The notes below the pieces were generated by a model. That model did not search any database and was not told the origin of the DNA. It saw only the letters and a program-made list of their open reading frames with translations. The position numbers and the translations under genes are program-made. Shown piece by piece: positions 1 through 64,000 of a DNA stretch of 64,000 nucleotides. Location of the stretch: NCBI GenBank assembly GCA_014904845.1, contig MU119320.1:99105-163104 (forward strand), given 5' to 3'. This DNA is from Acephala macrosclerotiorum (taxonomy: Eukaryota > Ascomycota > Leotiomycetes > Helotiales > Mollisiaceae). Numbering within the stretch: the stretch's first letter is position 1; every line of letters starts with the position of its first letter.

Positions 1-70
1 GAAAACTTTCCAATCTTCGAAAATTCCATCTTCATCGCAAGACGATCTTCTCACACCTCACACACACACA

Positions 71-2149
71 ATGCCGAAACAAAAGGCCCCTAAAGGCGCC
101 TCTGCCTCGACAGAGATCAACGACCCCCGATTCTCGAACTTCACAACCGACCCACGATTCCGCCTTCCTTCGAAGAAACATACAAAGACGAAGCTCGACA
201 GTCGGTTCTCGCGCATGCTCAAGGATGATGATTTTTCCAAATCTGCGAAGGTTGATAGGTACGGCAGGAAGTTGAACAGCGATTCGAAAAAGAAAGCATT
301 GGAGCGATTATACGAACCAGAAGAGGAAGGCGGGGGAGGGGATGAAGAAGCAGAAGTAGAGGTCGAGGATGACGATGTGGTGGAGAAGGAATTGATAAAG
401 GCAGAGGGCTATGATCCTGCACGTGGTGGCGGATTCTCGAGTTCAGAAGACGACGAGGACGAAGAGGATGGTGGGGTGGAGGTTGAGGAGGTTGAAGAGG
501 AATTCCCGGATATGCAAGCTGAATCTGCAGCCGTGGAGATGGGAGAGGTGAGCTCGAGGTTTGCGGTTGTGAATCTGGATTGGGATCATATTCGGTCCGT
601 GGATCTTATGGCCGTATTCTCAAGCTTTGTACGACCGGGTGGAAAAATTCAAAAGATCTCGATATACCCCAGCGAGTTCGGAAAGGAGAGGATGGAGAGG
701 GAAGAATTGGAAGGTCCACCGAAGGAGATTTTTGCTAGGAAGGACGAGGAGGCAGAAGAAGAGGATTCGGAGGATGACAGCGAGGACGAGGCTGAATTGG
801 AAGAGAAAATCAAGAAGGATCTACAAAAGGCAGATGATGGGCAGGAATTCGACGGTGCCGCTCTGCGACAATACCAGCTGGAACGTTTACGATATTACTA
901 TGCTGTGGTGGTTTGCACGGACAATGATACGGCGCAGAAGATTTACGAAGCTACAGACGGTACAGAATATCTCTCTTCTGCGAACTTCTTTGACCTACGA
1001 TTCATTCCCGACGGTACAGAGTTCGACGACAAGCCTAGAGATGAGTGCGAGGGTACGCCAGCAGGATACAGACCTACAGAATTCGTCACGGATGCTTTGC
1101 AGCACTCGAAAGTCAAGCTCACTTGGGACACAAACCCAGAAGATGCGGTGAGGAAAGATGCCATCAATCGGGCGTTCAGTGGAAGTCGAGCAGAGATTGG
1201 AGAAAATGATCTACGAGCATACTTGGGCAGCGATTCGGAAGAGGACGAGGAAGAAGAGGAAGCCCCCGAGGCTGACGCATCCAAGCTTTCAAAGAAGGAG
1301 CTGGCAAGACAAAAGATGCGAGCAGCGTTGGGACTGGCAGACGAGCCTGCGAAGCCATCAAAGAAGAGTTCTGGTCCTGTGGGGGATATGGAAATCACAT
1401 TCACAGGTGGTCTTACATCTACGGAAAAAGGCAACGTGTTTGAGAACGACCCAGATCTAGCCATGGAAACTACGGCCGAAAGATATATTCGTATGGAGAA
1501 GGAGAGAAAAGCGCGGAGAAAGGAGAGAGCAAAGGCGAAGAGAGAAGGTCGCGACCCAGATGCCACTGCCGAAAAGGATGAGGATGCCGGAGAGAAGGAG
1601 GACCTCGGATTCGACGATCCATTCTTCGCGACAGACGAAGCTGTGAAGGAGAAGGCTTCGAAATCGCTGCGAAAGGAGGACGGGTTGAAGAAGAAGGCAG
1701 CAAAGGCTGCTGAAGCAGCGGAGAAGGAATCACACCGCGCAGAGCTCGAACTTCTTATGGCAGACAACGGCACTGAGGCCTCTGCTAACATTGATCATTT
1801 TGACATCAACGAAATTGCTCGTGCCGAGAAAGCGAAAAAGAAGAAAGGCAAGAAAGCTAAGGAGATCGAGACAGGAAAGAGAGGTGGTCTTCAAGAAGGA
1901 TTCGAGATGGATGTTGGCGACAGTCGGTTCAGCAAGTTGTTTGAGAGCCATGAGTTTGCGATTGATCCAAGTAATCCTAAGTTCAAGGGGACAGAGGGTA
2001 TGAAGAAGTTGCTTGAGGAGGGCAGGAAGAAGAGAAAAGTTGGGGATGATGAGGATGTTGAGGAGAAGAAGAGCAAAAAGCGGAAAGAAGGGGGGAAAGG
2101 AGAGTTGAGTGGCTTGGTGCAGAAGCTGAAGAAGAAGGCGAAAAGATAG
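71..2149 (+). CDS. ESF1: Pre-rRNA-processing protein Esf1
   Basis: Single-exon 692-residue nucleolar protein needed for early 18S rRNA processing within the 90S pre-ribosome (family knowledge). The N-terminal opening with DPRFSNFTTDPRFRLPSKK is characteristic. Long acidic tracts follow (residues about 90-150), then a central RRM-like ESF1 domain (about 160-350, around VVNLDWDHIRSVDLMAVFSS), then more acidic and lysine-rich segments. The NUC153 motif sits near residue 615 (VGDSRFSKLFESHEFAIDP), and the protein ends in a basic nuclear-localisation-like tail. The first ATG follows a CA-rich leader and gives full family length. I see no disruption. It works in the same process as BMS1, 40 kb away, but nothing suggests the two are linked as a unit. 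Confidence 0.95.
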   Translation: MPKQKAPKGASASTEINDPRFSNFTTDPRFRLPSKKHTKTKLDSRFSRMLKDDDFSKSAKVDRYGRKLNSDSKKKALERLYEPEEEGGGGDEEAEVEVEDDDVVEKELIKAEGYDPARGGGFSSSEDDEDEEDGGVEVEEVEEEFPDMQAESAAVEMGEVSSRFAVVNLDWDHIRSVDLMAVFSSFVRPGGKIQKISIYPSEFGKERMEREELEGPPKEIFARKDEEAEEEDSEDDSEDEAELEEKIKKDLQKADDGQEFDGAALRQYQLERLRYYYAVVVCTDNDTAQKIYEATDGTEYLSSANFFDLRFIPDGTEFDDKPRDECEGTPAGYRPTEFVTDALQHSKVKLTWDTNPEDAVRKDAINRAFSGSRAEIGENDLRAYLGSDSEEDEEEEEAPEADASKLSKKELARQKMRAALGLADEPAKPSKKSSGPVGDMEITFTGGLTSTEKGNVFENDPDLAMETTAERYIRMEKERKARRKERAKAKREGRDPDATAEKDEDAGEKEDLGFDDPFFATDEAVKEKASKSLRKEDGLKKKAAKAAEAAEKESHRAELELLMADNGTEASANIDHFDINEIARAEKAKKKKGKKAKEIETGKRGGLQEGFEMDVGDSRFSKLFESHEFAIDPSNPKFKGTEGMKKLLEEGRKKRKVGDDEDVEEKKSKKRKEGGKGELSGLVQKLKKKAKR

Positions 2150-3435
2150 TGTTGCTCCCTGAAATGGATACAATGTACGTGAACCCAAAGCGTTTGCTTG
2201 AAGCCTTGACATTGAGACATGCTTTCCTGCGTGACGGTCACAGTTCTATCCGCATGCAGCTTGTTTCCTTCATGCATAACTTCAGAACAAAGCCGTGATA
2301 ATTGCCATGTTTGAAAGCGTTTGCACATAGGTAACATTTCAGATCCATTGCAAGGGGTATTATTGCATTGTATGCATTTGTAAGAGGTAGCCTCTGGATA
2401 TTAACCTCAAGATAGGAAATATTCTAAATATCCTTAACAAGTGTGAGACTTGGAAGTGGCGCCAAAATCAAGGTGATACTTTTTACTTAAGATCACGTGC
2501 TATTGACTCGAAAACGCGATTGTGAAGTTTTATAAAAGGGTTTCCCAAGTATTATTCTTATATAAAAAGGTTTAAAACCCACAAGTATAATTCAAGGGTT
2601 ATGCATTCAAAAATAGCATGAAAATGCATTACATTTGCCCATGTTTAAATCACGTGAAATATCTTTGGAAATTACATTTTATGCATTTCACAAAATAAAC
2701 TCTTAAGTTATAATTCCGGACTAGAATGTTTCCGCCTGAAAAATTCTTTACAAACGTGGGACAATGTAATCTACTTGGAAAAATGCATCGCCTTTACCCA
2801 TTTTCAATCACGTGAAACGCATGTTATCTTTTGAAATTCGTGCAATTTCATGCATTTTCCCAGAACACGCACCCCAGTTTGGGACATTTCCATCTTAGAA
2901 GTCCTCCCCCGGCGTCGGACATTCCAACGCCATACCAAAAGCCAAATGCAGCCTTCTTTGTCCAGAATGTCAAGCGATGTTTGCTCTCCTATTCCTACCC
3001 GAGATTCCACGCCTCAAAATGCCAAAACCATCGAGTCCCACTCAACCTTTCTATGGGGATCCATGTAATTGACATTTGAGCATACTGTGGCTGCGTTCTG
3101 AAGCATCAAGTTTAAAATTCCATGCATTTCCATCAACTAACTGCAATCTAACCCCGTTTTGGCCTATAAGTGCTATTATACACCGATCAATCGCCCAGGC
3201 AGCAGGCAGATTGAGAGGTATTTGCATGGAAAATCGAGATGTCGCAATTATTCTGCTCACTGAAGCACTCCTCTGAGCACATCTCGATTGCTCCATGAAT
3301 TAAAGTCAGGGCAGAAAAACCAATGCTCCGCATCCATTAACGCCATCTATCCTCCAGTCCCAAAGCAATCAAATCCGTGCATTTTGCGCATCACCCCAAT
3401 GTCCCACCAACGCCTGATCATTAGATATTAGCCCC
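2150..3435. other. Intergenic: Esf1 / SNF2-RING gene tail-to-tail interval
   Basis: The two flanking genes converge. The stretch 2340-2860 is AT-rich and holds three CACGTG hexamers (near 2495, 2653 and 2812). Two of them lie in a diverged duplication: a roughly 75-bp block starting near 2623 recurs near 2781, with the shared order ATGCAT, CCCAT, ATCACGTGAAA, TGCATTT. I see no convincing gene. The small open frames here lack introns, recognisable domains or gene-like composition. Confidence 0.5.
2623..2860. repeat. Diverged direct duplication with CACGTG
   Basis: Two copies of about 75 bp (2623-2698 and 2781-2860) share in order ATGCAT, CCCAT, ATCACGTGAAA, GAAATT and TGCATTT with scattered substitutions. 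No coding potential. It could be a relic of a tandem duplication in the 3' flank of either neighbour. Confidence 0.45.
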
Positions 3436-6400
3436 TCAAAGCCCCTCATCCATCGGATCGCCGAAACCATCCTGCGCACCCGATCCTCCGTCCTCCTGCG
3501 GCTCATCATCGTAGTCAGCCTCAATGCTGATGATGTTGTCATCCGCATCAGTCTTGAGGAATCCGAATAGGTTTGCCAGTTGCTTGAGACTCAAGTTCGG
3601 TTGCTCGCGGTTGAATTCACCATCGCTTATAGCCTATACATCAGTCAGTTCATGATCCATCTCAGTGTCAAAACAAGCTAGGGAGAATAGAATGGGTTAC
3701 AAACCTTCTCCAGATTCCGCAACTTATGAAGCTGCATAGTCATCATTCTCATGTCAACCGTATTACGAACAACCAGCCTAGTCATATACGTCTCCTTCTC
3801 CTGCCCAATGCGAAAGATTCGACCAAATGCTTGCTGCTCAACTGCATGATTCCACCAAAGATCAAGGGAGAAGCATCGATTGGCCCAGGGGAAATTGAGT
3901 CTATACACATTCACATTAGTCAGAAAACTGGACACACGAACTGTGATTTCCGCCCCGAAAATATCGGAAATCAATCATGAGCAATGCCGCCGTGTGATGT
4001 CCAGAGCGGGGCGGCATATGTGAACGCGGAAAATGTCGAAATCATGAAAGGAGTCCGAAAGAATAGAGAAATGTGCGTACCCGAGACCTCCACATTTCAA
4101 ACCAGCAATCAAGATTTTAATTTCCGAATCGTCACGGAACTTTCGGATGGCCATAGTGCGATGTTCCAATGTCGAATCTCCGGTCAGGTATAGAAAGCCC
4201 CAGCCCTCGGAGTCGCAGATTCGGCCGATGATACGAGCGAGGGTGCGGAATTGGACGTAGATTACTACCTACATGATGTGAGCATTGAAGCTGAGGATTT
4301 GGGGACTTGATAGGATTTCGTTTGGAATTGTGAATTGTCGGTTCTGGATTTGGGACATTTCCGGCGTAAAAGTACGGAATCGAGTCCCGACTTTCCAGAA
4401 TTTCCCGCACAAATTGAAAAAATGCGTACCTTGTCAAGGGGAGCTTCCACGAAGTTCCGCAGTAGAATGCTCTTCAATGCAGTGGTCTTGCTGCTTGGAG
4501 TCAAGGAGAACTCAGGGTCCCAATCAGACTTGGTAACCCAGGTGCTGTCGGTGGTAATAGGCTCGAATCCGAGTGCATCGCGGCCCTTGGAGTACTTGGA
4601 TGTTGCCTGCTTGCCCTTCTTACTGCCGGAGACATTGCTGGAGTGAACGGAGTGGCGCTCATAGTCGTCGTCTTCGGAAATGCCAAGCTGACCGCGTCGA
4701 ACGTGCTCTGTGCCTGTGAAGACTCGGTCACAGGAAGGGCAAGTCACATACTAGAGCTCTGGTCAGTCCGAATGTCTCAGAGATACCGGGGTGATGGGAA
4801 AGGGTAGTCTTGGGCTCACCTTATCGCCAGTACTGATGATGGTGGTCATATGGCCAGAGATACATTCCTCGCAGAAGATGTGACCACACTGCAAGTCCAG
4901 GGGTCAGTAGGACATTCAAAAGCTTTACAAAGGGAGGGTTAGCTCACGTCAGTTCTGACAGCAGCCATTGGCATATCAGCACAGATGCCACAAACCACAC
5001 GACGGAAGAGCTGCTCCTCGCTTAGGCTGCCCACGGCTCCATTGAAGTTGAAGTTGTGGCCGTATTCACCTCTACCAAATGGAAGCATCTCCTCGCCTTC
5101 TTCACTGCTGAAGTTATGAGGGGTCTTCGACTTGTCGGCTTGCTCAACCCACTGCGAGAGTGTCAGTTCTGAATGTCCCACAGAGGTTTGGTTGATTCAA
5201 AGAGGCGGTTCCGGGCCAGGAATGGGATACGTACTGCCTTGCATTGCTCATAGAAAGGTCTAGTATCGCCCTTGAGCCTAGCCAACTTCCTCTGAAGCTC
5301 TTGAACATCCTCCAAAGTCCAGGACTCCTTGATGGTACGCTCAAGCATGAATGGATGACCGGTGCATTGGCGCAGACGGAGAAGTTGAACCATAAAAACG
5401 CCATAGTTTCGGCGAGCTGAGCCCTTGGCGAAGAAGGTATTGAGGTTGGATCGGAAACGGTTTTCAGTCTGCCAGAAAGTCAGTTTCTCGTTGTCCCAGA
5501 GATATCGGGGACATTCAAAATCCCAGAATGGAGGCCTGAATGAAAGGATTCAACACTCACGATACGGTAAATGATTTGCTCCTCTGGAGAGAATTGGACG
5601 TAGATGACTTCGGGGTGCGGCTTCGGCAGGGTAATGATAGGGCGGTTGAGAATCGTAGTCTTCATTGTCCGACGCATCATGGTATATGAGAGGAGGGTAG
5701 AGATACGACTGTAGGAGTCCTCGGCGTTGACATCGCAGAAGTATTTCTGGAAAACGGCCCAATCCATGGTGAAGTTGGCCTTCAGGAATCGGAGGTAGGG
5801 GAAGAGCCTGTTTTGAATGTCCCGTCAGCTGTGAGCGCTTTGAAAGGGCGCCATGAAAGGGATCAGGAGAACCATAGAGACAGCAAATCCGACGGACCAG
5901 AATGCTATCCTGAATGTCCCACGCTTCCCAGAACATCCGAAAAGTAGAGGAAGGGAAAACTTACTCTTCAAGACGATTCAACAACGGCGTACCAGTAAGA
6001 CACCATCTGTAAACAGACTTCAAGTTCTGACAAGCCAGACTAGTTCTCGCCGAATTGTTCTTGATAGCCTGTGCCTCATCAAGCACAACTCTGTACCATT
6101 GAATACGGTGGAGATCACCCATGTCCTTCTTGGCCATCTCCCACCACTTCTCATACCCACCTTGCTGGATCTTCACTCGACCCTCGTTGTCGGGGTATGG
6201 GAATTGCTTCATGACCTCATTGTAAGAAGTAACGACGATATGGCAGTCGGCAAGAACCTCTTGGGGGAGCTTGGCAGATGTCTTGTAGTGGATGACCTTG
6301 GGGAAGATGTGTTGGTGGGTATGATGGCGGATTTCGTCGATCCATTGGTCAATGACCCCAGCTGGAACAACAATTAGGGTGGCCTTCGTACCGCGCTTGA

Positions 6401-8878
6401 TGTCAACTGTGGAAGAAAAGGTTAGCATATGTCATACCACTGTCATTTTGAATGTCTCGGGGGTTTTAGGACTTTCAAAATCACAATTCGAGAGAGGAGA
6501 AGGAAACTCACGACCACCAGGAGGGTTGCCAACCATGCATGCCAGCATCTGAACGGTCTTGCCAAGGCCCATAGAATCCGCCAATAGTCCACCATTGGGT
6601 GGTTGAGAAGACAACTCTCTCTGAACCATCCACTGAGCGCCAAGGAGTTGATGATGATAGAGAGTACTCTTCATACCCTTGATCAACCACTTGCCATCCT
6701 GAGCCTTGCATTTAGCGTATCCGAAGCTACGTGATGCTTCCTTCAGCTTCTTCTTGTCATCTCTAGCAGCTCTCTTACTTACACCAGTGCCATCATCGGG
6801 GATATTTGCGAAGAGTTGCTGGAACTGAGTGTCCTTGGTCATCTTACCATGCAGTTCTGGCTCACCCGGTTGGTCGAATATAGGGTTGAGGATGCGGTCT
6901 TGAATGGGGTCATTCATCATAAGACTCTCGAGGATCATACGTCCAACAGGATCCTCGCCGTTGAATGATCGAAAGTTGTTCGAGAGAAGTGAAGGTCCAT
7001 TCTTGACAAGACCCTTCTTGCCCTTGCCCTTGCCATTCTTCTTCTCCTTGGTCTTGGCTCGAGTCTTTGCGGCAGCCTTGGTGCCTTTGGACTTGGGTGC
7101 TGGGAGTGAAGGACGTCCACGCTTGGCTAAATGTTAGCGAAGTTACACAAAGAAAATGTCGTCTGAAGTTGTGTGAGAGTTCCGACGATTAAAATCAAAG
7201 AATGCGCAGCAAAGATGCGAACGGAGAAAAGTCGAGGTGTGCACATACCTTCTTGCTAGCCTTGCCACGCTCTTTCTCGCGTCTCTGCTGCTCTTCTTGC
7301 TCAATGACCTCTCTGGCATTCCTGGCGCGACGCTTTCTGGGCTTGCCAGACTTGGTGAATCCGAGGTTTGGCTGAGTTGAGGAACCCTCGCCAGCATCAA
7401 CTCCACCACCACCGAGTTCCTGCTGCAGCATACGACTGAATGCAGCCTCATTGTCGATGCCAAAGTCGTCAAAATTATCATCTTCGTCCACATCAGAGCC
7501 TAGGGCCTCGGGGCCGGGTTGATTGCGGCGGTGTCGACGAATGACATCGTCTCGAGACTCGGGGACAAAGAGTTGGTTTCTCTCATTAGCTGCGATGTGA
7601 TGTCGGGGTTGGGCTCGAGCACGAATGAGACGTTCCTTGACTTCCAGCTGCTTCTTGAGCTTGAATAGTTGCATGGTTTCGACGCTGCTGAGAACTCCAC
7701 AGTTGCTTGCCTATAGCCGATCTCCGTGTCAGCATTTCGAGTTCAAGCATTGCAAAATGTCCCAGGAGCCTCGGGATACTAGAGCTTCTGAAGAGGGGGG
7801 GTTGGCTTACCTGCTTCTTCTGCAAAGCGGCAATGCTAGCCTTCATCTCCTCGTAATCCTCGTCAACATCGTCATCCTGATCCATCCAAGATTGGTCCTC
7901 ATCAGCAACCCCAAGAGCAGCATCAACCTGCATGGGGTCCTCTCTGCCCACACTATGAGGATCAGGGGAGACGAGCTCTACTTGCTTGCCTTTGCCCTTG
8001 TTGTTAGTGCTACTGCCTTCAGATTGAGGTGGGTTCTCTCTCCCACCAGAAGTGCTACCACCAGCAGCATTTGGAAGGGCATTGACAACACTATTAGAAA
8101 GACCGACAAGGCCACTTGAAGGACCATTGTCAGCACCTCGACGAGCAATCATAGCTCTCTGTTGAGCCAGGACTGAGTGGATGTCTGCCTTTTTCTTTGG
8201 CGGTGGTGTGACAGGAGCAGGAGCATCACGAGGCTCTGACTTGATAAAGACAACATCCTCCTGTGGGGCAACATACTGATACTGTTGCCACTTGCGTTGT
8301 GCTTGGGCAGGCGCACGAGTTGGCTCAATGATCATGATGTCGTCGTCATCGTCATCGCTATCAGCAACCTCTAAGGCAGCTTGTTGATGGATGAGTTCTT
8401 CAACAAGAGGTGACGAATTGCTAGGAGGTTGGACACTCATGTCTTGATAGGGGATGGAAGGTGAAGGGAGGTCTTTGTCGGCTGGAGGTGAGGTGAAGGG
8501 ATCTTGACATGCGCCTACAGTGCCTGATGAATGTTGAGCTTGAGGTTGCGTCCAAGGTTGAACAGAACCATGTCGAGGCTCAGCGGTGTATGGGTCGACG
8601 GCTTCCTCACTTTCATTCTTGAGACTTGATTGTCGAACTTGGAATGAAGTGGAGGCCGAAGCATCACCAACTTGAGGCTGCGAGGCGTGTGAAGAAGAAT
8701 GGGACATCTTAGCTTCACTGTGCTCGATTGAAGGTATGAGGTTGTCAGGAGCCGGTGTCGAAACGTCGTCCATGAAGGCGTCCTCGGCGTGTTCACGACG
8801 CTCTCGAGCTCGAAGGTGAGCATCAGGAGATTGGCTATTTTCTGTGAAGTCGTCGAAGTCTTCGTAAAAGTCCTTCAT
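3436..8878 (-). CDS. SNF2-family DNA translocase with RING finger (Rad5/Rad16/HLTF class)
   Basis: Twelve exons by my splicing: complement(3436..3633, 3705..3900, 4081..4268, 4430..4750, 4820..4888, 4948..5151, 5235..5468, 5561..5807, 5965..6406, 6512..7126 region with acceptor at 7121, 7249..7710, 7811..8878); about 1412 residues. The N-terminal half is disordered and carries a KKRGRP AT-hook-like patch. Helicase motif I is DSMGLGKT, motif II is DEAQ, and TGTPL follows. A C3HC4 RING is split over three exons (CGIC, then CGHIFCEECISGH, then CPSC). The second RecA lobe ends with the motif VI equivalent GRIFRIGQEKE. Nuclear chromatin remodelling, DNA-damage tolerance or SUMO/ubiquitin-targeted roles are typical of the class; the exact role is unknown. 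The second intron's acceptor (AAG) is non-standard and was chosen to keep frame. Almost every intron carries a GGGACATTC-like motif. The start is the first ATG after an in-frame non-ATG extension. Confidence 0.88.
4270..7811 (-). repeat. GGGACATTC-like motif family in introns of the SNF2/RING gene
   Basis: Clear copies in plus-strand coordinates: 4351-4360, 4770-4778, 4910-4918, 5171-5180, 5507-5516, 5815-5823, 5911-5920, 6450-6458 and about 7755-7763. Each lies inside an intron of this gene. On the coding strand most read GGGACATTCA or GAGACATTC, often just upstream of the branch-site-like CTGAC; the copies at 4351, 4910 and 5507 are inverted. Exons lack it. Weaker copies lie upstream and downstream of the gene (2880, 2917, 9203, 9625). 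Confidence 0.7.
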
Positions 8879-9139
8879 GGTTGCAGCTGGTCTTGAAGGT
8901 GGAGTGTCCAAGGTGAAGGTTCTAAGAATGGTTGATTTGCGCAGCGTTGATGGAGCTGTATTTATGTGAACCTGTATGAGGTTGAAGACTTATTGAAGTA
9001 TGGAAGAAGGTAAAAAGTAGAAGGTTAAAGAAATAGTTGCAAGGAAGATGGAGATGGAGGTCGAGGAGGGTATAAATAAACAGCTTAGCGCCTCGCTTAG
9101 GGGCGAAGACATCAAAGAGGGCGAGGCTATAGGGCTGTT

Positions 9140-9730
9140 GGCCCGATTTGGAAGGCACTACTCTGGGAGAGGGGGCAAATGCAGTCAATGCTTGAATGTC
9201 CGTCCTAGAACTGTAACGATGGCGCTAAAATGTGCTGTCCTGATCACGGGCAATGGCTTTTGTTTGCAAAAGTCAAAAGTGAAAAAGTGAAAGTAAATTA
9301 AGCTTTGAGAGAGGTAAATGTCAAAGCTAGAGAAGGAGGGCAGGTAAAGACTTTGGTGTCTCACTTAAGTGATCATAGAGGATAAGGAGGCTACGAGGCA
9401 CTTGGCCAAATTCAAAAGGAACTGGGGAAAATATAGAGGATGTTTAAATATCAAGTGTGCAATAGTAATAATAAAACTGAAATGTGCTGTCCAAATCGTG
9501 GACAATGAGTTCGGGCTCCAGTTATGAAGGTAACAGAAGGTAAAAAGTCGAAAGTGAGAAGGCAAAAAACATACTAATAGCCTGATATGGAAGGCATAAC
9601 TTGGGAAATCTGGTAATTGAAAAGAATGTCCGTTACATGATAGTGACAATAGTTCTGAATTGTACTGTGCAAAGCAGGGACTTTGGAAATGTATACTTGC
9701 AAAAAGCTGAAAATGTCAAACAATTAAGGA
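9140..9730. repeat. Three degenerate tandem repeat units upstream of SNF2/RING gene
   Basis: Units begin near 9142, 9395 and 9578. Each runs through a GGAAGGCA-like or CAAATTC-like start, then GAATGTCCG (units 1 and 3), then AAATGTGCTGTCC (9229 and 9480) or its decayed form TTGTACTGTGC (9659). They then pass a CAATGxxTT segment and end in an AAAAGT-rich tract (TTGCAAAAGTC, AAAAAGTCGAAAG, TTGCAAAAAGCTG). Spacing is about 190-250 bp. A partial unit may start near 9000. Function unknown. Confidence 0.5.
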
Positions 9731-10308
9731 ATGTAGAAAAAGGAATAAGCTCAAGAACCTGCAAGCCAAGAACTCACCAATCCCAAAACCGGTTCCACCC
9801 TTTATTCACGGGCACGTCACGCACAATAACCGGACGAGAAATTCCGTAAAAGCGACGTGTTCATTTTTCTCTCAACTCACGCTTTTCTGATCGCTCAAAT
9901 CGTTTCTTCGCTATCCACGCTGAATCCGAAAACATTGCAGACTCACTTCAACGCTGCTTGCTAAAACCGACCCATCTATCCAACGCCTATGAATTAATGA
10001 AATGCGTCTCCGCTTCTGGAGAGGGCAGATTGCTGTTGCAGGATGATACTAAGGAACAAACATTACAAGATAGTAGATACAAGGAAATTGAAGCTTTCCT
10101 GAGGAGTGTATAATACAAGGAGATGTAGAGAGGTATTGTGAGATTCTGCATTTCTAAAGTGTGGATCGAGTATTTTCTCGGGCGGGACAATGTCTTCTTC
10201 GTCTCTTGCTGCCGACTCGAATCGACTTTGGGGATGAGGAGTGCCTTGGTCGAGACGCAGATATAGAAAATTGCGCTTCGTGCGCGGGAGGAGCCATTTG
10301 CTCGAAGT

Positions 10309-10392
10309 TTAACCCGCGGTCGTGACTGGGTTGCCGTTGGAGTCCGTTTGAGGGTAGTACCAAGCGCAAACAGCGATGATCGATTTGTCGGG
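10309..10392 (-). pseudogene. Stray terminal exon of a CAX-type Ca2+/H+ exchanger
   Basis: Read on the minus strand this encodes IIAVCAWYYPQTDSNGNP and a few more residues before TAA. It matches the last exon of the exchanger at 22142-22211 (IIAICAYYYPQTDSNGNA then stop). Homology runs about 15 nt into the preceding intron, but the splice acceptor has been lost (CAG replaced by ATC) and no upstream exchanger exon is present. It is a detached gene end in the same orientation as the intact gene 12 kb away. Most differences are synonymous or conservative, so it may come from a diverged paralogue or be a decayed copy. Confidence 0.7.
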
Positions 10393-10765
10393 GCGATAAA
10401 TGCGCTTGGTACTATTCCAAGCCAGCCTCCACGGCAGTGGCCCCCAGAGGGCCAGCGGAGCGTCACTCACTCTCTGCTTCTTAACACAAATCTTCAAGCT
10501 ATTGATGTAAACAGATTTGAATTAAATCAATACAATACAATACAATACAATACAATACAATACAATACAATACAATACAATACAATACAATACAATACAA
10601 TACAATACAATAAATCCGCGGCTATGACTGCGCTCAGTACTATTCTAAGCCAGTCTCCACGGCAGTAGCCCCCAAACGGTCAGCGGAGCGTCACTCACTC
10701 CTTCCCTCTCAATACATATCTTCAAGCTATTAATGCAGACAGATTTAAATGAATCAATACAATAC
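10391..10765. repeat. 140-bp direct duplication flanking the CAATA microsatellite
   Basis: The segment 10391-10540 recurs at about 10617-10765. Shared landmarks are GTACTATTC(C/T)AAGCCAG, CTCCACGGCAGT, CAGCGGAGCGTCACTCACTC and CTTCAAGCTATT, and both copies end in AATCAATACAATA. Most differences are C/T or G/A transitions. The microsatellite sits between the copies. Confidence 0.75.
10528..10612. repeat. (CAATA)n microsatellite, about 16 units
   Basis: Uninterrupted pentanucleotide array with unit CAATA. It probably grew from the CAATACAATA present at the end of each copy of the surrounding 140-bp duplication. Confidence 0.95.
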
Positions 10766-11102
10766 AGCGACGGTGCTGAATCACTCCACCTTTCCCAAGA
10801 GCGGCTATATACCTACCTGATCGGGTTCAAGTACAAGCGTGGCTGCCGTTTTGGGTGAAGAGACGCGACTACTCTCACTCACTCTTCATAAAGCAGCAGC
10901 TCCTCCCAACAACCTTCCCCAAACTCCAACCTCCAACCTTCAACCTTCTCCCTCCACCAGCCAGCAAAGGCTCGCCAGGGCCATGAATGCACTCGTCGCC
11001 CACTAAGGTAACGTCAAACTGCATTGGTGGCATCAGTAAGTCAAACACGCCTTCCTCTCTAAATCGGCAGCGTCGATTCTAACGGTATCAGCCAGCAGCA
11101 GC

Positions 11103-13748
11103 ATGGCGGACTTGGGCGACAACTTCAACTCGTCGGATATCGAGTTCGAGCCGACCGTGGTCAAGGGCAAACGACAACGCGGTCGACAGAGTATCCAAGA
11201 GATCATCGAGCATGCAGACGAAGACCGCATCTCTTCCAAGAAGGCTATCAAGTCGTTGGAGTTTGGTCACGGAGCTCCAGGCACGATTGACAACTCCCAG
11301 CTCTGGGTGCAACGCTTCAACGTTTTCCGTCAAGTCACGCTCAAGAAATCCATCGACCTTCCGTTCACCGGCGACGACGTCCTCCGCTTCCTCGATACGG
11401 CTATCGGCAGGCTGAGGCCACACTCCAGAGACAAGCCCGTCCCGAGCAGTGAATACATCGTGGGCGGCTTCAAACACATCTCCTCGTACGGCACATTCAC
11501 CTACAAGGAAGCATCGGGGTACAAGCTCACGGTGAACGATGCGGCGAGACTTCAAACCTGGCTCGACGATGCAATCAAAGCCGGTCGGCTCACCAAAGGC
11601 AGGTGGAAGAAGAAGGTGTGGCTGAACTTTACAATCGTGTCACGCATGACCCGAGCATGGCTGAATCACCACTACCGATTCGGAGCACGCAACTGGGATC
11701 TGGTCATCGCGGGACTTCTTTCCATCGTGCTCATCACCGCCGTGGGGATGCGCGTTGGAGACGTCACTCGATCCTCGGGTTATGATGGTATCCAGTACGT
11801 CAAGTACAAAGACATCAACTTGAGAGTGACCGGAGAAGCCAAGCTGGCCAACGTCAAAGCTCGCATCACCTTGTCGTACATGAAGGGGATGAAAGATACC
11901 TTGAACATGGACGGCGTCTTCTACTTTCGTCCTATGGAAGAGAATACCAACGAGGACCACATGTGTGTCATCTCCGTGCTCCTCATACATGCTCTTCGGC
12001 ACGGCTTGGTCCATGGTTCGACGCTGTCCGAAGTGCTCGAGAACGCAATCGCAGCTCCCGATTCGTGCGTAGTTTGGACATTCCCGGATCGACCAGTCCT
12101 CACAGCGGTCCTCGCAAACAAGACGAGACGCGTGGATCTGGAGCAACCGGCACGCCCAGACCAGGTGTTGAGGGTTATCAAGCACATGGGACTCATCAGC
12201 AACATTCTCTCGCCCGTGCGCTTACACGCTCTGCGGTATGGCAACGCTCAAGACGTGGCCCATCTCCCTCGAGACCAGACGGCCGGATTTGTTGATGGTA
12301 CCGTCCGACAGACCATGTCCCACGCCCCGGTGACCCTGATGAATGGCACAACAGAGATGTACACGGGAGTCCACACTCGCGAAACCTACAACGACCGTGC
12401 TGCTGCCCAATATACGCATCCCTGGGGAGCAAAGTTCAGCGAGGAGTCTGCATTGGACGTTGTCAAAGCTCCTGTAAGCGAGGACGAGATAGCAGAGTGG
12501 CAGCGCCTCAATGAACCCGACGCAACCGATCATACCACCCAGAAGGCGAGAGCTCGTGCTCGAGAAGCGATTCGAGCTGAACGTCATCGACACTTCATCG
12601 ACACGGCTGCTCCGGAAAGGAAGAGCACTGCCAAGAAGGGAGCGCTGTCAGAGAAGTCAAGCAATATCAAGGCTGCCCCTGGCCCTTCAACTAAGAAGTC
12701 GAGCTCATCCCGAGAATCGGCAGCCCCGATTCATCCCCCCGTCGACCTTGCCACCGTGGAGGAGACAAGGCCATCACGAAGTCTGGAAGTCGCTAATATT
12801 GATCCACGACTTCTTGAAGAGGATGACTTGGACAGCGTCCAGGTAGATGCTACGCAATTGGAGAAATTGCAGTCTCAAGTGCTGCTGTTTGGTACAGCCG
12901 CTGAGCAGGGAGAAGCAGACAATGATGACGATATCATAGGCCTTCAAGCACTGCTGCCGCCTGACGTGGATGATGCTCCTGATGGTCATCACCATCTACA
13001 GGCGGACACCGACTTCATCACCCAGTTCTCCAGGATCAACATTGTCAACTGTACACGTTTTGCCGACCAGTGGCCGAAATATGAGAACGGGGCTGCGTAT
13101 GAGCAGAGCATTGGTCAGTACTCGGTCAGCGGAAACTCACGCGACTCGCCTACACCAATGAATTTTCAGTGTCAAGCAACAGCGCAATGCACTTATGTGT
13201 CCATCCAAAAGAAAGCCGTTGTCGCCCACGAAGCTATATGTTCTCCGGAGTACGTTGCTCGAGAGCTCTACCGTAAGGAGCACGGAGAGAAATTTCGCTG
13301 TGCGCAGTGTGAGGATACTTTCCTTACCCAACATCTGCTCAACATGCATGTCAAGAATGTACACGACTTCTCGCCCATTCCGTGTCCGGAGGGTTGTGAA
13401 CCAGCACATATCTATTCGTCCCAGGCAAATCTAAACGCCCACCTACGCAGAGAACACAGTGGAATATGGCCAGCCCGTTGCTTGTATCCCGGATGTACCG
13501 ATGAGACTCTGTTCAAGTCATCCTCTTATTCGAATCACTTGACCAAGGCACACGACTTGAAGACGAGGGCAGATCGGGCCCCCTTCTTTCCACCAACCCC
13601 CAAGAGGACTTGGCAGCCGACGACCTGTGATGTTGATGGTTGCACCAACTCTCACGAATTCGCCGCTGAGAGCTCTTTGGTCAAGCACTTGGTCGGAAAA
13701 CATGAGTTCGACAGGGCTGCTGCGAAGAAAGCATCAGAACGTGGTTAG
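11103..13748 (+). CDS. Tyrosine recombinase with C-terminal C2H2 zinc fingers
   Basis: 881 residues, no intron. A complete tyrosine-recombinase catalytic set is visible. Arg is in GMRVGD (about 217). His and Arg are in the box LHALRYG (H375, R378). A second His is in MSHAP (407), and the Tyr nucleophile is in TEMYTG (420), 13 residues later as in the family. The N-terminal 50-200 region would be the core-binding domain. A disordered linker (about 490-660) follows. From residue 690 there are four good C2H2 fingers and one degenerate one (FRCAQC...H...H, CPEGC, CLYPGC, CDVDGC). The architecture recalls fungal Crypton or DUF3435-type recombinases, but I cannot place it in either. The coding frame continues past the TAG stop for 48 codons (see separate entry). 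Three copies of the AATCGG/CCGATT palindrome lie in the gene. It heads the island at 11-22 kb. Confidence 0.8.
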   Translation: MADLGDNFNSSDIEFEPTVVKGKRQRGRQSIQEIIEHADEDRISSKKAIKSLEFGHGAPGTIDNSQLWVQRFNVFRQVTLKKSIDLPFTGDDVLRFLDTAIGRLRPHSRDKPVPSSEYIVGGFKHISSYGTFTYKEASGYKLTVNDAARLQTWLDDAIKAGRLTKGRWKKKVWLNFTIVSRMTRAWLNHHYRFGARNWDLVIAGLLSIVLITAVGMRVGDVTRSSGYDGIQYVKYKDINLRVTGEAKLANVKARITLSYMKGMKDTLNMDGVFYFRPMEENTNEDHMCVISVLLIHALRHGLVHGSTLSEVLENAIAAPDSCVVWTFPDRPVLTAVLANKTRRVDLEQPARPDQVLRVIKHMGLISNILSPVRLHALRYGNAQDVAHLPRDQTAGFVDGTVRQTMSHAPVTLMNGTTEMYTGVHTRETYNDRAAAQYTHPWGAKFSEESALDVVKAPVSEDEIAEWQRLNEPDATDHTTQKARARAREAIRAERHRHFIDTAAPERKSTAKKGALSEKSSNIKAAPGPSTKKSSSSRESAAPIHPPVDLATVEETRPSRSLEVANIDPRLLEEDDLDSVQVDATQLEKLQSQVLLFGTAAEQGEADNDDDIIGLQALLPPDVDDAPDGHHHLQADTDFITQFSRINIVNCTRFADQWPKYENGAAYEQSIGQYSVSGNSRDSPTPMNFQCQATAQCTYVSIQKKAVVAHEAICSPEYVARELYRKEHGEKFRCAQCEDTFLTQHLLNMHVKNVHDFSPIPCPEGCEPAHIYSSQANLNAHLRREHSGIWPARCLYPGCTDETLFKSSSYSNHLTKAHDLKTRADRAPFFPPTPKRTWQPTTCDVDGCTNSHEFAAESSLVKHLVGKHEFDRAAAKKASERG
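11664..11682. repeat. Palindrome family, imperfect copy
   Basis: GAATCACCACTACCGATTC in the recombinase coding region. The left arm has two mismatches and the right arm is perfect. On its own it could be chance. Confidence 0.35.
12046..12064. repeat. Palindrome family, imperfect copy
   Basis: CAATCGCAGCTCCCGATTC in recombinase coding sequence; two mismatches in the left arm. It is in the reading phase that encodes AIAAPDS. Confidence 0.4.
12714..12732. repeat. Palindrome family, perfect copy
   Basis: GAATCGGCAGCCCCGATTC: two perfect 7-bp arms around 5 bp, inside the disordered linker of the recombinase. Confidence 0.8.
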
Positions 13749-13895
13749 AGTTCGCAGATGTCCGTTGAAACATCGGAGAGGCATCTCACAAGAAAGTACC
13801 GCCCCAAGCCATGGGCCATTGGAAAAGTCGAGGAGGATACGAGCGCAGAAGACGATGAGGCTGCAGCGCCGACTCGAAAAAGACGCAGAGCATGA
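13749..13895 (+). other. In-frame continuation after the recombinase stop codon
   Basis: Beyond the TAG at 13746-13748 the same frame stays open for 48 codons to TGA at 13893-13895. It encodes a charged tail beginning SSQMSVETSERHLTRKYRPK and ending in APTRKRRRA, a plausible nuclear localisation signal. Either the stop is a recent nonsense change that trimmed the tail, or it is read through or spliced out (a 14-nt gap is too short for an intron). The tail looks like protein rather than random sequence. Confidence 0.45.
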
Positions 13896-13989
13896 TTGTT
13901 ACAAATCAACGCTGTCGATTTAATGGGCAACTAGAAGTGTGCTTCCTTCGGTTTTGAACGGCGTCCGTGTCGGCGACGAGATGCGGTCT

Positions 13990-14008
13990 GAATCGGGAGA
14001 CCCGTTTT
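13990..14008. repeat. Palindrome family, imperfect copy
   Basis: GAATCGGGAGACCCGTTTT in intergenic DNA downstream of the recombinase; the right arm differs by one or two bases. Confidence 0.5.
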
Positions 14009-14406
14009 GCTCGAGAGGATGGCTAGAAGTATGGTTACCGGAAGATATTCTTTTGAAGGGTTATTGCTACTGGCGGACTTGTGGGATGATACAAGTGGAT
14101 GGAGATGATTTGCCTCACCGTTACATCATTATTGCAAGAAGATTAATCCGCTCTTCAATTCTAGCATGAGATATCAATCTAAACTAAGAAAACGTTCAAT
14201 TCTTTCCAAAGTACTTGATCATCGATGTACCACATTGACTTGTAGATCCCACAGTAATACCTTTTAGATCATTTTATTCTCGAGCGCAGCGAGATCGAGA
14301 ATTTGAAGACTTGCTCTCATAAAATCAAGAAAAGAAGAAAGAAAAAGATAGAAAAACTCTGCATTGCATTATTATTCGCACTTAGCTATCTATGGTTTTC
14401 GGCAAT

Positions 14407-14425
14407 CAATCAGTAGTACCGATTC
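14407..14425. repeat. Palindrome family, imperfect copy
   Basis: CAATCAGTAGTACCGATTC in the 3' flank of the 493-residue gene; two left-arm mismatches. Confidence 0.5.
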
Positions 14426-14488
14426 TGGTCCCTTTTCCCATCGCAACCTAACCGCCGATCCATGCATACATGCCTTCCCTATGCACCA

Positions 14489-15970
14489 CTAGCTGCTCTC
14501 GGAGGATCTAGACGAACCAAAACCTGTCTTCTCCAACGTCTCAACCACTTCCGCAAGCATATCGCTCAATCCACGTTGCTTGTACTTGAATGCTGCTACC
14601 ATATACCGAGCTGCCTCCATCCACGACAGCTTAGCCGCATCCGTGTCCAACGCATTCGCATACTTCTCCCACACATCCTGCAAGGTGCCAGTCATGGTCT
14701 GGTCGCCACAGCTGTCCAGCAGTCCCTTGTCAAATTTCTGTGCAGCTTGCAGCATGTTCTTTAAGGTCATCGTAATGGCGGGGAGCAGCAGCGCCTGGTC
14801 ATCGGCGGTGATAATCGGTGCTGCGGATTCGCACGTGCCCACGATGCGCTGGACTGACCCGAGCACATCCGCAACCACATTCGTGCTCACATCCGACAAG
14901 TTGTCAAAAGCTCTGAGGCGGTAGCATGCTTCAAAGAGGAAGGGGCGCAGCAGTCGGTACTCGAGCGTGACATCCTGAGTCATCAGCTGCCTCTTCAGGA
15001 ATGCCAAATCGGCTGCGTCGATTTCCTTCAAGTCGGGCCATAGCGCACGGACCTCTTCAAGCATCAGTGCTGCATCTCCTCCCTCGGTAGTACTGTCTCC
15101 GTCCTCGAACTCCTCCTCATTGTCCACGAACTTCCTCATGGCCGTGTTTGAGGCGATAGGCATGAAAAGCAGATCTTGATCCGCTTGCTCCAGGATGCTG
15201 CTGATCTCCTGAAGATGCCACATGTCACTCGACTCTGCGAAGCACTCGACGTGGGTGCAGATGCTGTTCTGCAAAGAGACCGCCGGTTCAAGCACAACCT
15301 TGCTTGTATTTCTGGCTTTCTTGTACGCCATCTGCTTCTTGGACAAGACACGATCGGACGGCCGGAGAGCTTGCTTCGCAACAAGGGCGTTCCATGCTGG
15401 TCCTCGCTCCTTCAAAACCGTGCTGCCATCTCGGAACTTGGGAAGGTAGAAGCAGTTCTGCTGACCAATGTGGTGTGGAGTGCATAGGCCACGCTTGGGA
15501 CGAAGCAGAACGAAGAGGTCGACCTTCGGCTGCTCTGTCTCTTGGACTTGTGTCACGACCATGAGTGGGAGGTCCTTGCATTTGACGATGCCGTCGTCGT
15601 TCACGTCGATGCCAGCAGGCTTCTGCTTGAACTGGAGGGGATGCTTCTTGCCATATTGACTTTCAAAGTCGCGAGTAGCGAAGCCAATCAATAAATATCG
15701 TTGAACTCCTGCTTCTGCATTGGGATCGGACTCTCTTGGGGTCAAGGCAAGTGATTCTCGCCATGGATCCTCCCCTTTCTTCTTCATAGTAGTAACAGCC
15801 TTGTCCCAAGGGCCGGCGGGCTCGTATGCGTTAATGATGATTGCCTCATGCGCAACATCGATTTCGTCGCTGGGGATCTTCAGGGCCCAGCCAAAGACAT
15901 TGAATGCATATTCTTCGTTCTGCTTGGCTGGTGCCGATTGATTCTTCGCTGCTGCTCTCGTTGCTCGCAT
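14489..15970 (-). CDS. Uncharacterised 493-residue island protein
   Basis: Single open frame starting MRATRAAAKNQSAPAKQ (basic N terminus) and ending in a serine-rich tail. I do not recognise a family. What can be seen: a mixed alpha/beta N-terminal half; a central stretch with Cys/His (CTHVECFAESSDMWH, about residue 240); an acidic linker (FVDNEEEFEDGDSTTEGGD, about 285-305); and a helical C-terminal half rich in Leu and Ala. There is no signal peptide or membrane segment. It is divergent from the SNF2-type gene at 16373 with about 400 bp between the two starts, so they may share a promoter. The palindromes at 14812 and 15006 lie inside its coding sequence. Confidence 0.75.
   Translation of the reverse strand: MRATRAAAKNQSAPAKQNEEYAFNVFGWALKIPSDEIDVAHEAIIINAYEPAGPWDKAVTTMKKKGEDPWRESLALTPRESDPNAEAGVQRYLLIGFATRDFESQYGKKHPLQFKQKPAGIDVNDDGIVKCKDLPLMVVTQVQETEQPKVDLFVLLRPKRGLCTPHHIGQQNCFYLPKFRDGSTVLKERGPAWNALVAKQALRPSDRVLSKKQMAYKKARNTSKVVLEPAVSLQNSICTHVECFAESSDMWHLQEISSILEQADQDLLFMPIASNTAMRKFVDNEEEFEDGDSTTEGGDAALMLEEVRALWPDLKEIDAADLAFLKRQLMTQDVTLEYRLLRPFLFEACYRLRAFDNLSDVSTNVVADVLGSVQRIVGTCESAAPIITADDQALLLPAITMTLKNMLQAAQKFDKGLLDSCGDQTMTGTLQDVWEKYANALDTDAAKLSWMEAARYMVAAFKYKQRGLSDMLAEVVETLEKTGFGSSRSSESS
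14812..14830. repeat. Palindrome family, near-perfect copy
   Basis: TAATCGGTGCTGCGGATTC within the 493-residue coding gene; one substitution in each arm relative to consensus. Confidence 0.55.
15006..15024. repeat. Palindrome family, near-perfect copy
   Basis: AAATCGGCTGCGTCGATTT within the 493-residue gene. The six outer base pairs are perfect, with a single mismatch next to the loop. On the gene's strand it encodes EIDAADL. Confidence 0.7.
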
Positions 15971-16372
15971 GGTGAATGGTATGGATGGTCGAAGGTGAGA
16001 AAATCCCTAGGTCACATCAGCCATGAAATCGGAACCACCGATTTGAGTGCTCACTGTTGCTGTGATGGAGGTTTCTCTAGGTGCGCAGGTTCGTGAGATG
16101 CAGGAAGATCTGCGCACAGCAATGTAGGATGTCAGGCGCTTGCGAAGAGCAAGACTCAAGGGCGCAGAAGTGGTTGTTGTGTTGAAAAGACGAGGTGTAG
16201 AGAAAGAAAGAAGCCCAAGAAGGCAAGGCGATGTGAGGATATTCCTTAATCCGACCTTCACCTCCACCTTTAGCTCCACCTCGCTTATCACCTCTAGCCA
16301 AGTTCCTTCCTGACTCTCTGTTTTTCTCTTCCTTTTCTCCCACAACCTACAACCACCCTCCAATTATCAACC
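15971..16372. promoter_or_regulatory. Bidirectional promoter interval of two island genes
   Basis: About 400 bp between the start codons of the 493-residue gene and the SNF2-type gene. It contains a perfect palindrome at 16026-16044 and a pyrimidine-rich tract (16290-16370) just before the SNF2-type start, typical of fungal promoters. No clear TATA box. Confidence 0.5.
16026..16044. repeat. Palindrome family, perfect intergenic copy
   Basis: AAATCGGAACCACCGATTT: perfect 7-bp arms, 5-bp spacer, lying in the shared promoter interval about 55 bp upstream of the 493-residue gene's start. Confidence 0.85.
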
Positions 16373-18852
16373 ATGCCTACCACTACTCGGAACCAAAAGA
16401 AGCTCAAGGTCGAGACCGCAGAGCGAAGTGCAGCTGAGGAGACGGTTGAGAAGCTCAATGCGCTTAGTCTCACGCTCTCTTCTGTGCCTGAAGCCCTCAC
16501 CGAGCACCTGATCTCACCTTTAAAGCCTGGATATGGACTACTGGGAAACGAAGATGAGGAGGAAGAGTACTACGCTGCGTATATGAAGGGCCTTGAAGAT
16601 GAAGTAAGTGTTTATGTGTTCTTGGGACGTCAAGAATACTGACGGTATCGTTTAGGAAAAAGCTCGAGAGCAGACCGGAGCTGGAGCTCAAGGAATCGGT
16701 GGTGCCGATTCTAAAGACGCCGAAGAGGAAGATCAACAAGACGACGACGACGACGACGACGACTATAACGACGAGGAAGATGCTGAGCGGTCTTTTGAGG
16801 TCTACAAGCATCGAGAAAAGAAAAAGGCAGCGGAGTGGGAGGAGTCTTCTGATGAAGAGATTAACCTTGGTGATTACGAGAAATTGGAGTTCGGCAGAGA
16901 CTTCATCGAGGTAAATGGAGAACACATCCATGCAACCAAGTTCTTTGGCAACAAGTACACGGAACGTATCGTAAGTCTGCCATGTACCTTCTCTTCTTGC
17001 ACCTCAGGATATCGTGTGCTGACCTGTGCCTAGCGAGCTCTGTATGGAGTCAAAGCAATGGCGCATCCAGAGCACATGAATATCGTCCTTCACTATCACC
17101 AGTTGAAGGGTGCTGCACAATTAGACTTCCTGTGTCGTTCCTCCTTCAGAGGCGGCATTCTGGCAGATCAAATGGGTGTCGGAAAGACATTGACTGCGGT
17201 CACGTTAATGTTTATGGTGAAGGATGAGCCGGGATTTTCCATGGTTGTAGCTCCAAAGTCGTTGTGTCTGCAATGGGTCTCTGACATTGAAGGTGCATGG
17301 CAAGAGGTGAGTCTTCGCATTGTTTCAGAGATCGGTAATACCGATTAACGTTGTTTAGGGATATGGTATGAAAGCTTATCTGCTTGAGGGATCTTCTATC
17401 ACTGCCCACGAACTCCTGGCACTTGGTGTTGATGTTATCGTATGTTCCTACGATCAAGTTGAGGCTTCCGAACGTGCTCAGAGAAACCTGATCGATGGAA
17501 TCGACGCATACAACAACGATCAGACCGGTAGTACTCTTAAGCCAAAGCGCCCCATTGCCGCTTTGCATTCTTCGTTCTGGCTGGAGTTGAAACTCCCTAT
17601 CAAGCGTCTGATCCTCGATGAGGCTCAAGTTGTGAACAAGCGCAACGGCGTGCGTCACAAAGCCGTGAAGAGGCTCAATGCCAAAGCTGTAGTAGTATTG
17701 TCAGGTACTCTAGCACACAACAAATGGCATAATTTTTCCGGCCTCATCGACTTCCTCGCCGGCCATCCTTTCACCACCCACAAGCTGTTCATGCGAGCCT
17801 TCGCGACCCAGGACTATGACGGCAAAATCAGCAGACCCGATTTGCCCCGAATGCGACTCTTGCAACGCTTCATCCAGGCCTTTACTGTCGCACGTCCCTC
17901 CAGCATTCTAAAGCAGACAAACTGTATCCGATACCGGTCCTCCTTCGAGATTGAAGGAGCTGTCTTGAATAAAGTCAATGAGCTCTATGCCAAGTATGCA
18001 CAATTGGCGGCCATGGATAGGCCGGAGCCTGGTTTCGAGGACTCCAGCAAGGATAGCAAAGTCGGTCTGTCGTATGCTGTCCAGGGACAGGTCGTGTCGC
18101 TTCATCCAATGCTGATGGATGGCACCAAGCATGCTATTGCTGATGACTTCGTCGACATGGATGAGGAGGACCCTGTAGCTGGATATGTGGCTGCTGACGC
18201 CGAAACCAAGAGTGGGGAGGCAAGAGATGCGTGGCTGCAGAAGATCCGAGAGAGAAAGTTCTTGGTACACGAATCAAATCGGTTGCGCCATTTCCTACGA
18301 GTCTACAAACAGCTCCGCACAACCAATCCAGAACAAAAGATATTGGTCTTCTCTCAATACCTCAAGTTCTTAGACATCATCCACGAGGCTATGTCCAAGG
18401 TATTCAACATCCAATGTCTTCGTATCGACGGCACGGTCGGCTATCACCAGCGGGTCAAAGCATTACAGGACTTCAAGGATTCGGATCCTAGTGTGCCGCT
18501 GCTCATGACTGCAGGATGTGGTGCTTATGGTCTCAATGTCACTCAGGCATCTATCGTAATTCAGTGCGAGGTTTGGTGGAATCTGAGCGTGGAGCTGCAG
18601 TCCATTGCCCGCGCACATCGCCAGAAGCAAGAGAGCGATGTCCTTGCTGTCCAGCTCTTTGCATCGAACAGCCCAATTGACAAGGAGTTATTAGGCGTCC
18701 AACGTAGCAAAGCTTGCATCACATCAGAACTCATGGAGGCTATTTTCCGGCTACCAGATGAGGAGCCAGACATCCGGGAGTTGTGTTTCCCTCTGGAGCT
18801 TTCTCCCATGACCTTCGAAGAGTATGATAACCTGAAAGCTCGGGCTGCTTGA
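16373..18852 (+). CDS. Divergent SNF2-type ATPase of the island
   Basis: Four exons: 16373..16603, 16656..16970, 17034..17306, 17359..18852; about 770 residues. The N-terminal 180 residues are acidic and disordered with a run of eight Asp (GAC repeat near 16738). Helicase motifs in order: I DQMGVGKT, Ia VVAPKSLCLQW, II LDEAQ, III VLSGT, IV ILVFSQY, V GLNVTQ, VI QSIARAHRQKQ with both arginines kept. The class uses ATP to translocate on DNA and remodel protein-DNA complexes (family knowledge). Unlike the Rad5-type gene at 3.4 kb it has no RING. The spacing between the two lobes is compact. Palindrome copies lie in exon 2, intron 3 and exon 4. Head-to-head with the 493-residue gene. A role with the neighbouring recombinase is inference from position only. 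Confidence 0.85.
16693..16711. repeat. Palindrome family, perfect copy
   Basis: GAATCGGTGGTGCCGATTC in exon 2 of the SNF2-type gene, in the acidic disordered region; it encodes GIGGADS. Confidence 0.85.
17329..17347. repeat. Palindrome family, intronic copy
   Basis: AGATCGGTAATACCGATTA, with five inner base pairs perfect. It lies in intron 3 of the SNF2-type gene, 11 bp from the splice acceptor. Its right edge forms GATTAAC, a plausible branch site. Confidence 0.7.
17825..17843. repeat. Palindrome family, one-mismatch copy
   Basis: AAATCAGCAGACCCGATTT in exon 4 of the SNF2-type gene; one G-to-A difference in the left arm. Confidence 0.6.
18276..18293. repeat. Palindrome family, copy with 1-bp deletion
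   Basis: AAATCGGTTGCGCCATTT in exon 4 of the SNF2-type gene. The right arm lacks the G of CCGATTT. Chance is possible for this one. Confidence 0.4.
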
Positions 18853-19364
18853 GGGGCAAGTTGGGATTGGCGATTTGTAGATCCAGCACGCTGATGGTGG
18901 TCTATTAGCCAGCCGAGGGAGAAATCGGTAGAGGCGATTTGTAGAGTCTTCAATTCAAGGGACATTATTTCATTCTGCCAGCGTGGCATCAGGGCTGTGC
19001 TACTACAAGCACCATTAGTCAGAATAGATACTTTTCAGTCAGACACATATTATTCTTCCGTTGACTTTACACTACTACTTATTCCAGAAATTTATTCTCG
19101 TGAGATCTTAATACATCCTTGAAATCTCACAGAATAGAACACCACTCATTTGCAGATGCTGTTTGTATGCCATGCCAGTTCTATTAGTCTGCTACGAAGC
19201 TTAATGCTCCAGGTACCATGCTAAATTCCATAGTAAAGACCATATTGCACGGGGAATGCTGTAAACACCATGTCGAAGTCTGCTGACTGATCACCACCCA
19301 TCCTCAATCATTGTCTGACATTCAAAAGGCTGCAAACTCCCTTTCACAAGGTTCTTCCTGGTCC
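18853..19364. other. Intergenic, convergent 3' flanks
   Basis: Between the SNF2-type gene and the acidic 280-residue gene. It carries one good palindrome (18922-18940) and one decayed one (18858-18876) directly after the SNF2-type stop. The rest is unremarkable, with no gene seen. Confidence 0.5.
18922..18940. repeat. Palindrome family, near-perfect copy
   Basis: AAATCGGTAGAGGCGATTT in the 3' flank of the SNF2-type gene; six outer base pairs perfect. A decayed relative, AAGTTGGGATTGGCGATTT, lies at 18858-18876 and differs in the left arm only by transitions. Confidence 0.7.
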
Positions 19365-20323
19365 TTACTTGTCCTGCTCAACCTTCATGCCAGCCTTGAC
19401 TTTGTCAGCAGACGCAGTCTCTTGTCTCATGCGCTCATTCTTGAGTCTGGCAGAGCAAATTGCACACTCGCAAGGTCCCGAATCGATTTCCTCATCGTTC
19501 TCCTCATCGTTCTCCTCATCGTTCTCCTCATCGTTCTCCTCATCGTTCTCCCCATCGTTCTCCGAATCGGTTGCGTCGATTTCTGCAAGCTCCGCCTTCG
19601 TGAGTTGGCGTAGCTTCTTCCGGCCCTTCGCAGTTTCTCCATCCTCAATGTAGTTGCCATGCTTGCACTCAGTCATTGCCGATAGCTTCTTGCCAACCTT
19701 CTTGATTCCCTTCCAATCGTCCGAGAAGTCTAGTACACTCTGGTGCTTCAGTTCGCTGGCGTCTTTCTGGTGGTGAAGTTAGTGATGGATATTCTGAAGG
19801 ATAAGAGTTTTGACTTACGCCTCTCTTGAAAATAGAACTGAATCGGAGCTGGCGATTGAGGGTGTGACGTTCAAAGCGGGGGTCGGCTCTTGCACGCTCT
19901 TCGACGGCTTTGTCCATCTTCTCCTCGGCTTCCTTGCTCATCGCTGGTCCCCTAACTACTGTAATGTTTCCATCCAGGTCTTGAACTTCGTAGTCACCAG
20001 GATTAAGCTCCTCCTCGACTTCTTCAGCCTCATATGCAGCAGCATCTTCGTCTTCTTCTTCATCCTCATCATCTTCTTCAGCCTCATCTTCTTCTTCTTC
20101 TTCCGTAGAAGCATCGCCGCTTTCATCCAATTCGTCGAGCTCATCATCCAAAGCAACAGCGCCCTCAACGTCCTCTTCCTCCGAAGTTTCCTCTACTGCG
20201 GGGGAGGGGGCCCACTCAGCCTCGCCGGCCTCTAGCTCTTCCTTCTTGTTCTTTTTCAGTCACGCATCGTCAGTAAATCGGAACACCTGATTCGGGGCTC
20301 GATAGAGTACTCACATCACCCAT
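19365..20323 (-). CDS. Acidic 280-residue island protein with CxC..C motif
   Basis: Three exons: complement(19365..19766, 19819..20250, 20315..20323). The first exon encodes only MGD. The protein is extremely acidic over residues 10-75 (long Glu/Asp runs). A middle region carries LNPGDYEVQDLDGNITVV and SKEAEEKMDKAVEERARADP. The C-terminal part has HQSVLDFSDDWKGIKKVGKK, then an NDEE repeat of 12-nt units (about five), then CECAICSARLKNERM, a possible small metal-binding Cys cluster. No family recognised. Histone-chaperone-like acidity is suggestive only. Two palindrome copies lie in exons and one in the first intron. Head-to-head with the acidic gene at 20648. Confidence 0.7.
19490..19562. repeat. 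12-bp coding minisatellite (NDEE repeats)
   Basis: Five to six tandem copies of a CTCATCGTTCTC-type 12-mer inside the acidic 280-residue gene, giving Asn-Asp-Glu-Glu repeats. The unit is a multiple of three, so copy changes keep the frame. Confidence 0.9.
19564..19582. repeat. Palindrome family, near-perfect copy
   Basis: GAATCGGTTGCGTCGATTT right next to the 12-bp minisatellite in the acidic 280-residue gene; on the gene's strand it encodes EIDATDS. Its loop and right arm match the copy at 15006 except for one base. Confidence 0.65.
19840..19858. repeat. Palindrome family, imperfect copy
   Basis: GAATCGGAGCTGGCGATTG in exon 2 of the acidic 280-residue gene; five inner base pairs hold. Confidence 0.5.
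20275..20293. repeat. Palindrome family, intronic copy
   Basis: AAATCGGAACACCTGATTC in the first intron of the acidic 280-residue gene; the right arm has one C-to-T difference. Confidence 0.6.
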
Positions 20324-20647
20324 TTTGATTGTTTTTGCTGCTGAGATCGACGGTCCGCACGCGAAGTACGAAAGTTGAAGGTTGTGAATGGCAAGTTGAA
20401 GGTGGATATTGAGAAAGGTTTAAGAAGTTCGGTTGTGGGCGCGTTGACCCGTGGAGGTGACGCGTCGGCTCGTGGAGGTGAATTGGAAGCCAAAACAATT
20501 CACCGCAGCCTTACCCACGTATGATACCTCCCCCATTACACACGCCACGCTCAATTCACAAGAAATCTACTTTTTCCATTTCTAATCCCGATAACCTGTT
20601 CCGCCCTGCGCATCACCTCTAGAAAAGTTCTGGAAGAGCTCCCAAAC

Positions 20648-21445
20648 ATGTCAGAAAAGGAGGCTCCGATTTCCACGCCGTTCCTCTCTTGGGAGGGCTT
20701 GGAGGAGGAAGAGCTGGCTGATATGAAGAGTGCTATTCGAGATATCAAAAATATCAACGATGATATTACGAAGAAGCAAGAGATGAAGAAGAGCACCAAG
20801 ACCCAAAAAAAGAAGCTTGAGGACGAGGTTTCTAAGCTCCTCACTATCACGAGGGAGTGGGCCAGGCGTCCTCGACCTACAACACTGCAACAAGCGGCGC
20901 CCAGTGATCAAGACCGTATCCGATACCGAAGGTTTTATTCGCTTGTTCAAGAAGGCCTTCAGAACCCCATCAGAGCGCAGAGCCAAGACTTCATCGAGCA
21001 GCTTCGCCATCTATGTCGCTCTGCAGAGAAAACCGGAGCTACTGATTCTTTCGAGGTTGAGGAACTAGAATATGATGACAGCGAAGATGGAGAAGCTATG
21101 GAAGTCGATGATGAGAGAGCAAGGATTAGTCAAGCGTGTATGTTTGCGGAAGAGTATTTATCGTTAGTCATAGAGCTGATTAAGAGCATAGTACAAAGGG
21201 TCACATTCTCACCACCGCCACTCTTTCAAGATGTGGAGCCGGAGGAGGAAGAGGAAGCTGAAGAGCAGATGCAAGAGCTGTCCATCAGTGAGGATTCTGA
21301 AAACTTTCTCCAAGAGTACGAGGTAGAAGAAGATAAGGCGAGTAGATTTAAGGGCTCCGAGGACGACTTCGAAGAGAGCGCTGAGGAGGACGCTGAGGAG
21401 GATGCTGAGGAGGATGCTGAGGAGGATGCTGAGGAGGACTTCTAG
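20648..21445 (+). CDS. Acidic coiled-coil 265-residue island protein
   Basis: Single exon. The N-terminal half is predicted helical and probably coiled-coil (ADMKSAIRDIKNINDDITKK, then Lys/Glu-rich). A conserved-looking middle section follows (RIRYRRFYSLVQEGLQNP). The C-terminal half is dominated by Glu/Asp and ends with five AEED repeats. No family recognised, and no signal peptide or membrane segment. It shares its promoter region with the other acidic island gene (about 325 bp apart, divergent). Palindrome-like sequences at 20654 (weak) and 21030 (two differences) lie inside it. No intron and normal codon use suggest a real gene, but function is unknown. Confidence 0.65.
   Translation: MSEKEAPISTPFLSWEGLEEEELADMKSAIRDIKNINDDITKKQEMKKSTKTQKKKLEDEVSKLLTITREWARRPRPTTLQQAAPSDQDRIRYRRFYSLVQEGLQNPIRAQSQDFIEQLRHLCRSAEKTGATDSFEVEELEYDDSEDGEAMEVDDERARISQACMFAEEYLSLVIELIKSIVQRVTFSPPPLFQDVEPEEEEEAEEQMQELSISEDSENFLQEYEVEEDKASRFKGSEDDFEESAEEDAEEDAEEDAEEDAEEDF
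21030..21048. repeat. Palindrome family, imperfect copy
   Basis: AAACCGGAGCTACTGATTC in the acidic 265-residue gene. Both differences from consensus are transitions. Encodes KTGATDS. Confidence 0.5.
21381..21440. repeat. 12-bp coding minisatellite (AEED repeats)
   Basis: Five tandem GAGGAYGCTGAG units at the 3' end of the acidic 265-residue gene. The same unit length occurs in the neighbouring acidic gene, but the unit sequence is different. Confidence 0.9.
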
Positions 21446-21578
21446 AACAACCTTGAGGAGGTTCAGAGTCAGGGAGATGACAAAGGGAGGGCATGAGGCA
21501 CTGGTCCAGAGCTGCAAAAAGACATAGCAGGAAAGGGAGGATGAGATGCTAGGCTCATTAGAAACCGAGATCTCATTG

Positions 21579-21597
21579 AATTGGTACTGCCGATTTG
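21579..21597. repeat. Palindrome family, one-mismatch copy
   Basis: GAATTGGTACTGCCGATTT in intergenic DNA; one C-to-T difference in the left arm. Confidence 0.65.
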
Positions 21598-22007
21598 AAG
21601 GTTGGCGGGAGAGATGATGATTTCTTGTATTGCAAAGAGACACCGACCAGCCCACCTTGATACCAATCAAGAACATATTCCCTCTAGCATAATCACCCAT
21701 TTCATCCTCGAACAAGATTGCTTCGTGTGATTTAAGACTGTAAAAATCAAACCAAGTGAAGCACAGCTCCAATTGACAAATTTGGTGAGATGAAGCGAGG
21801 TAGGCAAAACTAGCACAACGCGCCTTCAACGCTGAGCAGCTGCACCTGCCTTGTCGTACTGCCCACCCGCACCTGCGCCAAGATAACCCAGATTTCTTCC
21901 TCCTTCTCTTCTTCTCTCTTCCAAAACCCAGCATACTCACTCGTCTTCCCCCCCCCCCCAGCACATCTAACATCCTGCCAGAACATTACCTGCATCACCG
22001 TGAGCGC

Positions 22008-22026
22008 GAATCGGTGCAGCCGATTC
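22008..22026. repeat. Palindrome family, perfect copy with extended arms
   Basis: GAATCGGTGCAGCCGATTC; the pairing extends one further base on each side (C and G), giving 8-bp perfect arms. It lies 116 bp beyond the stop codon of the CAX gene. Confidence 0.9.
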
Positions 22027-22141
22027 GTGAGGTCAGCATGGCCGACGACATAGTTTATCCAGAACAGTCAATTTACATTAAAATAAAATCCACTACAAAA
22101 CACAATATACGAAAAATCCAGCCTCCAAGTGCTACCCTCAA

Positions 22142-24025
22142 TCATCCTGCTGTCACCGCATTGCCGTTTGAGTCCGTTTGTGGGTAATAGTATGCGCAGA
22201 TAGCGATGATCCTGTTTTCGGGCGAAGGTTAATAATTCCCAATATCTAAAGGCGGATCAACTTACAGATACAAGCACTGCAACAACATTCCCTCAAGCCA
22301 ATGAGACTTGCCATCTCCAATTAGATAGTTGACAAGAAGAACAGCCACGAATAGAACCGCAACTTGGAATCCGTCAAAGCTCAATGTCATGTCTTCCTTG
22401 CCCATGATCCAACCAATGACGACTAAGAGCGGGATCAAGAACAGCGAAACCTGCATGCTAGAACCAACCGCAACGCCAATGGCTAAATCCATCTTGTCCT
22501 TACAAGCCACAGTAACAGCAGTAGCGTGCTCAGCGGCATTTCCAACAATCGGCAAGAGAATCAAACCTACGAATTCGACGGAGACTGTGCCGCTCTCGGT
22601 GATAGAGCCAATACCGTCGACCATGAACTCAGCGCAAAGTCCAATGATGGCGGTGGCACCAGCAAGAGTAGCCCAGGCGACAGCGATGTGCAGGGTGGGC
22701 TCCTCGGGCTCGTCCTCCTCGTCTTCGTAGGCGGCAGTATTGATCAACTCGTCATTTGGTGGTCGGTCTGCGAGTTGAGGTCGTCCAGCTCCTGCTCCAA
22801 TACCTCCAGCTTTCGCAAGACTCTTAGAGATGGCTCCTTCTGGCAGAGCATGCTTGCGGGGTCTCATCGGGACCTTTTGGCTCTCCTCGTTGAACATGTC
22901 GACGTGAGTGTGGAGCTGGAAGTACAGGTATCCAGCATAAACAACCAGGAGAATGACAGCGGTTCCGCGAGAAAGAGAAGCAACAGAAGACAAGGGCGTG
23001 GTGCTAAATTGATCGAAACAGGTGGGGATGATGATACTGCCAATGGCCAACGCGAGCAATGAGGCAGCTGTTTGGGCAACTGTCTGGTTGAAAAATTGCT
23101 CTGTTCGTCTGAGACCACCGAAGAAGAAACACATGCCCATGACGAGGAGAAGGTTGGACAAGATACTGCCAATAAGCGAGGTTTGGACAACGACGACTTC
23201 ATCCTTGGCCAGGGCAATGACAGCGACGATCAATTCGACGGCGTTACTGAAGTCTGTTAGTTGAGCCCGCAAAAGTCGTAAAGGTACCAACCCGAAAGAA
23301 GCATTGAGAAGACCACCCAAACTCTCTCCCAAATGCAGCGCAATTTCCTCAGTTGCAAAACTCAGCATGCCTGCAAGGGGAATGATGGCAATAAAATTGA
23401 CTGTAAAGACCACCTTCCCATTAACTTCAGCATAATTGAGGGCGATGCCAACAGGAGCTGCAAGCAACAGAATATTAACCCAGGAGCTGAAAATTGTCCG
23501 CTGAATCTGATTCCTCAGAGTAAAAGGTTCCTTGTGGTAGAGCTCCTTCCCCTTGTACCATGGTCGCTTCTTTGGCTTGTCCTCATCTTCTAGTGCCTCA
23601 TCCTTGTGGAAGGATTTGCCCCCGAATCTCCTACGAGCCTTCTCCTCTTGACTGTGTGGCCGACCGCGTCCTCCAACAACCGTCTCCTCACTGCCTACTT
23701 CTCTAGGTTTCGAAGTATTGGTCGCGGTCGCAGTAGTCATCTCGTACTCATTCTCCTTCGATCTCCTTCGTATCGTATCTCCGTCTGTCGTCGTGCTGAA
23801 ATTCCTCGAGTGTGGTGGTTCTGTTTGGACCACCGATAGTGGCGTCTCGTCCTCGGCGCCCAAAGCTCCAGCATCTCTTGATCTTATCCCATTGCTGGCT
23901 CCAGCTTCGAGGTCAGAGGATGCGGCCCACGTGGATGACCGCTTTCCTTTACCAAAGGGATTCCACGACTCGCCGTACCAGGCCTCTTTGCGCGCCTGAC
24001 GTTTGATCTGATCTAATCCGGCCAT
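22142..24025 (-). CDS. Vacuolar-type Ca2+/H+ exchanger (CAX/VCX1 family)
   Basis: Three exons: complement(22142..22211, 22266..23246, 23292..24025); about 594 residues. The family trades cytosolic Ca2+ for vacuolar protons. The signature c-1 region reads GGLLNASFG then NAVELIVAVIAL across the first intron. The c-2 region reads GNAAEHATAVTVACKDKMDLA. About eleven hydrophobic segments follow a 190-residue hydrophilic N terminus that could be autoregulatory. The central acidic loop is EDEEDEPEE. The 45-nt intron at 23247-23291 is a multiple of three and open, so it would be missed by a simple frame reading. The last exon encodes IIAICAYYYPQTDSNGNA and a few residues more; a homologue of just this exon is stranded at 10.3 kb. 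Confidence 0.9.
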
Positions 24026-27000
24026 TGTAAGCAAACGAGTATATGAAGGGAGCAGCAGTCAAAAAGATGCATTGCTGACTATGCGCGAGGAGAAAACTGA
24101 CGCATATTGAACTTAGAAGACATGGTGATGGATTGAATGAATCAATTCGACGGTGGTGCTATGGTGGTGCTGTGGAGGAAGCAGGGCGGAAGAATGGGTA
24201 CGAGTACGAGCACTGATGTGTTGCTAGCGGGATTAATTGGGCTTGGGAGTTGGGCCGTTCGGCGTGGAGGGATCGGGGATTGGCTGGCTGCTTCAGGAGG
24301 TAAGGTTAGTTGGTGCGGCCGATTCAGGCTGTGCAGTGCAGACGACGCTGATGCAGTCAGTGGTCGGGCGTCGAGGGGATTCTGAACACTTCGGTGTCAC
24401 AGAGTCATGTATCGTGTGCGAAAGGCTCGAGTCGTCGCGGTCTTATCAATCGATGTCGTGCGATGCGATGGGCGGGGAAAGGTACAGTACTGCCGGAGCG
24501 CTTCGTCTGAAGGTCTGTCTGCAGGCCCCGTTCGGCCTCGTTGGGGGCTGTGAAGTGCCTTCGTGGAGCCTCGTTCCTTCGTTCGTGGCTATTGCTACAG
24601 TATTGGGGGTTCGCAAGAATGCGGCGCCTTTCCTGTTTGGTTCGGTTCGGGTGGGGTCGGAGTCGAATCGTGATGGCAGATATGTGTTGCGGGTGTTGAT
24701 TTGGTTCTTGCGCAAATGTTTTGTTGTGAAAGAAAAAGAGAAGCTGGCAGGTGTTCTTTCTTGTAGGAGATTGGGGTGTTTCGATTCAATTTTACGGGCT
24801 GGACGCGGTCCCTCTTGGCTCTTGGCTCTTGGCTCTTGGCACTTCACTGCCACCCACTTGATGACCCCAGAACGCCACGAGCACGGGAAGAGCGCCGTGA
24901 GAGATAAGGCAGAATCCAGAATCGTCAACTCAACTCGATTTGCTGTGAAGTGAAGACGAGCGAGATTTGCCGACGGAGCCACAAGTATCACGTCCACGTT
25001 TTACGTCTGCCCCTACGTAGTCGCGATAGACAATCCAAGAACCACGCAGTGCGCCTAGAACGACGCCGACGATACTTATTCAAATGCGAGCGCTTCTCGG
25101 GACCGGATTAGATCAAATCCTTTCGACCGTCTGGGTCGGATGCGTTGCGGGTGAGCGTTGATGACTGCGGCTGGCGGAATACTTGCTTGATAAGGTCTAA
25201 ACGGGGCTTTTTCTCAACGACGTACAGAATGCCAGAATAAGGTTGGGGATTACGACAATCAGTTCACTAGACTCTACCCTCTGAGTCTAGCCCGCACATG
25301 AATCACGATGTATAGTTGGGCATTCACCGCTGCGATTCACGCTACAAACGCTGCCAGTCACGATCTCCAAAAACGCAGCATGACGGCGAGCCACCTTTCT
25401 CGAAACCTCGCAAACAAGAAAAGGGACTCACTTGGCTCCTTGGCAACAAACTCTTCTTTCCGATGACAGCACCGTCAAGCTCATCCAAGCTCAGCTTCGA
25501 TTCAGGTACCGTCTTGTCACTCTTGGTCCGGCAATTGAGTGCAAGATTCTGGATGATCTCATGATTCTCACCTCGTGGTTTTCCAGCAAGGGCCGTCGTA
25601 AACGTCAAGCCACATACGAACAACGCATCATTGCGCAGCGATGATCACCTGCTTGGAAACAACGATTGCAATTCAACCAATCATCGAGCATGTTTGCAGA
25701 CATTGCATATGTTCTTCGTAACGAATTGGAATGGAGGAATTAGGGTTCTTCTGAAAAGGCGTATAACCGGCGTATTGATTTCAGGTCCTGAGATGTGGCT
25801 GAGACCCCAGAATCTTGAAACAGGATTTGTTTCAACCCGTGGCAAGGATCTGGAATCATCACGTGTGGTGGGACACGTGTGGGGGTTTGATAATTTCCTC
25901 CTTTCTGTTTGAAACGACTTTTGGGAATCAAAAAATCTCATGGTGTGAAGAGCGTGATGGCGCTGTGCAAGTGCATGGTTAAGGTCTATGTTGGAGGAGG
26001 TGCGAAGCTATTGTTTTCGAGTGTCCCCGTTGTCCTGATGGCTTCATGCTTTGAAAGTTTCGGATATTGCTTTCAAAAGTATATCTCGAGCGTCTTTTCC
26101 TCAGGATTGAAAATCCTTCCTCTAGCGATGTCTAGCTTGAATGACAGATCAATCGTTGCAATTCAAGCAACACATTACGAACAGGGCTGTGCATTCTCCG
26201 CCCCTCAGAATTTACAGCTTTCTCTGCAAGGTCCTGGATCCAATTCACTGCGCTCAATGACGCAGCTCCAATTTCGGGTCTTTCCTCATTCCGAGAAACC
26301 AGGCCCGAGAACGCAGTGCTCTTCCGAGTCTCAAGTCAGCACTGCATCTCGTGTTACGATGGTACTCGCACCGCAGGACGACCTCGGCGGATGACTGCAT
26401 ACTAGTAAGATACAGACGTACATCGTTTCAGCCCCGATATCCGTTTTCGTGATGGCGTTCGGGTGGTTTTGGGGTGTTGATGAGAAGCTCCTGAAAGATA
26501 GAAATTTGTTTGGATTTTGAGCATCGTGGACGGGAGTCGATGCATCCCAAAGAGTATTAGGAGATGATTAATTAAAGCGCTGCCAATATCCCCATGATGT
26601 TTGCTCCGCTGATTCCACTCTGCAAAATTGCATTACACAAGATATTGATCAGAAAAGTAGTCGTTTCTCTTCCGTTTCACGTGCTAGTCATGCTGTTTCT
26701 CTCCATTGTCTCTGCAAGAAATACAAGGAATTTGTTTCTATATGTTGAGTCTTCCGATTTAGAAACTTTGATTTCTCGACAGAATTTCTCACCTATCTCT
26801 ATGTCGGGAAGCAATGCGAGGTTCTTCCTACGTCGGGAGGTAACTATTCGAAGCCATTCGAGAATCGAGCACAGTCCCAACACGCGATTGCTTGTTATAG
26901 TTCTTAGGTACTTTCCTTGCAAGTCACTATGATTGATGCTATTCTTGACTTTTTGTGTGCAAGACTCTTAGGCAGGCTAGGCACGGTCGAGCTTGCCTAC

Positions 27001-27127
27001 CATCGTGGAGTTCTAGCGCTCCATACCTAAACTCGCTTCTTCTCCAGTAAGGCGCAACAACACGAACGTCAAGACTACAAAACCTCGATACGAAGACCAT
27101 TTCCATCCCAGGAAGCCACAATTAAAA
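24026..27127. other. 3-kb gene-poor interval
   Basis: I see no gene I can support. Candidate open frames (for example 24237-24953 plus and 24446-24997 minus, mutually overlapping; 25909-26394 plus) have no domain, no neighbouring exons and unusual composition. Landmarks are a palindrome copy at 24307-24325, a fourfold TTGGCTC repeat at about 24812-24841, and the CAX promoter. Confidence 0.45.
24307..24325. repeat. Palindrome family, right-most copy
   Basis: TAGTTGGTGCGGCCGATTC upstream of the CAX gene. The right arm is perfect; the left arm is AGTTGG instead of AATCGG (two transitions). Confidence 0.45.
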
Positions 27128-28098
27128 ATGGCATCACCAATTGAATCCGTGCTCAACAGCTCGGAGCTTCTAACCACAATCCTCACCTACCCTCCCCTCA
27201 AGACCTCCTCACCCGTGCCCAGCGAGTCAACCGCACCTAGCACGCCTTCATCAACTCCTCTCAAACTCCAACAACACCTCTTCCTAACCCCAATCACAAA
27301 CACCGCCACCACGACACCAATCCTCAACCCCCTCTTCACAACTCTCAACTCCAACTCCAATAAGCCCTTCGAACCCTGGTTCAAAGTAGTCGGGAAACGC
27401 ATCACAGATACCCTTCAATACTCATCCGACCTCTCATTCTCCATCACCGGCCGCTCCCCTACCCAGCAATCTGCTTTAATGTGTAAAGATGCTAGCTGGC
27501 GTAGCATGTTGCCCATTCAGCCTCCTCCCACCCTCTTGGAGATCGTGAAGATGCATCCATCAGGCCTGCTCAGAAAACCGGGACAGCCGAGAGGAGAGGT
27601 GGCTAGAGTGAGCTTTGAGCAGGGGGTTAGGATGGGGGTTCTGTATGATTTGGGGTGGGGAACGGTGAGTATGGCGTATGCTAAGTGGGCTTGTCTCTGG
27701 AACATGTTCCCGTTTGATAAAGAGAGCATGGCTCCACGAGCAGAAGTCGGTGATGATGTCTGTTCCCTTTTTTCTTCCTTCCCTTTCCCCTTACCTTCCT
27801 TCCCACATCTTAAGGATCAGAGACTGATAAAATCCAGTGGGAAATACGCTACACACGCCACAGCAATATGAGATTAGCACAGAGGAGAGAACAAGCCTGT
27901 CTCATCTCAAACAGCATCACGTTCCTGATGGATCTCTCGATGCCATTAGATAACATGATTAATTTCATGAAGCCCCAGCATAAGAGTGAGGGGTATGAGA
28001 GTATGGAGAAGGAGATGGAGATTGAGTGGAAGGATGTGGGGGTGGAGGAGTTGACGCACTTGGCGCAGATGTGTGCTGGGGAATGTAAGCTGCACTGA
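27128..28098 (+). CDS. Uncharacterised two-exon protein
   Basis: Exons 27128..27757 and 27838..28098 (about 296 residues; phase-0 intron GTCTGT...CCAG). The N-terminal segment (SSELLTTILTYPPLKTS, then LQQHLFLTPITN) resembles the degenerate F-box and following LFLxP segment common in fungal proteins of unknown role, but the canonical F-box leucines and prolines are incomplete. The rest (PWFKVVGKRITDTLQYSSDL, RGEVARVSFEQGVRMGVLYD) fits the same loosely defined group. No signal peptide. The intron boundary is my inference: it removes a poly-pyrimidine stretch and joins two good frames. Confidence 0.65.
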
Positions 28099-28296
28099 GG
28101 AGGAGGGAAGCATTTTGGGGAAGATTGTGTGTTTGGGATTGAGAATTGAGCATTGATAATACTTCGTTGGCCTGAGTGGTATGGAGACATTTGAACCTGA
28201 CACCCTAGTCGAGAGCACGATTTAAGTAAGCACTGGATGACTCACGGTAGCAAACATACCCAGTCGATTGACATTTTCTTCTCAGTTGCTCTTATT

Positions 28297-28790
28297 CTAA
28301 TTGGGATTGGGCTTTTGAGACACAAAAACCACCAATACTGCCGCACACGTTGCGGTTGCAAGAGTAGTGTCCGTTCTTCTCCCATTTGTCAAGACCGCCA
28401 GACTCGCCGCGAAAAGATTTGTAAATAGCGCTATGAGCCCTGGCCGTACATGCTCATTTTGCACAACATAAAGTGTCACGATCGCCCCTTCGATGATCAG
28501 TGAGGCTCCAAGCACAGTGATGATGGTGACTAGGCGGGAGAGGTGCGTTGACGAGTAGTACTTGACTTCGGTAGATGTTGTGTGCCTTGCACCCTACCTC
28601 AACAAGATCAGCACTTTCTTGATGTAAGTGAGGTATCGTATGACATATCACGCACAGGGAAACATCTCCCCCCAAGACTTTGCAAGAATCTTGCCAGAAA
28701 ATCCGGATCGGGTGAAGATTTGAGAGCGACAAAGTCGTCTGGCTACTGTTGGAGAAGATAATTTCCATAACCTACGAATGGTTTCGCTGT
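28297..28790 (-). pseudogene. DUF6594-type membrane protein remnant
   Basis: On the minus strand from about 28570 to 28297 the frame encodes YYSSTHLSRLVTIITVLGAS and two further hydrophobic segments with FTNLFAASLAVLTNG and CAAVLVVFVS, then stops. This matches the C-terminal multi-helix part of DUF6594 proteins (fungal, function unknown). Upstream pieces such as DDFVALKSSPDPDFLARFL appear in another frame at about 28740-28660. They are not joined to the C terminus by clear splice sites, and no start is visible. It is most likely a truncated or broken copy. Confidence 0.55.
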
Positions 28791-29557
28791 CTTGAACCAT
28801 CCTCTAAAGACACGCTATACTCGTTGATTAGGCTTTTAGGACCTCAAGACTTCTGAAAATACAACCATGATACTTTGCGCTCTCGGGGAGTTATTGATGC
28901 CGTAGCTATGAGAGCCCAACACGCCGAATCCTCAGGAAGTTTGAAGGGAAAATTTATATTGCTTAAGCTTTGCATGCGTCACGCGTTCAGAGGTGCGGCT
29001 GGTGCCTGTTCCCAGGGACGATTTGAGACAGCCTTGCAGGTGGTGCAAAAGAGTAGCATAAACGGCACGGAATTTCTCCTCTAGTCGGAGGCAAGGGAAT
29101 GGTGAGGCTTCTATGCGTTCTTTGGCGCACGACAAGGATGTGGGTGGCTTCCTTGTCCCGCTGCAACACTGCCACTGCCACTTTTCGATCTCAATATCTA
29201 CAGGCAAAAACGCCTATTGCTTGACTATTAGCACTCGGAGTTCGAATCTTCGAGTAAGCGTTGAGATAGCGTTTAGGTTCAATAGGAGTCGCCCTAATCC
29301 TTTTGTCATTATTGACCTATATATGATTCTTGGAATACCAAAGAATACGAAAAGTTTTTTTATATTATAAAATAAAACATTTATTAAATACTATTTAAAA
29401 ATCGATGATATATAATTATTAATATAAAATAATTCAAAAATAAAACTTATGATTTTGAAATTATTTTTAGATTGTTCAAATAATCTTTATTATGAACATT
29501 TTCGGCAACTGGTAATCACGCACCGAAGCGGGCACCGGACCCCCGGGCATATATTCA
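28791..29557. other. Intergenic with AT-rich patch
   Basis: No gene seen. 29350-29490 is extremely AT-rich (A/T runs, almost no G or C), unlike its surroundings, and may be a decayed insertion. A tRNA-like T-arm near 29238-29252 is not part of a foldable tRNA. Confidence 0.4.
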
Positions 29558-31585
29558 TCAGAGTCTCCCAAGTATAATCCCGCCCACTTTCCAAGCATAA
29601 GGACCACTGTCATCACGCGGAAGGTGAACTTCTAGGGTTAGTAACCAAGTGCTAGAATAAGATAAGGGACAAAGATACAACTCATCGGATGACGCGGTCT
29701 TACCATCATCATTCTCCAATGCGTCCCAGCTCACACCCTCACCTCGAATTCCAGAATCAACGTAAAGAAGTTCTCTGCGATTAGCATAGAGCCGGAGCTC
29801 CTCTAAGTGTCCTTCTATCATCAGTTCGCCGTAGGTAACATCACCAAAAACTGAAGCTTGATATGCTCGAGGTCGAGATTTTGGAGTGGTTGACTCCCAT
29901 GCTAGATTGTACTCTAGAAGCTTGCGCCAATGGCCTGCTAGATATTCGTAATTGAATCGCGATGGAAAAACTTCGACAATAGCGGCAAATTCTGGCAATA
30001 TATCGATCTCGCATGACAGATCCCGCTGTGTATAGTTCTCTAACACGGGTGTCCACGAACACCACTCATGCCACAGTGAATCTTCCGTCTCCGGGTGTTC
30101 TATTGTCCATTTTCGGATCTCTTCGCCTGATTCGACGAGGAAACCCCATCTTTCAAAACGAGTGTCCCATTTACTCATTGCCGATGGATCGTCGTCCTTG
30201 GAGGTAGCATGGCATTTCTAATACATGCCATTGTTACTGAGGATCAAGAGGCGCTGGGAGCTGAATGCTTCTTGAAGCGTCCAAGCTCCCCTGTTGATTG
30301 GTTGGGGCTTGCATATAAGGTTTTCCCAATCATCATAGATGATACCACCGTCGTTCCTCAGATCGATTACCAATGAACCGAATCTTTCCTGGTCAATACG
30401 AATGGGTACGTAGGAAGGCCCGTCTGGATGTTTCTTCTTTTGGAGAAAGCCCTCCTGACAAGTTTCTGCGCCTGCCACACACATGGTCACGAGCGCATTC
30501 TGATATACTTGAAGCATTTGCGCCATCTCTTTATCGACGTCTGCTTGATCCTCTTGAATGATACAAAGGGAGCGGATCCAGATATACCGCAGACCGAGAT
30601 CACGAGCTATCTGGAAGGCATCCAGGACTGTTTGTGGTAGCTTTGGATAGGGTAGCATCTCGTGATATGCTTCAAAGTTTGCGGTTGTGCTTGCTAGTTC
30701 CCGAGGGCCTCCCCAGCAGTAGCTGAGAGCTGCATATATTCCTTTTCGTCCTTTCGTGCTTGTTATGCGAGCGTACTCTGGAGCGCCGGGTGGCGAAATC
30801 TCGATGAGCCTCGTAGGTAGCTCAGCCAAATCTGACCCAGGGCACTCTTCGTGTTCATGTTCACACTTATTAATCCATTGTTTTGCCATTTCGAAAGACT
30901 CGGATGGAACAATATTATCAAGCACAATCTTTTGTTCGAGGTAGCGCGAGGCACAGTCATCTACTAATAAATGTCAGAGAGAGGACAATGCTCATGATAA
31001 GATAGCCCTACCATTGTACACAGCCATGGACCAGCGATTGAGGTCAAGAGAGGTATCCCGATCTCCTCCCGTCATTGACCAAATCATAAGTTGGGGTTTA
31101 AAGCTACTTTTGAGTCTGAAAAGCAGCACTTTGAAACGCAGCATTTGTGTGAAGGATGGGTATCATTCAGGCCTGCCATCATCAAAGCACAAATCACCAT
31201 CCTTCTAACTAATATTATTGCTCCCATGACGAGAGTGTCTCCATTCATTCTTCTGACGAATTCCATCAATAACATCACGAGAGTAGCTCCAATCATCCTC
31301 TACACTTTCCTTGCACAGCTTACAGCCGAGCTTGTACGACTGCTCAAGTTCTCCTCGTGATCTCTCATACTGGTAGCCTTCGGGCGTTAGGAATATCTGA
31401 TCCTGAATTGAAAGCTCGCTGGACGGGTCTTTGGGCGCTGTGAAGAGAATATCGCACGACTCGCAAAGGGTAAGCTTTTGGAGGAAATCTTCTGGCGATA
31501 CCATCGTATTATTGATGTGAGGAAATACTGTGGGATAAGTCGGCAATGATGAGAATGCAAACTGATTATCAAGATTGTTGTACAA
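29558..31585 (-). pseudogene. HET-domain (heterokaryon incompatibility) gene with three in-frame stops
   Basis: HET proteins trigger death when unlike fungal strains fuse. The N-terminal part (LCESCDILFTAP, ELEQSYKLGCKLC) starts near 31504 or 31585. The HET core is at 30925-30500 (AALSYCWGG, TVLDAFQIARDLGLRYIWI, RGAWTLQEAFSS), followed by the usual C-terminal YLAGHWRKLLEYNLAWES. An intron at about 31013-30962 joins VYN to DDCASRYLEQK. Three stops interrupt an otherwise continuous frame: TAG 31205-31207, TGA 31163-31165 and TAG 30218-30220. Each sits where Trp would fit and can be explained by one or two G-to-A changes of TGG. The catalytic or binding features are otherwise intact, so the decay looks recent. 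Confidence 0.8.
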
Positions 31586-32427
31586 TAAATCTCATAGATA
31601 TAGTATAATGGGAATAATAATACCCTACTATGGTGCCCTGGAGTACTTGGTATAGGTTGTAACTTTAGTTCTAGCGCTTTCTACGCAAGCACGGGGGTTC
31701 AACTAATCAGGCATTTATGATATGACGCGGACCCCTTACGCCGCCGCGCCCGCGTACAAGGGGTCGTCTCTAGAAGTCTAAGGACTTGAGTATCTCAAGT
31801 ATCATAGTCTGCGTTGGGTTGCAGCTGCGGCGACAAGCATCATCGTCGAGGACTTCCACTCAAGGACTATCGGTGAAATTTGCAAGCAAATACTTATTCA
31901 AAACAACGAAAAGATATTAGAAACACGCAAGAAGAACCATAAAACTGTGTAAAACGCAGAGCAGAGACCTTCTGTCCGTTCCTGTCGACGCTGAAGTCGA
32001 CGTCGTCAGCTCCTCCACTGTTGTCCAAGAATTCAACCACACGGGTTTGACCTTAGCATGTTCCTCCGGGAATCATCTTTAAGTGTGAGCGCTGCTTCTC
32101 ATTTAGACCATGGATCGCGAAGGAAAACGAAAGTGACTGAATCGGTGACGCCATTCTTGGCCGGGTTTGTGGGTGAGGAATAGGCAATCTTGGGCAGAGA
32201 AATTTCTCAAGGATCGCTATGCTAAATTTAGGCTTCTTTCTCGAAAATCCCAGCATGCTTGGCATTGAAGCACTCCGTTACAAGGTCCTGGGATTGCTGA
32301 AAGAGAATCATTATTTAAGACAAGTTTAAGCAAGCTAAGAACCTGTTCAGGAGTTGTGTAAATAAGTTCACAATGTACAACGTGACTTTAATTTGAAAGA
32401 GATTCCAGCTGAAGAGCAACGAACTAG
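31586..32427. other. Intergenic between HET pseudogene and mannanase
   Basis: No gene seen. There are two small hairpin-capable sequences. One at 31730-31765 has GACCCCTT and AAGGGGTC arms around a GC-rich loop. The other, at about 31784-31802, is ACTTGAG-TAT-CTCAAGT. A copy of the island palindrome with one base deleted lies at 32139-32156. Confidence 0.4.
32139..32156. repeat. Outlying palindrome copy with 1-bp deletion
   Basis: GAATCGGTGACGCCATTC, lacking the G of the right arm CCGATTC. This is the only fairly good match I found outside 11.7-24.3 kb. The same deletion occurs in the copy at 18276. Confidence 0.35.
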
Positions 32428-33715
32428 CTACCTGACATCCTTCGCCAACATCTTGCTCGCATGCTCGACCCCCAGTTCCTTGTACTCCGTCTCATTGTAG
32501 TAAATACTGTTAACATCACCTAAGTTGCCACCAGGGACACTCAAATCATAGCTTCCAAACTGCCAGATCTGATCGGCCGCAAGTCCACTCTTGAGCACTG
32601 CTTCTTGCCATGGTCCTTCCGTCTCAGTATGGTTGTTTGGGAATGGGGTCCCGTATTCTTCAAGAATGACTGGTTTCCCGGTAGCCTTTCCAATGGCGTC
32701 GTGTTGTTGGATCCATTCGGTACCCCATGTGTAGTTGTATCCCCAGGAATTAGGATAGAGATGGAACACTCCATAATCTAACGTCTTGATCTTCAGGTTC
32801 GCGGCGAAATCTACACCTTCTCCGCCACCGTACGCATAACTCCCGTCTCCGTAGCCATCAGCGGGTGCGAGCCAGCCCTCATCGCCAAGGGTAACCATGT
32901 GCTCTGGATCAAGACTTTTGATGTAGCTCGAGATCTCAGTCGCCCAATTCGTGATCACCGAGGTATCGCATCCATGACATCTCGGCTCATTGCACAACTC
33001 CCAAGCAAAAATAGCAGAGGACTTGGAGTACCGAGTTACAAGCGTCTTGATGTATGCCTTGTATGCGTTTTGAGCAGCGGCGTTAGTGTAGAATGTTGTT
33101 GCGTTGTTGCCGAAAGCGTTTCCGTACGCTGCAATCCCGCCGTAGTCGCCCCAGTTGTTAACAAACGGCAACACGAGCTTCACAGCATACTTCTCGGCTG
33201 AGGAGATGACGTAGTCGAGGCGTTGGAGGCCATCAGCACCAAAGTTTATGTAGGAGCCGGTGGAGTTGAGGATTTGGAAGTAGACTTTGTTAGGGTCTGT
33301 GGCTGAGGGGTCGGGAATTGTGTTGACGTCTCCGAAGCCCCAGACGCGGAGGATTTTGTAACCTGTCTGAAAGGGGTGAGTTACGAACATCATAAACGGC
33401 TGAGGTGAGGACCTACATTAGCGACTTCTTCGAGTGCGATGTCGACGTCAGAGTTCTTGCTCAAGTGGCCAAGCCACCATGCATTGCTGCCTTCGAATTG
33501 TCAGCTGGAGAAAGAGGAAAAACAGGGGGAAGCATACCAGCAAAGTACTCAACCTTGCCATCTATCTCGAAGAGCCTTCCAGACACTTTTGCATTACTTC
33601 CACTCTTTCCAATTGGGTAGGCACAGGCTGGCTGCTTGGTTGAGGATGACAGAATGGCTGGCGCTGCAGCAACACAAGATGCCAGCGCAAGACTGAGAAC
33701 AGCGGAGGTCTTCAT
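32428..33715 (-). CDS. Secreted endo-1,4-beta-mannanase (GH5)
   Basis: Exons complement(32428..33366, 33417..33490, 33538..33715); 396 residues. The signal peptide is [20 protein letters not shown]. The enzyme cuts beta-1,4-mannans of plant cell walls outside the cell (family knowledge). The acid/base Glu is in [12 protein letters not shown] and the nucleophile Glu in VILEEYGTP. Other GH5_7-like motifs are [10 protein letters not shown] (across intron 1), [10 protein letters not shown] (after intron 2) and [14 protein letters not shown]. There is no carbohydrate-binding module or linker. All three exons are in frame with GT-AG introns, and length is normal for the catalytic domain. Confidence 0.93.
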
Positions 33716-34761
33716 GGCGAAAGAACCTGATGGTCACCACACAGAAGAGGAGAAGGACAGCACACTGATAATATTTGTATTTAATTACCCCTCGGCCTAA
33801 GAAGCGGTGCCTGGAAAGCTGTTTAAGAAAGAGCAAGGATTTCCGGGCCATCATTAGCAGCGAACGAATGATCATCTCGTCATACAGTGCGGGGAGCCTC
33901 TATCAAAGCTATAACGTGGTGATTTGGTGTTGATGAAAGACGAGGCAAAATGTCGTATGAAAGAATATCCGAGCGGAAGATCCTCCTCCGGGGTGAAATG
34001 GGAAACGCGTGGACTTGAAATTCTGGGGTCTCCGGACCTTGGGCCCGAGGTCCTCGCTATTTGGCCAGAAAACATCACACTACTGCTTCTACCATGCCTA
34101 GACACGGATAGATCGTGAGGGGTAGATGCAGTTGGAATGAAGACAAAGTTTTTCCGTGCAAGGATGATCCGCCGATCAAATTGAGGCTGACAGCAAGCCA
34201 ATAGAGGTGAAAGTCCTAAAACATGTGGAGAAAGTAGCCTTTGAAAAATCCACTTGGAGTTTTGTTGAAGAAAGGATGCCACCGCAAGACAACAGTGCCG
34301 AAAGACCGCAAAAGTAACAGCCTTCAGAAGAGATAACTTCGATGACGGAGCAAGCAGTTCGCTCACTTGAGACTGGCGACCAAAGATCCTCCTCAAGTTC
34401 TCTGTCGTCTTATTCACTCTCTCGCCCTCTGGCATTTCAACAGCAGCACTCCACAACAATAGGAAACCTGCCAGCACACGTACCGGGGGTCGGAAAGTCA
34501 CAGTCTTCATCAGGCATTAGCATCTTCGGATTCAGGCAAGAGATTGTATTGTGAGACCAACCCTTTCGTTGTAAAATCCACCGCAATCACCTTCCACAAC
34601 GCCCACGCCCCCAACAAACTCCAGCAATTAAGCACCGTCGTGTATTCATCCTTGAGGACCCGCAGACGTTTACAGTCGGTACCAAAGCTCCATGAAACCA
34701 GCAGCGAAGCATGTTCGCGTTTGGTATCATGAGCGCAGGTCGTGTCGAGGCTCGCAGAGGT
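33716..34761. other. Intergenic, no supported gene
   Basis: Mannanase promoter and the 3' flank of the DIM1 gene. An open frame at 33872-34510 (minus) has no recognisable domain or gene-like features and I do not accept it. Confidence 0.4.
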
Positions 34762-35242
34762 CTAGTATCGGTATCTGGTGGAGTAATCTGCCAAAGTCAG
34801 CGCAGCCTTCAGCAATCAAGCAACATCACTACTCACCCTTAGGACTAACAACCAAACCTCTACCCTTCTTCGCACCTCGATAAATCGTCTCAATAATATC
34901 AATTAACTCTTGCTTATCCTCCAGAACCCAGTTCAACTTGTTATTGTTACCTGTCCCAAAATCGCACATCATGTGCTTATTGCGGAAGAAGAACATGAGG
35001 GTCATCGGGTCGTAAAGTTCATACATCTGCTTGAAGTCGGGGACTTGATCGAGATCGCAGACGTAGATGACGGCGAAGTTCTTGACTCGGTCGGCGATGC
35101 GGTAGAGGACTTCGTCTTGTCGCATGCAGTCGGGATCCCAGTCGCGACCGAAGCGGATGATGACCAGGCGTTCGTCTTCGGACATAATGGCTTGGTCGAC
35201 GTGCCAGCCGGTGACGAGATGGGGGAGTACGACGGAGCCCAT
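34762..35242 (-). CDS. DIM1: U5 snRNP thioredoxin-like protein Dim1/Dib1
   Basis: Two exons: complement(34762..34787, 34837..35242); 143 residues, exactly the family size. It is part of the U4/U6.U5 tri-snRNP and essential for pre-mRNA splicing and, in yeasts, mitotic entry (family knowledge). Near-complete identity to the family is obvious: GWHVDQAIMSEDERLVIIRF at the start, then DCMRQDEVLY, YVCDLDQVPDF and MTLMFFFRNKHMMCDFGTGN. The second exon supplies the last eight residues DYSTRYRY; without it the first frame would run into a false GE-stop in the intron. Confidence 0.97.
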
Positions 35243-35639
35243 ATTTGTGGTGTTGAGATGTGTGTTGTGTGGAGGTTTGAAGAGTTGGAGATTTGTGGCA
35301 GTAGTGAAGTTGAGTCAAACTTAGCGGGGTGGAAGCACTAGCTAGATCGGATGTAGTACAGGCACGTGACTTGAATAACGATAGGGTATGATGCTGGAAT
35401 AGAGCCTTTAGAGAGGGCTTAGTATATGGATGCAAATGAAATACTTACTGGAAGTTAGTCAAATTCCCAAAACGAAGGGAATAACTATTAAAAAAACACT
35501 TGAAACACCGAATTCATGTGATGTATGACGATGCGGGGTATTTCTATATCCGCAGATATACCTTTAAAGACAACTCCTCGTGTCCTCAACTTCAGAGCTT
35601 ACTCTTCTACAAACTCTTTATTTTCCATTGAAAATTATC
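35243..35639. promoter_or_regulatory. Divergent promoter of DIM1 and the GST-like gene
   Basis: About 400 bp separate the two start codons. No clear TATA box. Nothing else seen. Confidence 0.4.
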
Positions 35640-36497
35640 ATGTCCCAACTCATTCTCTACGACCTCCCAAGCAAGGATCCACGACAATGTTGGTCATACA
35701 ACCCTTGGAAGAGTAAGTCGTTGACAAATCCACGATTCATATCTATCCTAAAATTCTACAGCTCGACTGGTACTCAACTACAAGAACCTCGACTACAAAA
35801 CGGTCTGGACTGAATATCCAGACATCGAGGCCACGCTAAAAGACCAGTCGGCCTTCCTATTCCCATTTCACCCCTCCAATTAACATCTCTCAGCGTCCCG
35901 CCAAACCCTGAAGGACAAACACCTTATACAATACCCGCCATGCAATTCTCGGATGGCACCTACATAATGGACTCCAAAGCCATCGCCACCCGTCTAGAAA
36001 AAGACCACCCAACCCCCTCTCTTCATCTCGACTCCCCAATCCTGGAAGACCTGGCCAGAATCGGAAACAATATCATGATGCCCCTCCAAGGAATTCGGAT
36101 GCTTGGTGTTTACGAGAATGTGCTTCCACCAAGATCGAAAGAGTATTTTGGGAGAACAAGAGAGGCGAGAGTGGGGAAACCATTGCTGCAGTTGAAAAAG
36201 GAGACGGATGTGGAGGAGGCGTGGATGGAGGCTTTGCCGGGGATCAAGGCGTTGGGTGAGATGTTAAAGAAGAATGGGGGACCGTTTGTGGAGGGTGATA
36301 CTCGTGAGTGCCGAGTTCGTGTGTGAGGATGAAAGCTGACATTGATAGCAACGTATGCGGATTTCGTGATTGTGGGATGGTTGCAATTCTTGAAAGTGAT
36401 TGGGGAGGATCTGTACCAGCGTTTGGTCAAGGTTGATCCAGCGATTGGAAATTTGTACGACGCTTCAAGGCCGTGGCTTGAGAGGAATGATCATTGA
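35640..36497 (+). CDS. Glutathione S-transferase-like protein
   Basis: Four exons: 35640..35712, 35762..35846, 35894..36303, 36349..36497; 238 residues. The N-terminal thioredoxin-like half starts MSQLILYDLPSKDPRQCWSY and continues NPWKTRLVLNYKNLDYKTVW. The cis-Pro and substrate-binding region is PYTIPAMQFSDGTYIMDSKA. The helical C-terminal half includes YADFVIVGWLQFLKVIG, typical of fungal GSTs annotated near secondary-metabolism genes. The lack of a catalytic Ser or Cys in the usual place means activity is uncertain. All introns are short GT-AG and keep frame. Confidence 0.85.
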
Positions 36498-36705
36498 ATG
36501 TGGACAGATGAAAGAGCCCCAGTTCTAGAGTAACAGTAACGCACAATGTTCACTCTTCCTTCCTCGTTGATCCGGAATGCCGCTCGAGGAGCCTTCGTAC
36601 CCGCTTTGTTGCTCGATACTTCCCGTGTCCGGCATGAATTGACGCGTGCAAGGCTTTCCAACCTACCAAGTTTTCCATCTCGGGAACCTTAACACCGATC
36701 CATCC

Positions 36706-39193
36706 TCAATCCACAAAAGCTCCTGGGACTTTGACCTCAGGATATTCATCTGCCTTGACTCCGGACATTTTATCACCATCAAGCTCCTCGGCTGTGGCGG
36801 GCTCTTGAGGGAATAGCGGAAAGCTTGGCTCAGTTTTCAAATCATTCTCATACAACCAGGCAACACAGACCCCGTCCATGCATTCTGCTGAACAGACAAT
36901 CCGATACGGTAAATGTTTGTCACTCTTGTTGGCAAGATCCTGGGCTGGAATTAGCCAGGGGTCTTCGCTGCTTTCATCCGATGTATCTTTGCGATCAATC
37001 TCAATAACGATGTGCAATGATTGTGAATCTTGAGTGCCGATGAGAGACCTTATCGCATAATCTTGCCGTATCTCACGAAGGCGCCTCCTCCATCTAAGAT
37101 CGACTGTTAAAAATCGCCAAGTTGTACCATTCTGACCGCACCGCTCACAACTAGGAAACCCGAATTGTCGAGGACCGTTGTAAATGTCATCTGTCAAGTC
37201 CGTGGCGAACAGATGTGTCAAAGAAGATTCAGTCCAACCAGCAGCTCCCAAGGTCCCCCATTTCGACTCTTGTTGTAAAAACTCTCGCACATCGCACCCT
37301 ATATCGTGCAACATGGTCTTCTAAACGATGAACAGATTTGGGTCATACATTGCCAGCATTGTCGGCGTGTGTGGAGCTATACCATTGCGACCGTTGGTGG
37401 CAAGACAATGAAAATTCTTAGTCTTCTGCACAATCATCCTCATAGACTCCGGATCTCGTTCCAAAAGTCTCAAGAGTATGGCCTCGTGGATGACCCGATA
37501 AGTGGGAGCGCAATGAGACTCGTTTTCATCGATCGAACCTACCTTTGATTCCGTTCAACACATATCGAAGCACATCTCCCACGAAAAAGAATGTGATTCT
37601 CGCGTGAAGAATTTTGACTCGGTTGATATCTCCTTCTCCGAGGGGGATAGTGCGAAGTAGCGCTGGCATGACGGTCAGCACTTCGAAGCGTTTCTGATCC
37701 CAAGACATGTCGCTGTCGGTTTGTAGGCGATATTTTCGAAAGAAGGTCCCAAGCGTGTACAAAGGGCTCATATCTTCGTAGTCATCGCGTCGTTTGTTGT
37801 GTAGTAAGTTGATCATGAGTAATTTGGGCTTCATCTCGAAGCCTTCACTCTCGGCGACGATTTCTATTGGCTCACTATCAAGCATTAGAAGGGAGGGTGG
37901 AGAAAGAGAGCACGATAGTGTACCTATCCCTTTTCCAGTCTTGTGCATGCGGATCTGCTCCCTCGAAGCAAGAGCTCTGCAACATCCAGCTTAAGTGACT
38001 TGGCAGCAACCTAGAGCTTATTCAGTTGATCGTTCGGTCGTAAATTCTTGGAGCTCCTACCCACACCGGCGTCCGACCCATCGGATCACGATCTAAAGGT
38101 GAAGCTTCTCCCCGCTCCAAAAGTAACTTTACTCCATCTGAGTTGCCAGTCCGACACAAGCCAAATATCAAAGCGTTTTCTGGGACTGCTCGGAACGGCT
38201 GCAAAGTATATTGCCACCCAATAGTTGATCGGGCCGTCACTAGCATTCCTTTGGAGATCCCAAGAAATTGCGCACAGCGAGTTGGATACAGAATGGATGT
38301 CTGCTCGATCTCTACTTTCTCATTTCTTCGACTCCGGTTTCCGAGATCTCAAAAGTTGTACAGTACAGCGGGTGGCAATACGAACGACTGGTGTTGTTAC
38401 CCTTTTCTCCCAAGAGGAAAGGCAATTTCGCGTCCTTTTACTAAGTCTCTTTGGGACGTTCTCCTGGAGATCACTTTCCGCCTCCACAAGATCCTTGATT
38501 CTTGTATGTGATGGACTATATTTGCCTCTCTCAAATGCGTTAGAAGGCTGAGGACCCGGGGTTGGATGGGAGAGGGCCATGTGAGAAGTTTCGATCTTGA
38601 AAAATTCGACCGCTGGGAGCTGCATGATGTTCTCTTCGGTCGCTGTTGATGGCAATGGTTCAATGGAAAGATTGGTGTGCTGGGTTTGTGTTAACGTTCG
38701 GGCTGGCCCTCTTTTATCGACGAAGGAACGCTATGCCTGCAAGTTCAATAAATATACACCGAAACGGGAAGGGCTGACCTTACAAGAAAGATGTTTGAAG
38801 AGCGAGTATCAAGGTTGCCTTCGTGTCCGCGATTGCCTGTCTTAGCAGTGCGATCTCATTGCTTTTCAAAGCGCTATTGAGTGCACTCCAAGTCCTACGA
38901 CGGAAACTATCAGATTTCAAATGGGAGGTTGCGGAATATAGCGTGGTGTGAAATCGAGTAATCTTCTTTTCGCAGTCTCGCAAAGCGGGTCCTATCGCGC
39001 CTTCAAGCTGCATCTTGGAGGCTACATCTTGAACTTGGTTGAGGACTTGTGACAGCAGCTCGAGGTCATTGAACAGTGCTTCCACATTGGCTGGTGCGTC
39101 TCGGACGGACTTCCCGAATTCTACCAACTTCACTACACTTTCGAGTAGCTAAAGTATAGCAACAACGCTTGCAGCGCCAGAGAGACCATCCAT
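36706..39193 (-). pseudogene. Broken STAND/ankyrin-type fungal protein gene
   Basis: A start fitting this family is at 39193 (MDGLSGAASVVAIL), but a TAG at 39149-39151 interrupts a frame that then continues LLESVVKLVEFGKSVRD, the usual fungal N-terminal helical domain of NACHT/ankyrin-type immune-like proteins. Further pieces lie downstream in different frames: 38320-38655 (proline-rich linker), 38022-38246 with an ankyrin-like LCRTGNSDGVKLLLERGEAS and DRDPMGRTPVW, 37526-37948, and a C-terminal part at 36706-37314. Some gaps could be introns, but the first TAG fits CAG-to-TAG. I treat the whole as one decayed gene; two adjacent genes is the alternative. Confidence 0.6.
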
Positions 39194-39739
39194 AGCGAAT
39201 GGGGATGGAAAGGAAGTGTGCAGAAACAAGCCAAAATGAAGAGAGTTAAACCTATAACAGTGGGAAAGGAGAATGTCTTGGAAGGCAAAGTGGAAGGCAA
39301 CCTGCCGCACCTGCGACATTATCAATCTGCCTTGTTGAGGAGCGTCAAGGATTGCGAATTGGGCCTGCATATTACAGGCCTTGTCGCGAATCGCCTGTCG
39401 GCTGGTTGTAGGCACCCAATGGCGAACGAAGAACAACCAATATACGGTTTCACCAGGCTGCGACAAGAAAATCATGAACTGTTCCATCCCCAGAAGTAAT
39501 CGATTGCTGAATGTGGGTGAATTGATCCGCAGCATCCAGCAGACAATGCTTCCTGCAGACTGCGTCCTGCAGATTGCGTTCGCATATTGCTGTATTTAGC
39601 ACACCTTAGGGGCTGCTTGAACACAGCCAAGGTGCTGTGCGATGTCTCGATCAGCCTTGATGAATGCCTCGATCTATCTATCTACCTGCGGATCGGGCAT
39701 GTATTGCTATTTGAATGTATAGTCCAACGTTGTTGGTCC
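39194..39739. other. Intergenic, no supported gene
   Basis: Contains the promoter of the broken STAND-type gene and the 3' flank of the kinase. No other structure seen. Confidence 0.4.
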
Positions 39740-41150
39740 TCAGCCTTTTGGCTTTCCTAATCCCTTTAGTCTTAGGTAGACATCACAACCCCAACCGTAT
39801 AGACTCTGCACGGCGATGCCACCTCCAAAGTACTCGGCATAAGCTCTGCTCAAGGGAAGACCATATCCCAAGCCAGCAATCGAGCTGCCTTCTCCTGCTG
39901 CACCGGAGATTGCATTCAGCGCATCCATGTTTCCGTTGCCTTGTCCAGGAAGTTCGTCTTCGTCGGAAAATGTGGTGAAAGAGTAAGACCAAATGTTTGG
40001 GAGAATGTCTGGACTTATTCCTCCACCCCTATCACGAATGCGAATTGTGACACCAGGAGCTGAATCTTCGAAGGGTTTGATGGGAGGGTTGTCATCTGCA
40101 GCTGGAGACCCACCGCTGACATTTCGCTGTTTATCTCTTGGGTTCTCTGGTTCGGCAGCCATAGTAATTATGACGGGCTCGTGAGACTTTCCGGATTCTA
40201 CAGTAGCTCGAAAGGCATTCTTCAGGAGTTCGGTAATGATATATTCCAGATGGACAGGGACGAAAGCAAAGGTGGTGTCTGGTTCTCCATCAATGATCCA
40301 AGTTGGCCGAACTCCGTACTTCAGTTCGCAGATTTCGGAAACGAAGTTTCCGCAGGAATTGATGATAGACGCAGGCTGTAAAGCGGTATCAATGACACCA
40401 ATGTATGAAGAATGACCACCGTTCTCATGCTGATTATTTGATCTCGGGTCTTGGTGAGGTTGGGAGGAAACATGTAGAGCAATATGCTGTTCAGCGATCA
40501 GTCGCGTGCCTATTCGTGCTCGCAGATGTTCGTCCAAAAACTGCGTCACCTCAAAGGGATTGATGTATTTCCTGCATTCGAGAAACCCGCGCGCGAGTGT
40601 AGGGATTGTGTGGGAATGCGTTTCAACCAGGTCTGCAAGGACACTTGTGAATTTAATCTCATCTTCAAGGTTGCTAATGGTCTTCTCTTTGTAGGGGAGG
40701 AGGGTCGACAGGGAGTGGAGGTAGTTATTGTAGATCTTCGAGATATTCGGATTTGAGACGACGATGAAAGGGAGATTTCGTAGAGCTTGTATTCGATGTG
40801 CTAGTCGAATGGGTAGGAGGGAAAGTGTGAAGTTGGCAGAGGAGAACAATGCTGCTGTCGAAAGCGGGGGTCGACCGTGCCTGACAAGAAGGTTAACACC
40901 CCATAGATGTCCAAGGGGTTGGACTCGAGTACTTTACAAGATCCGCGAGGCTTAAGGCATGCAATGGCTTGCTTGCGAGACCTGCTACCTCATCGTCGGC
41001 AATCGTTGTCGAGCTTGGTGGATGTGACCATTTGTGAGCTGACGGTGAAGGATGGCGGGCAGCAAACGCGCCCTGCGAGAATGGTCTACACGTGTATCCC
41101 GGACGGTAACAAGGTCTGGGTATTCGGATTGCTATGGCAGAGCATTTCAT
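39740..41150 (-). CDS. Mitochondrial PDK/BCKDK-family protein kinase
   Basis: Two exons: complement(39740..40880, 40933..41150); 452 residues. The first exon encodes an Arg/Ser-rich mitochondrial presequence (IRIPRPCYRPGYTCRPFSQG). The second carries the helical domain (LLPIRLAHRIQALRNLP) and the GHKL ATPase fold with N-box ELLKNAFRATVE, G1 box DRGGGI and G2 box GLGYGLPLSRAYAEYFGG. Members phosphorylate the E1 subunit of pyruvate or branched-chain keto-acid dehydrogenase in the mitochondrial matrix (family knowledge). I cannot tell which substrate applies; an inserted polar loop of about 30 residues (PRDKQRNVSGGSPAADDNPP) is typical of the longer fungal paralogue. The intron junction restores VKHGRPPLSTAALFSSANF. 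Confidence 0.92.
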
Positions 41151-41508
41151 GGTGGCATTGGAGGATATGGTGGTTGGCGATGATATGAAACGTTTATCTC
41201 GGGACTATGATAGAATTCATTTCTCCAGTTTCGGCTAGTCTAGAAGCGCTATATCAACCCCTTTCCATCTTCCACTGCATAAACCCTCTTGATACAGATA
41301 TGTTCATAGTCTATACACAGTATGGTCCTAGCTGTCTTATCCTACTCTTGTCACTCCGTCTAAACAGTCTACTGGGTCTTCATCAATCCATTGCCCTCGA
41401 TTCCCACGATGTGTGGGTGGCTCTCAAGGGCGTGGACAGAGCCCGCGGGGAACTCAACTCTATAGTTTATTGTCAGAAGAATGATCTATAGACAGTTGCG
41501 GCTTTTCC
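41151..41508. other. Intergenic, no supported gene
   Basis: Kinase promoter and 3' flank of the small inhibitor-like gene. Nothing further seen. Confidence 0.4.
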
Positions 41509-41770
41509 TTACTGGTATCCTGGAGCGACACCTTCCCTTTCGTATGGATAAATGATCTTTCCACCTTGATCTGTGATGTGTTTTCCTACACTGGGTCAGA
41601 TCAGCTCAGTGACATGGACGGAGTAGACCTGAGGTGGGTTCCATACGCCTCATAGTCTGCCTCATTGAGGCCCTTTTCGATAGAGATCTGCCAGGGATTT
41701 AGTATCGCAAGTCGCCACTTCCCAAAGCAACTACTGATGTGGTGGCAGGTCTTACTATGTACTCAGGCAT
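41509..41770 (-). CDS. Small protein resembling peptidase inhibitor I9 / proteinase B inhibitor
   Basis: Three exons by my splicing: complement(41509..41590, 41629..41687, 41756..41770); 51 residues. The first exon gives MPEYI, the second ISIEKGLNEADYEAYGTHL, and the third contains KHITDQGGKIIYPYE. The opening MPxYI followed by KHITDQGGKI is the pattern of fungal I9-type inhibitors (Pbi2-like), which block vacuolar subtilisin-like proteases. The usual C-terminal GFSVEFP segment is replaced by REGVAPGYQ, so the relationship is partial. The acceptor of the last intron is my choice to keep frame. Too short to appear as a long open frame. Confidence 0.5.
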
Positions 41771-42314
41771 AATGAATCTGGGGTAGGTAACTCTGGATGT
41801 TCGGTTTGATGGGTTTAGAATGTACGTTTGTACAGAAAGTCCAGGATGTGTATATGATCGATATGTTCAAGAGATTGGAAGTCGTTTGTATTTTATTTAT
41901 ACATTCCAGCTTGCATTTGCATTTGTCCCACATCCAAGACTGAGGGGGGGCTTGTGACAGCCTAAAAGTACGTCATCTATCTTGCAGACGCTGACAGGGT
42001 TGGGCGGGCACTACGCAAGACAACACACGAGTTTCACAGGGGAGGCGATGCAAGAGGGACAAAATAGAAGAAGCCATATCCAATCCTTTCTTTTACCTGG
42101 GTAAACTTGCATATTCATGGCTCGAGGCATCTTTTAAACCGAAGTGAAGCGTGAAATGGCCCCCTCCATTTCGGATTTTTGATAAGGCGATAAGGCTTCG
42201 CGCTAGACCATGCAAAGCTAGCGCTCCCGCCGAAAAGTCCAGCCTAAAAATATTTCGAGATGAAAATATTCGAGAACATCGATGTTGCTGCAATTGAATC
42301 CGCGACGCTGAGAG
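41771..42314. promoter_or_regulatory. Divergent promoter of inhibitor-like gene and BMS1
   Basis: The two start codons are about 540 bp apart. A G7 tract lies at 41943-41949. No other gene seen. Confidence 0.4.
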
Positions 42315-45300
42315 ATGGAGGATCAATCGAATAGGCCTCATAGGCCGTCGAAAGACAAGAAGAAGCATACTGGAGGTATGAGCGCACCAAATCCTCTTCC
42401 TCAGCGCATGCTAACACTGCCAGACCGCAACCCAAAAGCATTTAGTTTTGCCAACCCAGGACGGCTTGCAAAGACCGCAGCACGATCGCATGATGTTGGT
42501 GTCCCCGAAAATATCTCGAAGCTCACTAACAATTGCAGATAAAAGAAAAACGCCTCCATGTCCCTCAAGTCGATCGCATACCAGAAGAACCACCCCCACG
42601 ACTCGTCACAATCGTTGGACCACCAGGTGTAGGGAAAACCACTCTCCTTAAATCCCTCGTCAAACGATATGCGAAAGAAACCCTCTCCGACCCCCAGGGC
42701 CCTATCACCGTGGTGACCTCGAAAAGACAACGACTCACATTCGTAGAATGTCCAAATGAATTGGAGGCAATGGTGGACATTTCCAAAGTGGCAGATATCG
42801 TGCTTCTGATGATTGATGGAAACTTTGGATTTGAGATGGAGACTATGGAATTTTTGAACATCTTGGCTTCGAGCGGCATGCCTGGAAATGTCTTTGGTAT
42901 TCTCACACATCTGGACCTTTTCCGAAAACCACAAACTCTGAAGGATGCGAAGAAACGATTGAAGAATAGGTTCTGGAGCGAATTGTATCAGGGTGCGCAT
43001 CTGTTCTACCTGTCCGGAGTAATTAATGGGCGATACCCTGACCGCGAGATCCACAACCTCTCGAGGTTTCTGTCTGTGATGAAGAATCCGAGACCGTTGA
43101 TTTGGAGGAATTCTCATCCTTACTCGATCATTGACAGTTTCAGGGATGTTACGCATCCCACAAAGATTGAGGATGATGCAAAATGCGACAGGACGGTCGT
43201 ACTTTCTGGGTATCTGCGCGGGACGAATTTTGCAGCGGAAGGTCAACGAGTACATATTCCTGGACTCGGCGATTACACCGTGTCTGCTATGGAAGCTCTG
43301 CCAGATCCATGTCCAACACCGTACATGGACCAAACTATGGCGAAAGCTACCGGAAAGACTGGTCGGAGGCGGCTGGACGAGAAGGAGAAGAAGCTTCACG
43401 CTCCGATGTCTGACAAGAGCGGGCTGAAAATCGACGGAGACACAATCTGGATCACTCGAGAGAAGGGCTTCAATTTCGACAAGGATGCTGAAGATGCGGA
43501 GCGTGGGGAAGGAGAAGAGTTGATTGTAAGTCTCCAGAACGAGCGAAAGCTTTTAGGAGACACAGTGGACGGCCTACAGTTGTTTGGGGATGGGGATGCC
43601 ATTACGAGGGTGGCTGAGGATGATTTTGGTCGGAAGCAGCCACGTTCTGCTCGATTCGTCGAACGGGACGAGGAATCGGATGACGAGGGCTTCGTTAGTG
43701 GGGAGGAAGAGTATGAGTCTGATGCCGAGGTTGAAATCTCGGAAGAGAAGCTTGGAAAAGCTTTCCGGAAATCAGATGACCGTGTGGATGGAGATATCGC
43801 GTTTGCAGATTCTGATTCAGACCTTGGGTCGATATCAGGCGAAGAGGACGAGGACGAGGAAGTTGGAAGTGACGAAGATTCCGACGGCGATGGAGACACT
43901 CGGTGGAAGGCGAACATGCTGAAAACTGCTGAGAAGCTCCATGGGAAGCGGAGATCCTGCCGAACATCAGACCTCGCCAAATTGATGTACGACGAGTCTT
44001 TCACAGCTGGCGAAGTTCTGCAGAGGTGGCGAGGAGAGGTGGAGGAAGCTGAGGAGGATATTGAAGAGGAGTCTGATGATGAAACGTTCTTCAAGAAATC
44101 TGGACGAGAGACCGCAGACGAGAAGTTTGAGGACAGAGCAATCCCAATTCTGGATTACGATGCGCTGGAAGAGAAGTGGTCCGTTGAAGACAATGTTGAG
44201 GCATTAAGACGCCGATTCGCAACTGCTGATCTACTGGGTGAGAAAAAAGGCGACCATAGTGGGAGCGATGACGGTGAGGGCGAGGACTCTGACGACGAGG
44301 GTGACGGAGCATTTGAGGATCTCGAGACAGGCGAGGAGCACAAGCCAGATGATCTTGAGGCTGAACGAGCAAAGAACGCAAAAAGGAAAGAAGAACTGAA
44401 GATGCGCTTCGAAGAAGAGGACCGAGAAGGTTTCAACAACGACAAGGCGAAAGCTCGACAAGAAACCGGGGAGGATGAAGAGTTTGGTGAGGACGATTGG
44501 TATGACGCCCAGAAAGCACGGATTCAGAAACAGCTGGACATCAACAAAGCAGAGTTTGAACTGTTGGAAGACAGCCAGCGAGTCAATGTTGAAGGGTTCC
44601 GAGCCGGCATGTACGCCAAGATCGTCATCGAAGGAGTTGCTTCCGAATTTGTCATGAAGTTCAATCCACGGATGCCCATCATCGTTGGTGGTCTGTCCGC
44701 CACAGAGGATCGATTTGGGTTCGTTCAAGTCAGAATCAAGCGTCACAGATGGCACAAAAAGATACTCAAGACGAATGATCCCCTCATCTTCTCAATGGGC
44801 TGGAGAAGATTCCAAACAATGCCCGTCTACAGCATCTCCGACTCCCGAGTCCGAAACAGAATGCTCAAATACACACCAGAGCACATGCATTGTTTCGGGA
44901 CCTTCTACGGCCCTCTCATTGCCCCCAACACAGGCTTCTCATGCTACCAGTCTTTCTCCTCCAAGAACCCAGGATTCCGGATCGCCGCCACAGGCACCGT
45001 CCTCAATGTCGACGAAGCTACCGAAATCGTCAAGAAGCTCAAACTGACTGGGGCACCATACAAGATCTTCAAGAACACAGCTTTCATTAGAGATATGTTC
45101 ACGACCGCTGTCGAAATCGCCAAGTTCGAAGGAGCGTCTATCAAAACAGTCTCGGGTGTTCGAGGTCAGATCAAGAAAGCGCTCAGCAAGCCAGAAGGTC
45201 ATTTCAGAGCCACGTTCGAAGACAAGATCCTCATGTCCGATATCGTCTTTTTGCGTGCATGGTACCCAGTCAGGCCGCATCGCTTCTACAATCCTGTTAC

Positions 45301-45778
45301 GAACCTGATAGGGTGGGAAGGTATGCGTCTGACAGGAGAAGTGAGACGGGATGAAGGTCTGCCGACCCCGCAGCAGAAGAACAGTCAGTACAAGCCCGTT
45401 GAAAGAGCTACGAGACATTTCAATCCGTTGAGAGTTCCGAGAGCGCTTGCGGCTGAGTTGCCGTTCAAATCTCAGATTGTGCAGACGAAGAAGCAGTCTA
45501 AAGAGACCTATATGCAGAAACGTGCTGTTGTTTTGGGAGGAGATGAGAAGAAGGCGAGAGATTTGATGCAGAAGGTTATGACGTTGAGGAATGAGAAGGT
45601 TGCGAAAAGGAGAGCAGCGAAGGAGGAGAAGAGGAAGGATTATAGGAAGAAGGTTGAGGAAAACGCGGAGAAGAGAGGCGAGAGGGAGAGGAAGGAGAAG
45701 CAGGAGTATTGGAGGAAGGAGGGGAAGAAGAGGAGGGCCGACACAGATGGTGAAGGGGGTGGAAAAAGAAGGAGGTGA
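42315..45778 (+). CDS. BMS1: Ribosome biogenesis GTPase Bms1
   Basis: Three exons: 42315..42375, 42424..42494, 42539..45778; 1123 residues. A nucleolar GTPase that binds Rcl1 and acts in 40S assembly within the 90S particle (family knowledge). Exon 1 gives the basic SKDKKKHTGG start and exon 2 gives DRNPKAFSFANPGRLAKTAA. The P-loop is GPPGVGKTT, followed by TVVTSKRQRLTF, DIVLLMIDGNFGFEME and THLDLF. The acidic central region runs about 390-680. The C-terminal AARP2CN/DUF663 domain contains RWHKKILKTNDPLIFSMGWR and HCFGTFYGPLIAP, and a basic tail ends KKRRADTDGEGGGKRRR. All splice sites are GT-AG. Intact. Confidence 0.97.
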
Positions 45779-48071
45779 AAATCATGAATTGGAGTTCTGG
45801 GTATGTCACATAACATTGCAGGCGTACTGAATGGATCAATAGTTGTATTCATGCTGGTCCCGAAGTTTGGAAACAGCGAAGGATTTTGCTAACTTGTGTC
45901 ACGCAGTTGCTTACTTGTTGCTCCTTCCATTTGCCGCGGGAGCCATTCTTCAGGCGTTCATTCCTCTGATACCCCCTTCACTTGCTTCTATTGCCTGATA
46001 TCTGCTCTGAGCTCGATGAAAGCTACAAGGTCGTGCCAAGCAGGTGGGAGAATACGAGCCCGTGTACCTGTTCAATCCGACTCTTAAGCCACGCTCAGCA
46101 AGCTCATTACAGAGTAACAAAAAAGGTCGCATGATATATGGGCATGGCTTGAGATATTTTCTGTTCCTACAGAAGTGCACTGATGTTTCTTCGAGACTTG
46201 CACCACCGTTTCTTGCCGGAATCCTTCAGTGGTCGTCGAGGAGGACAAGTTTGAAAGGTAAGGGGGCGATGAGGTTGGGCGACGAGCCGTAGCTGGAAGC
46301 TATCGAGATGTTTTTCTTAATCCTAAATACAATCAAACCAAGGCGACGTATTTACCACCTGTATCTGGTCGTGTGGTGTCGCATCGAGTTCGCTCAGCGA
46401 GCGTGCCAGTTCTCTCAATCGGGACGGCCAACTCCACCAGTTGCAGGTGTAACACGAAAAGCTCTAGCTTGGTCACGCCTCTTGTTTGGACACGCGAATT
46501 CCTTCCGTGAACAGTAAGTTTTCATTCGATCATCTTTACGAACTTGTCTTGAGTATCAGCTGACGATAACCAGTCAGTGTCGTGCGGCTCATTTCACGCA
46601 TCCACGATGAGGAGATGAGTCCCTCATGCGATGGGCTGAGCACAACGAAGAAAGAGAATTTGTGTAGAAAGCAGGAATCAGCCTTGGAGGTGGGAAGATC
46701 CCAATTATCATACCGAAGGCGAAAGACTGAGCTACATAAGGACACTCAAATTCCACAGACTGCTTCTAGTCGCTCATTTTTCAAATTCTCCTGATCAACT
46801 CATAACAAACTTCGACTAACTTATAAATTCTCTCACAACCTCGGCTCTCATTGCCAGTTTCTTCACAACCTCCCAAGCACTTAGTAGCATGCAACGGGCA
46901 CGACCCAAACAAGGGACAAGGCACCGGAAAGTGCATCGGCATGAACATCGCCCTCAGACAGAAGCTCCCCACTCCATGGACGATGAACTGCATGTACAAC
47001 ACCAATAGCGATCCCGGCTTTAATCTCCTCATCTGGAACACGGTCGACTTTCAAGAATGTTCGATCATGTCTCAACAACGACGAACGGATATCAGCGGCG
47101 ACTACAATTGGAATACTCCCAACACGAATCTGATCATGATGATTGGGCCGAGTAGCTCCTCCTGTGTCCTTAGTCTGGGTAATAAAGCCTCTTTGGATGG
47201 ACTACTGGGCCGGGCTCGCTTGGTAATGAAGGGCATGGTATGACTGGCTTTCCGGTAAGTATGGAGTTGGGTTAAGATGGTTGATATCCTCGCTGACTCA
47301 TTCTTGGCTATTTGCTGCCCAGGTATGGCTGCTGGTACTGGTAGACTGGCAAGAACTCTGACAGGAAGTTGGTCGAGCTGGCGAGTGGATGATATCAAGA
47401 TAGGATAGCGGGAACTTGGTAGGAACTCGGGTCGCCGTCGTCTTGAGTTTTGCTGTTTCTGGACTCCCTTTGGCATGGAAACTTTCTGGCATTGCGTCGT
47501 TCGATTATGACAGTCACTCTCAAAGTCTCGATTCAAGCTGTGCTGAAGAGCCTTTAAATGCAATTGGAAATTGTAATTTCCATGAAAGAAGTTAGAGATA
47601 CACGAATAATAATAAAAGGAAATATAAAAGTACACATTGAATAACAGTACTGCAACACGTTTAGACTGAAGTACTATATTAACCTGTCGAGATGTTTTTT
47701 GTCGTGGGTCGAGTGTGGGATGAGATCCATTTCCCCACGCAAACTCGCCGCCACAAATGCGCCCCTTTTCTAACTTCAGAATTCCTTCCTTCTTATTTGC
47801 CACAACATGCGAGTACGATACAACCAATCTCGCTGTCCCCGTTTCCTTCTCCGAGTCGATATCAAGATGTCAACAATATCCAACCAATCCTTCTCCGCCT
47901 TCGGCTTCTTTTAGCCTCGGTAGTTTCGCGGGGCAGCTTGGAAATCAATTGAGCGTCATTCACGTCAACATCGGCATTCCGCTACCGACCATGTATTTGA
48001 ACTTCCATCGCCCAGAGGATTGAGACACAGAAATCAATTGAGTCAATCAATTCTGCCAAGCATCGCCCAAC
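45779..48071. other. 2.3-kb interval with no well-supported gene
   Basis: A possible coding segment lies at 46851-47243 (plus): 130 codons with five to six Cys, including HLVACNGHDPNKGQGTGKC, which could be an exon of a small secreted Cys-containing protein. I find no signal-peptide exon or firm splice sites, so it is left unannotated. A 241-codon frame on the other strand (47102-47827) has low-complexity composition and looks spurious. A weak relative of the island palindrome is at about 46416-46434. Confidence 0.35.
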
Positions 48072-49266
48072 ATGCCGAAAGCAATCACGATGCAGCATAT
48101 CGAAGGTGGGAAGCCTGGCAAGGTGTACTACCCGTGAGCTCCTCCAACATTTACTCTCCTCTATCCCTCGATTGAGATCTCTAGCTAACATCAATGGGTG
48201 TGCAGCCTCAATTTAATCGATGTCCCAACCCCCAAACCCGGCCCCAATGACCTTGTCGTTGAAATCCACGCCGCGGCCCTCAATCACCGCGACTTTTTCC
48301 TCCGCCAACACCTCTACCCCGCCCCCTCCTTCGAGACCCCTATCCTCGCAGACGGCTACGGAGTTGTTACGTCAATTGGCTCTGCGGCCTCGAAATCTTG
48401 GCTCGGAAAGAAAGTCATCTTGACTCCAGGCAGAGGATGGAAGGAGGATCCCCTTGCGCCGGAGACTCCGTACGCGATTTTGGGAGGAACAAAGACGTTC
48501 CCGCTTGGCACATTGCAAGAGGTTCTAGTTGTGGATCAGGATGAGGTCGAGGAGGCTCCCGGTCATTTGAGTCCTGCAGAAGCAGCGGCATTACCATTGA
48601 CTGGTCTTACGGGGTGGAGAGCCTTGGTGACCAAGAGCGGAAATGCAGAGAAAGGGAGGAATATCCTTGTGACAGGCATCGGGGGAGGTGTGGCATTGAA
48701 TGTCTTGCAATTCGGCGTGGGACTTGGCGTCAATATCTATGTCACAAGTGGAAGCCAGGAGAAGCTCGATAAGGCGAAAGCTATGGGAGCCACAGGAGGA
48801 GTAAACTACAAAGATGAGGGCTGGGAGAAGGAATTGAAGAAGCAACTGCCCAAGGACAGGCCATTTCTTGACGCCATAATTGATGGAGCGGGAGGAAATA
48901 TCATTTCGAAGGCTGTGAGACTTCTCAAGGTTCGTTGTCACAATCCATTTATTCTTCCTTTGCTAAAAGAAACAGCCTGGTGGTGTCATCGTCCAATATG
49001 GCATGACTGTCGGCCCGAAGATGGACTGGCTGATGAGCGCTAATCTCAACCATCTCGAACTTCGAGGCGCGACGATGGGTTCCCGAAAGGAGTTCAAAGA
49101 TATGGTCAGGTTTGTCAAAGAGAAGAACATCAAGCCTGTCGTCTCCAGGACAGCCAAAGGGATTAATAATCTCAAGGAGATTGATGGGCTGTTTGAGGAC
49201 ATGAAAAACGGAACCCAGTTTGGGAAGTTGGTCATTGAGTTGGGTGGTACTTCTAGCAAGCTATGA
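48072..49266 (+). CDS. MDR-family zinc-type alcohol dehydrogenase / quinone oxidoreductase-like enzyme
   Basis: Three exons: 48072..48133, 48206..48929, 48976..49266; 358 residues. The GroES-like N-terminal half contains IDVPTPKPGPNDLVVEIHAA, ALNHRDFF and ILADGYGVV. The Rossmann half has TGIGGGVALNVLQFGVGLG for NAD(P) binding and ends with KLVIELGG. The structural-zinc cysteines are missing, as in quinone oxidoreductases and trans-enoyl-reductase-like members. Natural substrate unknown. Intron 2 is short (46 nt) and joins VRLLK to PGGVIVQYGMTVG. Intact. Confidence 0.9.
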
Positions 49267-50383
49267 ATGGGATTTTCTCCACGATGACTGTGCTTGACAT
49301 TGCAGCTGTGTTTTCATTCTCGTCATCGAGGCATTGCAGAATCAGAGGTAGCAACGAATCGGAGTCGATCTGACTGTAATTCCCGTTTGCACATTTTGCT
49401 TGCTCACGAGAACAGAGACGTTATGGCATATTTTTGCGTTTCCCTCGCATGCTGCAGCAACTGGAGTTGTCCTCCCAATCTCTTATTTCGCGCCTTGATA
49501 TGATACGAATGGTCCTAAATATTTTGGCTCCCATTTTCCATTGTATGTAAGACTTACTTTGGTTCTATCACAGGCAAAGGCCATGGTGTGGGTGTAAAGT
49601 GTGTGTTCATGATGTCTGTTCCTGTCTAGCGGCGAGATGAGGATATGTGTCACCCTGGCTGTTAGCTGCATGGAATGTCTCTCGGAATCACCCGGCAGCT
49701 CCCCTTCCGCCCTTTGAGACATGGATCATATACCTGTTGCATTGAAGCATGCTTGTTTTTATCCTCGAGGCAACTAGATCTAAGTTGATGCAGCCGAATC
49801 CTCGTCATCGATATCTCAAGGTTCCAGACCTACCTGCCAATTTTTGGACATCAGGCTTTCAAATTCACGTCCATAGGAAGCATGTTTTTCAACCATAGTT
49901 TCTTTCATTGCGAAACATTAGGCCTATCGTCACCCAGTGTTGACAGTGGGATGATCGCTATCTCATTCGTGATGCCATACTCGGCACACCGGATCTGCGC
50001 TGAGACAGGGGTTTCTTTATTTTCTACCAGTTGCGTTGCTCGTATATGACTGGGGACAAGGTCGCCCTTGCACTCAAGCCACTCCCAACCAGCTGAAAAT
50101 GTCTCTTGCGACGTCATAAACCATGTGATCCCAGCAAAAATTATTGTCAAAAATTCTTGGAGTTGCCAAGTTATTGCCCCGCATTCCAAGCTTGCGCCAC
50201 GACACGACGACGTATGAATCACGCAGCCACAGCACATAAAGACGATGTCCGAATAAAAGAAGGGCGACTGATCTTTCACCATCCCTTCGAGCATCCTCTA
50301 TCCTTGCAATAAACCTCGAACTCTCCGAAGATTATCAAGCAAAGCATTGCAAAATAATATTGACAGTAATACGATAACTCAAC
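49267..50383. other. Intergenic, no supported gene
   Basis: Short open frames on both strands lack domains or intron partners. Nothing else seen. Confidence 0.4.
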
Positions 50384-50987
50384 ATGACCTTCCTCGAAGC
50401 TATCATCCTCCCACTTCGCGTCGTCCAAGCCGTCTTCGCGATCATCGTCCTCGGTGTTCTAGCATACGGTAAGTTGAGAGATCCTCAAACCAATTTTCCA
50501 TTTCACTTGAGCTTTTTCTAACGTGTTTCCAGCTACGAACGACTGGGCCTGGTACTGGTCGCCCTCACAAATCAACTTCCTCATCTTCACCTCTGTCTGG
50601 ACTCTCCTCGCAGTCGCCTACCTGGTCATCGCCCCCCTCAGATTTCAGACTGCAGCTCACAAATATGGTATTCTTGCCGCAGAGTCGATCACGATGCTCT
50701 TCTGGTTCGCAGGGTTCATTGCGCTGGCGGTTTTGTTGACGGATGCGGGATGCAGTGCGCATAGTGGGAGGTATTGGGGTCCGTGTCGGGCTGCCATCGC
50801 TGGTGATGTATTTGCTGCTTTCGAATGGTGAGTCGATATGTGATTGATTGACTTGGGAATAAGTTGACTAATGGGTGATAGGTTGCTATTCTCTGCGTCC
50901 ACGATAGTCGCTGCTCTCTATTGCTGGCGTACTCGCAATGAGCGAAGCGGAAAGCACGACCCTGCAATTGAAGTTCAACACGTCTAA
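50384..50987 (+). CDS. MARVEL-like four-helix membrane protein
   Basis: Three exons: 50384..50468, 50533..50827, 50882..50987; 161 residues. Four hydrophobic segments with short loops: LRVVQAVFAIIVLGVLAY, FLIFTSVWTLLAVAYLVIAP, ITMLFWFAGFIALAVLL, and LLFSASTIVAALYCW. The pattern LPLRVVQAVFAIIVLGVLAY, aromatic residues in the first loop and an AAFEW segment before the last helix is the common fungal MARVEL-type arrangement, found at plasma-membrane and secretory membranes. The cytosolic C-terminal tail is short and charged. Exact role unknown. Confidence 0.85.
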
Positions 50988-51620
50988 GGAGACGACACTA
51001 TTGACGGATACGATGATGGAGTGAGCACTTCATAGTACCCCTTTCCTTCGACTAAGTCCTTTTGAGTGATACCAGATACTCCACAAAAGAAGCGATTCAT
51101 TTCTCCTACAAAAATGTCGGCTCCTTAATACCCATTTCATTCGACTGCCCTTCGCTTCGAAAAATGATACCCTTGGTTTTTCTTTCAGGTCAGCAGGAGT
51201 ATGGCGTTGGCGATATACCAGATTGTGCTTTGAGGCTCAGCGTCTCTAATAGTTGATGGAAAACAATGTAAAGTTTCTTCGTTGGTTTCACACACAAATG
51301 GCTGTTTTTGGTCTTGACCATCTGCCTGGGTTCTTTGAAAACGAATATGAATGCGGTGTCTTAGGAGTCCGAGAGCTCAACTCTTCAAGTTGTTTCGCAG
51401 CCCCTTTCACAAGTTCACCACTGCTCCAGAATAGCATCCGGCCTCGGTGTCGCTTGTGTATTTCTGCCAGTGATATCTCCGGATTTGAAACCAGTTTTTG
51501 GGTCCCATTTCATTGACTTGCACGTGCACGTCATGAATATTTGTTTGTGTTTCATACAATTACATTCATGTAGACTTGAGTGGAGAGGGTTCAATCCTAC
51601 ACCATCCGCGCTTCGGTTCT
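50988..51620. other. Intergenic, no supported gene
   Basis: Between convergent genes. Nothing recognisable. Confidence 0.4.
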
Positions 51621-52456
51621 CTAAGTCGGACTTCCCCGGGAACTGCTAAGCTTGAACTTGTAAGCTTTCGAGAAGGGAACGACAAACGAACTGGCGCCTA
51701 ATTGCTCAAACCCCTTTCTCGCTGCCGCAGCGTCTGCATTGCCGAGAGTAGCTCCTCGAACCTGCAAATATTTGTTAGTGTTCGACCCGTGAAATAATTT
51801 TCAATAGTCTCGCAACCGAGGTGGGACATTGGACTAGGTCTGCTCCACCTCTATCTTCCAGATCATCAATTGGGGAAGACTCACCTCTTTGCTTCCATAT
51901 CCAATCGCTCCGACAAATAGCTTCTCCGCTAAGTTCAAGCTGGTCCCACAAAAGGTATTTACCCCACCATTCCCAATAACAGCATTCACGTACTTCTTCC
52001 AAGCAAGCTGGACTTTGCTCGATTTCTCTTCTTCCTCAACTGAAATCCGAAACACTTCCGCCAACGCAGCCCCGAAGACAGCACTCGGCCCAACATCCGT
52101 TTCGTATAGCTGAGGTTGAGGAGCTGTGATAAGCGGTTGTATTATAGGCCCGAACGCTTTAAACTTATCACCGGCGACGAAGTGGGAGAAATGGTCTGAG
52201 TGTTCCCATTCTGTACTAGTGTTAGTGATTTATAACCGTGGAAAAGTTCAGAGGAAGCACCCAATCCCAGGGCGATCTTCACTGGACTGGCTTCGATGTC
52301 GATCCCGTTCTCGTTGACGATTTCTCCAGAGACTGCCCCCTTCATCCCAGGGGCTGTGGAGACTATTGATGCGAGGTGTTTCATTGCTTCCTGGAAGGCA
52401 TGTTTTGTTGCGTCGCCCTGCTTGACATCTGGAGTAATTATTTCAGTGAAAGGCAT
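51621..52456 (-). CDS. ABM-like (dimeric alpha/beta barrel) protein; last gene before the telomere
   Basis: Three exons: complement(51621..51761, 51885..52210, 52261..52456); 220 residues. It starts MPFTEIITPDVKQGD. Two weakly similar halves fit the antibiotic-biosynthesis-monooxygenase-like fold: KIALGLEWEHSDHFSHFV with FGPIIQPLITAPQPQLYETD in the first, and VRGATLGNADAAAARKGFEQ in the last exon. No catalytic assignment can be made. Intron 1 and 2 junctions (GLEWEHS and KEVRGAT) are consistent with the frame. From here to the telomere, 11.4 kb, I see no intact gene. Confidence 0.75.
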
Positions 52457-52700
52457 AATGGCTCTTGTGAAGTTGAGGTGAACGGTGTGGGGGTGGGTGA
52501 AGCTTAGTGTGGAGGGTATAATTGAAGTGATGGACGGATTCTTGTGAATTGTCTAGATGGGATGGAAAGTCGAAATCTCGAGCTCTACCCCTTATGTGGA
52601 GCCCCTTTTTCGGTGAAAGGTACGGATGCCCGTGCGCTGATTGGTGCGTGCGCCGCTGACTAAGGCACTTTCCGGTGAAAGGGATTTCGGTGAAAGGGCA
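52457..52700. repeat. Junction with triple TTTCGGTGAAAGG direct repeat
   Basis: Copies at 52608-52620, 52670-52683 (TTCCGGTGAAAGGG) and 52685-52698. They mark the change from gene-bearing DNA to AT-rich subtelomeric DNA, with a GC-rich 50-bp segment between the first two. Confidence 0.7.
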
Positions 52701-54659
52701 GAAAAAGCACCTTTTTTAACTTTCTTTAAACGAGTATTCTCTCGCCTTTAAACGCGCTCTCGTTATATTTTCATATAATTCGATTCATAGAGTTGCTATT
52801 TGTTATGTTTGCAAGTTTTGCGTCGTTTTAGGAGCGCGTAGTCAAGAGCGGTACTTGCGAGCGCAGTTACACCGACTCTTGGAGAACGAGCTCAAAGCGA
52901 CCGCAGAGCTTTTTAGTAGTTACGACTTGAAGAGTGTGATCGAGCTAAGAGAGCACAAATCTCGGCCGGAAAACAAGTGTCAAATGATTGAGTATCTGAT
53001 TAGCTACGATAGCGTTTACTGTCTATAGTCGCAGTGCAATTACAGTACTCGCCGTTTTCTCAAAATAAAAAAGCATTGAATTGCTTGTTACAAAATTGAA
53101 ACAAAGTCTCACGAGAGCAATCAATCGTAGAAAGAGTGCAAATTATAGACGTATTTTACTGCGAAGAGTCGTATTGATTACTTTGTAGTAGTGAACAAAA
53201 AAAAAGGCGAGATTAAAAGAACAGTCGAAGGTTTTATGTTATTAATAAAGTCAGAAAAAGAATTATTTGTGAAATTGAAAAAGAATTATAAAGATATAAA
53301 AAAAGACATTGAAAAGCAGATTAGTATCGTTTACGATTTCGAGGATTCTAAGTCGAAAAGAGTTCTATGATTCGAGCGAATAGCGTTTTTATATCATACG
53401 ACTACGCTAAAGAATAAGAAGATTTGGAGCTCGTACAAATTGCTACCGAGAAAAAAGCTTGATGCGAGTAATAAGGATACCGAGAATTCTAGTCTTACTC
53501 GGGTTTTAATTACAATCGAAATTGTCTTGAGAAATACGTATCGACTATACAGCGACATTTCACTAGATTGGAAAATGATACAGTAGCGAATTAATATTTT
53601 GAACGAATTCTATATTGAGACTTCAAGCAAAGTAAATAAATTTCGGTATTTTAAGAACGTATCGATTTTAATCACGTATTTTACTACTATAAAACAGTTG
53701 TTAGTATATTACTATTGCGTAGTGCATCGTAAAAGTAATTATTTTACGCGAATTAAATTAAATCAAATATTGTCCAGAAATATTATTCAATTAATTGCTT
53801 AATAAATTCAAACTATGAACGAGATTATAAAAACATTGGATTTTGAAAATGGAATAAAGATTGAACTAGTTTTTAAACATATTATTCGACGATTTTATTT
53901 AGTTTTAATCTGTTAAATTGTTAGTAGTGTATCGTTTAAATCGTTCGTTTTAAGTTTCTATATTATATTAAATAGAAAAATCCGTGGAAAAAATCGAAGT
54001 TTATAGAAGAAACCGAGGAATTTCAATAGTTATTTATTAGTTTTGACGTGAATTGCTCAATTCGTGATTTTTGACTATGTTTGTTTTTAAAAGTAAAATG
54101 ATAAAAACTAGATTTTTGTTTTTTTCGTTAAAATTTGTAAGAAGTTTTTTTAGTAATTGATTGAGATTTCGTTTGAGTACATTTTGTAATAAAAATTATA
54201 TTTATTTAAAGTTGAAAAAATTGCTATTGTAAAATACTAAGTTCGGTAGTTTTTAAACGAGCAAATAGTAGAATATCGCGGGATAAAATTGCAAATATCG
54301 CAAGTTTTCGATTTAGTAGTTTTTAAATATCAATAAATCTATATTTTATTTTATAATGAGTTTCTATTTTAAGCAAAAGATTTGATTTTAATAAAATCGT
54401 AGAGATTAAAAAACGATCTAAATTTGAAAGATTTTAAAAGCTCGTAGTTTTTTTACTTTAGTAATTTCGAGTTTTTAGAGAGTATTGAGTTTGTTTTCTT
54501 TCGGCGGATTCAAAGAAATACTCAATTGCGAATTATGTTCTTAATTACGATTGAGAATAGAAGTATAACTTTATATTTAAAGATTATAGTTATTTACGAG
54601 ATATATATTTAGAAATTCTTTAAACGAGTTTTAATACTATTTTATATTTTACTCGATTC

Positions 54660-54850
54660 GTTATTGTGAGAACTTAAATTATTGTTGATAATATAATAGA
54701 ACAATACTCAATAGTACTATTTGTTGATCTAAAAAAAGCTGATTATAATCTATACTTAGTACTACAAAAATCAGTAGTAATTTAACGTATACAAAAATAA
54801 TATTCACTTTTTACTAAAAGCGATTAGAGATTTATTGTTTTTATACGTTG
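54660..54850 (+). pseudogene. Reverse-transcriptase relic (motif A)
   Basis: Around 54717-54755 the plus strand encodes LFVDLKKADYNL, which resembles the non-LTR reverse-transcriptase motif LFVDLKKAYDxV with its catalytic Asp. Stops surround it. A heavily mutated retroelement fragment. Confidence 0.45.
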
Positions 54851-57800
54851 CATATATTTTACTTTTGAAACAATTGTTTCTTTGCTAATAGACTTCGAGT
54901 ACTCTCATTTCTTTATACTTTTGAATCAAACTAAACGAAACAATATAAACTAATAAAACTTTTTTAATTTGTTTAATGAAAGTATGTATTCGTATCAAAA
55001 TACTACGTTTGTATACGTCAAACTAACGGCAATTTGTAGTATCGATCATTAAAAAAAAGTTTTTCGTTAAAAAACAAACGAATTTTGATTTTGAGAAAAA
55101 CGCCAAAAAAAATATTGAAAACGAATTAAATCTAATTATATTAATTAAATTCAATAATCACATTTTTTACACTTTTAATTATGTTTATATTAATACAATA
55201 ACGCTTACTATAAATACTTTATTCCATTGAAATTATCGAGTATTTGAGAATTGATATACGTTTTTTCGATTCGATTATATACTACAAAAAAAGAGATTGT
55301 GAAACGCTTTAAAAACATTGTTACTACGAATATTTGATACTTTTAAACGTAATTAAATACGTAAGAAAAATGCTTATATTGAAATTGATTTACTAGTTGT
55401 TACTCGAAAATTGTACAATGTATTAAACTTATAATTTCGAGTTTTTGATCAACGAAATAAAGTGTTTATCGTTATAAGTTTTTAGTCGATCGAACAAGTA
55501 GTTCTAGTAATAAAAACCGATTCTAATAAAACTTTAATTATTATAATTAGAATTGCAATTATCGATACTAAAACTACAATTCTAATTCTTTTAATAATAG
55601 TTTTGTAGAATAATATATTAAGACGTTTTTACCAAGTAGACATTCAATCTTTAATTTGATTCGTCGATTGTAAACGATCAATTTTATTTGTTATTGTATC
55701 AATCGAAATTATTTGTATTCAAAGCTTTTTTGAATACTATTATATTTTAGGATTAGGATTAGGAGTTCATATTTGCTATCTTCGACACTAATAACTAGCT
55801 ATATATTGAAAGTTGCTTTGGTAGTATTCCGACTACAGTACTTTTCCATCCAGACAACAACTACATTTCATATAAGATTCTCAACTCCCATCGATATTTC
55901 CTAGTATAAATCAAGTAAACCGCAAGTTTGTTCAATACCAGTACGTTATTATCAGCCTGTAGTGGTTCGGTGTTGCCGCTGGCGGAAAGAATAATAACGT
56001 CTTCAAATATAGTCCACATCTATAAAAGTACTATCCAGTACCGCCTGTAGATCCGTTTACTACTCGCCCGAGAATCAGTCAGGAAGAGCAATGTTCCCAA
56101 TCATCTAACAAAGAGGAGGCATATTAAATAATCCAGTTTTATTTAAAGACCGAGCTTTAGATCCCGTCCGTTGATCTACCCTCTCATTCTATAGAATCGA
56201 GTACTTCTGCATAATTAGTCCCTTTTGATTCGGTTTTACTACTCAAAGTTCTACCAAATAGGAGTTTTACGTTTTCTACGGCGGCGTGTTCTTCGTGAGA
56301 TTGTGCATACAACCGTCCCTCGAACAACTCAACGAAGACCATTCGAGTTTAATTGTCCACATTTAGGTTTCTTCTTTTCCCGCGATTGTGTTTTCTCAAT
56401 GCACTTTTTCGTCACTTCCACAATCTCCCATTTTGTCCCACGGTCTTGGATTCTCACTACTAGAATCGAGACAGTTCTATTGAATCAAAGCGTAATTGTT
56501 TACTCTCTAGGGACGTCTACCCCTTTCGACAGACAGAGTGTACTGATAATATTGAATTCCAGTTCTCGAAACTTAACCCGGGTCGTATTACTCGTCTCAA
56601 TTAAGACGATAGAATAGAGAGGTACTATTACTCCATTTATCGAAACTTTCTATTCTCTTAATCCAGCGATTTCACAAATCCTTTGAAGTTATCCCATGAT
56701 ATCCCTTTTCACGTCCTCTATTAACCGGAGTAGATTTCGTCATACTTAGAATTGATATTTTTGTTTTCTATTTCGCAGTTAATATCATTTATTTCTTCGA
56801 GCCGTTACGCATATTCAAACACGAACAGTTATACATATTTAAGTAAAGCAGTTACGTATACTCAAGTACGAACAATTACGCATATTTAAACAGAAGAATT
56901 ATATACTACTCACACTCAATCCCCTACTTTGATTGAGTTTTACGACGTCTCAAATCAAATTGGATTAATTGGGGGCGCTTCAACCTGCACTAGTAAAGCG
57001 CTTATAAAGTATCGCTCTTTTTGCGATATGCAATAAAAGACTTTCTACGTATGAGATTATCAGAAACTAATACAGAAAACTAGACTAACTCTAAAGTGTC
57101 CATCGTTTGAATTGCTTTGTAAATTTGTTGCAATTGTTTTTGGATTTCCGATAAGATAAAGATAATATACTATAATTGGCCCGAATTAAACAGATAGTCA
57201 ATATTTGTAAATTTGCACTCAAAGAAAAGTAGTTTAAATTTCATCTTTTGTTTTAAGCGTTATTCGATTCGAGTTAATCGGAAGGAATGATTTAACGCTG
57301 GGCAAATTTCGTGGTCTCGATGAAATCGGACTTCTAGATCACATATACAAACGGCATTAAACATAAAGTTCCCCCGGCGATATTGAAGAAATATACTCTG
57401 TACTGAGACTAGAGCAACTAATGAGATATCGGCCAAGAATAAGCCTGGGACTTTGCGACTCTCTATCGGGATAAGGGAAGTAAAATAAGAACTGAGAAAT
57501 TCTGTGTGGATAGTGTGACGCAATTCTGCGCGAAGGAAACGGGACAGGGCAATTCGAACGGTAGATTGGAAGTTGGTCGTCTTTTTGAAGTGGGAGTAGC
57601 CTGGATCATTCCCAAGATGGTACGTAAAGGACTGGAGATGAGAGTAAGAGTGTAATTACTTGAGGAATTGCTTAAAAAAGTATTCGGGATTCATCTATTC
57701 CAAGATCATCTGATAAACTGTACTCAAGCGCTCAAACCGTCGTTCAGGTGTAGATAGACCGCAGAGATTGATTGTGACCAAATGTCGATTGTTCGAGGTA

Positions 57801-57961
57801 TTGGAAATCTACACTATGAGATCTTTGAACTTTGAACAAATACGATGAAATGTTTTTTGATGTTGGGAATGCTTCTTAGTCCATGTCTACACTAGTAGAG
57901 TACTGTATTCAAATATCGGTGCCAGGAATTACTTGTAGATTCGAAGTCGATATACCGGATT

Positions 57962-58750
57962 TTAAGAGTTACTTTGAACTCCCAACCAGTATACTCGTTC
58001 AATCGCAGCCTGAATCCGTTGCTCGAGGTACTGTTGGAAGTCGATCCCGTTTGCGATCACGGGAAATCCAAGATAGATATACGATTTCGCTCTCGGGATT
58101 TCCTGCCCGTAAACGAAAAGGAAAAAAAAGTTCGATCGAGAAATAACGACAGTATACTTGGTCGGATTGAGGAAAATGGCATTTTCTACCGTCCAATCTT
58201 CTACGACCCGCAATAACTGGATCAGATCGATCTTGGAGTAAGTAATAATTACGCTATCGTTAGCGTAGAAGAGGCAGAGAGAAATTCCCAGTGCGTGGAC
58301 ATTGATCTGGTAAAATAAATTATCCACAAAGAGATTAAAAAGCTACGATAAAAGTAGTAAACCTTGAAAGACCCCCCGTGACCGCGGGAACCAGTCGGTG
58401 ACTCGTCTATTGATTAAAATCCGGGACTTAAGATTGAGAAATATCAGGTCGTAGATCAAGAGACGGAGCGTTTCTGGGTATCCTCTCGCGATTAATTTGA
58501 CGTTTAGTCGCTAATAGTCGATTACATCGAAGGCCGATTTGAAATCGAGAAAAACGATCGTCGATCGTATTTTGAACGAGAGAAAAGCGTGAACTATAGT
58601 AGTATTACTATATATTGAATAATTTCGACGGAATCTTACTTGAGTCGAGTAAAGTTGGGTCTACGGTTGGCCTTGGGTTTGGAAAAGGAACAGTCGTTTA
58701 AACACCTTCCAGAAAATGCAGATGATCGAGATAGGGCGGAGATTTGTAGT
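57962..58750 (-). pseudogene. Non-LTR retrotransposon reverse-transcriptase relic
   Basis: On the minus strand from about 58570 downwards one frame shows motif A FLDFKSAFDVID, then RILINRRVTDWF, motif B GVFQG...LFNLFVDNL and motif C LFYANDSVIIT (family YADD, here YAND), then VVEDWTVENAIFLNPTK. At least two in-frame stops and the D-to-N change in the catalytic motif show it is dead. All fit C-to-T/G-to-A mutation. It is probably a LINE-like element of the kind common in fungal subtelomeres. Confidence 0.8.
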
Positions 58751-61510
58751 ATCTCGTTTTCGAATAACGTTTTTTATTAAGAAATAGATTTTCGATTCAT
58801 TCTACGCTCGCGGCGTTTTCCTTTCACGGAGGTATCGGTTGTAGAGTTCTTGTAATCACGTGATGATGGTCGTCTTTTAGACTGCTTTTAAAAATCGAAT
58901 ATGCGTACTATTTGCTTTACAATTCTTCTTCGCTTCTTGTTCTTGGATCTCTTTAACCACTTACTCTCTCGTTCACGCGATTACTTCTTCCGAGCTCACT
59001 TACGTCGACTGAACTTGAAATGGTCGTTCCGACTAGCGTTCTTGGAAAATGATCAAATTTTCTATTATTGTATCTATTTTTCGATTCAAAGTTTTTAAAG
59101 TGAGAAAAATCATATTATTTTTTTTCGATGATTGACACGTTTGTTTGTACAAGCGAATACTTACTATGACCGTCTACTCGCGAACGGAAAATTTGTGGAT
59201 TTAAAGAGTTCGATTCTACTGTAGTATAAAACGATCAATCGTCTTCTCTTGAATTTGTTAATAGAATTGAACGAACTTCGTATTCATCTCATTAATATTA
59301 TCACTTGCCGAGAATAATCGATTTGATCGATAGATCAAATCGATCATAACATTTCTCACGTGTAATTTGAAAAACTGATTAACTCGAAAACGTTTAATGT
59401 TTTGAATTACAATTTTTTTTTGATCTCAACGTTCGAAAGTAAAACAAAAAATGTATTTGTGATCGATTTTAATCTTTCGATTTGTATTGTTCAATAACTC
59501 GAATATCGATATTTGATTTGATCGAATAAAATAATAATCGGTAGTAAATTTTTCTGTTTCTCGAACGAGTTTAAAATGTTGGTAATCGGTTTTCGTAAGG
59601 AAATTTATTTAGATTTGAAAACGTTTCGATGGATTTGTTTCTTCGGTTTGATAGAGAGAATCTCGAAAACGCGTATTAATATTTCCCATGATCACGATTG
59701 AGAATTTAAGAGAATCGAGAAATGACGCGAGCGTATTAAAATCGAAAATTGTTAATAGAAAATATATTTTTGAGAAGGAATGTTTACCTCGATAAAATAT
59801 AAAACTATATTCTGTAATATCGATTTTTTTTACTTTATTTCGAGTATAATAAGATTCTAAGAAGTAGATTTCGTTTTATTGTTTACTTTGGAGATTTTTG
59901 ATTATCAAATTTGTCGATACAATAAATCGACGATTTTGACAATAAATGTAATGGTTTACAAACCACGTTTCCGCGATAAAAAAGTAATCGAAGTATTGAC
60001 TAAGAAAAATATGACAGGTTTTTTATAAAACTCGAGAGAGACCTCGAACGTTAATGTAATCAATACGAAAATTCATATTCATTCGAAGTATTTCAGTTCA
60101 AAATTTGAAACAGATTGGTTTAAAAAGGTTTAAAAATTGGAATAAACCCCGTTTATTCTTGTTTGCTGTCGAATAACTCGCCGTTTTTCAATTGCTATTG
60201 CGGGGTCTACTCTGGTTTATTTGAATTGTTATATTAATTCTCTGGTTCGATTGATAGGATCGAACGGGCGATTTGGAGGTAGTGAGATCAAAGAGTTAAA
60301 TGGAATGTCGATTGGCGGGACAGGATCGTATGAGCGTTTAAATATCGCATTTCTCACGTATACTTTGATTGGACTAGTAGATTTCGACTGGGGTTCAGGT
60401 TTAAACATTGAGAAGTTCAGATTTACGTTGATTGGTTTGGTCGAATCTGAGGACGGGTTCGGTGGTGAAAAGCTGAGCTCGTTCTCTGGGTATGTGTAAA
60501 GGATGTTGATATCGGAGGAAAAGATGTGTTTTGAGGCTAAGTTTGGCGAGAACCATGATAGTATTTCGTACGAAGGCGTTGGTTGGAGTGGGTTGGACGA
60601 AGTGAAAAAAATGGTGAGTATTCGATGTTACTTCTACTAGGTTTTACTCATCTCAATCATCGATTCGAGGTGTTGGAGAATTGATTGCAAGGACGATGTA
60701 TTAGGTCCATTGCGTTCTCGTTTTTTTTGGATTTGGGAGTAGTAGGTCGTTTTATTTAGAAATAGGAGTTTTTCGTCGGTCTTTCGTTTTTTCGGAAGGG
60801 TTTGGGATACTAGGTTTGACGCAGGTGTAGCGTGTATTGTTGATTGATTAATACTTGTGTTTAAATATTTTTACAGAGCGGCGTACTTTTCTCGTTTTGG
60901 TAGGAACTTCTGATATACACGCTTTAGAACTTTTGCAAACTGCGTTTGGTCTAATTGTTTTCTGGCCAGTTCAATATATTTGATACAATTAACTCGACCG
61001 CAATTTGCTATATTAGTACTCCTGGAATTTGAATATTGGTAGGTCCAATAGCGATGTATTTTTCCATCTTTATTTCCTTTGTCTACTTCGTTTTTATTAA
61101 ACCCAAGTTTGAGAAGGTTATTAACACAGTCTAAACAGCGGATCTTGAATTTGAAAGTATTATAAAGAACTTCGACTAGATAATACTTACCGTTTTCGAG
61201 TACGAAGTTCTTAAAGAAATGTAAAAAGACTATTGAACTTTTGAAAGGAGAATGAAAAATGAGAAAAAAAATCAAAGAGGAATACGAACTAATATAAACA
61301 TTCTAACAATCGTTTTATCTTTAGATTAATATTTACTTATTAAGAATAATTTAAAAAAATCCTAGATTTTCAGTAAAATCAAATCGATTTTATTTTTTTC
61401 GATCTCTAATAATTAGAAATTACGCTCTCGATTTTAATAATATGAGATTGGGAGAAATTGAAATCTTAAGTATAAAAGTCGAGATTAGAAGAGTTAGTAC
61501 TCGATTGAAC

Positions 61511-61550
61511 GTTAGTGTACCGATTTCCACTCGAAAATCGGTACACTAAC
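61511..61550. repeat. Perfect 16-bp inverted repeat
   Basis: Left arm GTTAGTGTACCGATTT (61511-61526), 8-bp spacer, right arm AAATCGGTACACTAAC (61535-61550). Flanking ACTCGATT sequences recur on both sides. A perfect hairpin in otherwise mutated DNA is notable; it may be a transposon end or a selected structure. Confidence 0.9.
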
Positions 61551-63905
61551 ACTCGATTCAATTTAATGTTTTAGTGTTTGTTCACGGCTCAAACACTTTA
61601 ATTTTATGTACCAAGGGATTGGTAAGAAATTACTCTCAAAAATCTCATAAGAATAAAGTTTCAATTAAAATTATAAACAGTTTAATTTCAATTTTATTTC
61701 CACCAAAGTATTATAATTTTAGTTACAAAGAGGACTATGTTCCATTCTTTTTCACGTTATTTCTTTTTGCATTCTCTTTATTTCTTTTTCTTTTATCATT
61801 GTTTTCTTTTTACTTCGTCTACTCAAAATATCAATCATTGAAAGTATCGAATTCGGTGTTTTATTTACCGAGTTGAGAGAAGCGTTTCAAACTCTACTAA
61901 ACCAATACAATCAACTCTACTTAAATATTCTAGGTATTGATAACCCGGGAGTTTGTATCAGTATTTACTTTATTGATTTCCGTCGGTATGTCGAGATTGA
62001 GTATTAGGAGAAACTGGATTCTCGGTCGAAGGTTCTAATTAATTATAGTGTTAATAATCGATGAAGATTTTCAAATGCGCCAATAATCTCTCTGGTTGCC
62101 GAGGGCGGATTTAAGTATCGGGACGTGGTTACTCAAATCGAACCTATGGCTGGGACTGTGACGTATATGGTTACCCAATCCGAGCTTGAAACCCCGGCGT
62201 ATATAATCAGTCAAATTAAACGCCGGTTTGGAATTCCAATAGGGACAGTTCAAATCGAATCTGCGCTTGAAACTGGGACTCGTAAACGCAAGGGAAAAAG
62301 AAAACCGTTGGTCTCACGAGTTATTTACTCGTCGAGTAGTGATACGAATCAAGTAACCACAGCCAAATCCTTTCAACGATCTCATCCTCGTCTAAATCAA
62401 AATTAGCGTCCTTTGCCAAATGTTTATTATTATTCTAAGTATAATCAACATCGATACTAAACACTTCTATTACATCTAGTCCGTGTGCGTGGGAGAAGAC
62501 TATCAAAGAATTAGTGGGTTCTATTTACGAGTCTGAGGATCTGATATACGAGTAGATATCTAAGAAGTGGAAAACTATTTTCAGTTTACAGCGGTCTACG
62601 AAAAAACTTGCGACAAATACTAGTAGTAAACCGGATTTCTCTAATGCAAATAATGAGAATAATATCAACCCGCAAAGCGCGAAGACAAAGAAGAATAATA
62701 TAATTTCTATTGCCAACAATGCAATTTTTATGTGCATTTTGTCGATAGTATCGTTTTCTTCCAACGATTCCACTTCTCCAGTTAGTATTTCGACAAGTAT
62801 TATTTCAGCGAATAATATTTTGATCGACACCGTGATCAAATTTATTATTAGTTTTATCGAGGGAGTGAAAGATACCGCTTTGACTGCGGAATTAGTCTCG
62901 ATTTCTATGGTCCCGTTATCCCAGGACTCTTCGTCTTAAAGTGGATCGAATAGTTAGAATTCTATGATTGAGCTCGAGAAGAAAGCAAGAGTCGCTTTTT
63001 ATAACATGGAATCTATTATTGGTATCCACATCTTCCAAAAGTATCGAGGTACTATGGTCGAGTATAGTTTGATATTTGGAAAGCGAGATACTCTCAAAAA
63101 TTTTTATTAGACCTATTCTTACTGGCGTAGATACTATATGCTTCAGATTACGCAATATTTGGTTCTTGGAAAGTCGATAAAAAACCCGAGATTAATATTT
63201 CCACATGATCAAAGGAAATACCCGACTTTTGATCAATTCTCCCGAGCTTACCACACGGTCTAAACTATTGTAATCCATCGAGCGATTTTAAATGTATTCT
63301 ACTGGGTCGACTTTACTTATTTACACGACGTTTATCTCAAAATCCTTGAAGTACTGTCGCGTTTTGTCGTGCAAAACAAGGAGACTACTAATTCTCGATC
63401 ACGGGATGTCTTTGACGACGATATTCGTAACGCGACCAAAGACCAAATATACTAAATTTGTTACCTCGAGCAACAAAACAAGCCTCGTTTTTACAACAAA
63501 AACCTGGCTCGGAAGTTCAAAGTAACGTTAGAATATATTGAAAAGTGATATAACTTGCAAAAAGAATTTAGTATTGGAATATTTGTACTCGTTTTTCGGG
63601 GAATCAATTCGTAGTTTGAAAAATTGCCGTTTACAAACTTATTTATGTACTTTCGTCTCGTTGCAATCGTTAATCCTATTGCGATAAACATGGCGGGAAT
63701 GATTACAGAGAGGGTTCTTTCTTTGTAGAAACGCGAAAAGTCTCCTGAGCGGTTTTTACACTTAAAACATTTTGAAACGATTGATGAAATTTCTTTCAAA
63801 GTTAATCCGTTGAAACTCTTTGAAAAAATTAATGTAAATTATATTTTTACTAGTCGTTACGGGTTTAGTTCGACTCGGACAGGAAAAATAATTACTATAC
63901 CAATT

Positions 63906-64000
63906 TTAGGGTTAGGGTTAGGGTTAGGGTTAGGGTTAGGGTTAGGGTTAGGGTTAGGGTTAGGGTTAGGGTTAGGGTTAGGGTTAGGGTTAGGGTTAGG
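63906..64000 (+). repeat. Telomere, (TTAGGG)n
   Basis: About 16 uninterrupted TTAGGG units running to the end of the window, G-rich strand 5' to 3' towards the end, so this is a right-hand chromosome end. It follows AT-rich DNA directly. Confidence 0.99.

Follow-up and report, generated by a model that had tools for sequence, protein, structure and literature searches.

An evenly spaced array of 19-bp palindromes threaded through the genes of a putative mobile element in Acephala macrosclerotiorum

Why should a 19-bp palindrome recur throughout one group of neighboring fungal genes, inside their coding sequences as well as between them? The stretch of DNA analyzed here (hereafter the window) covers 64 kb of a 163,104-base contig, in a genome totaling 69.66 Mb, and includes a very AT-rich segment at 54001-56000 (24% GC). 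With the site defined as RAATCGG-N5-CCGATTY and scored by its number of mismatches, 21 sites with at most two mismatches are found at 11061-22026, a gene island, and none in the rest of the window; with at most one mismatch, there are 12 in the island and again none in the rest of the window. The same half-sites separated by spacers of 0-4 or 6-15 bases give 0-2 matches in the island (at most two mismatches). When three mismatches are allowed, matches in the window rise to 32, whereas 100 shuffles gave 10.5 on average and 21 at most. The four perfect copies listed in the original prediction (12714, 16026, 16693 and 22008) were all recovered.

The limits of the array were examined with a weight matrix, each of the 21 sites being left out of its own matrix when scored. 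These sites score from 12.7 to 25.6, and the matrix yielded a 22nd site at 13903 (score 16.7; three mismatches). The next hits in the window, at 32139 (10.5) and 24307 (9.7), score below the weakest site and look like noise. The array thus extends over 11061-22026 and not over 11664-24325 as first proposed, and the match at 32139, which had been considered fair, belongs with this noise. Within these limits, the 21 sites have a mean spacing of 547 bp with a CV of 0.44, compared with 0.93 by chance (P = 5e-5), and inclusion of the 22nd site gives a mean of 521 bp and a CV of 0.47; for 21 and 22 sites alike, equal evenness was reached by a fraction of 5e-5 among 20,000 random placements. The consensus, about RAATCGGHDSHDCCGATTY, is palindromic. 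The spacer, whose bases were ignored when sites were selected, is itself conserved, its central base being G or C in 20 of the 21 sites and the position next to the center never being C (0 of 42 strand readings); 20 of the 21 sites conform to the refined spacer rule. Such conservation is more readily explained by a symmetric protein site than by a peptide or a hairpin. Collectively, these data confirm that the palindrome array of the island is real and stronger than first described.

Ten of the 22 sites are located in the coding sequences (CDS) of four island genes (Table 1), where they are spread over all three reading frames (2, 3 and 5 sites). The claim that all five genes carry coding sites holds for these four, while for the fifth, sites lie in or beside the gene. 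A recoding control was performed on the four genes, leaving out the presumably spliced acidic gene on the minus strand, with a matrix derived from 10 sites, none of them in the four CDS under test, and 300 synonymous recodings which preserve the proteins. At a score of at least 12, 10 CDS hits were observed, whereas the recoded sequences averaged 1.95 and never exceeded 6. The corresponding figures are 10 against 3.43 (maximum 8) at a score of at least 10, and 11 against 6.05 at a score of at least 8, a count reached in 4 of the 300 recodings. Ten coding sites where about two survive synonymous recoding argue for selection on DNA, and the constraint on these sites goes beyond the amino acid sequence. 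Sites also occur in an intron, in 3' regions and in leaders, and hence beyond the placement of Zn2Cys6-type promoter sites. Because about half of the sites are coding and their spacing is even, an ordinary Zn2Cys6 promoter site is unlikely, as had been suspected from the outset.

Table 1. Palindromic sites, island genes and exchanger exons, with their positions in the window.
Feature	Position	Strand	Location or product	Remark
Site AAATCGGCAGCGTCGATTC	11061..11079		5' leader of recombinase-like gene	Mismatch scan and matrix
Site	11663..11681		Recombinase-like CDS	
Site	12046..12064		Recombinase-like CDS	
Perfect site	12714..12732		Variable linker of recombinase-like CDS	Peptide ESAAPI
Site	13903..13921		3' of recombinase-like gene	3 mismatches, matrix 16.7
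Site	13990..14008		Intergenic	
Site	14407..14425		3' of orphan gene (P493)	
Site	14812..14830		Orphan P493 CDS	Peptide ESAAPI
Site	15006..15024		Orphan P493 CDS	Peptide IDAADL
Perfect site	16026..16044		5' leader of orphan P493 gene	
Perfect site	16693..16711		Acidic N-terminal part of SNF2 gene	Peptide GIGGADS
Site	17329..17347		SNF2 intron 3	
Site	17825..17843		SNF2 CDS	
Site	18276..18294		SNF2 CDS	
Site	18922..18940		3' of SNF2 gene	
Site	19564..19582		Acidic gene (-)	Frame IDATDS
Site	19840..19858		Acidic gene (-)	Close to presumed exon edge
Site	20275..20293		Near start of acidic gene (-)	Presumed intron
Site	20654..20672		Acidic gene (+)	Codon 3
Site	21030..21048		Acidic gene (+) CDS	
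Site	21578..21596		3' of acidic gene (+)	
Perfect site	22008..22026		Right end of array	11 bp before ATG at 22038
Recombinase-like gene	11103..13748	+	881 aa, C-terminal C2H2 fingers	
Orphan P493 gene	14489..15970	-	Conserved, 493 aa	
SNF2 gene	16373..18852	+	SNF2-family ATPase, 770 aa, 4 exons	Exon structure deduced from sequence
Acidic gene (-)	19365..20322	-	Acidic protein	Approximate, presumed spliced
Acidic gene (+)	20648..21445	+	Acidic protein, 265 aa	
Terminal exon R	22142..22211	-	Ca2+ exchanger gene, IIAICAYYYPQTDSNGNAVTAG*	Contiguous with gene body
Terminal exon L	10309..10381	-	Diverged second version, IIAVCAWYYPQTDSNGNPVTTAG*	Far side of island

The nature of the island proteins bears on which of them might bind these sites. 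In an alignment of 12 recombinase-like members, R217, R378 and Y420 are invariant and H375 and H407 occur in at least 90%; we tentatively assign these five residues to the R...HxxR...H...Y set of tyrosine recombinases. The structure model of this protein (pLDDT 54.6) is too poor to confirm a tyrosine recombinase fold, and its matches at E <= 0.001 are the zinc fingers of CTCF; the C2H2 array resembles GLI and ZIC fingers. DUF3435 gave weak matches in 3 of the 12 aligned members (best E 0.003), none in the window protein at E <= 0.1 and, among 10 relatives scanned in detail, one in P0006 alone, at 15.6 bits for a cut-off of 25.8. No family or fold could be assigned convincingly to P493, whose model (mean pLDDT 67.9) yielded no PDB fold match at E <= 0.001. 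The island SNF2 protein is 100% identical to an Acephala macrosclerotiorum protein over 91% of the query; SNF2-like matches are also present outside the array, on the minus strand at 3723-6695. Just past the last site, a short reading frame (22038-22190) which begins with MADD is perhaps a truncated sixth gene. Searches returned 22 recombinase-like relatives, the window's own excluded, and 15 relatives of P493, and 12 island-type SNF2 relatives (P0041-P0052) were taken above a drop in score; none was found in the viral contigs scanned. In Chlorociboria, the SNF2 and P493 relatives have adjacent locus numbers (g8124 and g8125), and the recombinase relative (g2950) is on a different contig. Recombinase-like, P493 and SNF2 relatives each occur on a contig of 13,578 bases.

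Recurrence of the sites in these homologues was assessed at the protein level, through the peptides that a site would encode, among relatives which are not independent of each other. In the 15 P493 relatives, a gap of 5 gives 15 site peptides for 0.9 expected, and other gaps at most 3; in the 12 island-type SNF2 relatives, it gives 8 for 0.8 expected, and other gaps at most 2, compared with 4 for 9.0 expected in 70 other SNF2 proteins. The 22 recombinase relatives show no overall enrichment (5 for 2.6 expected at gap 5), spacers 1 and 3 giving 5 and 6 site peptides. Over all 49 relatives, the AATCGG half-site gives 12 for 1.0 expected, and 1 of 25 scrambled half-sites, AGAGCT, is also clearly above expectation (12 against 2.1).

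Several site peptides of the relatives fall inside conserved protein blocks. Peptides compatible with site 14812 are present in 6 of the 15 P493 homologues (P0026, P0028-P0031 and P0038) and with site 15006 in seven (P0025-P0029, P0031 and P0038). At the linker site 12714, P0004, P0006 and P0007 have ESTPPI, ESIPPI and ESALPI, respectively, and P0002, P0003 and P0005 have site-breaking forms. At site 16693, the 50%-identical Chlorociboria SNF2 protein P0041 reads EIGSVDS. The leader site 16026 is non-coding in the window, with stops in all three frames ahead of the ATG; it would read IGGSDF in one frame, and counterparts in P0026 (IGGPDY) and P0029 (IGGSDS) lie 36-51 bases before the presumed starts, in predicted leaders. 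Site peptides are absent from 7 of the 15 P493 relatives (P0032-P0037 and P0039) and 5 of the 12 SNF2 relatives (P0043, which is 67% identical, and P0049-P0052). This pattern is partial evidence that individual sites have counterparts at equivalent places in certain homologues of 50-63% identity.

The explanation that we favor, and to which we give an even chance, is that the sites form an element-wide operator array bound by a putative symmetric dimer encoded by the island. The island would be an element, probably mobile, that has integrated into the genome of a helotialean fungus, and the 19-bp palindrome the binding site of a sequence-specific protein acting as a symmetric dimer. The binder would most likely be island-encoded, either the recombinase/C2H2 protein or the orphan P493. 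With about 22 sites, one per ~520 bp across genes, leaders and introns, such a protein may cover the element from end to end and determine the state of its chromatin or transcription, possibly in concert with the island SNF2 ATPase. An array of this kind would explain the concentration of the sites, their symmetry, their even spacing and their indifference to coding status. We lean toward a role in protecting the element from silencing rather than in silencing it, since the open reading frames of the element are still long and its base composition is gene-like.

The rest of the genome sets limits on how private this site may be. Exact copies of AATCGG-N5-CCGATT number 10 genome-wide (about 4 expected from base counts), of which four are in the island, and 4 of the 5 exact copies of RAATCGG-N5-CCGATTY are in the island. 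With at most two mismatches, N5 gives 710 matches compared with 607 for N4 and 503 for N6, indicating a sizeable background, so that the motif is not absent elsewhere. When the pattern is refined to AATCGRNDSHNYCGATT, 19 exact matches are found in the genome: seven in the island, two on contig C240, two on contig C7 and eight elsewhere, the last group occurring one per contig, four of them with the A/T form on both arms. The C240 cluster (L032 4529-7406) comprises five variant sites in 2.9 kb, two of which fit the refined spacer. A ribosomal protein gene lies on either side of it, the frames that it surrounds have no Pfam match, and it includes three copies of a companion palindrome, GATCAAC-N3-GTTGAT, among seven places genome-wide. 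The C7 cluster (L030 4338-5582) has two good and two weaker sites in 1.2 kb, all four fitting the refined spacer, in the neighborhood of an HSP70 gene and of a short frame for a C2H2 zinc finger, with two site copies inside a 44-bp tandem repeat. In the 10 kb around C240 and C7, no relative of the recombinase-like, P493, SNF2 or 265-aa acidic proteins was detected, nor of the acidic protein (-), sought as a fragment only. In addition, C259 has a single site and C212 one site plus two 2-mismatch matches.

Two other loci were considered. On C107 (L031 3466-6135), a Prp8 intein, which carries a homing endonuclease domain, has two variant sites within 0.95 kb. It was rejected as a probable coincidence of acidic peptides, as both sites, inspected by eye, can be translated in one frame as I-D-x-S-D-[F/S] and the refined spacer is matched by neither, a dismissal made after the fact and using a spacer rule that 3 of the 5 C240 sites also fail. 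Contig C8 carries a degenerate relative of the recombinase-like gene (about L023 9523-7751), in which no site occurs at two mismatches or fewer, and a helicase hit near it reads as a DEAD-box-type frame (by eye).

Being without detected island genes, the C240 and C7 clusters weigh most heavily against a site that is strictly private. The proposal of a site private to an island protein fits the concentration in the island, the symmetry, the conserved spacer, the constraint at the DNA level and the partial recurrence in homologues, with the recombinase/zinc-finger protein as a candidate binder; against it stand these small clusters. They would be accounted for, as would the genome-wide excess of N5 over N4 and N6, if a host-encoded factor bound the sites, for example silencing or insulating the island, with C240 and C7 as other targets. 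We regard such a factor as rather unlikely, since a mobile element should lose harmful sites, yet some look retained in homologues, and since nearly all perfect genome copies of the full motif sit in one island.

The borders of the island bear on its mobility and on a possible role of the sites in recombination. The array is flanked by two 62-bp repeats (10331-10392 and 22161-22222) which are 80.6% identical. Considered as terminal repeats of the element, they proved upon translation to be exchanger exons. The adjacent gene belongs to the Na/Ca-exchanger family (gene-body reading frame 24034-22266), exon R being joined to its body via a GTAAGT donor and a CAG acceptor, as read from the sequence. 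Third codon positions account for 12 of the 16 base differences between exons L and R (P = 8e-4), so that each seems to have diverged while coding for protein. Genome-wide, the pattern of their shared core is exact only at L and R, occurring once with one mismatch (C277) and four times with two; a repeat between exon L and the island is also present on C325 and C1. These exons suggest that the element integrated at the 3' end of the exchanger gene, bringing a replacement exon, although a truncated tandem copy of the exchanger gene is a possible origin instead.

Recombinase core sites consist of inverted arms around a short spacer, which the palindromes resemble, and with a recombinase-like gene in the island, the sites could be core or accessory recombination sites for excision, integration or copy-number control. 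We consider this improbable: 22 equivalent sites in genes would invite internal deletions and inversions, and neither copy of the exchanger exon is among the window's best 45 matrix hits. A function as RNA hairpins is very improbable, even if many sites fall within presumed transcripts and a perfect copy could provide a 7-bp stem and a 5-nt loop (as judged from the sequence), since 1) sites 15006 and 19564, in which position 7 differs between arms, would leave an unpaired A-C in the presumed sense strand, 2) C240 has both forms at position 7 and 3) the loop center is conserved as G/C. Least probable of all are scattered copies of a tiny transposable sequence, as units of ~40-44 bp shared by some C240 and C7 copies (partly by eye) might suggest, or chance with shared acidic peptides, as the C107 intein pair appears to be, for the island sites occur in all three reading frames, far exceed the shuffled and recoded controls and share no flanking similarity, the flanking columns carrying almost no information (0.02-0.20 bits), which leaves the tiny dispersed element first envisaged unsupported in the island.

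Returning to the operator array bound by an island-encoded dimer, a broader scenario can be proposed tentatively, in which a eukaryotic mobile element inserts at the 3' end of a protein gene and repairs it with a terminal exon of its own, and in which an evenly spaced, self-encoded operator array within its coding sequences allows a single protein to govern chromatin across the element. If true, this would be a fungal mobile element which regulates itself through a code superimposed at the DNA level on its genes. The array would also mark the extent of the element and offer a cheap way to find relatives. Considered along with the duplication of the terminal exon, it would make gene-restoring integration in a eukaryote open to testing.

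Such integration is known from bacteria. Integration of the e14 type in icd of E. coli results in two versions of the 3' end of the gene, one of which restores the frame. The island likewise lies next to a gene whose 3' end exists in two versions; unlike e14, it involves a eukaryotic terminal exon, and its integration is putative. Among fungal elements, Starships with a DUF3435 captain are similar, in the extracts available, in that a recombinase-like protein is present in a fungal island (PMC12134995), from which our locus, with exon-like repeats at its ends, differs by its size of ~12 kb and by a recombinase-like protein that has a C-terminal C2H2 array and no DUF3435 match at E <= 0.1. In titles and abstract openings of the Starship literature, no dispersed site array came up; those on fungi at large, mainly titles and abstract openings and thus weak evidence of absence, describe no array of this kind, and no title retrieved for the AATCGG/CCGATT bases was relevant.

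The closest parallels are functional. In VANC-like anti-silencing, silencing marks are removed by an element-encoded protein once it is bound to the motif. According to the excerpts consulted, VANC proteins bind a motif repeated across Arabidopsis VANDAL transposons and act on the whole element, the VANC21 motif being YAGTATTAY, found outside coding sequence and often tandemly repeated (PMC5735166). As with VANC targets so described, a short motif is repeated over one element, the element-encoded binder being putative here; unlike them, the island sites are 19-bp palindromes, evenly spaced and dispersed, nearly half of them within CDS. In Cluster A mycobacteriophages, the same kind of partial source reports stoperators, repressor sites which occur in large numbers along an integrated element, mostly off promoters, and are asymmetric and mostly oriented with transcription (PMC6550527). 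The island resembles this arrangement in having many sites spread through an integrated-looking element and differs in that its sites are palindromic and in a fungus. On these accounts, VANC targets and stoperators are functional parallels and not families which include the island array. The array would be comparable to both, yet palindromic, evenly spaced and partly coding.
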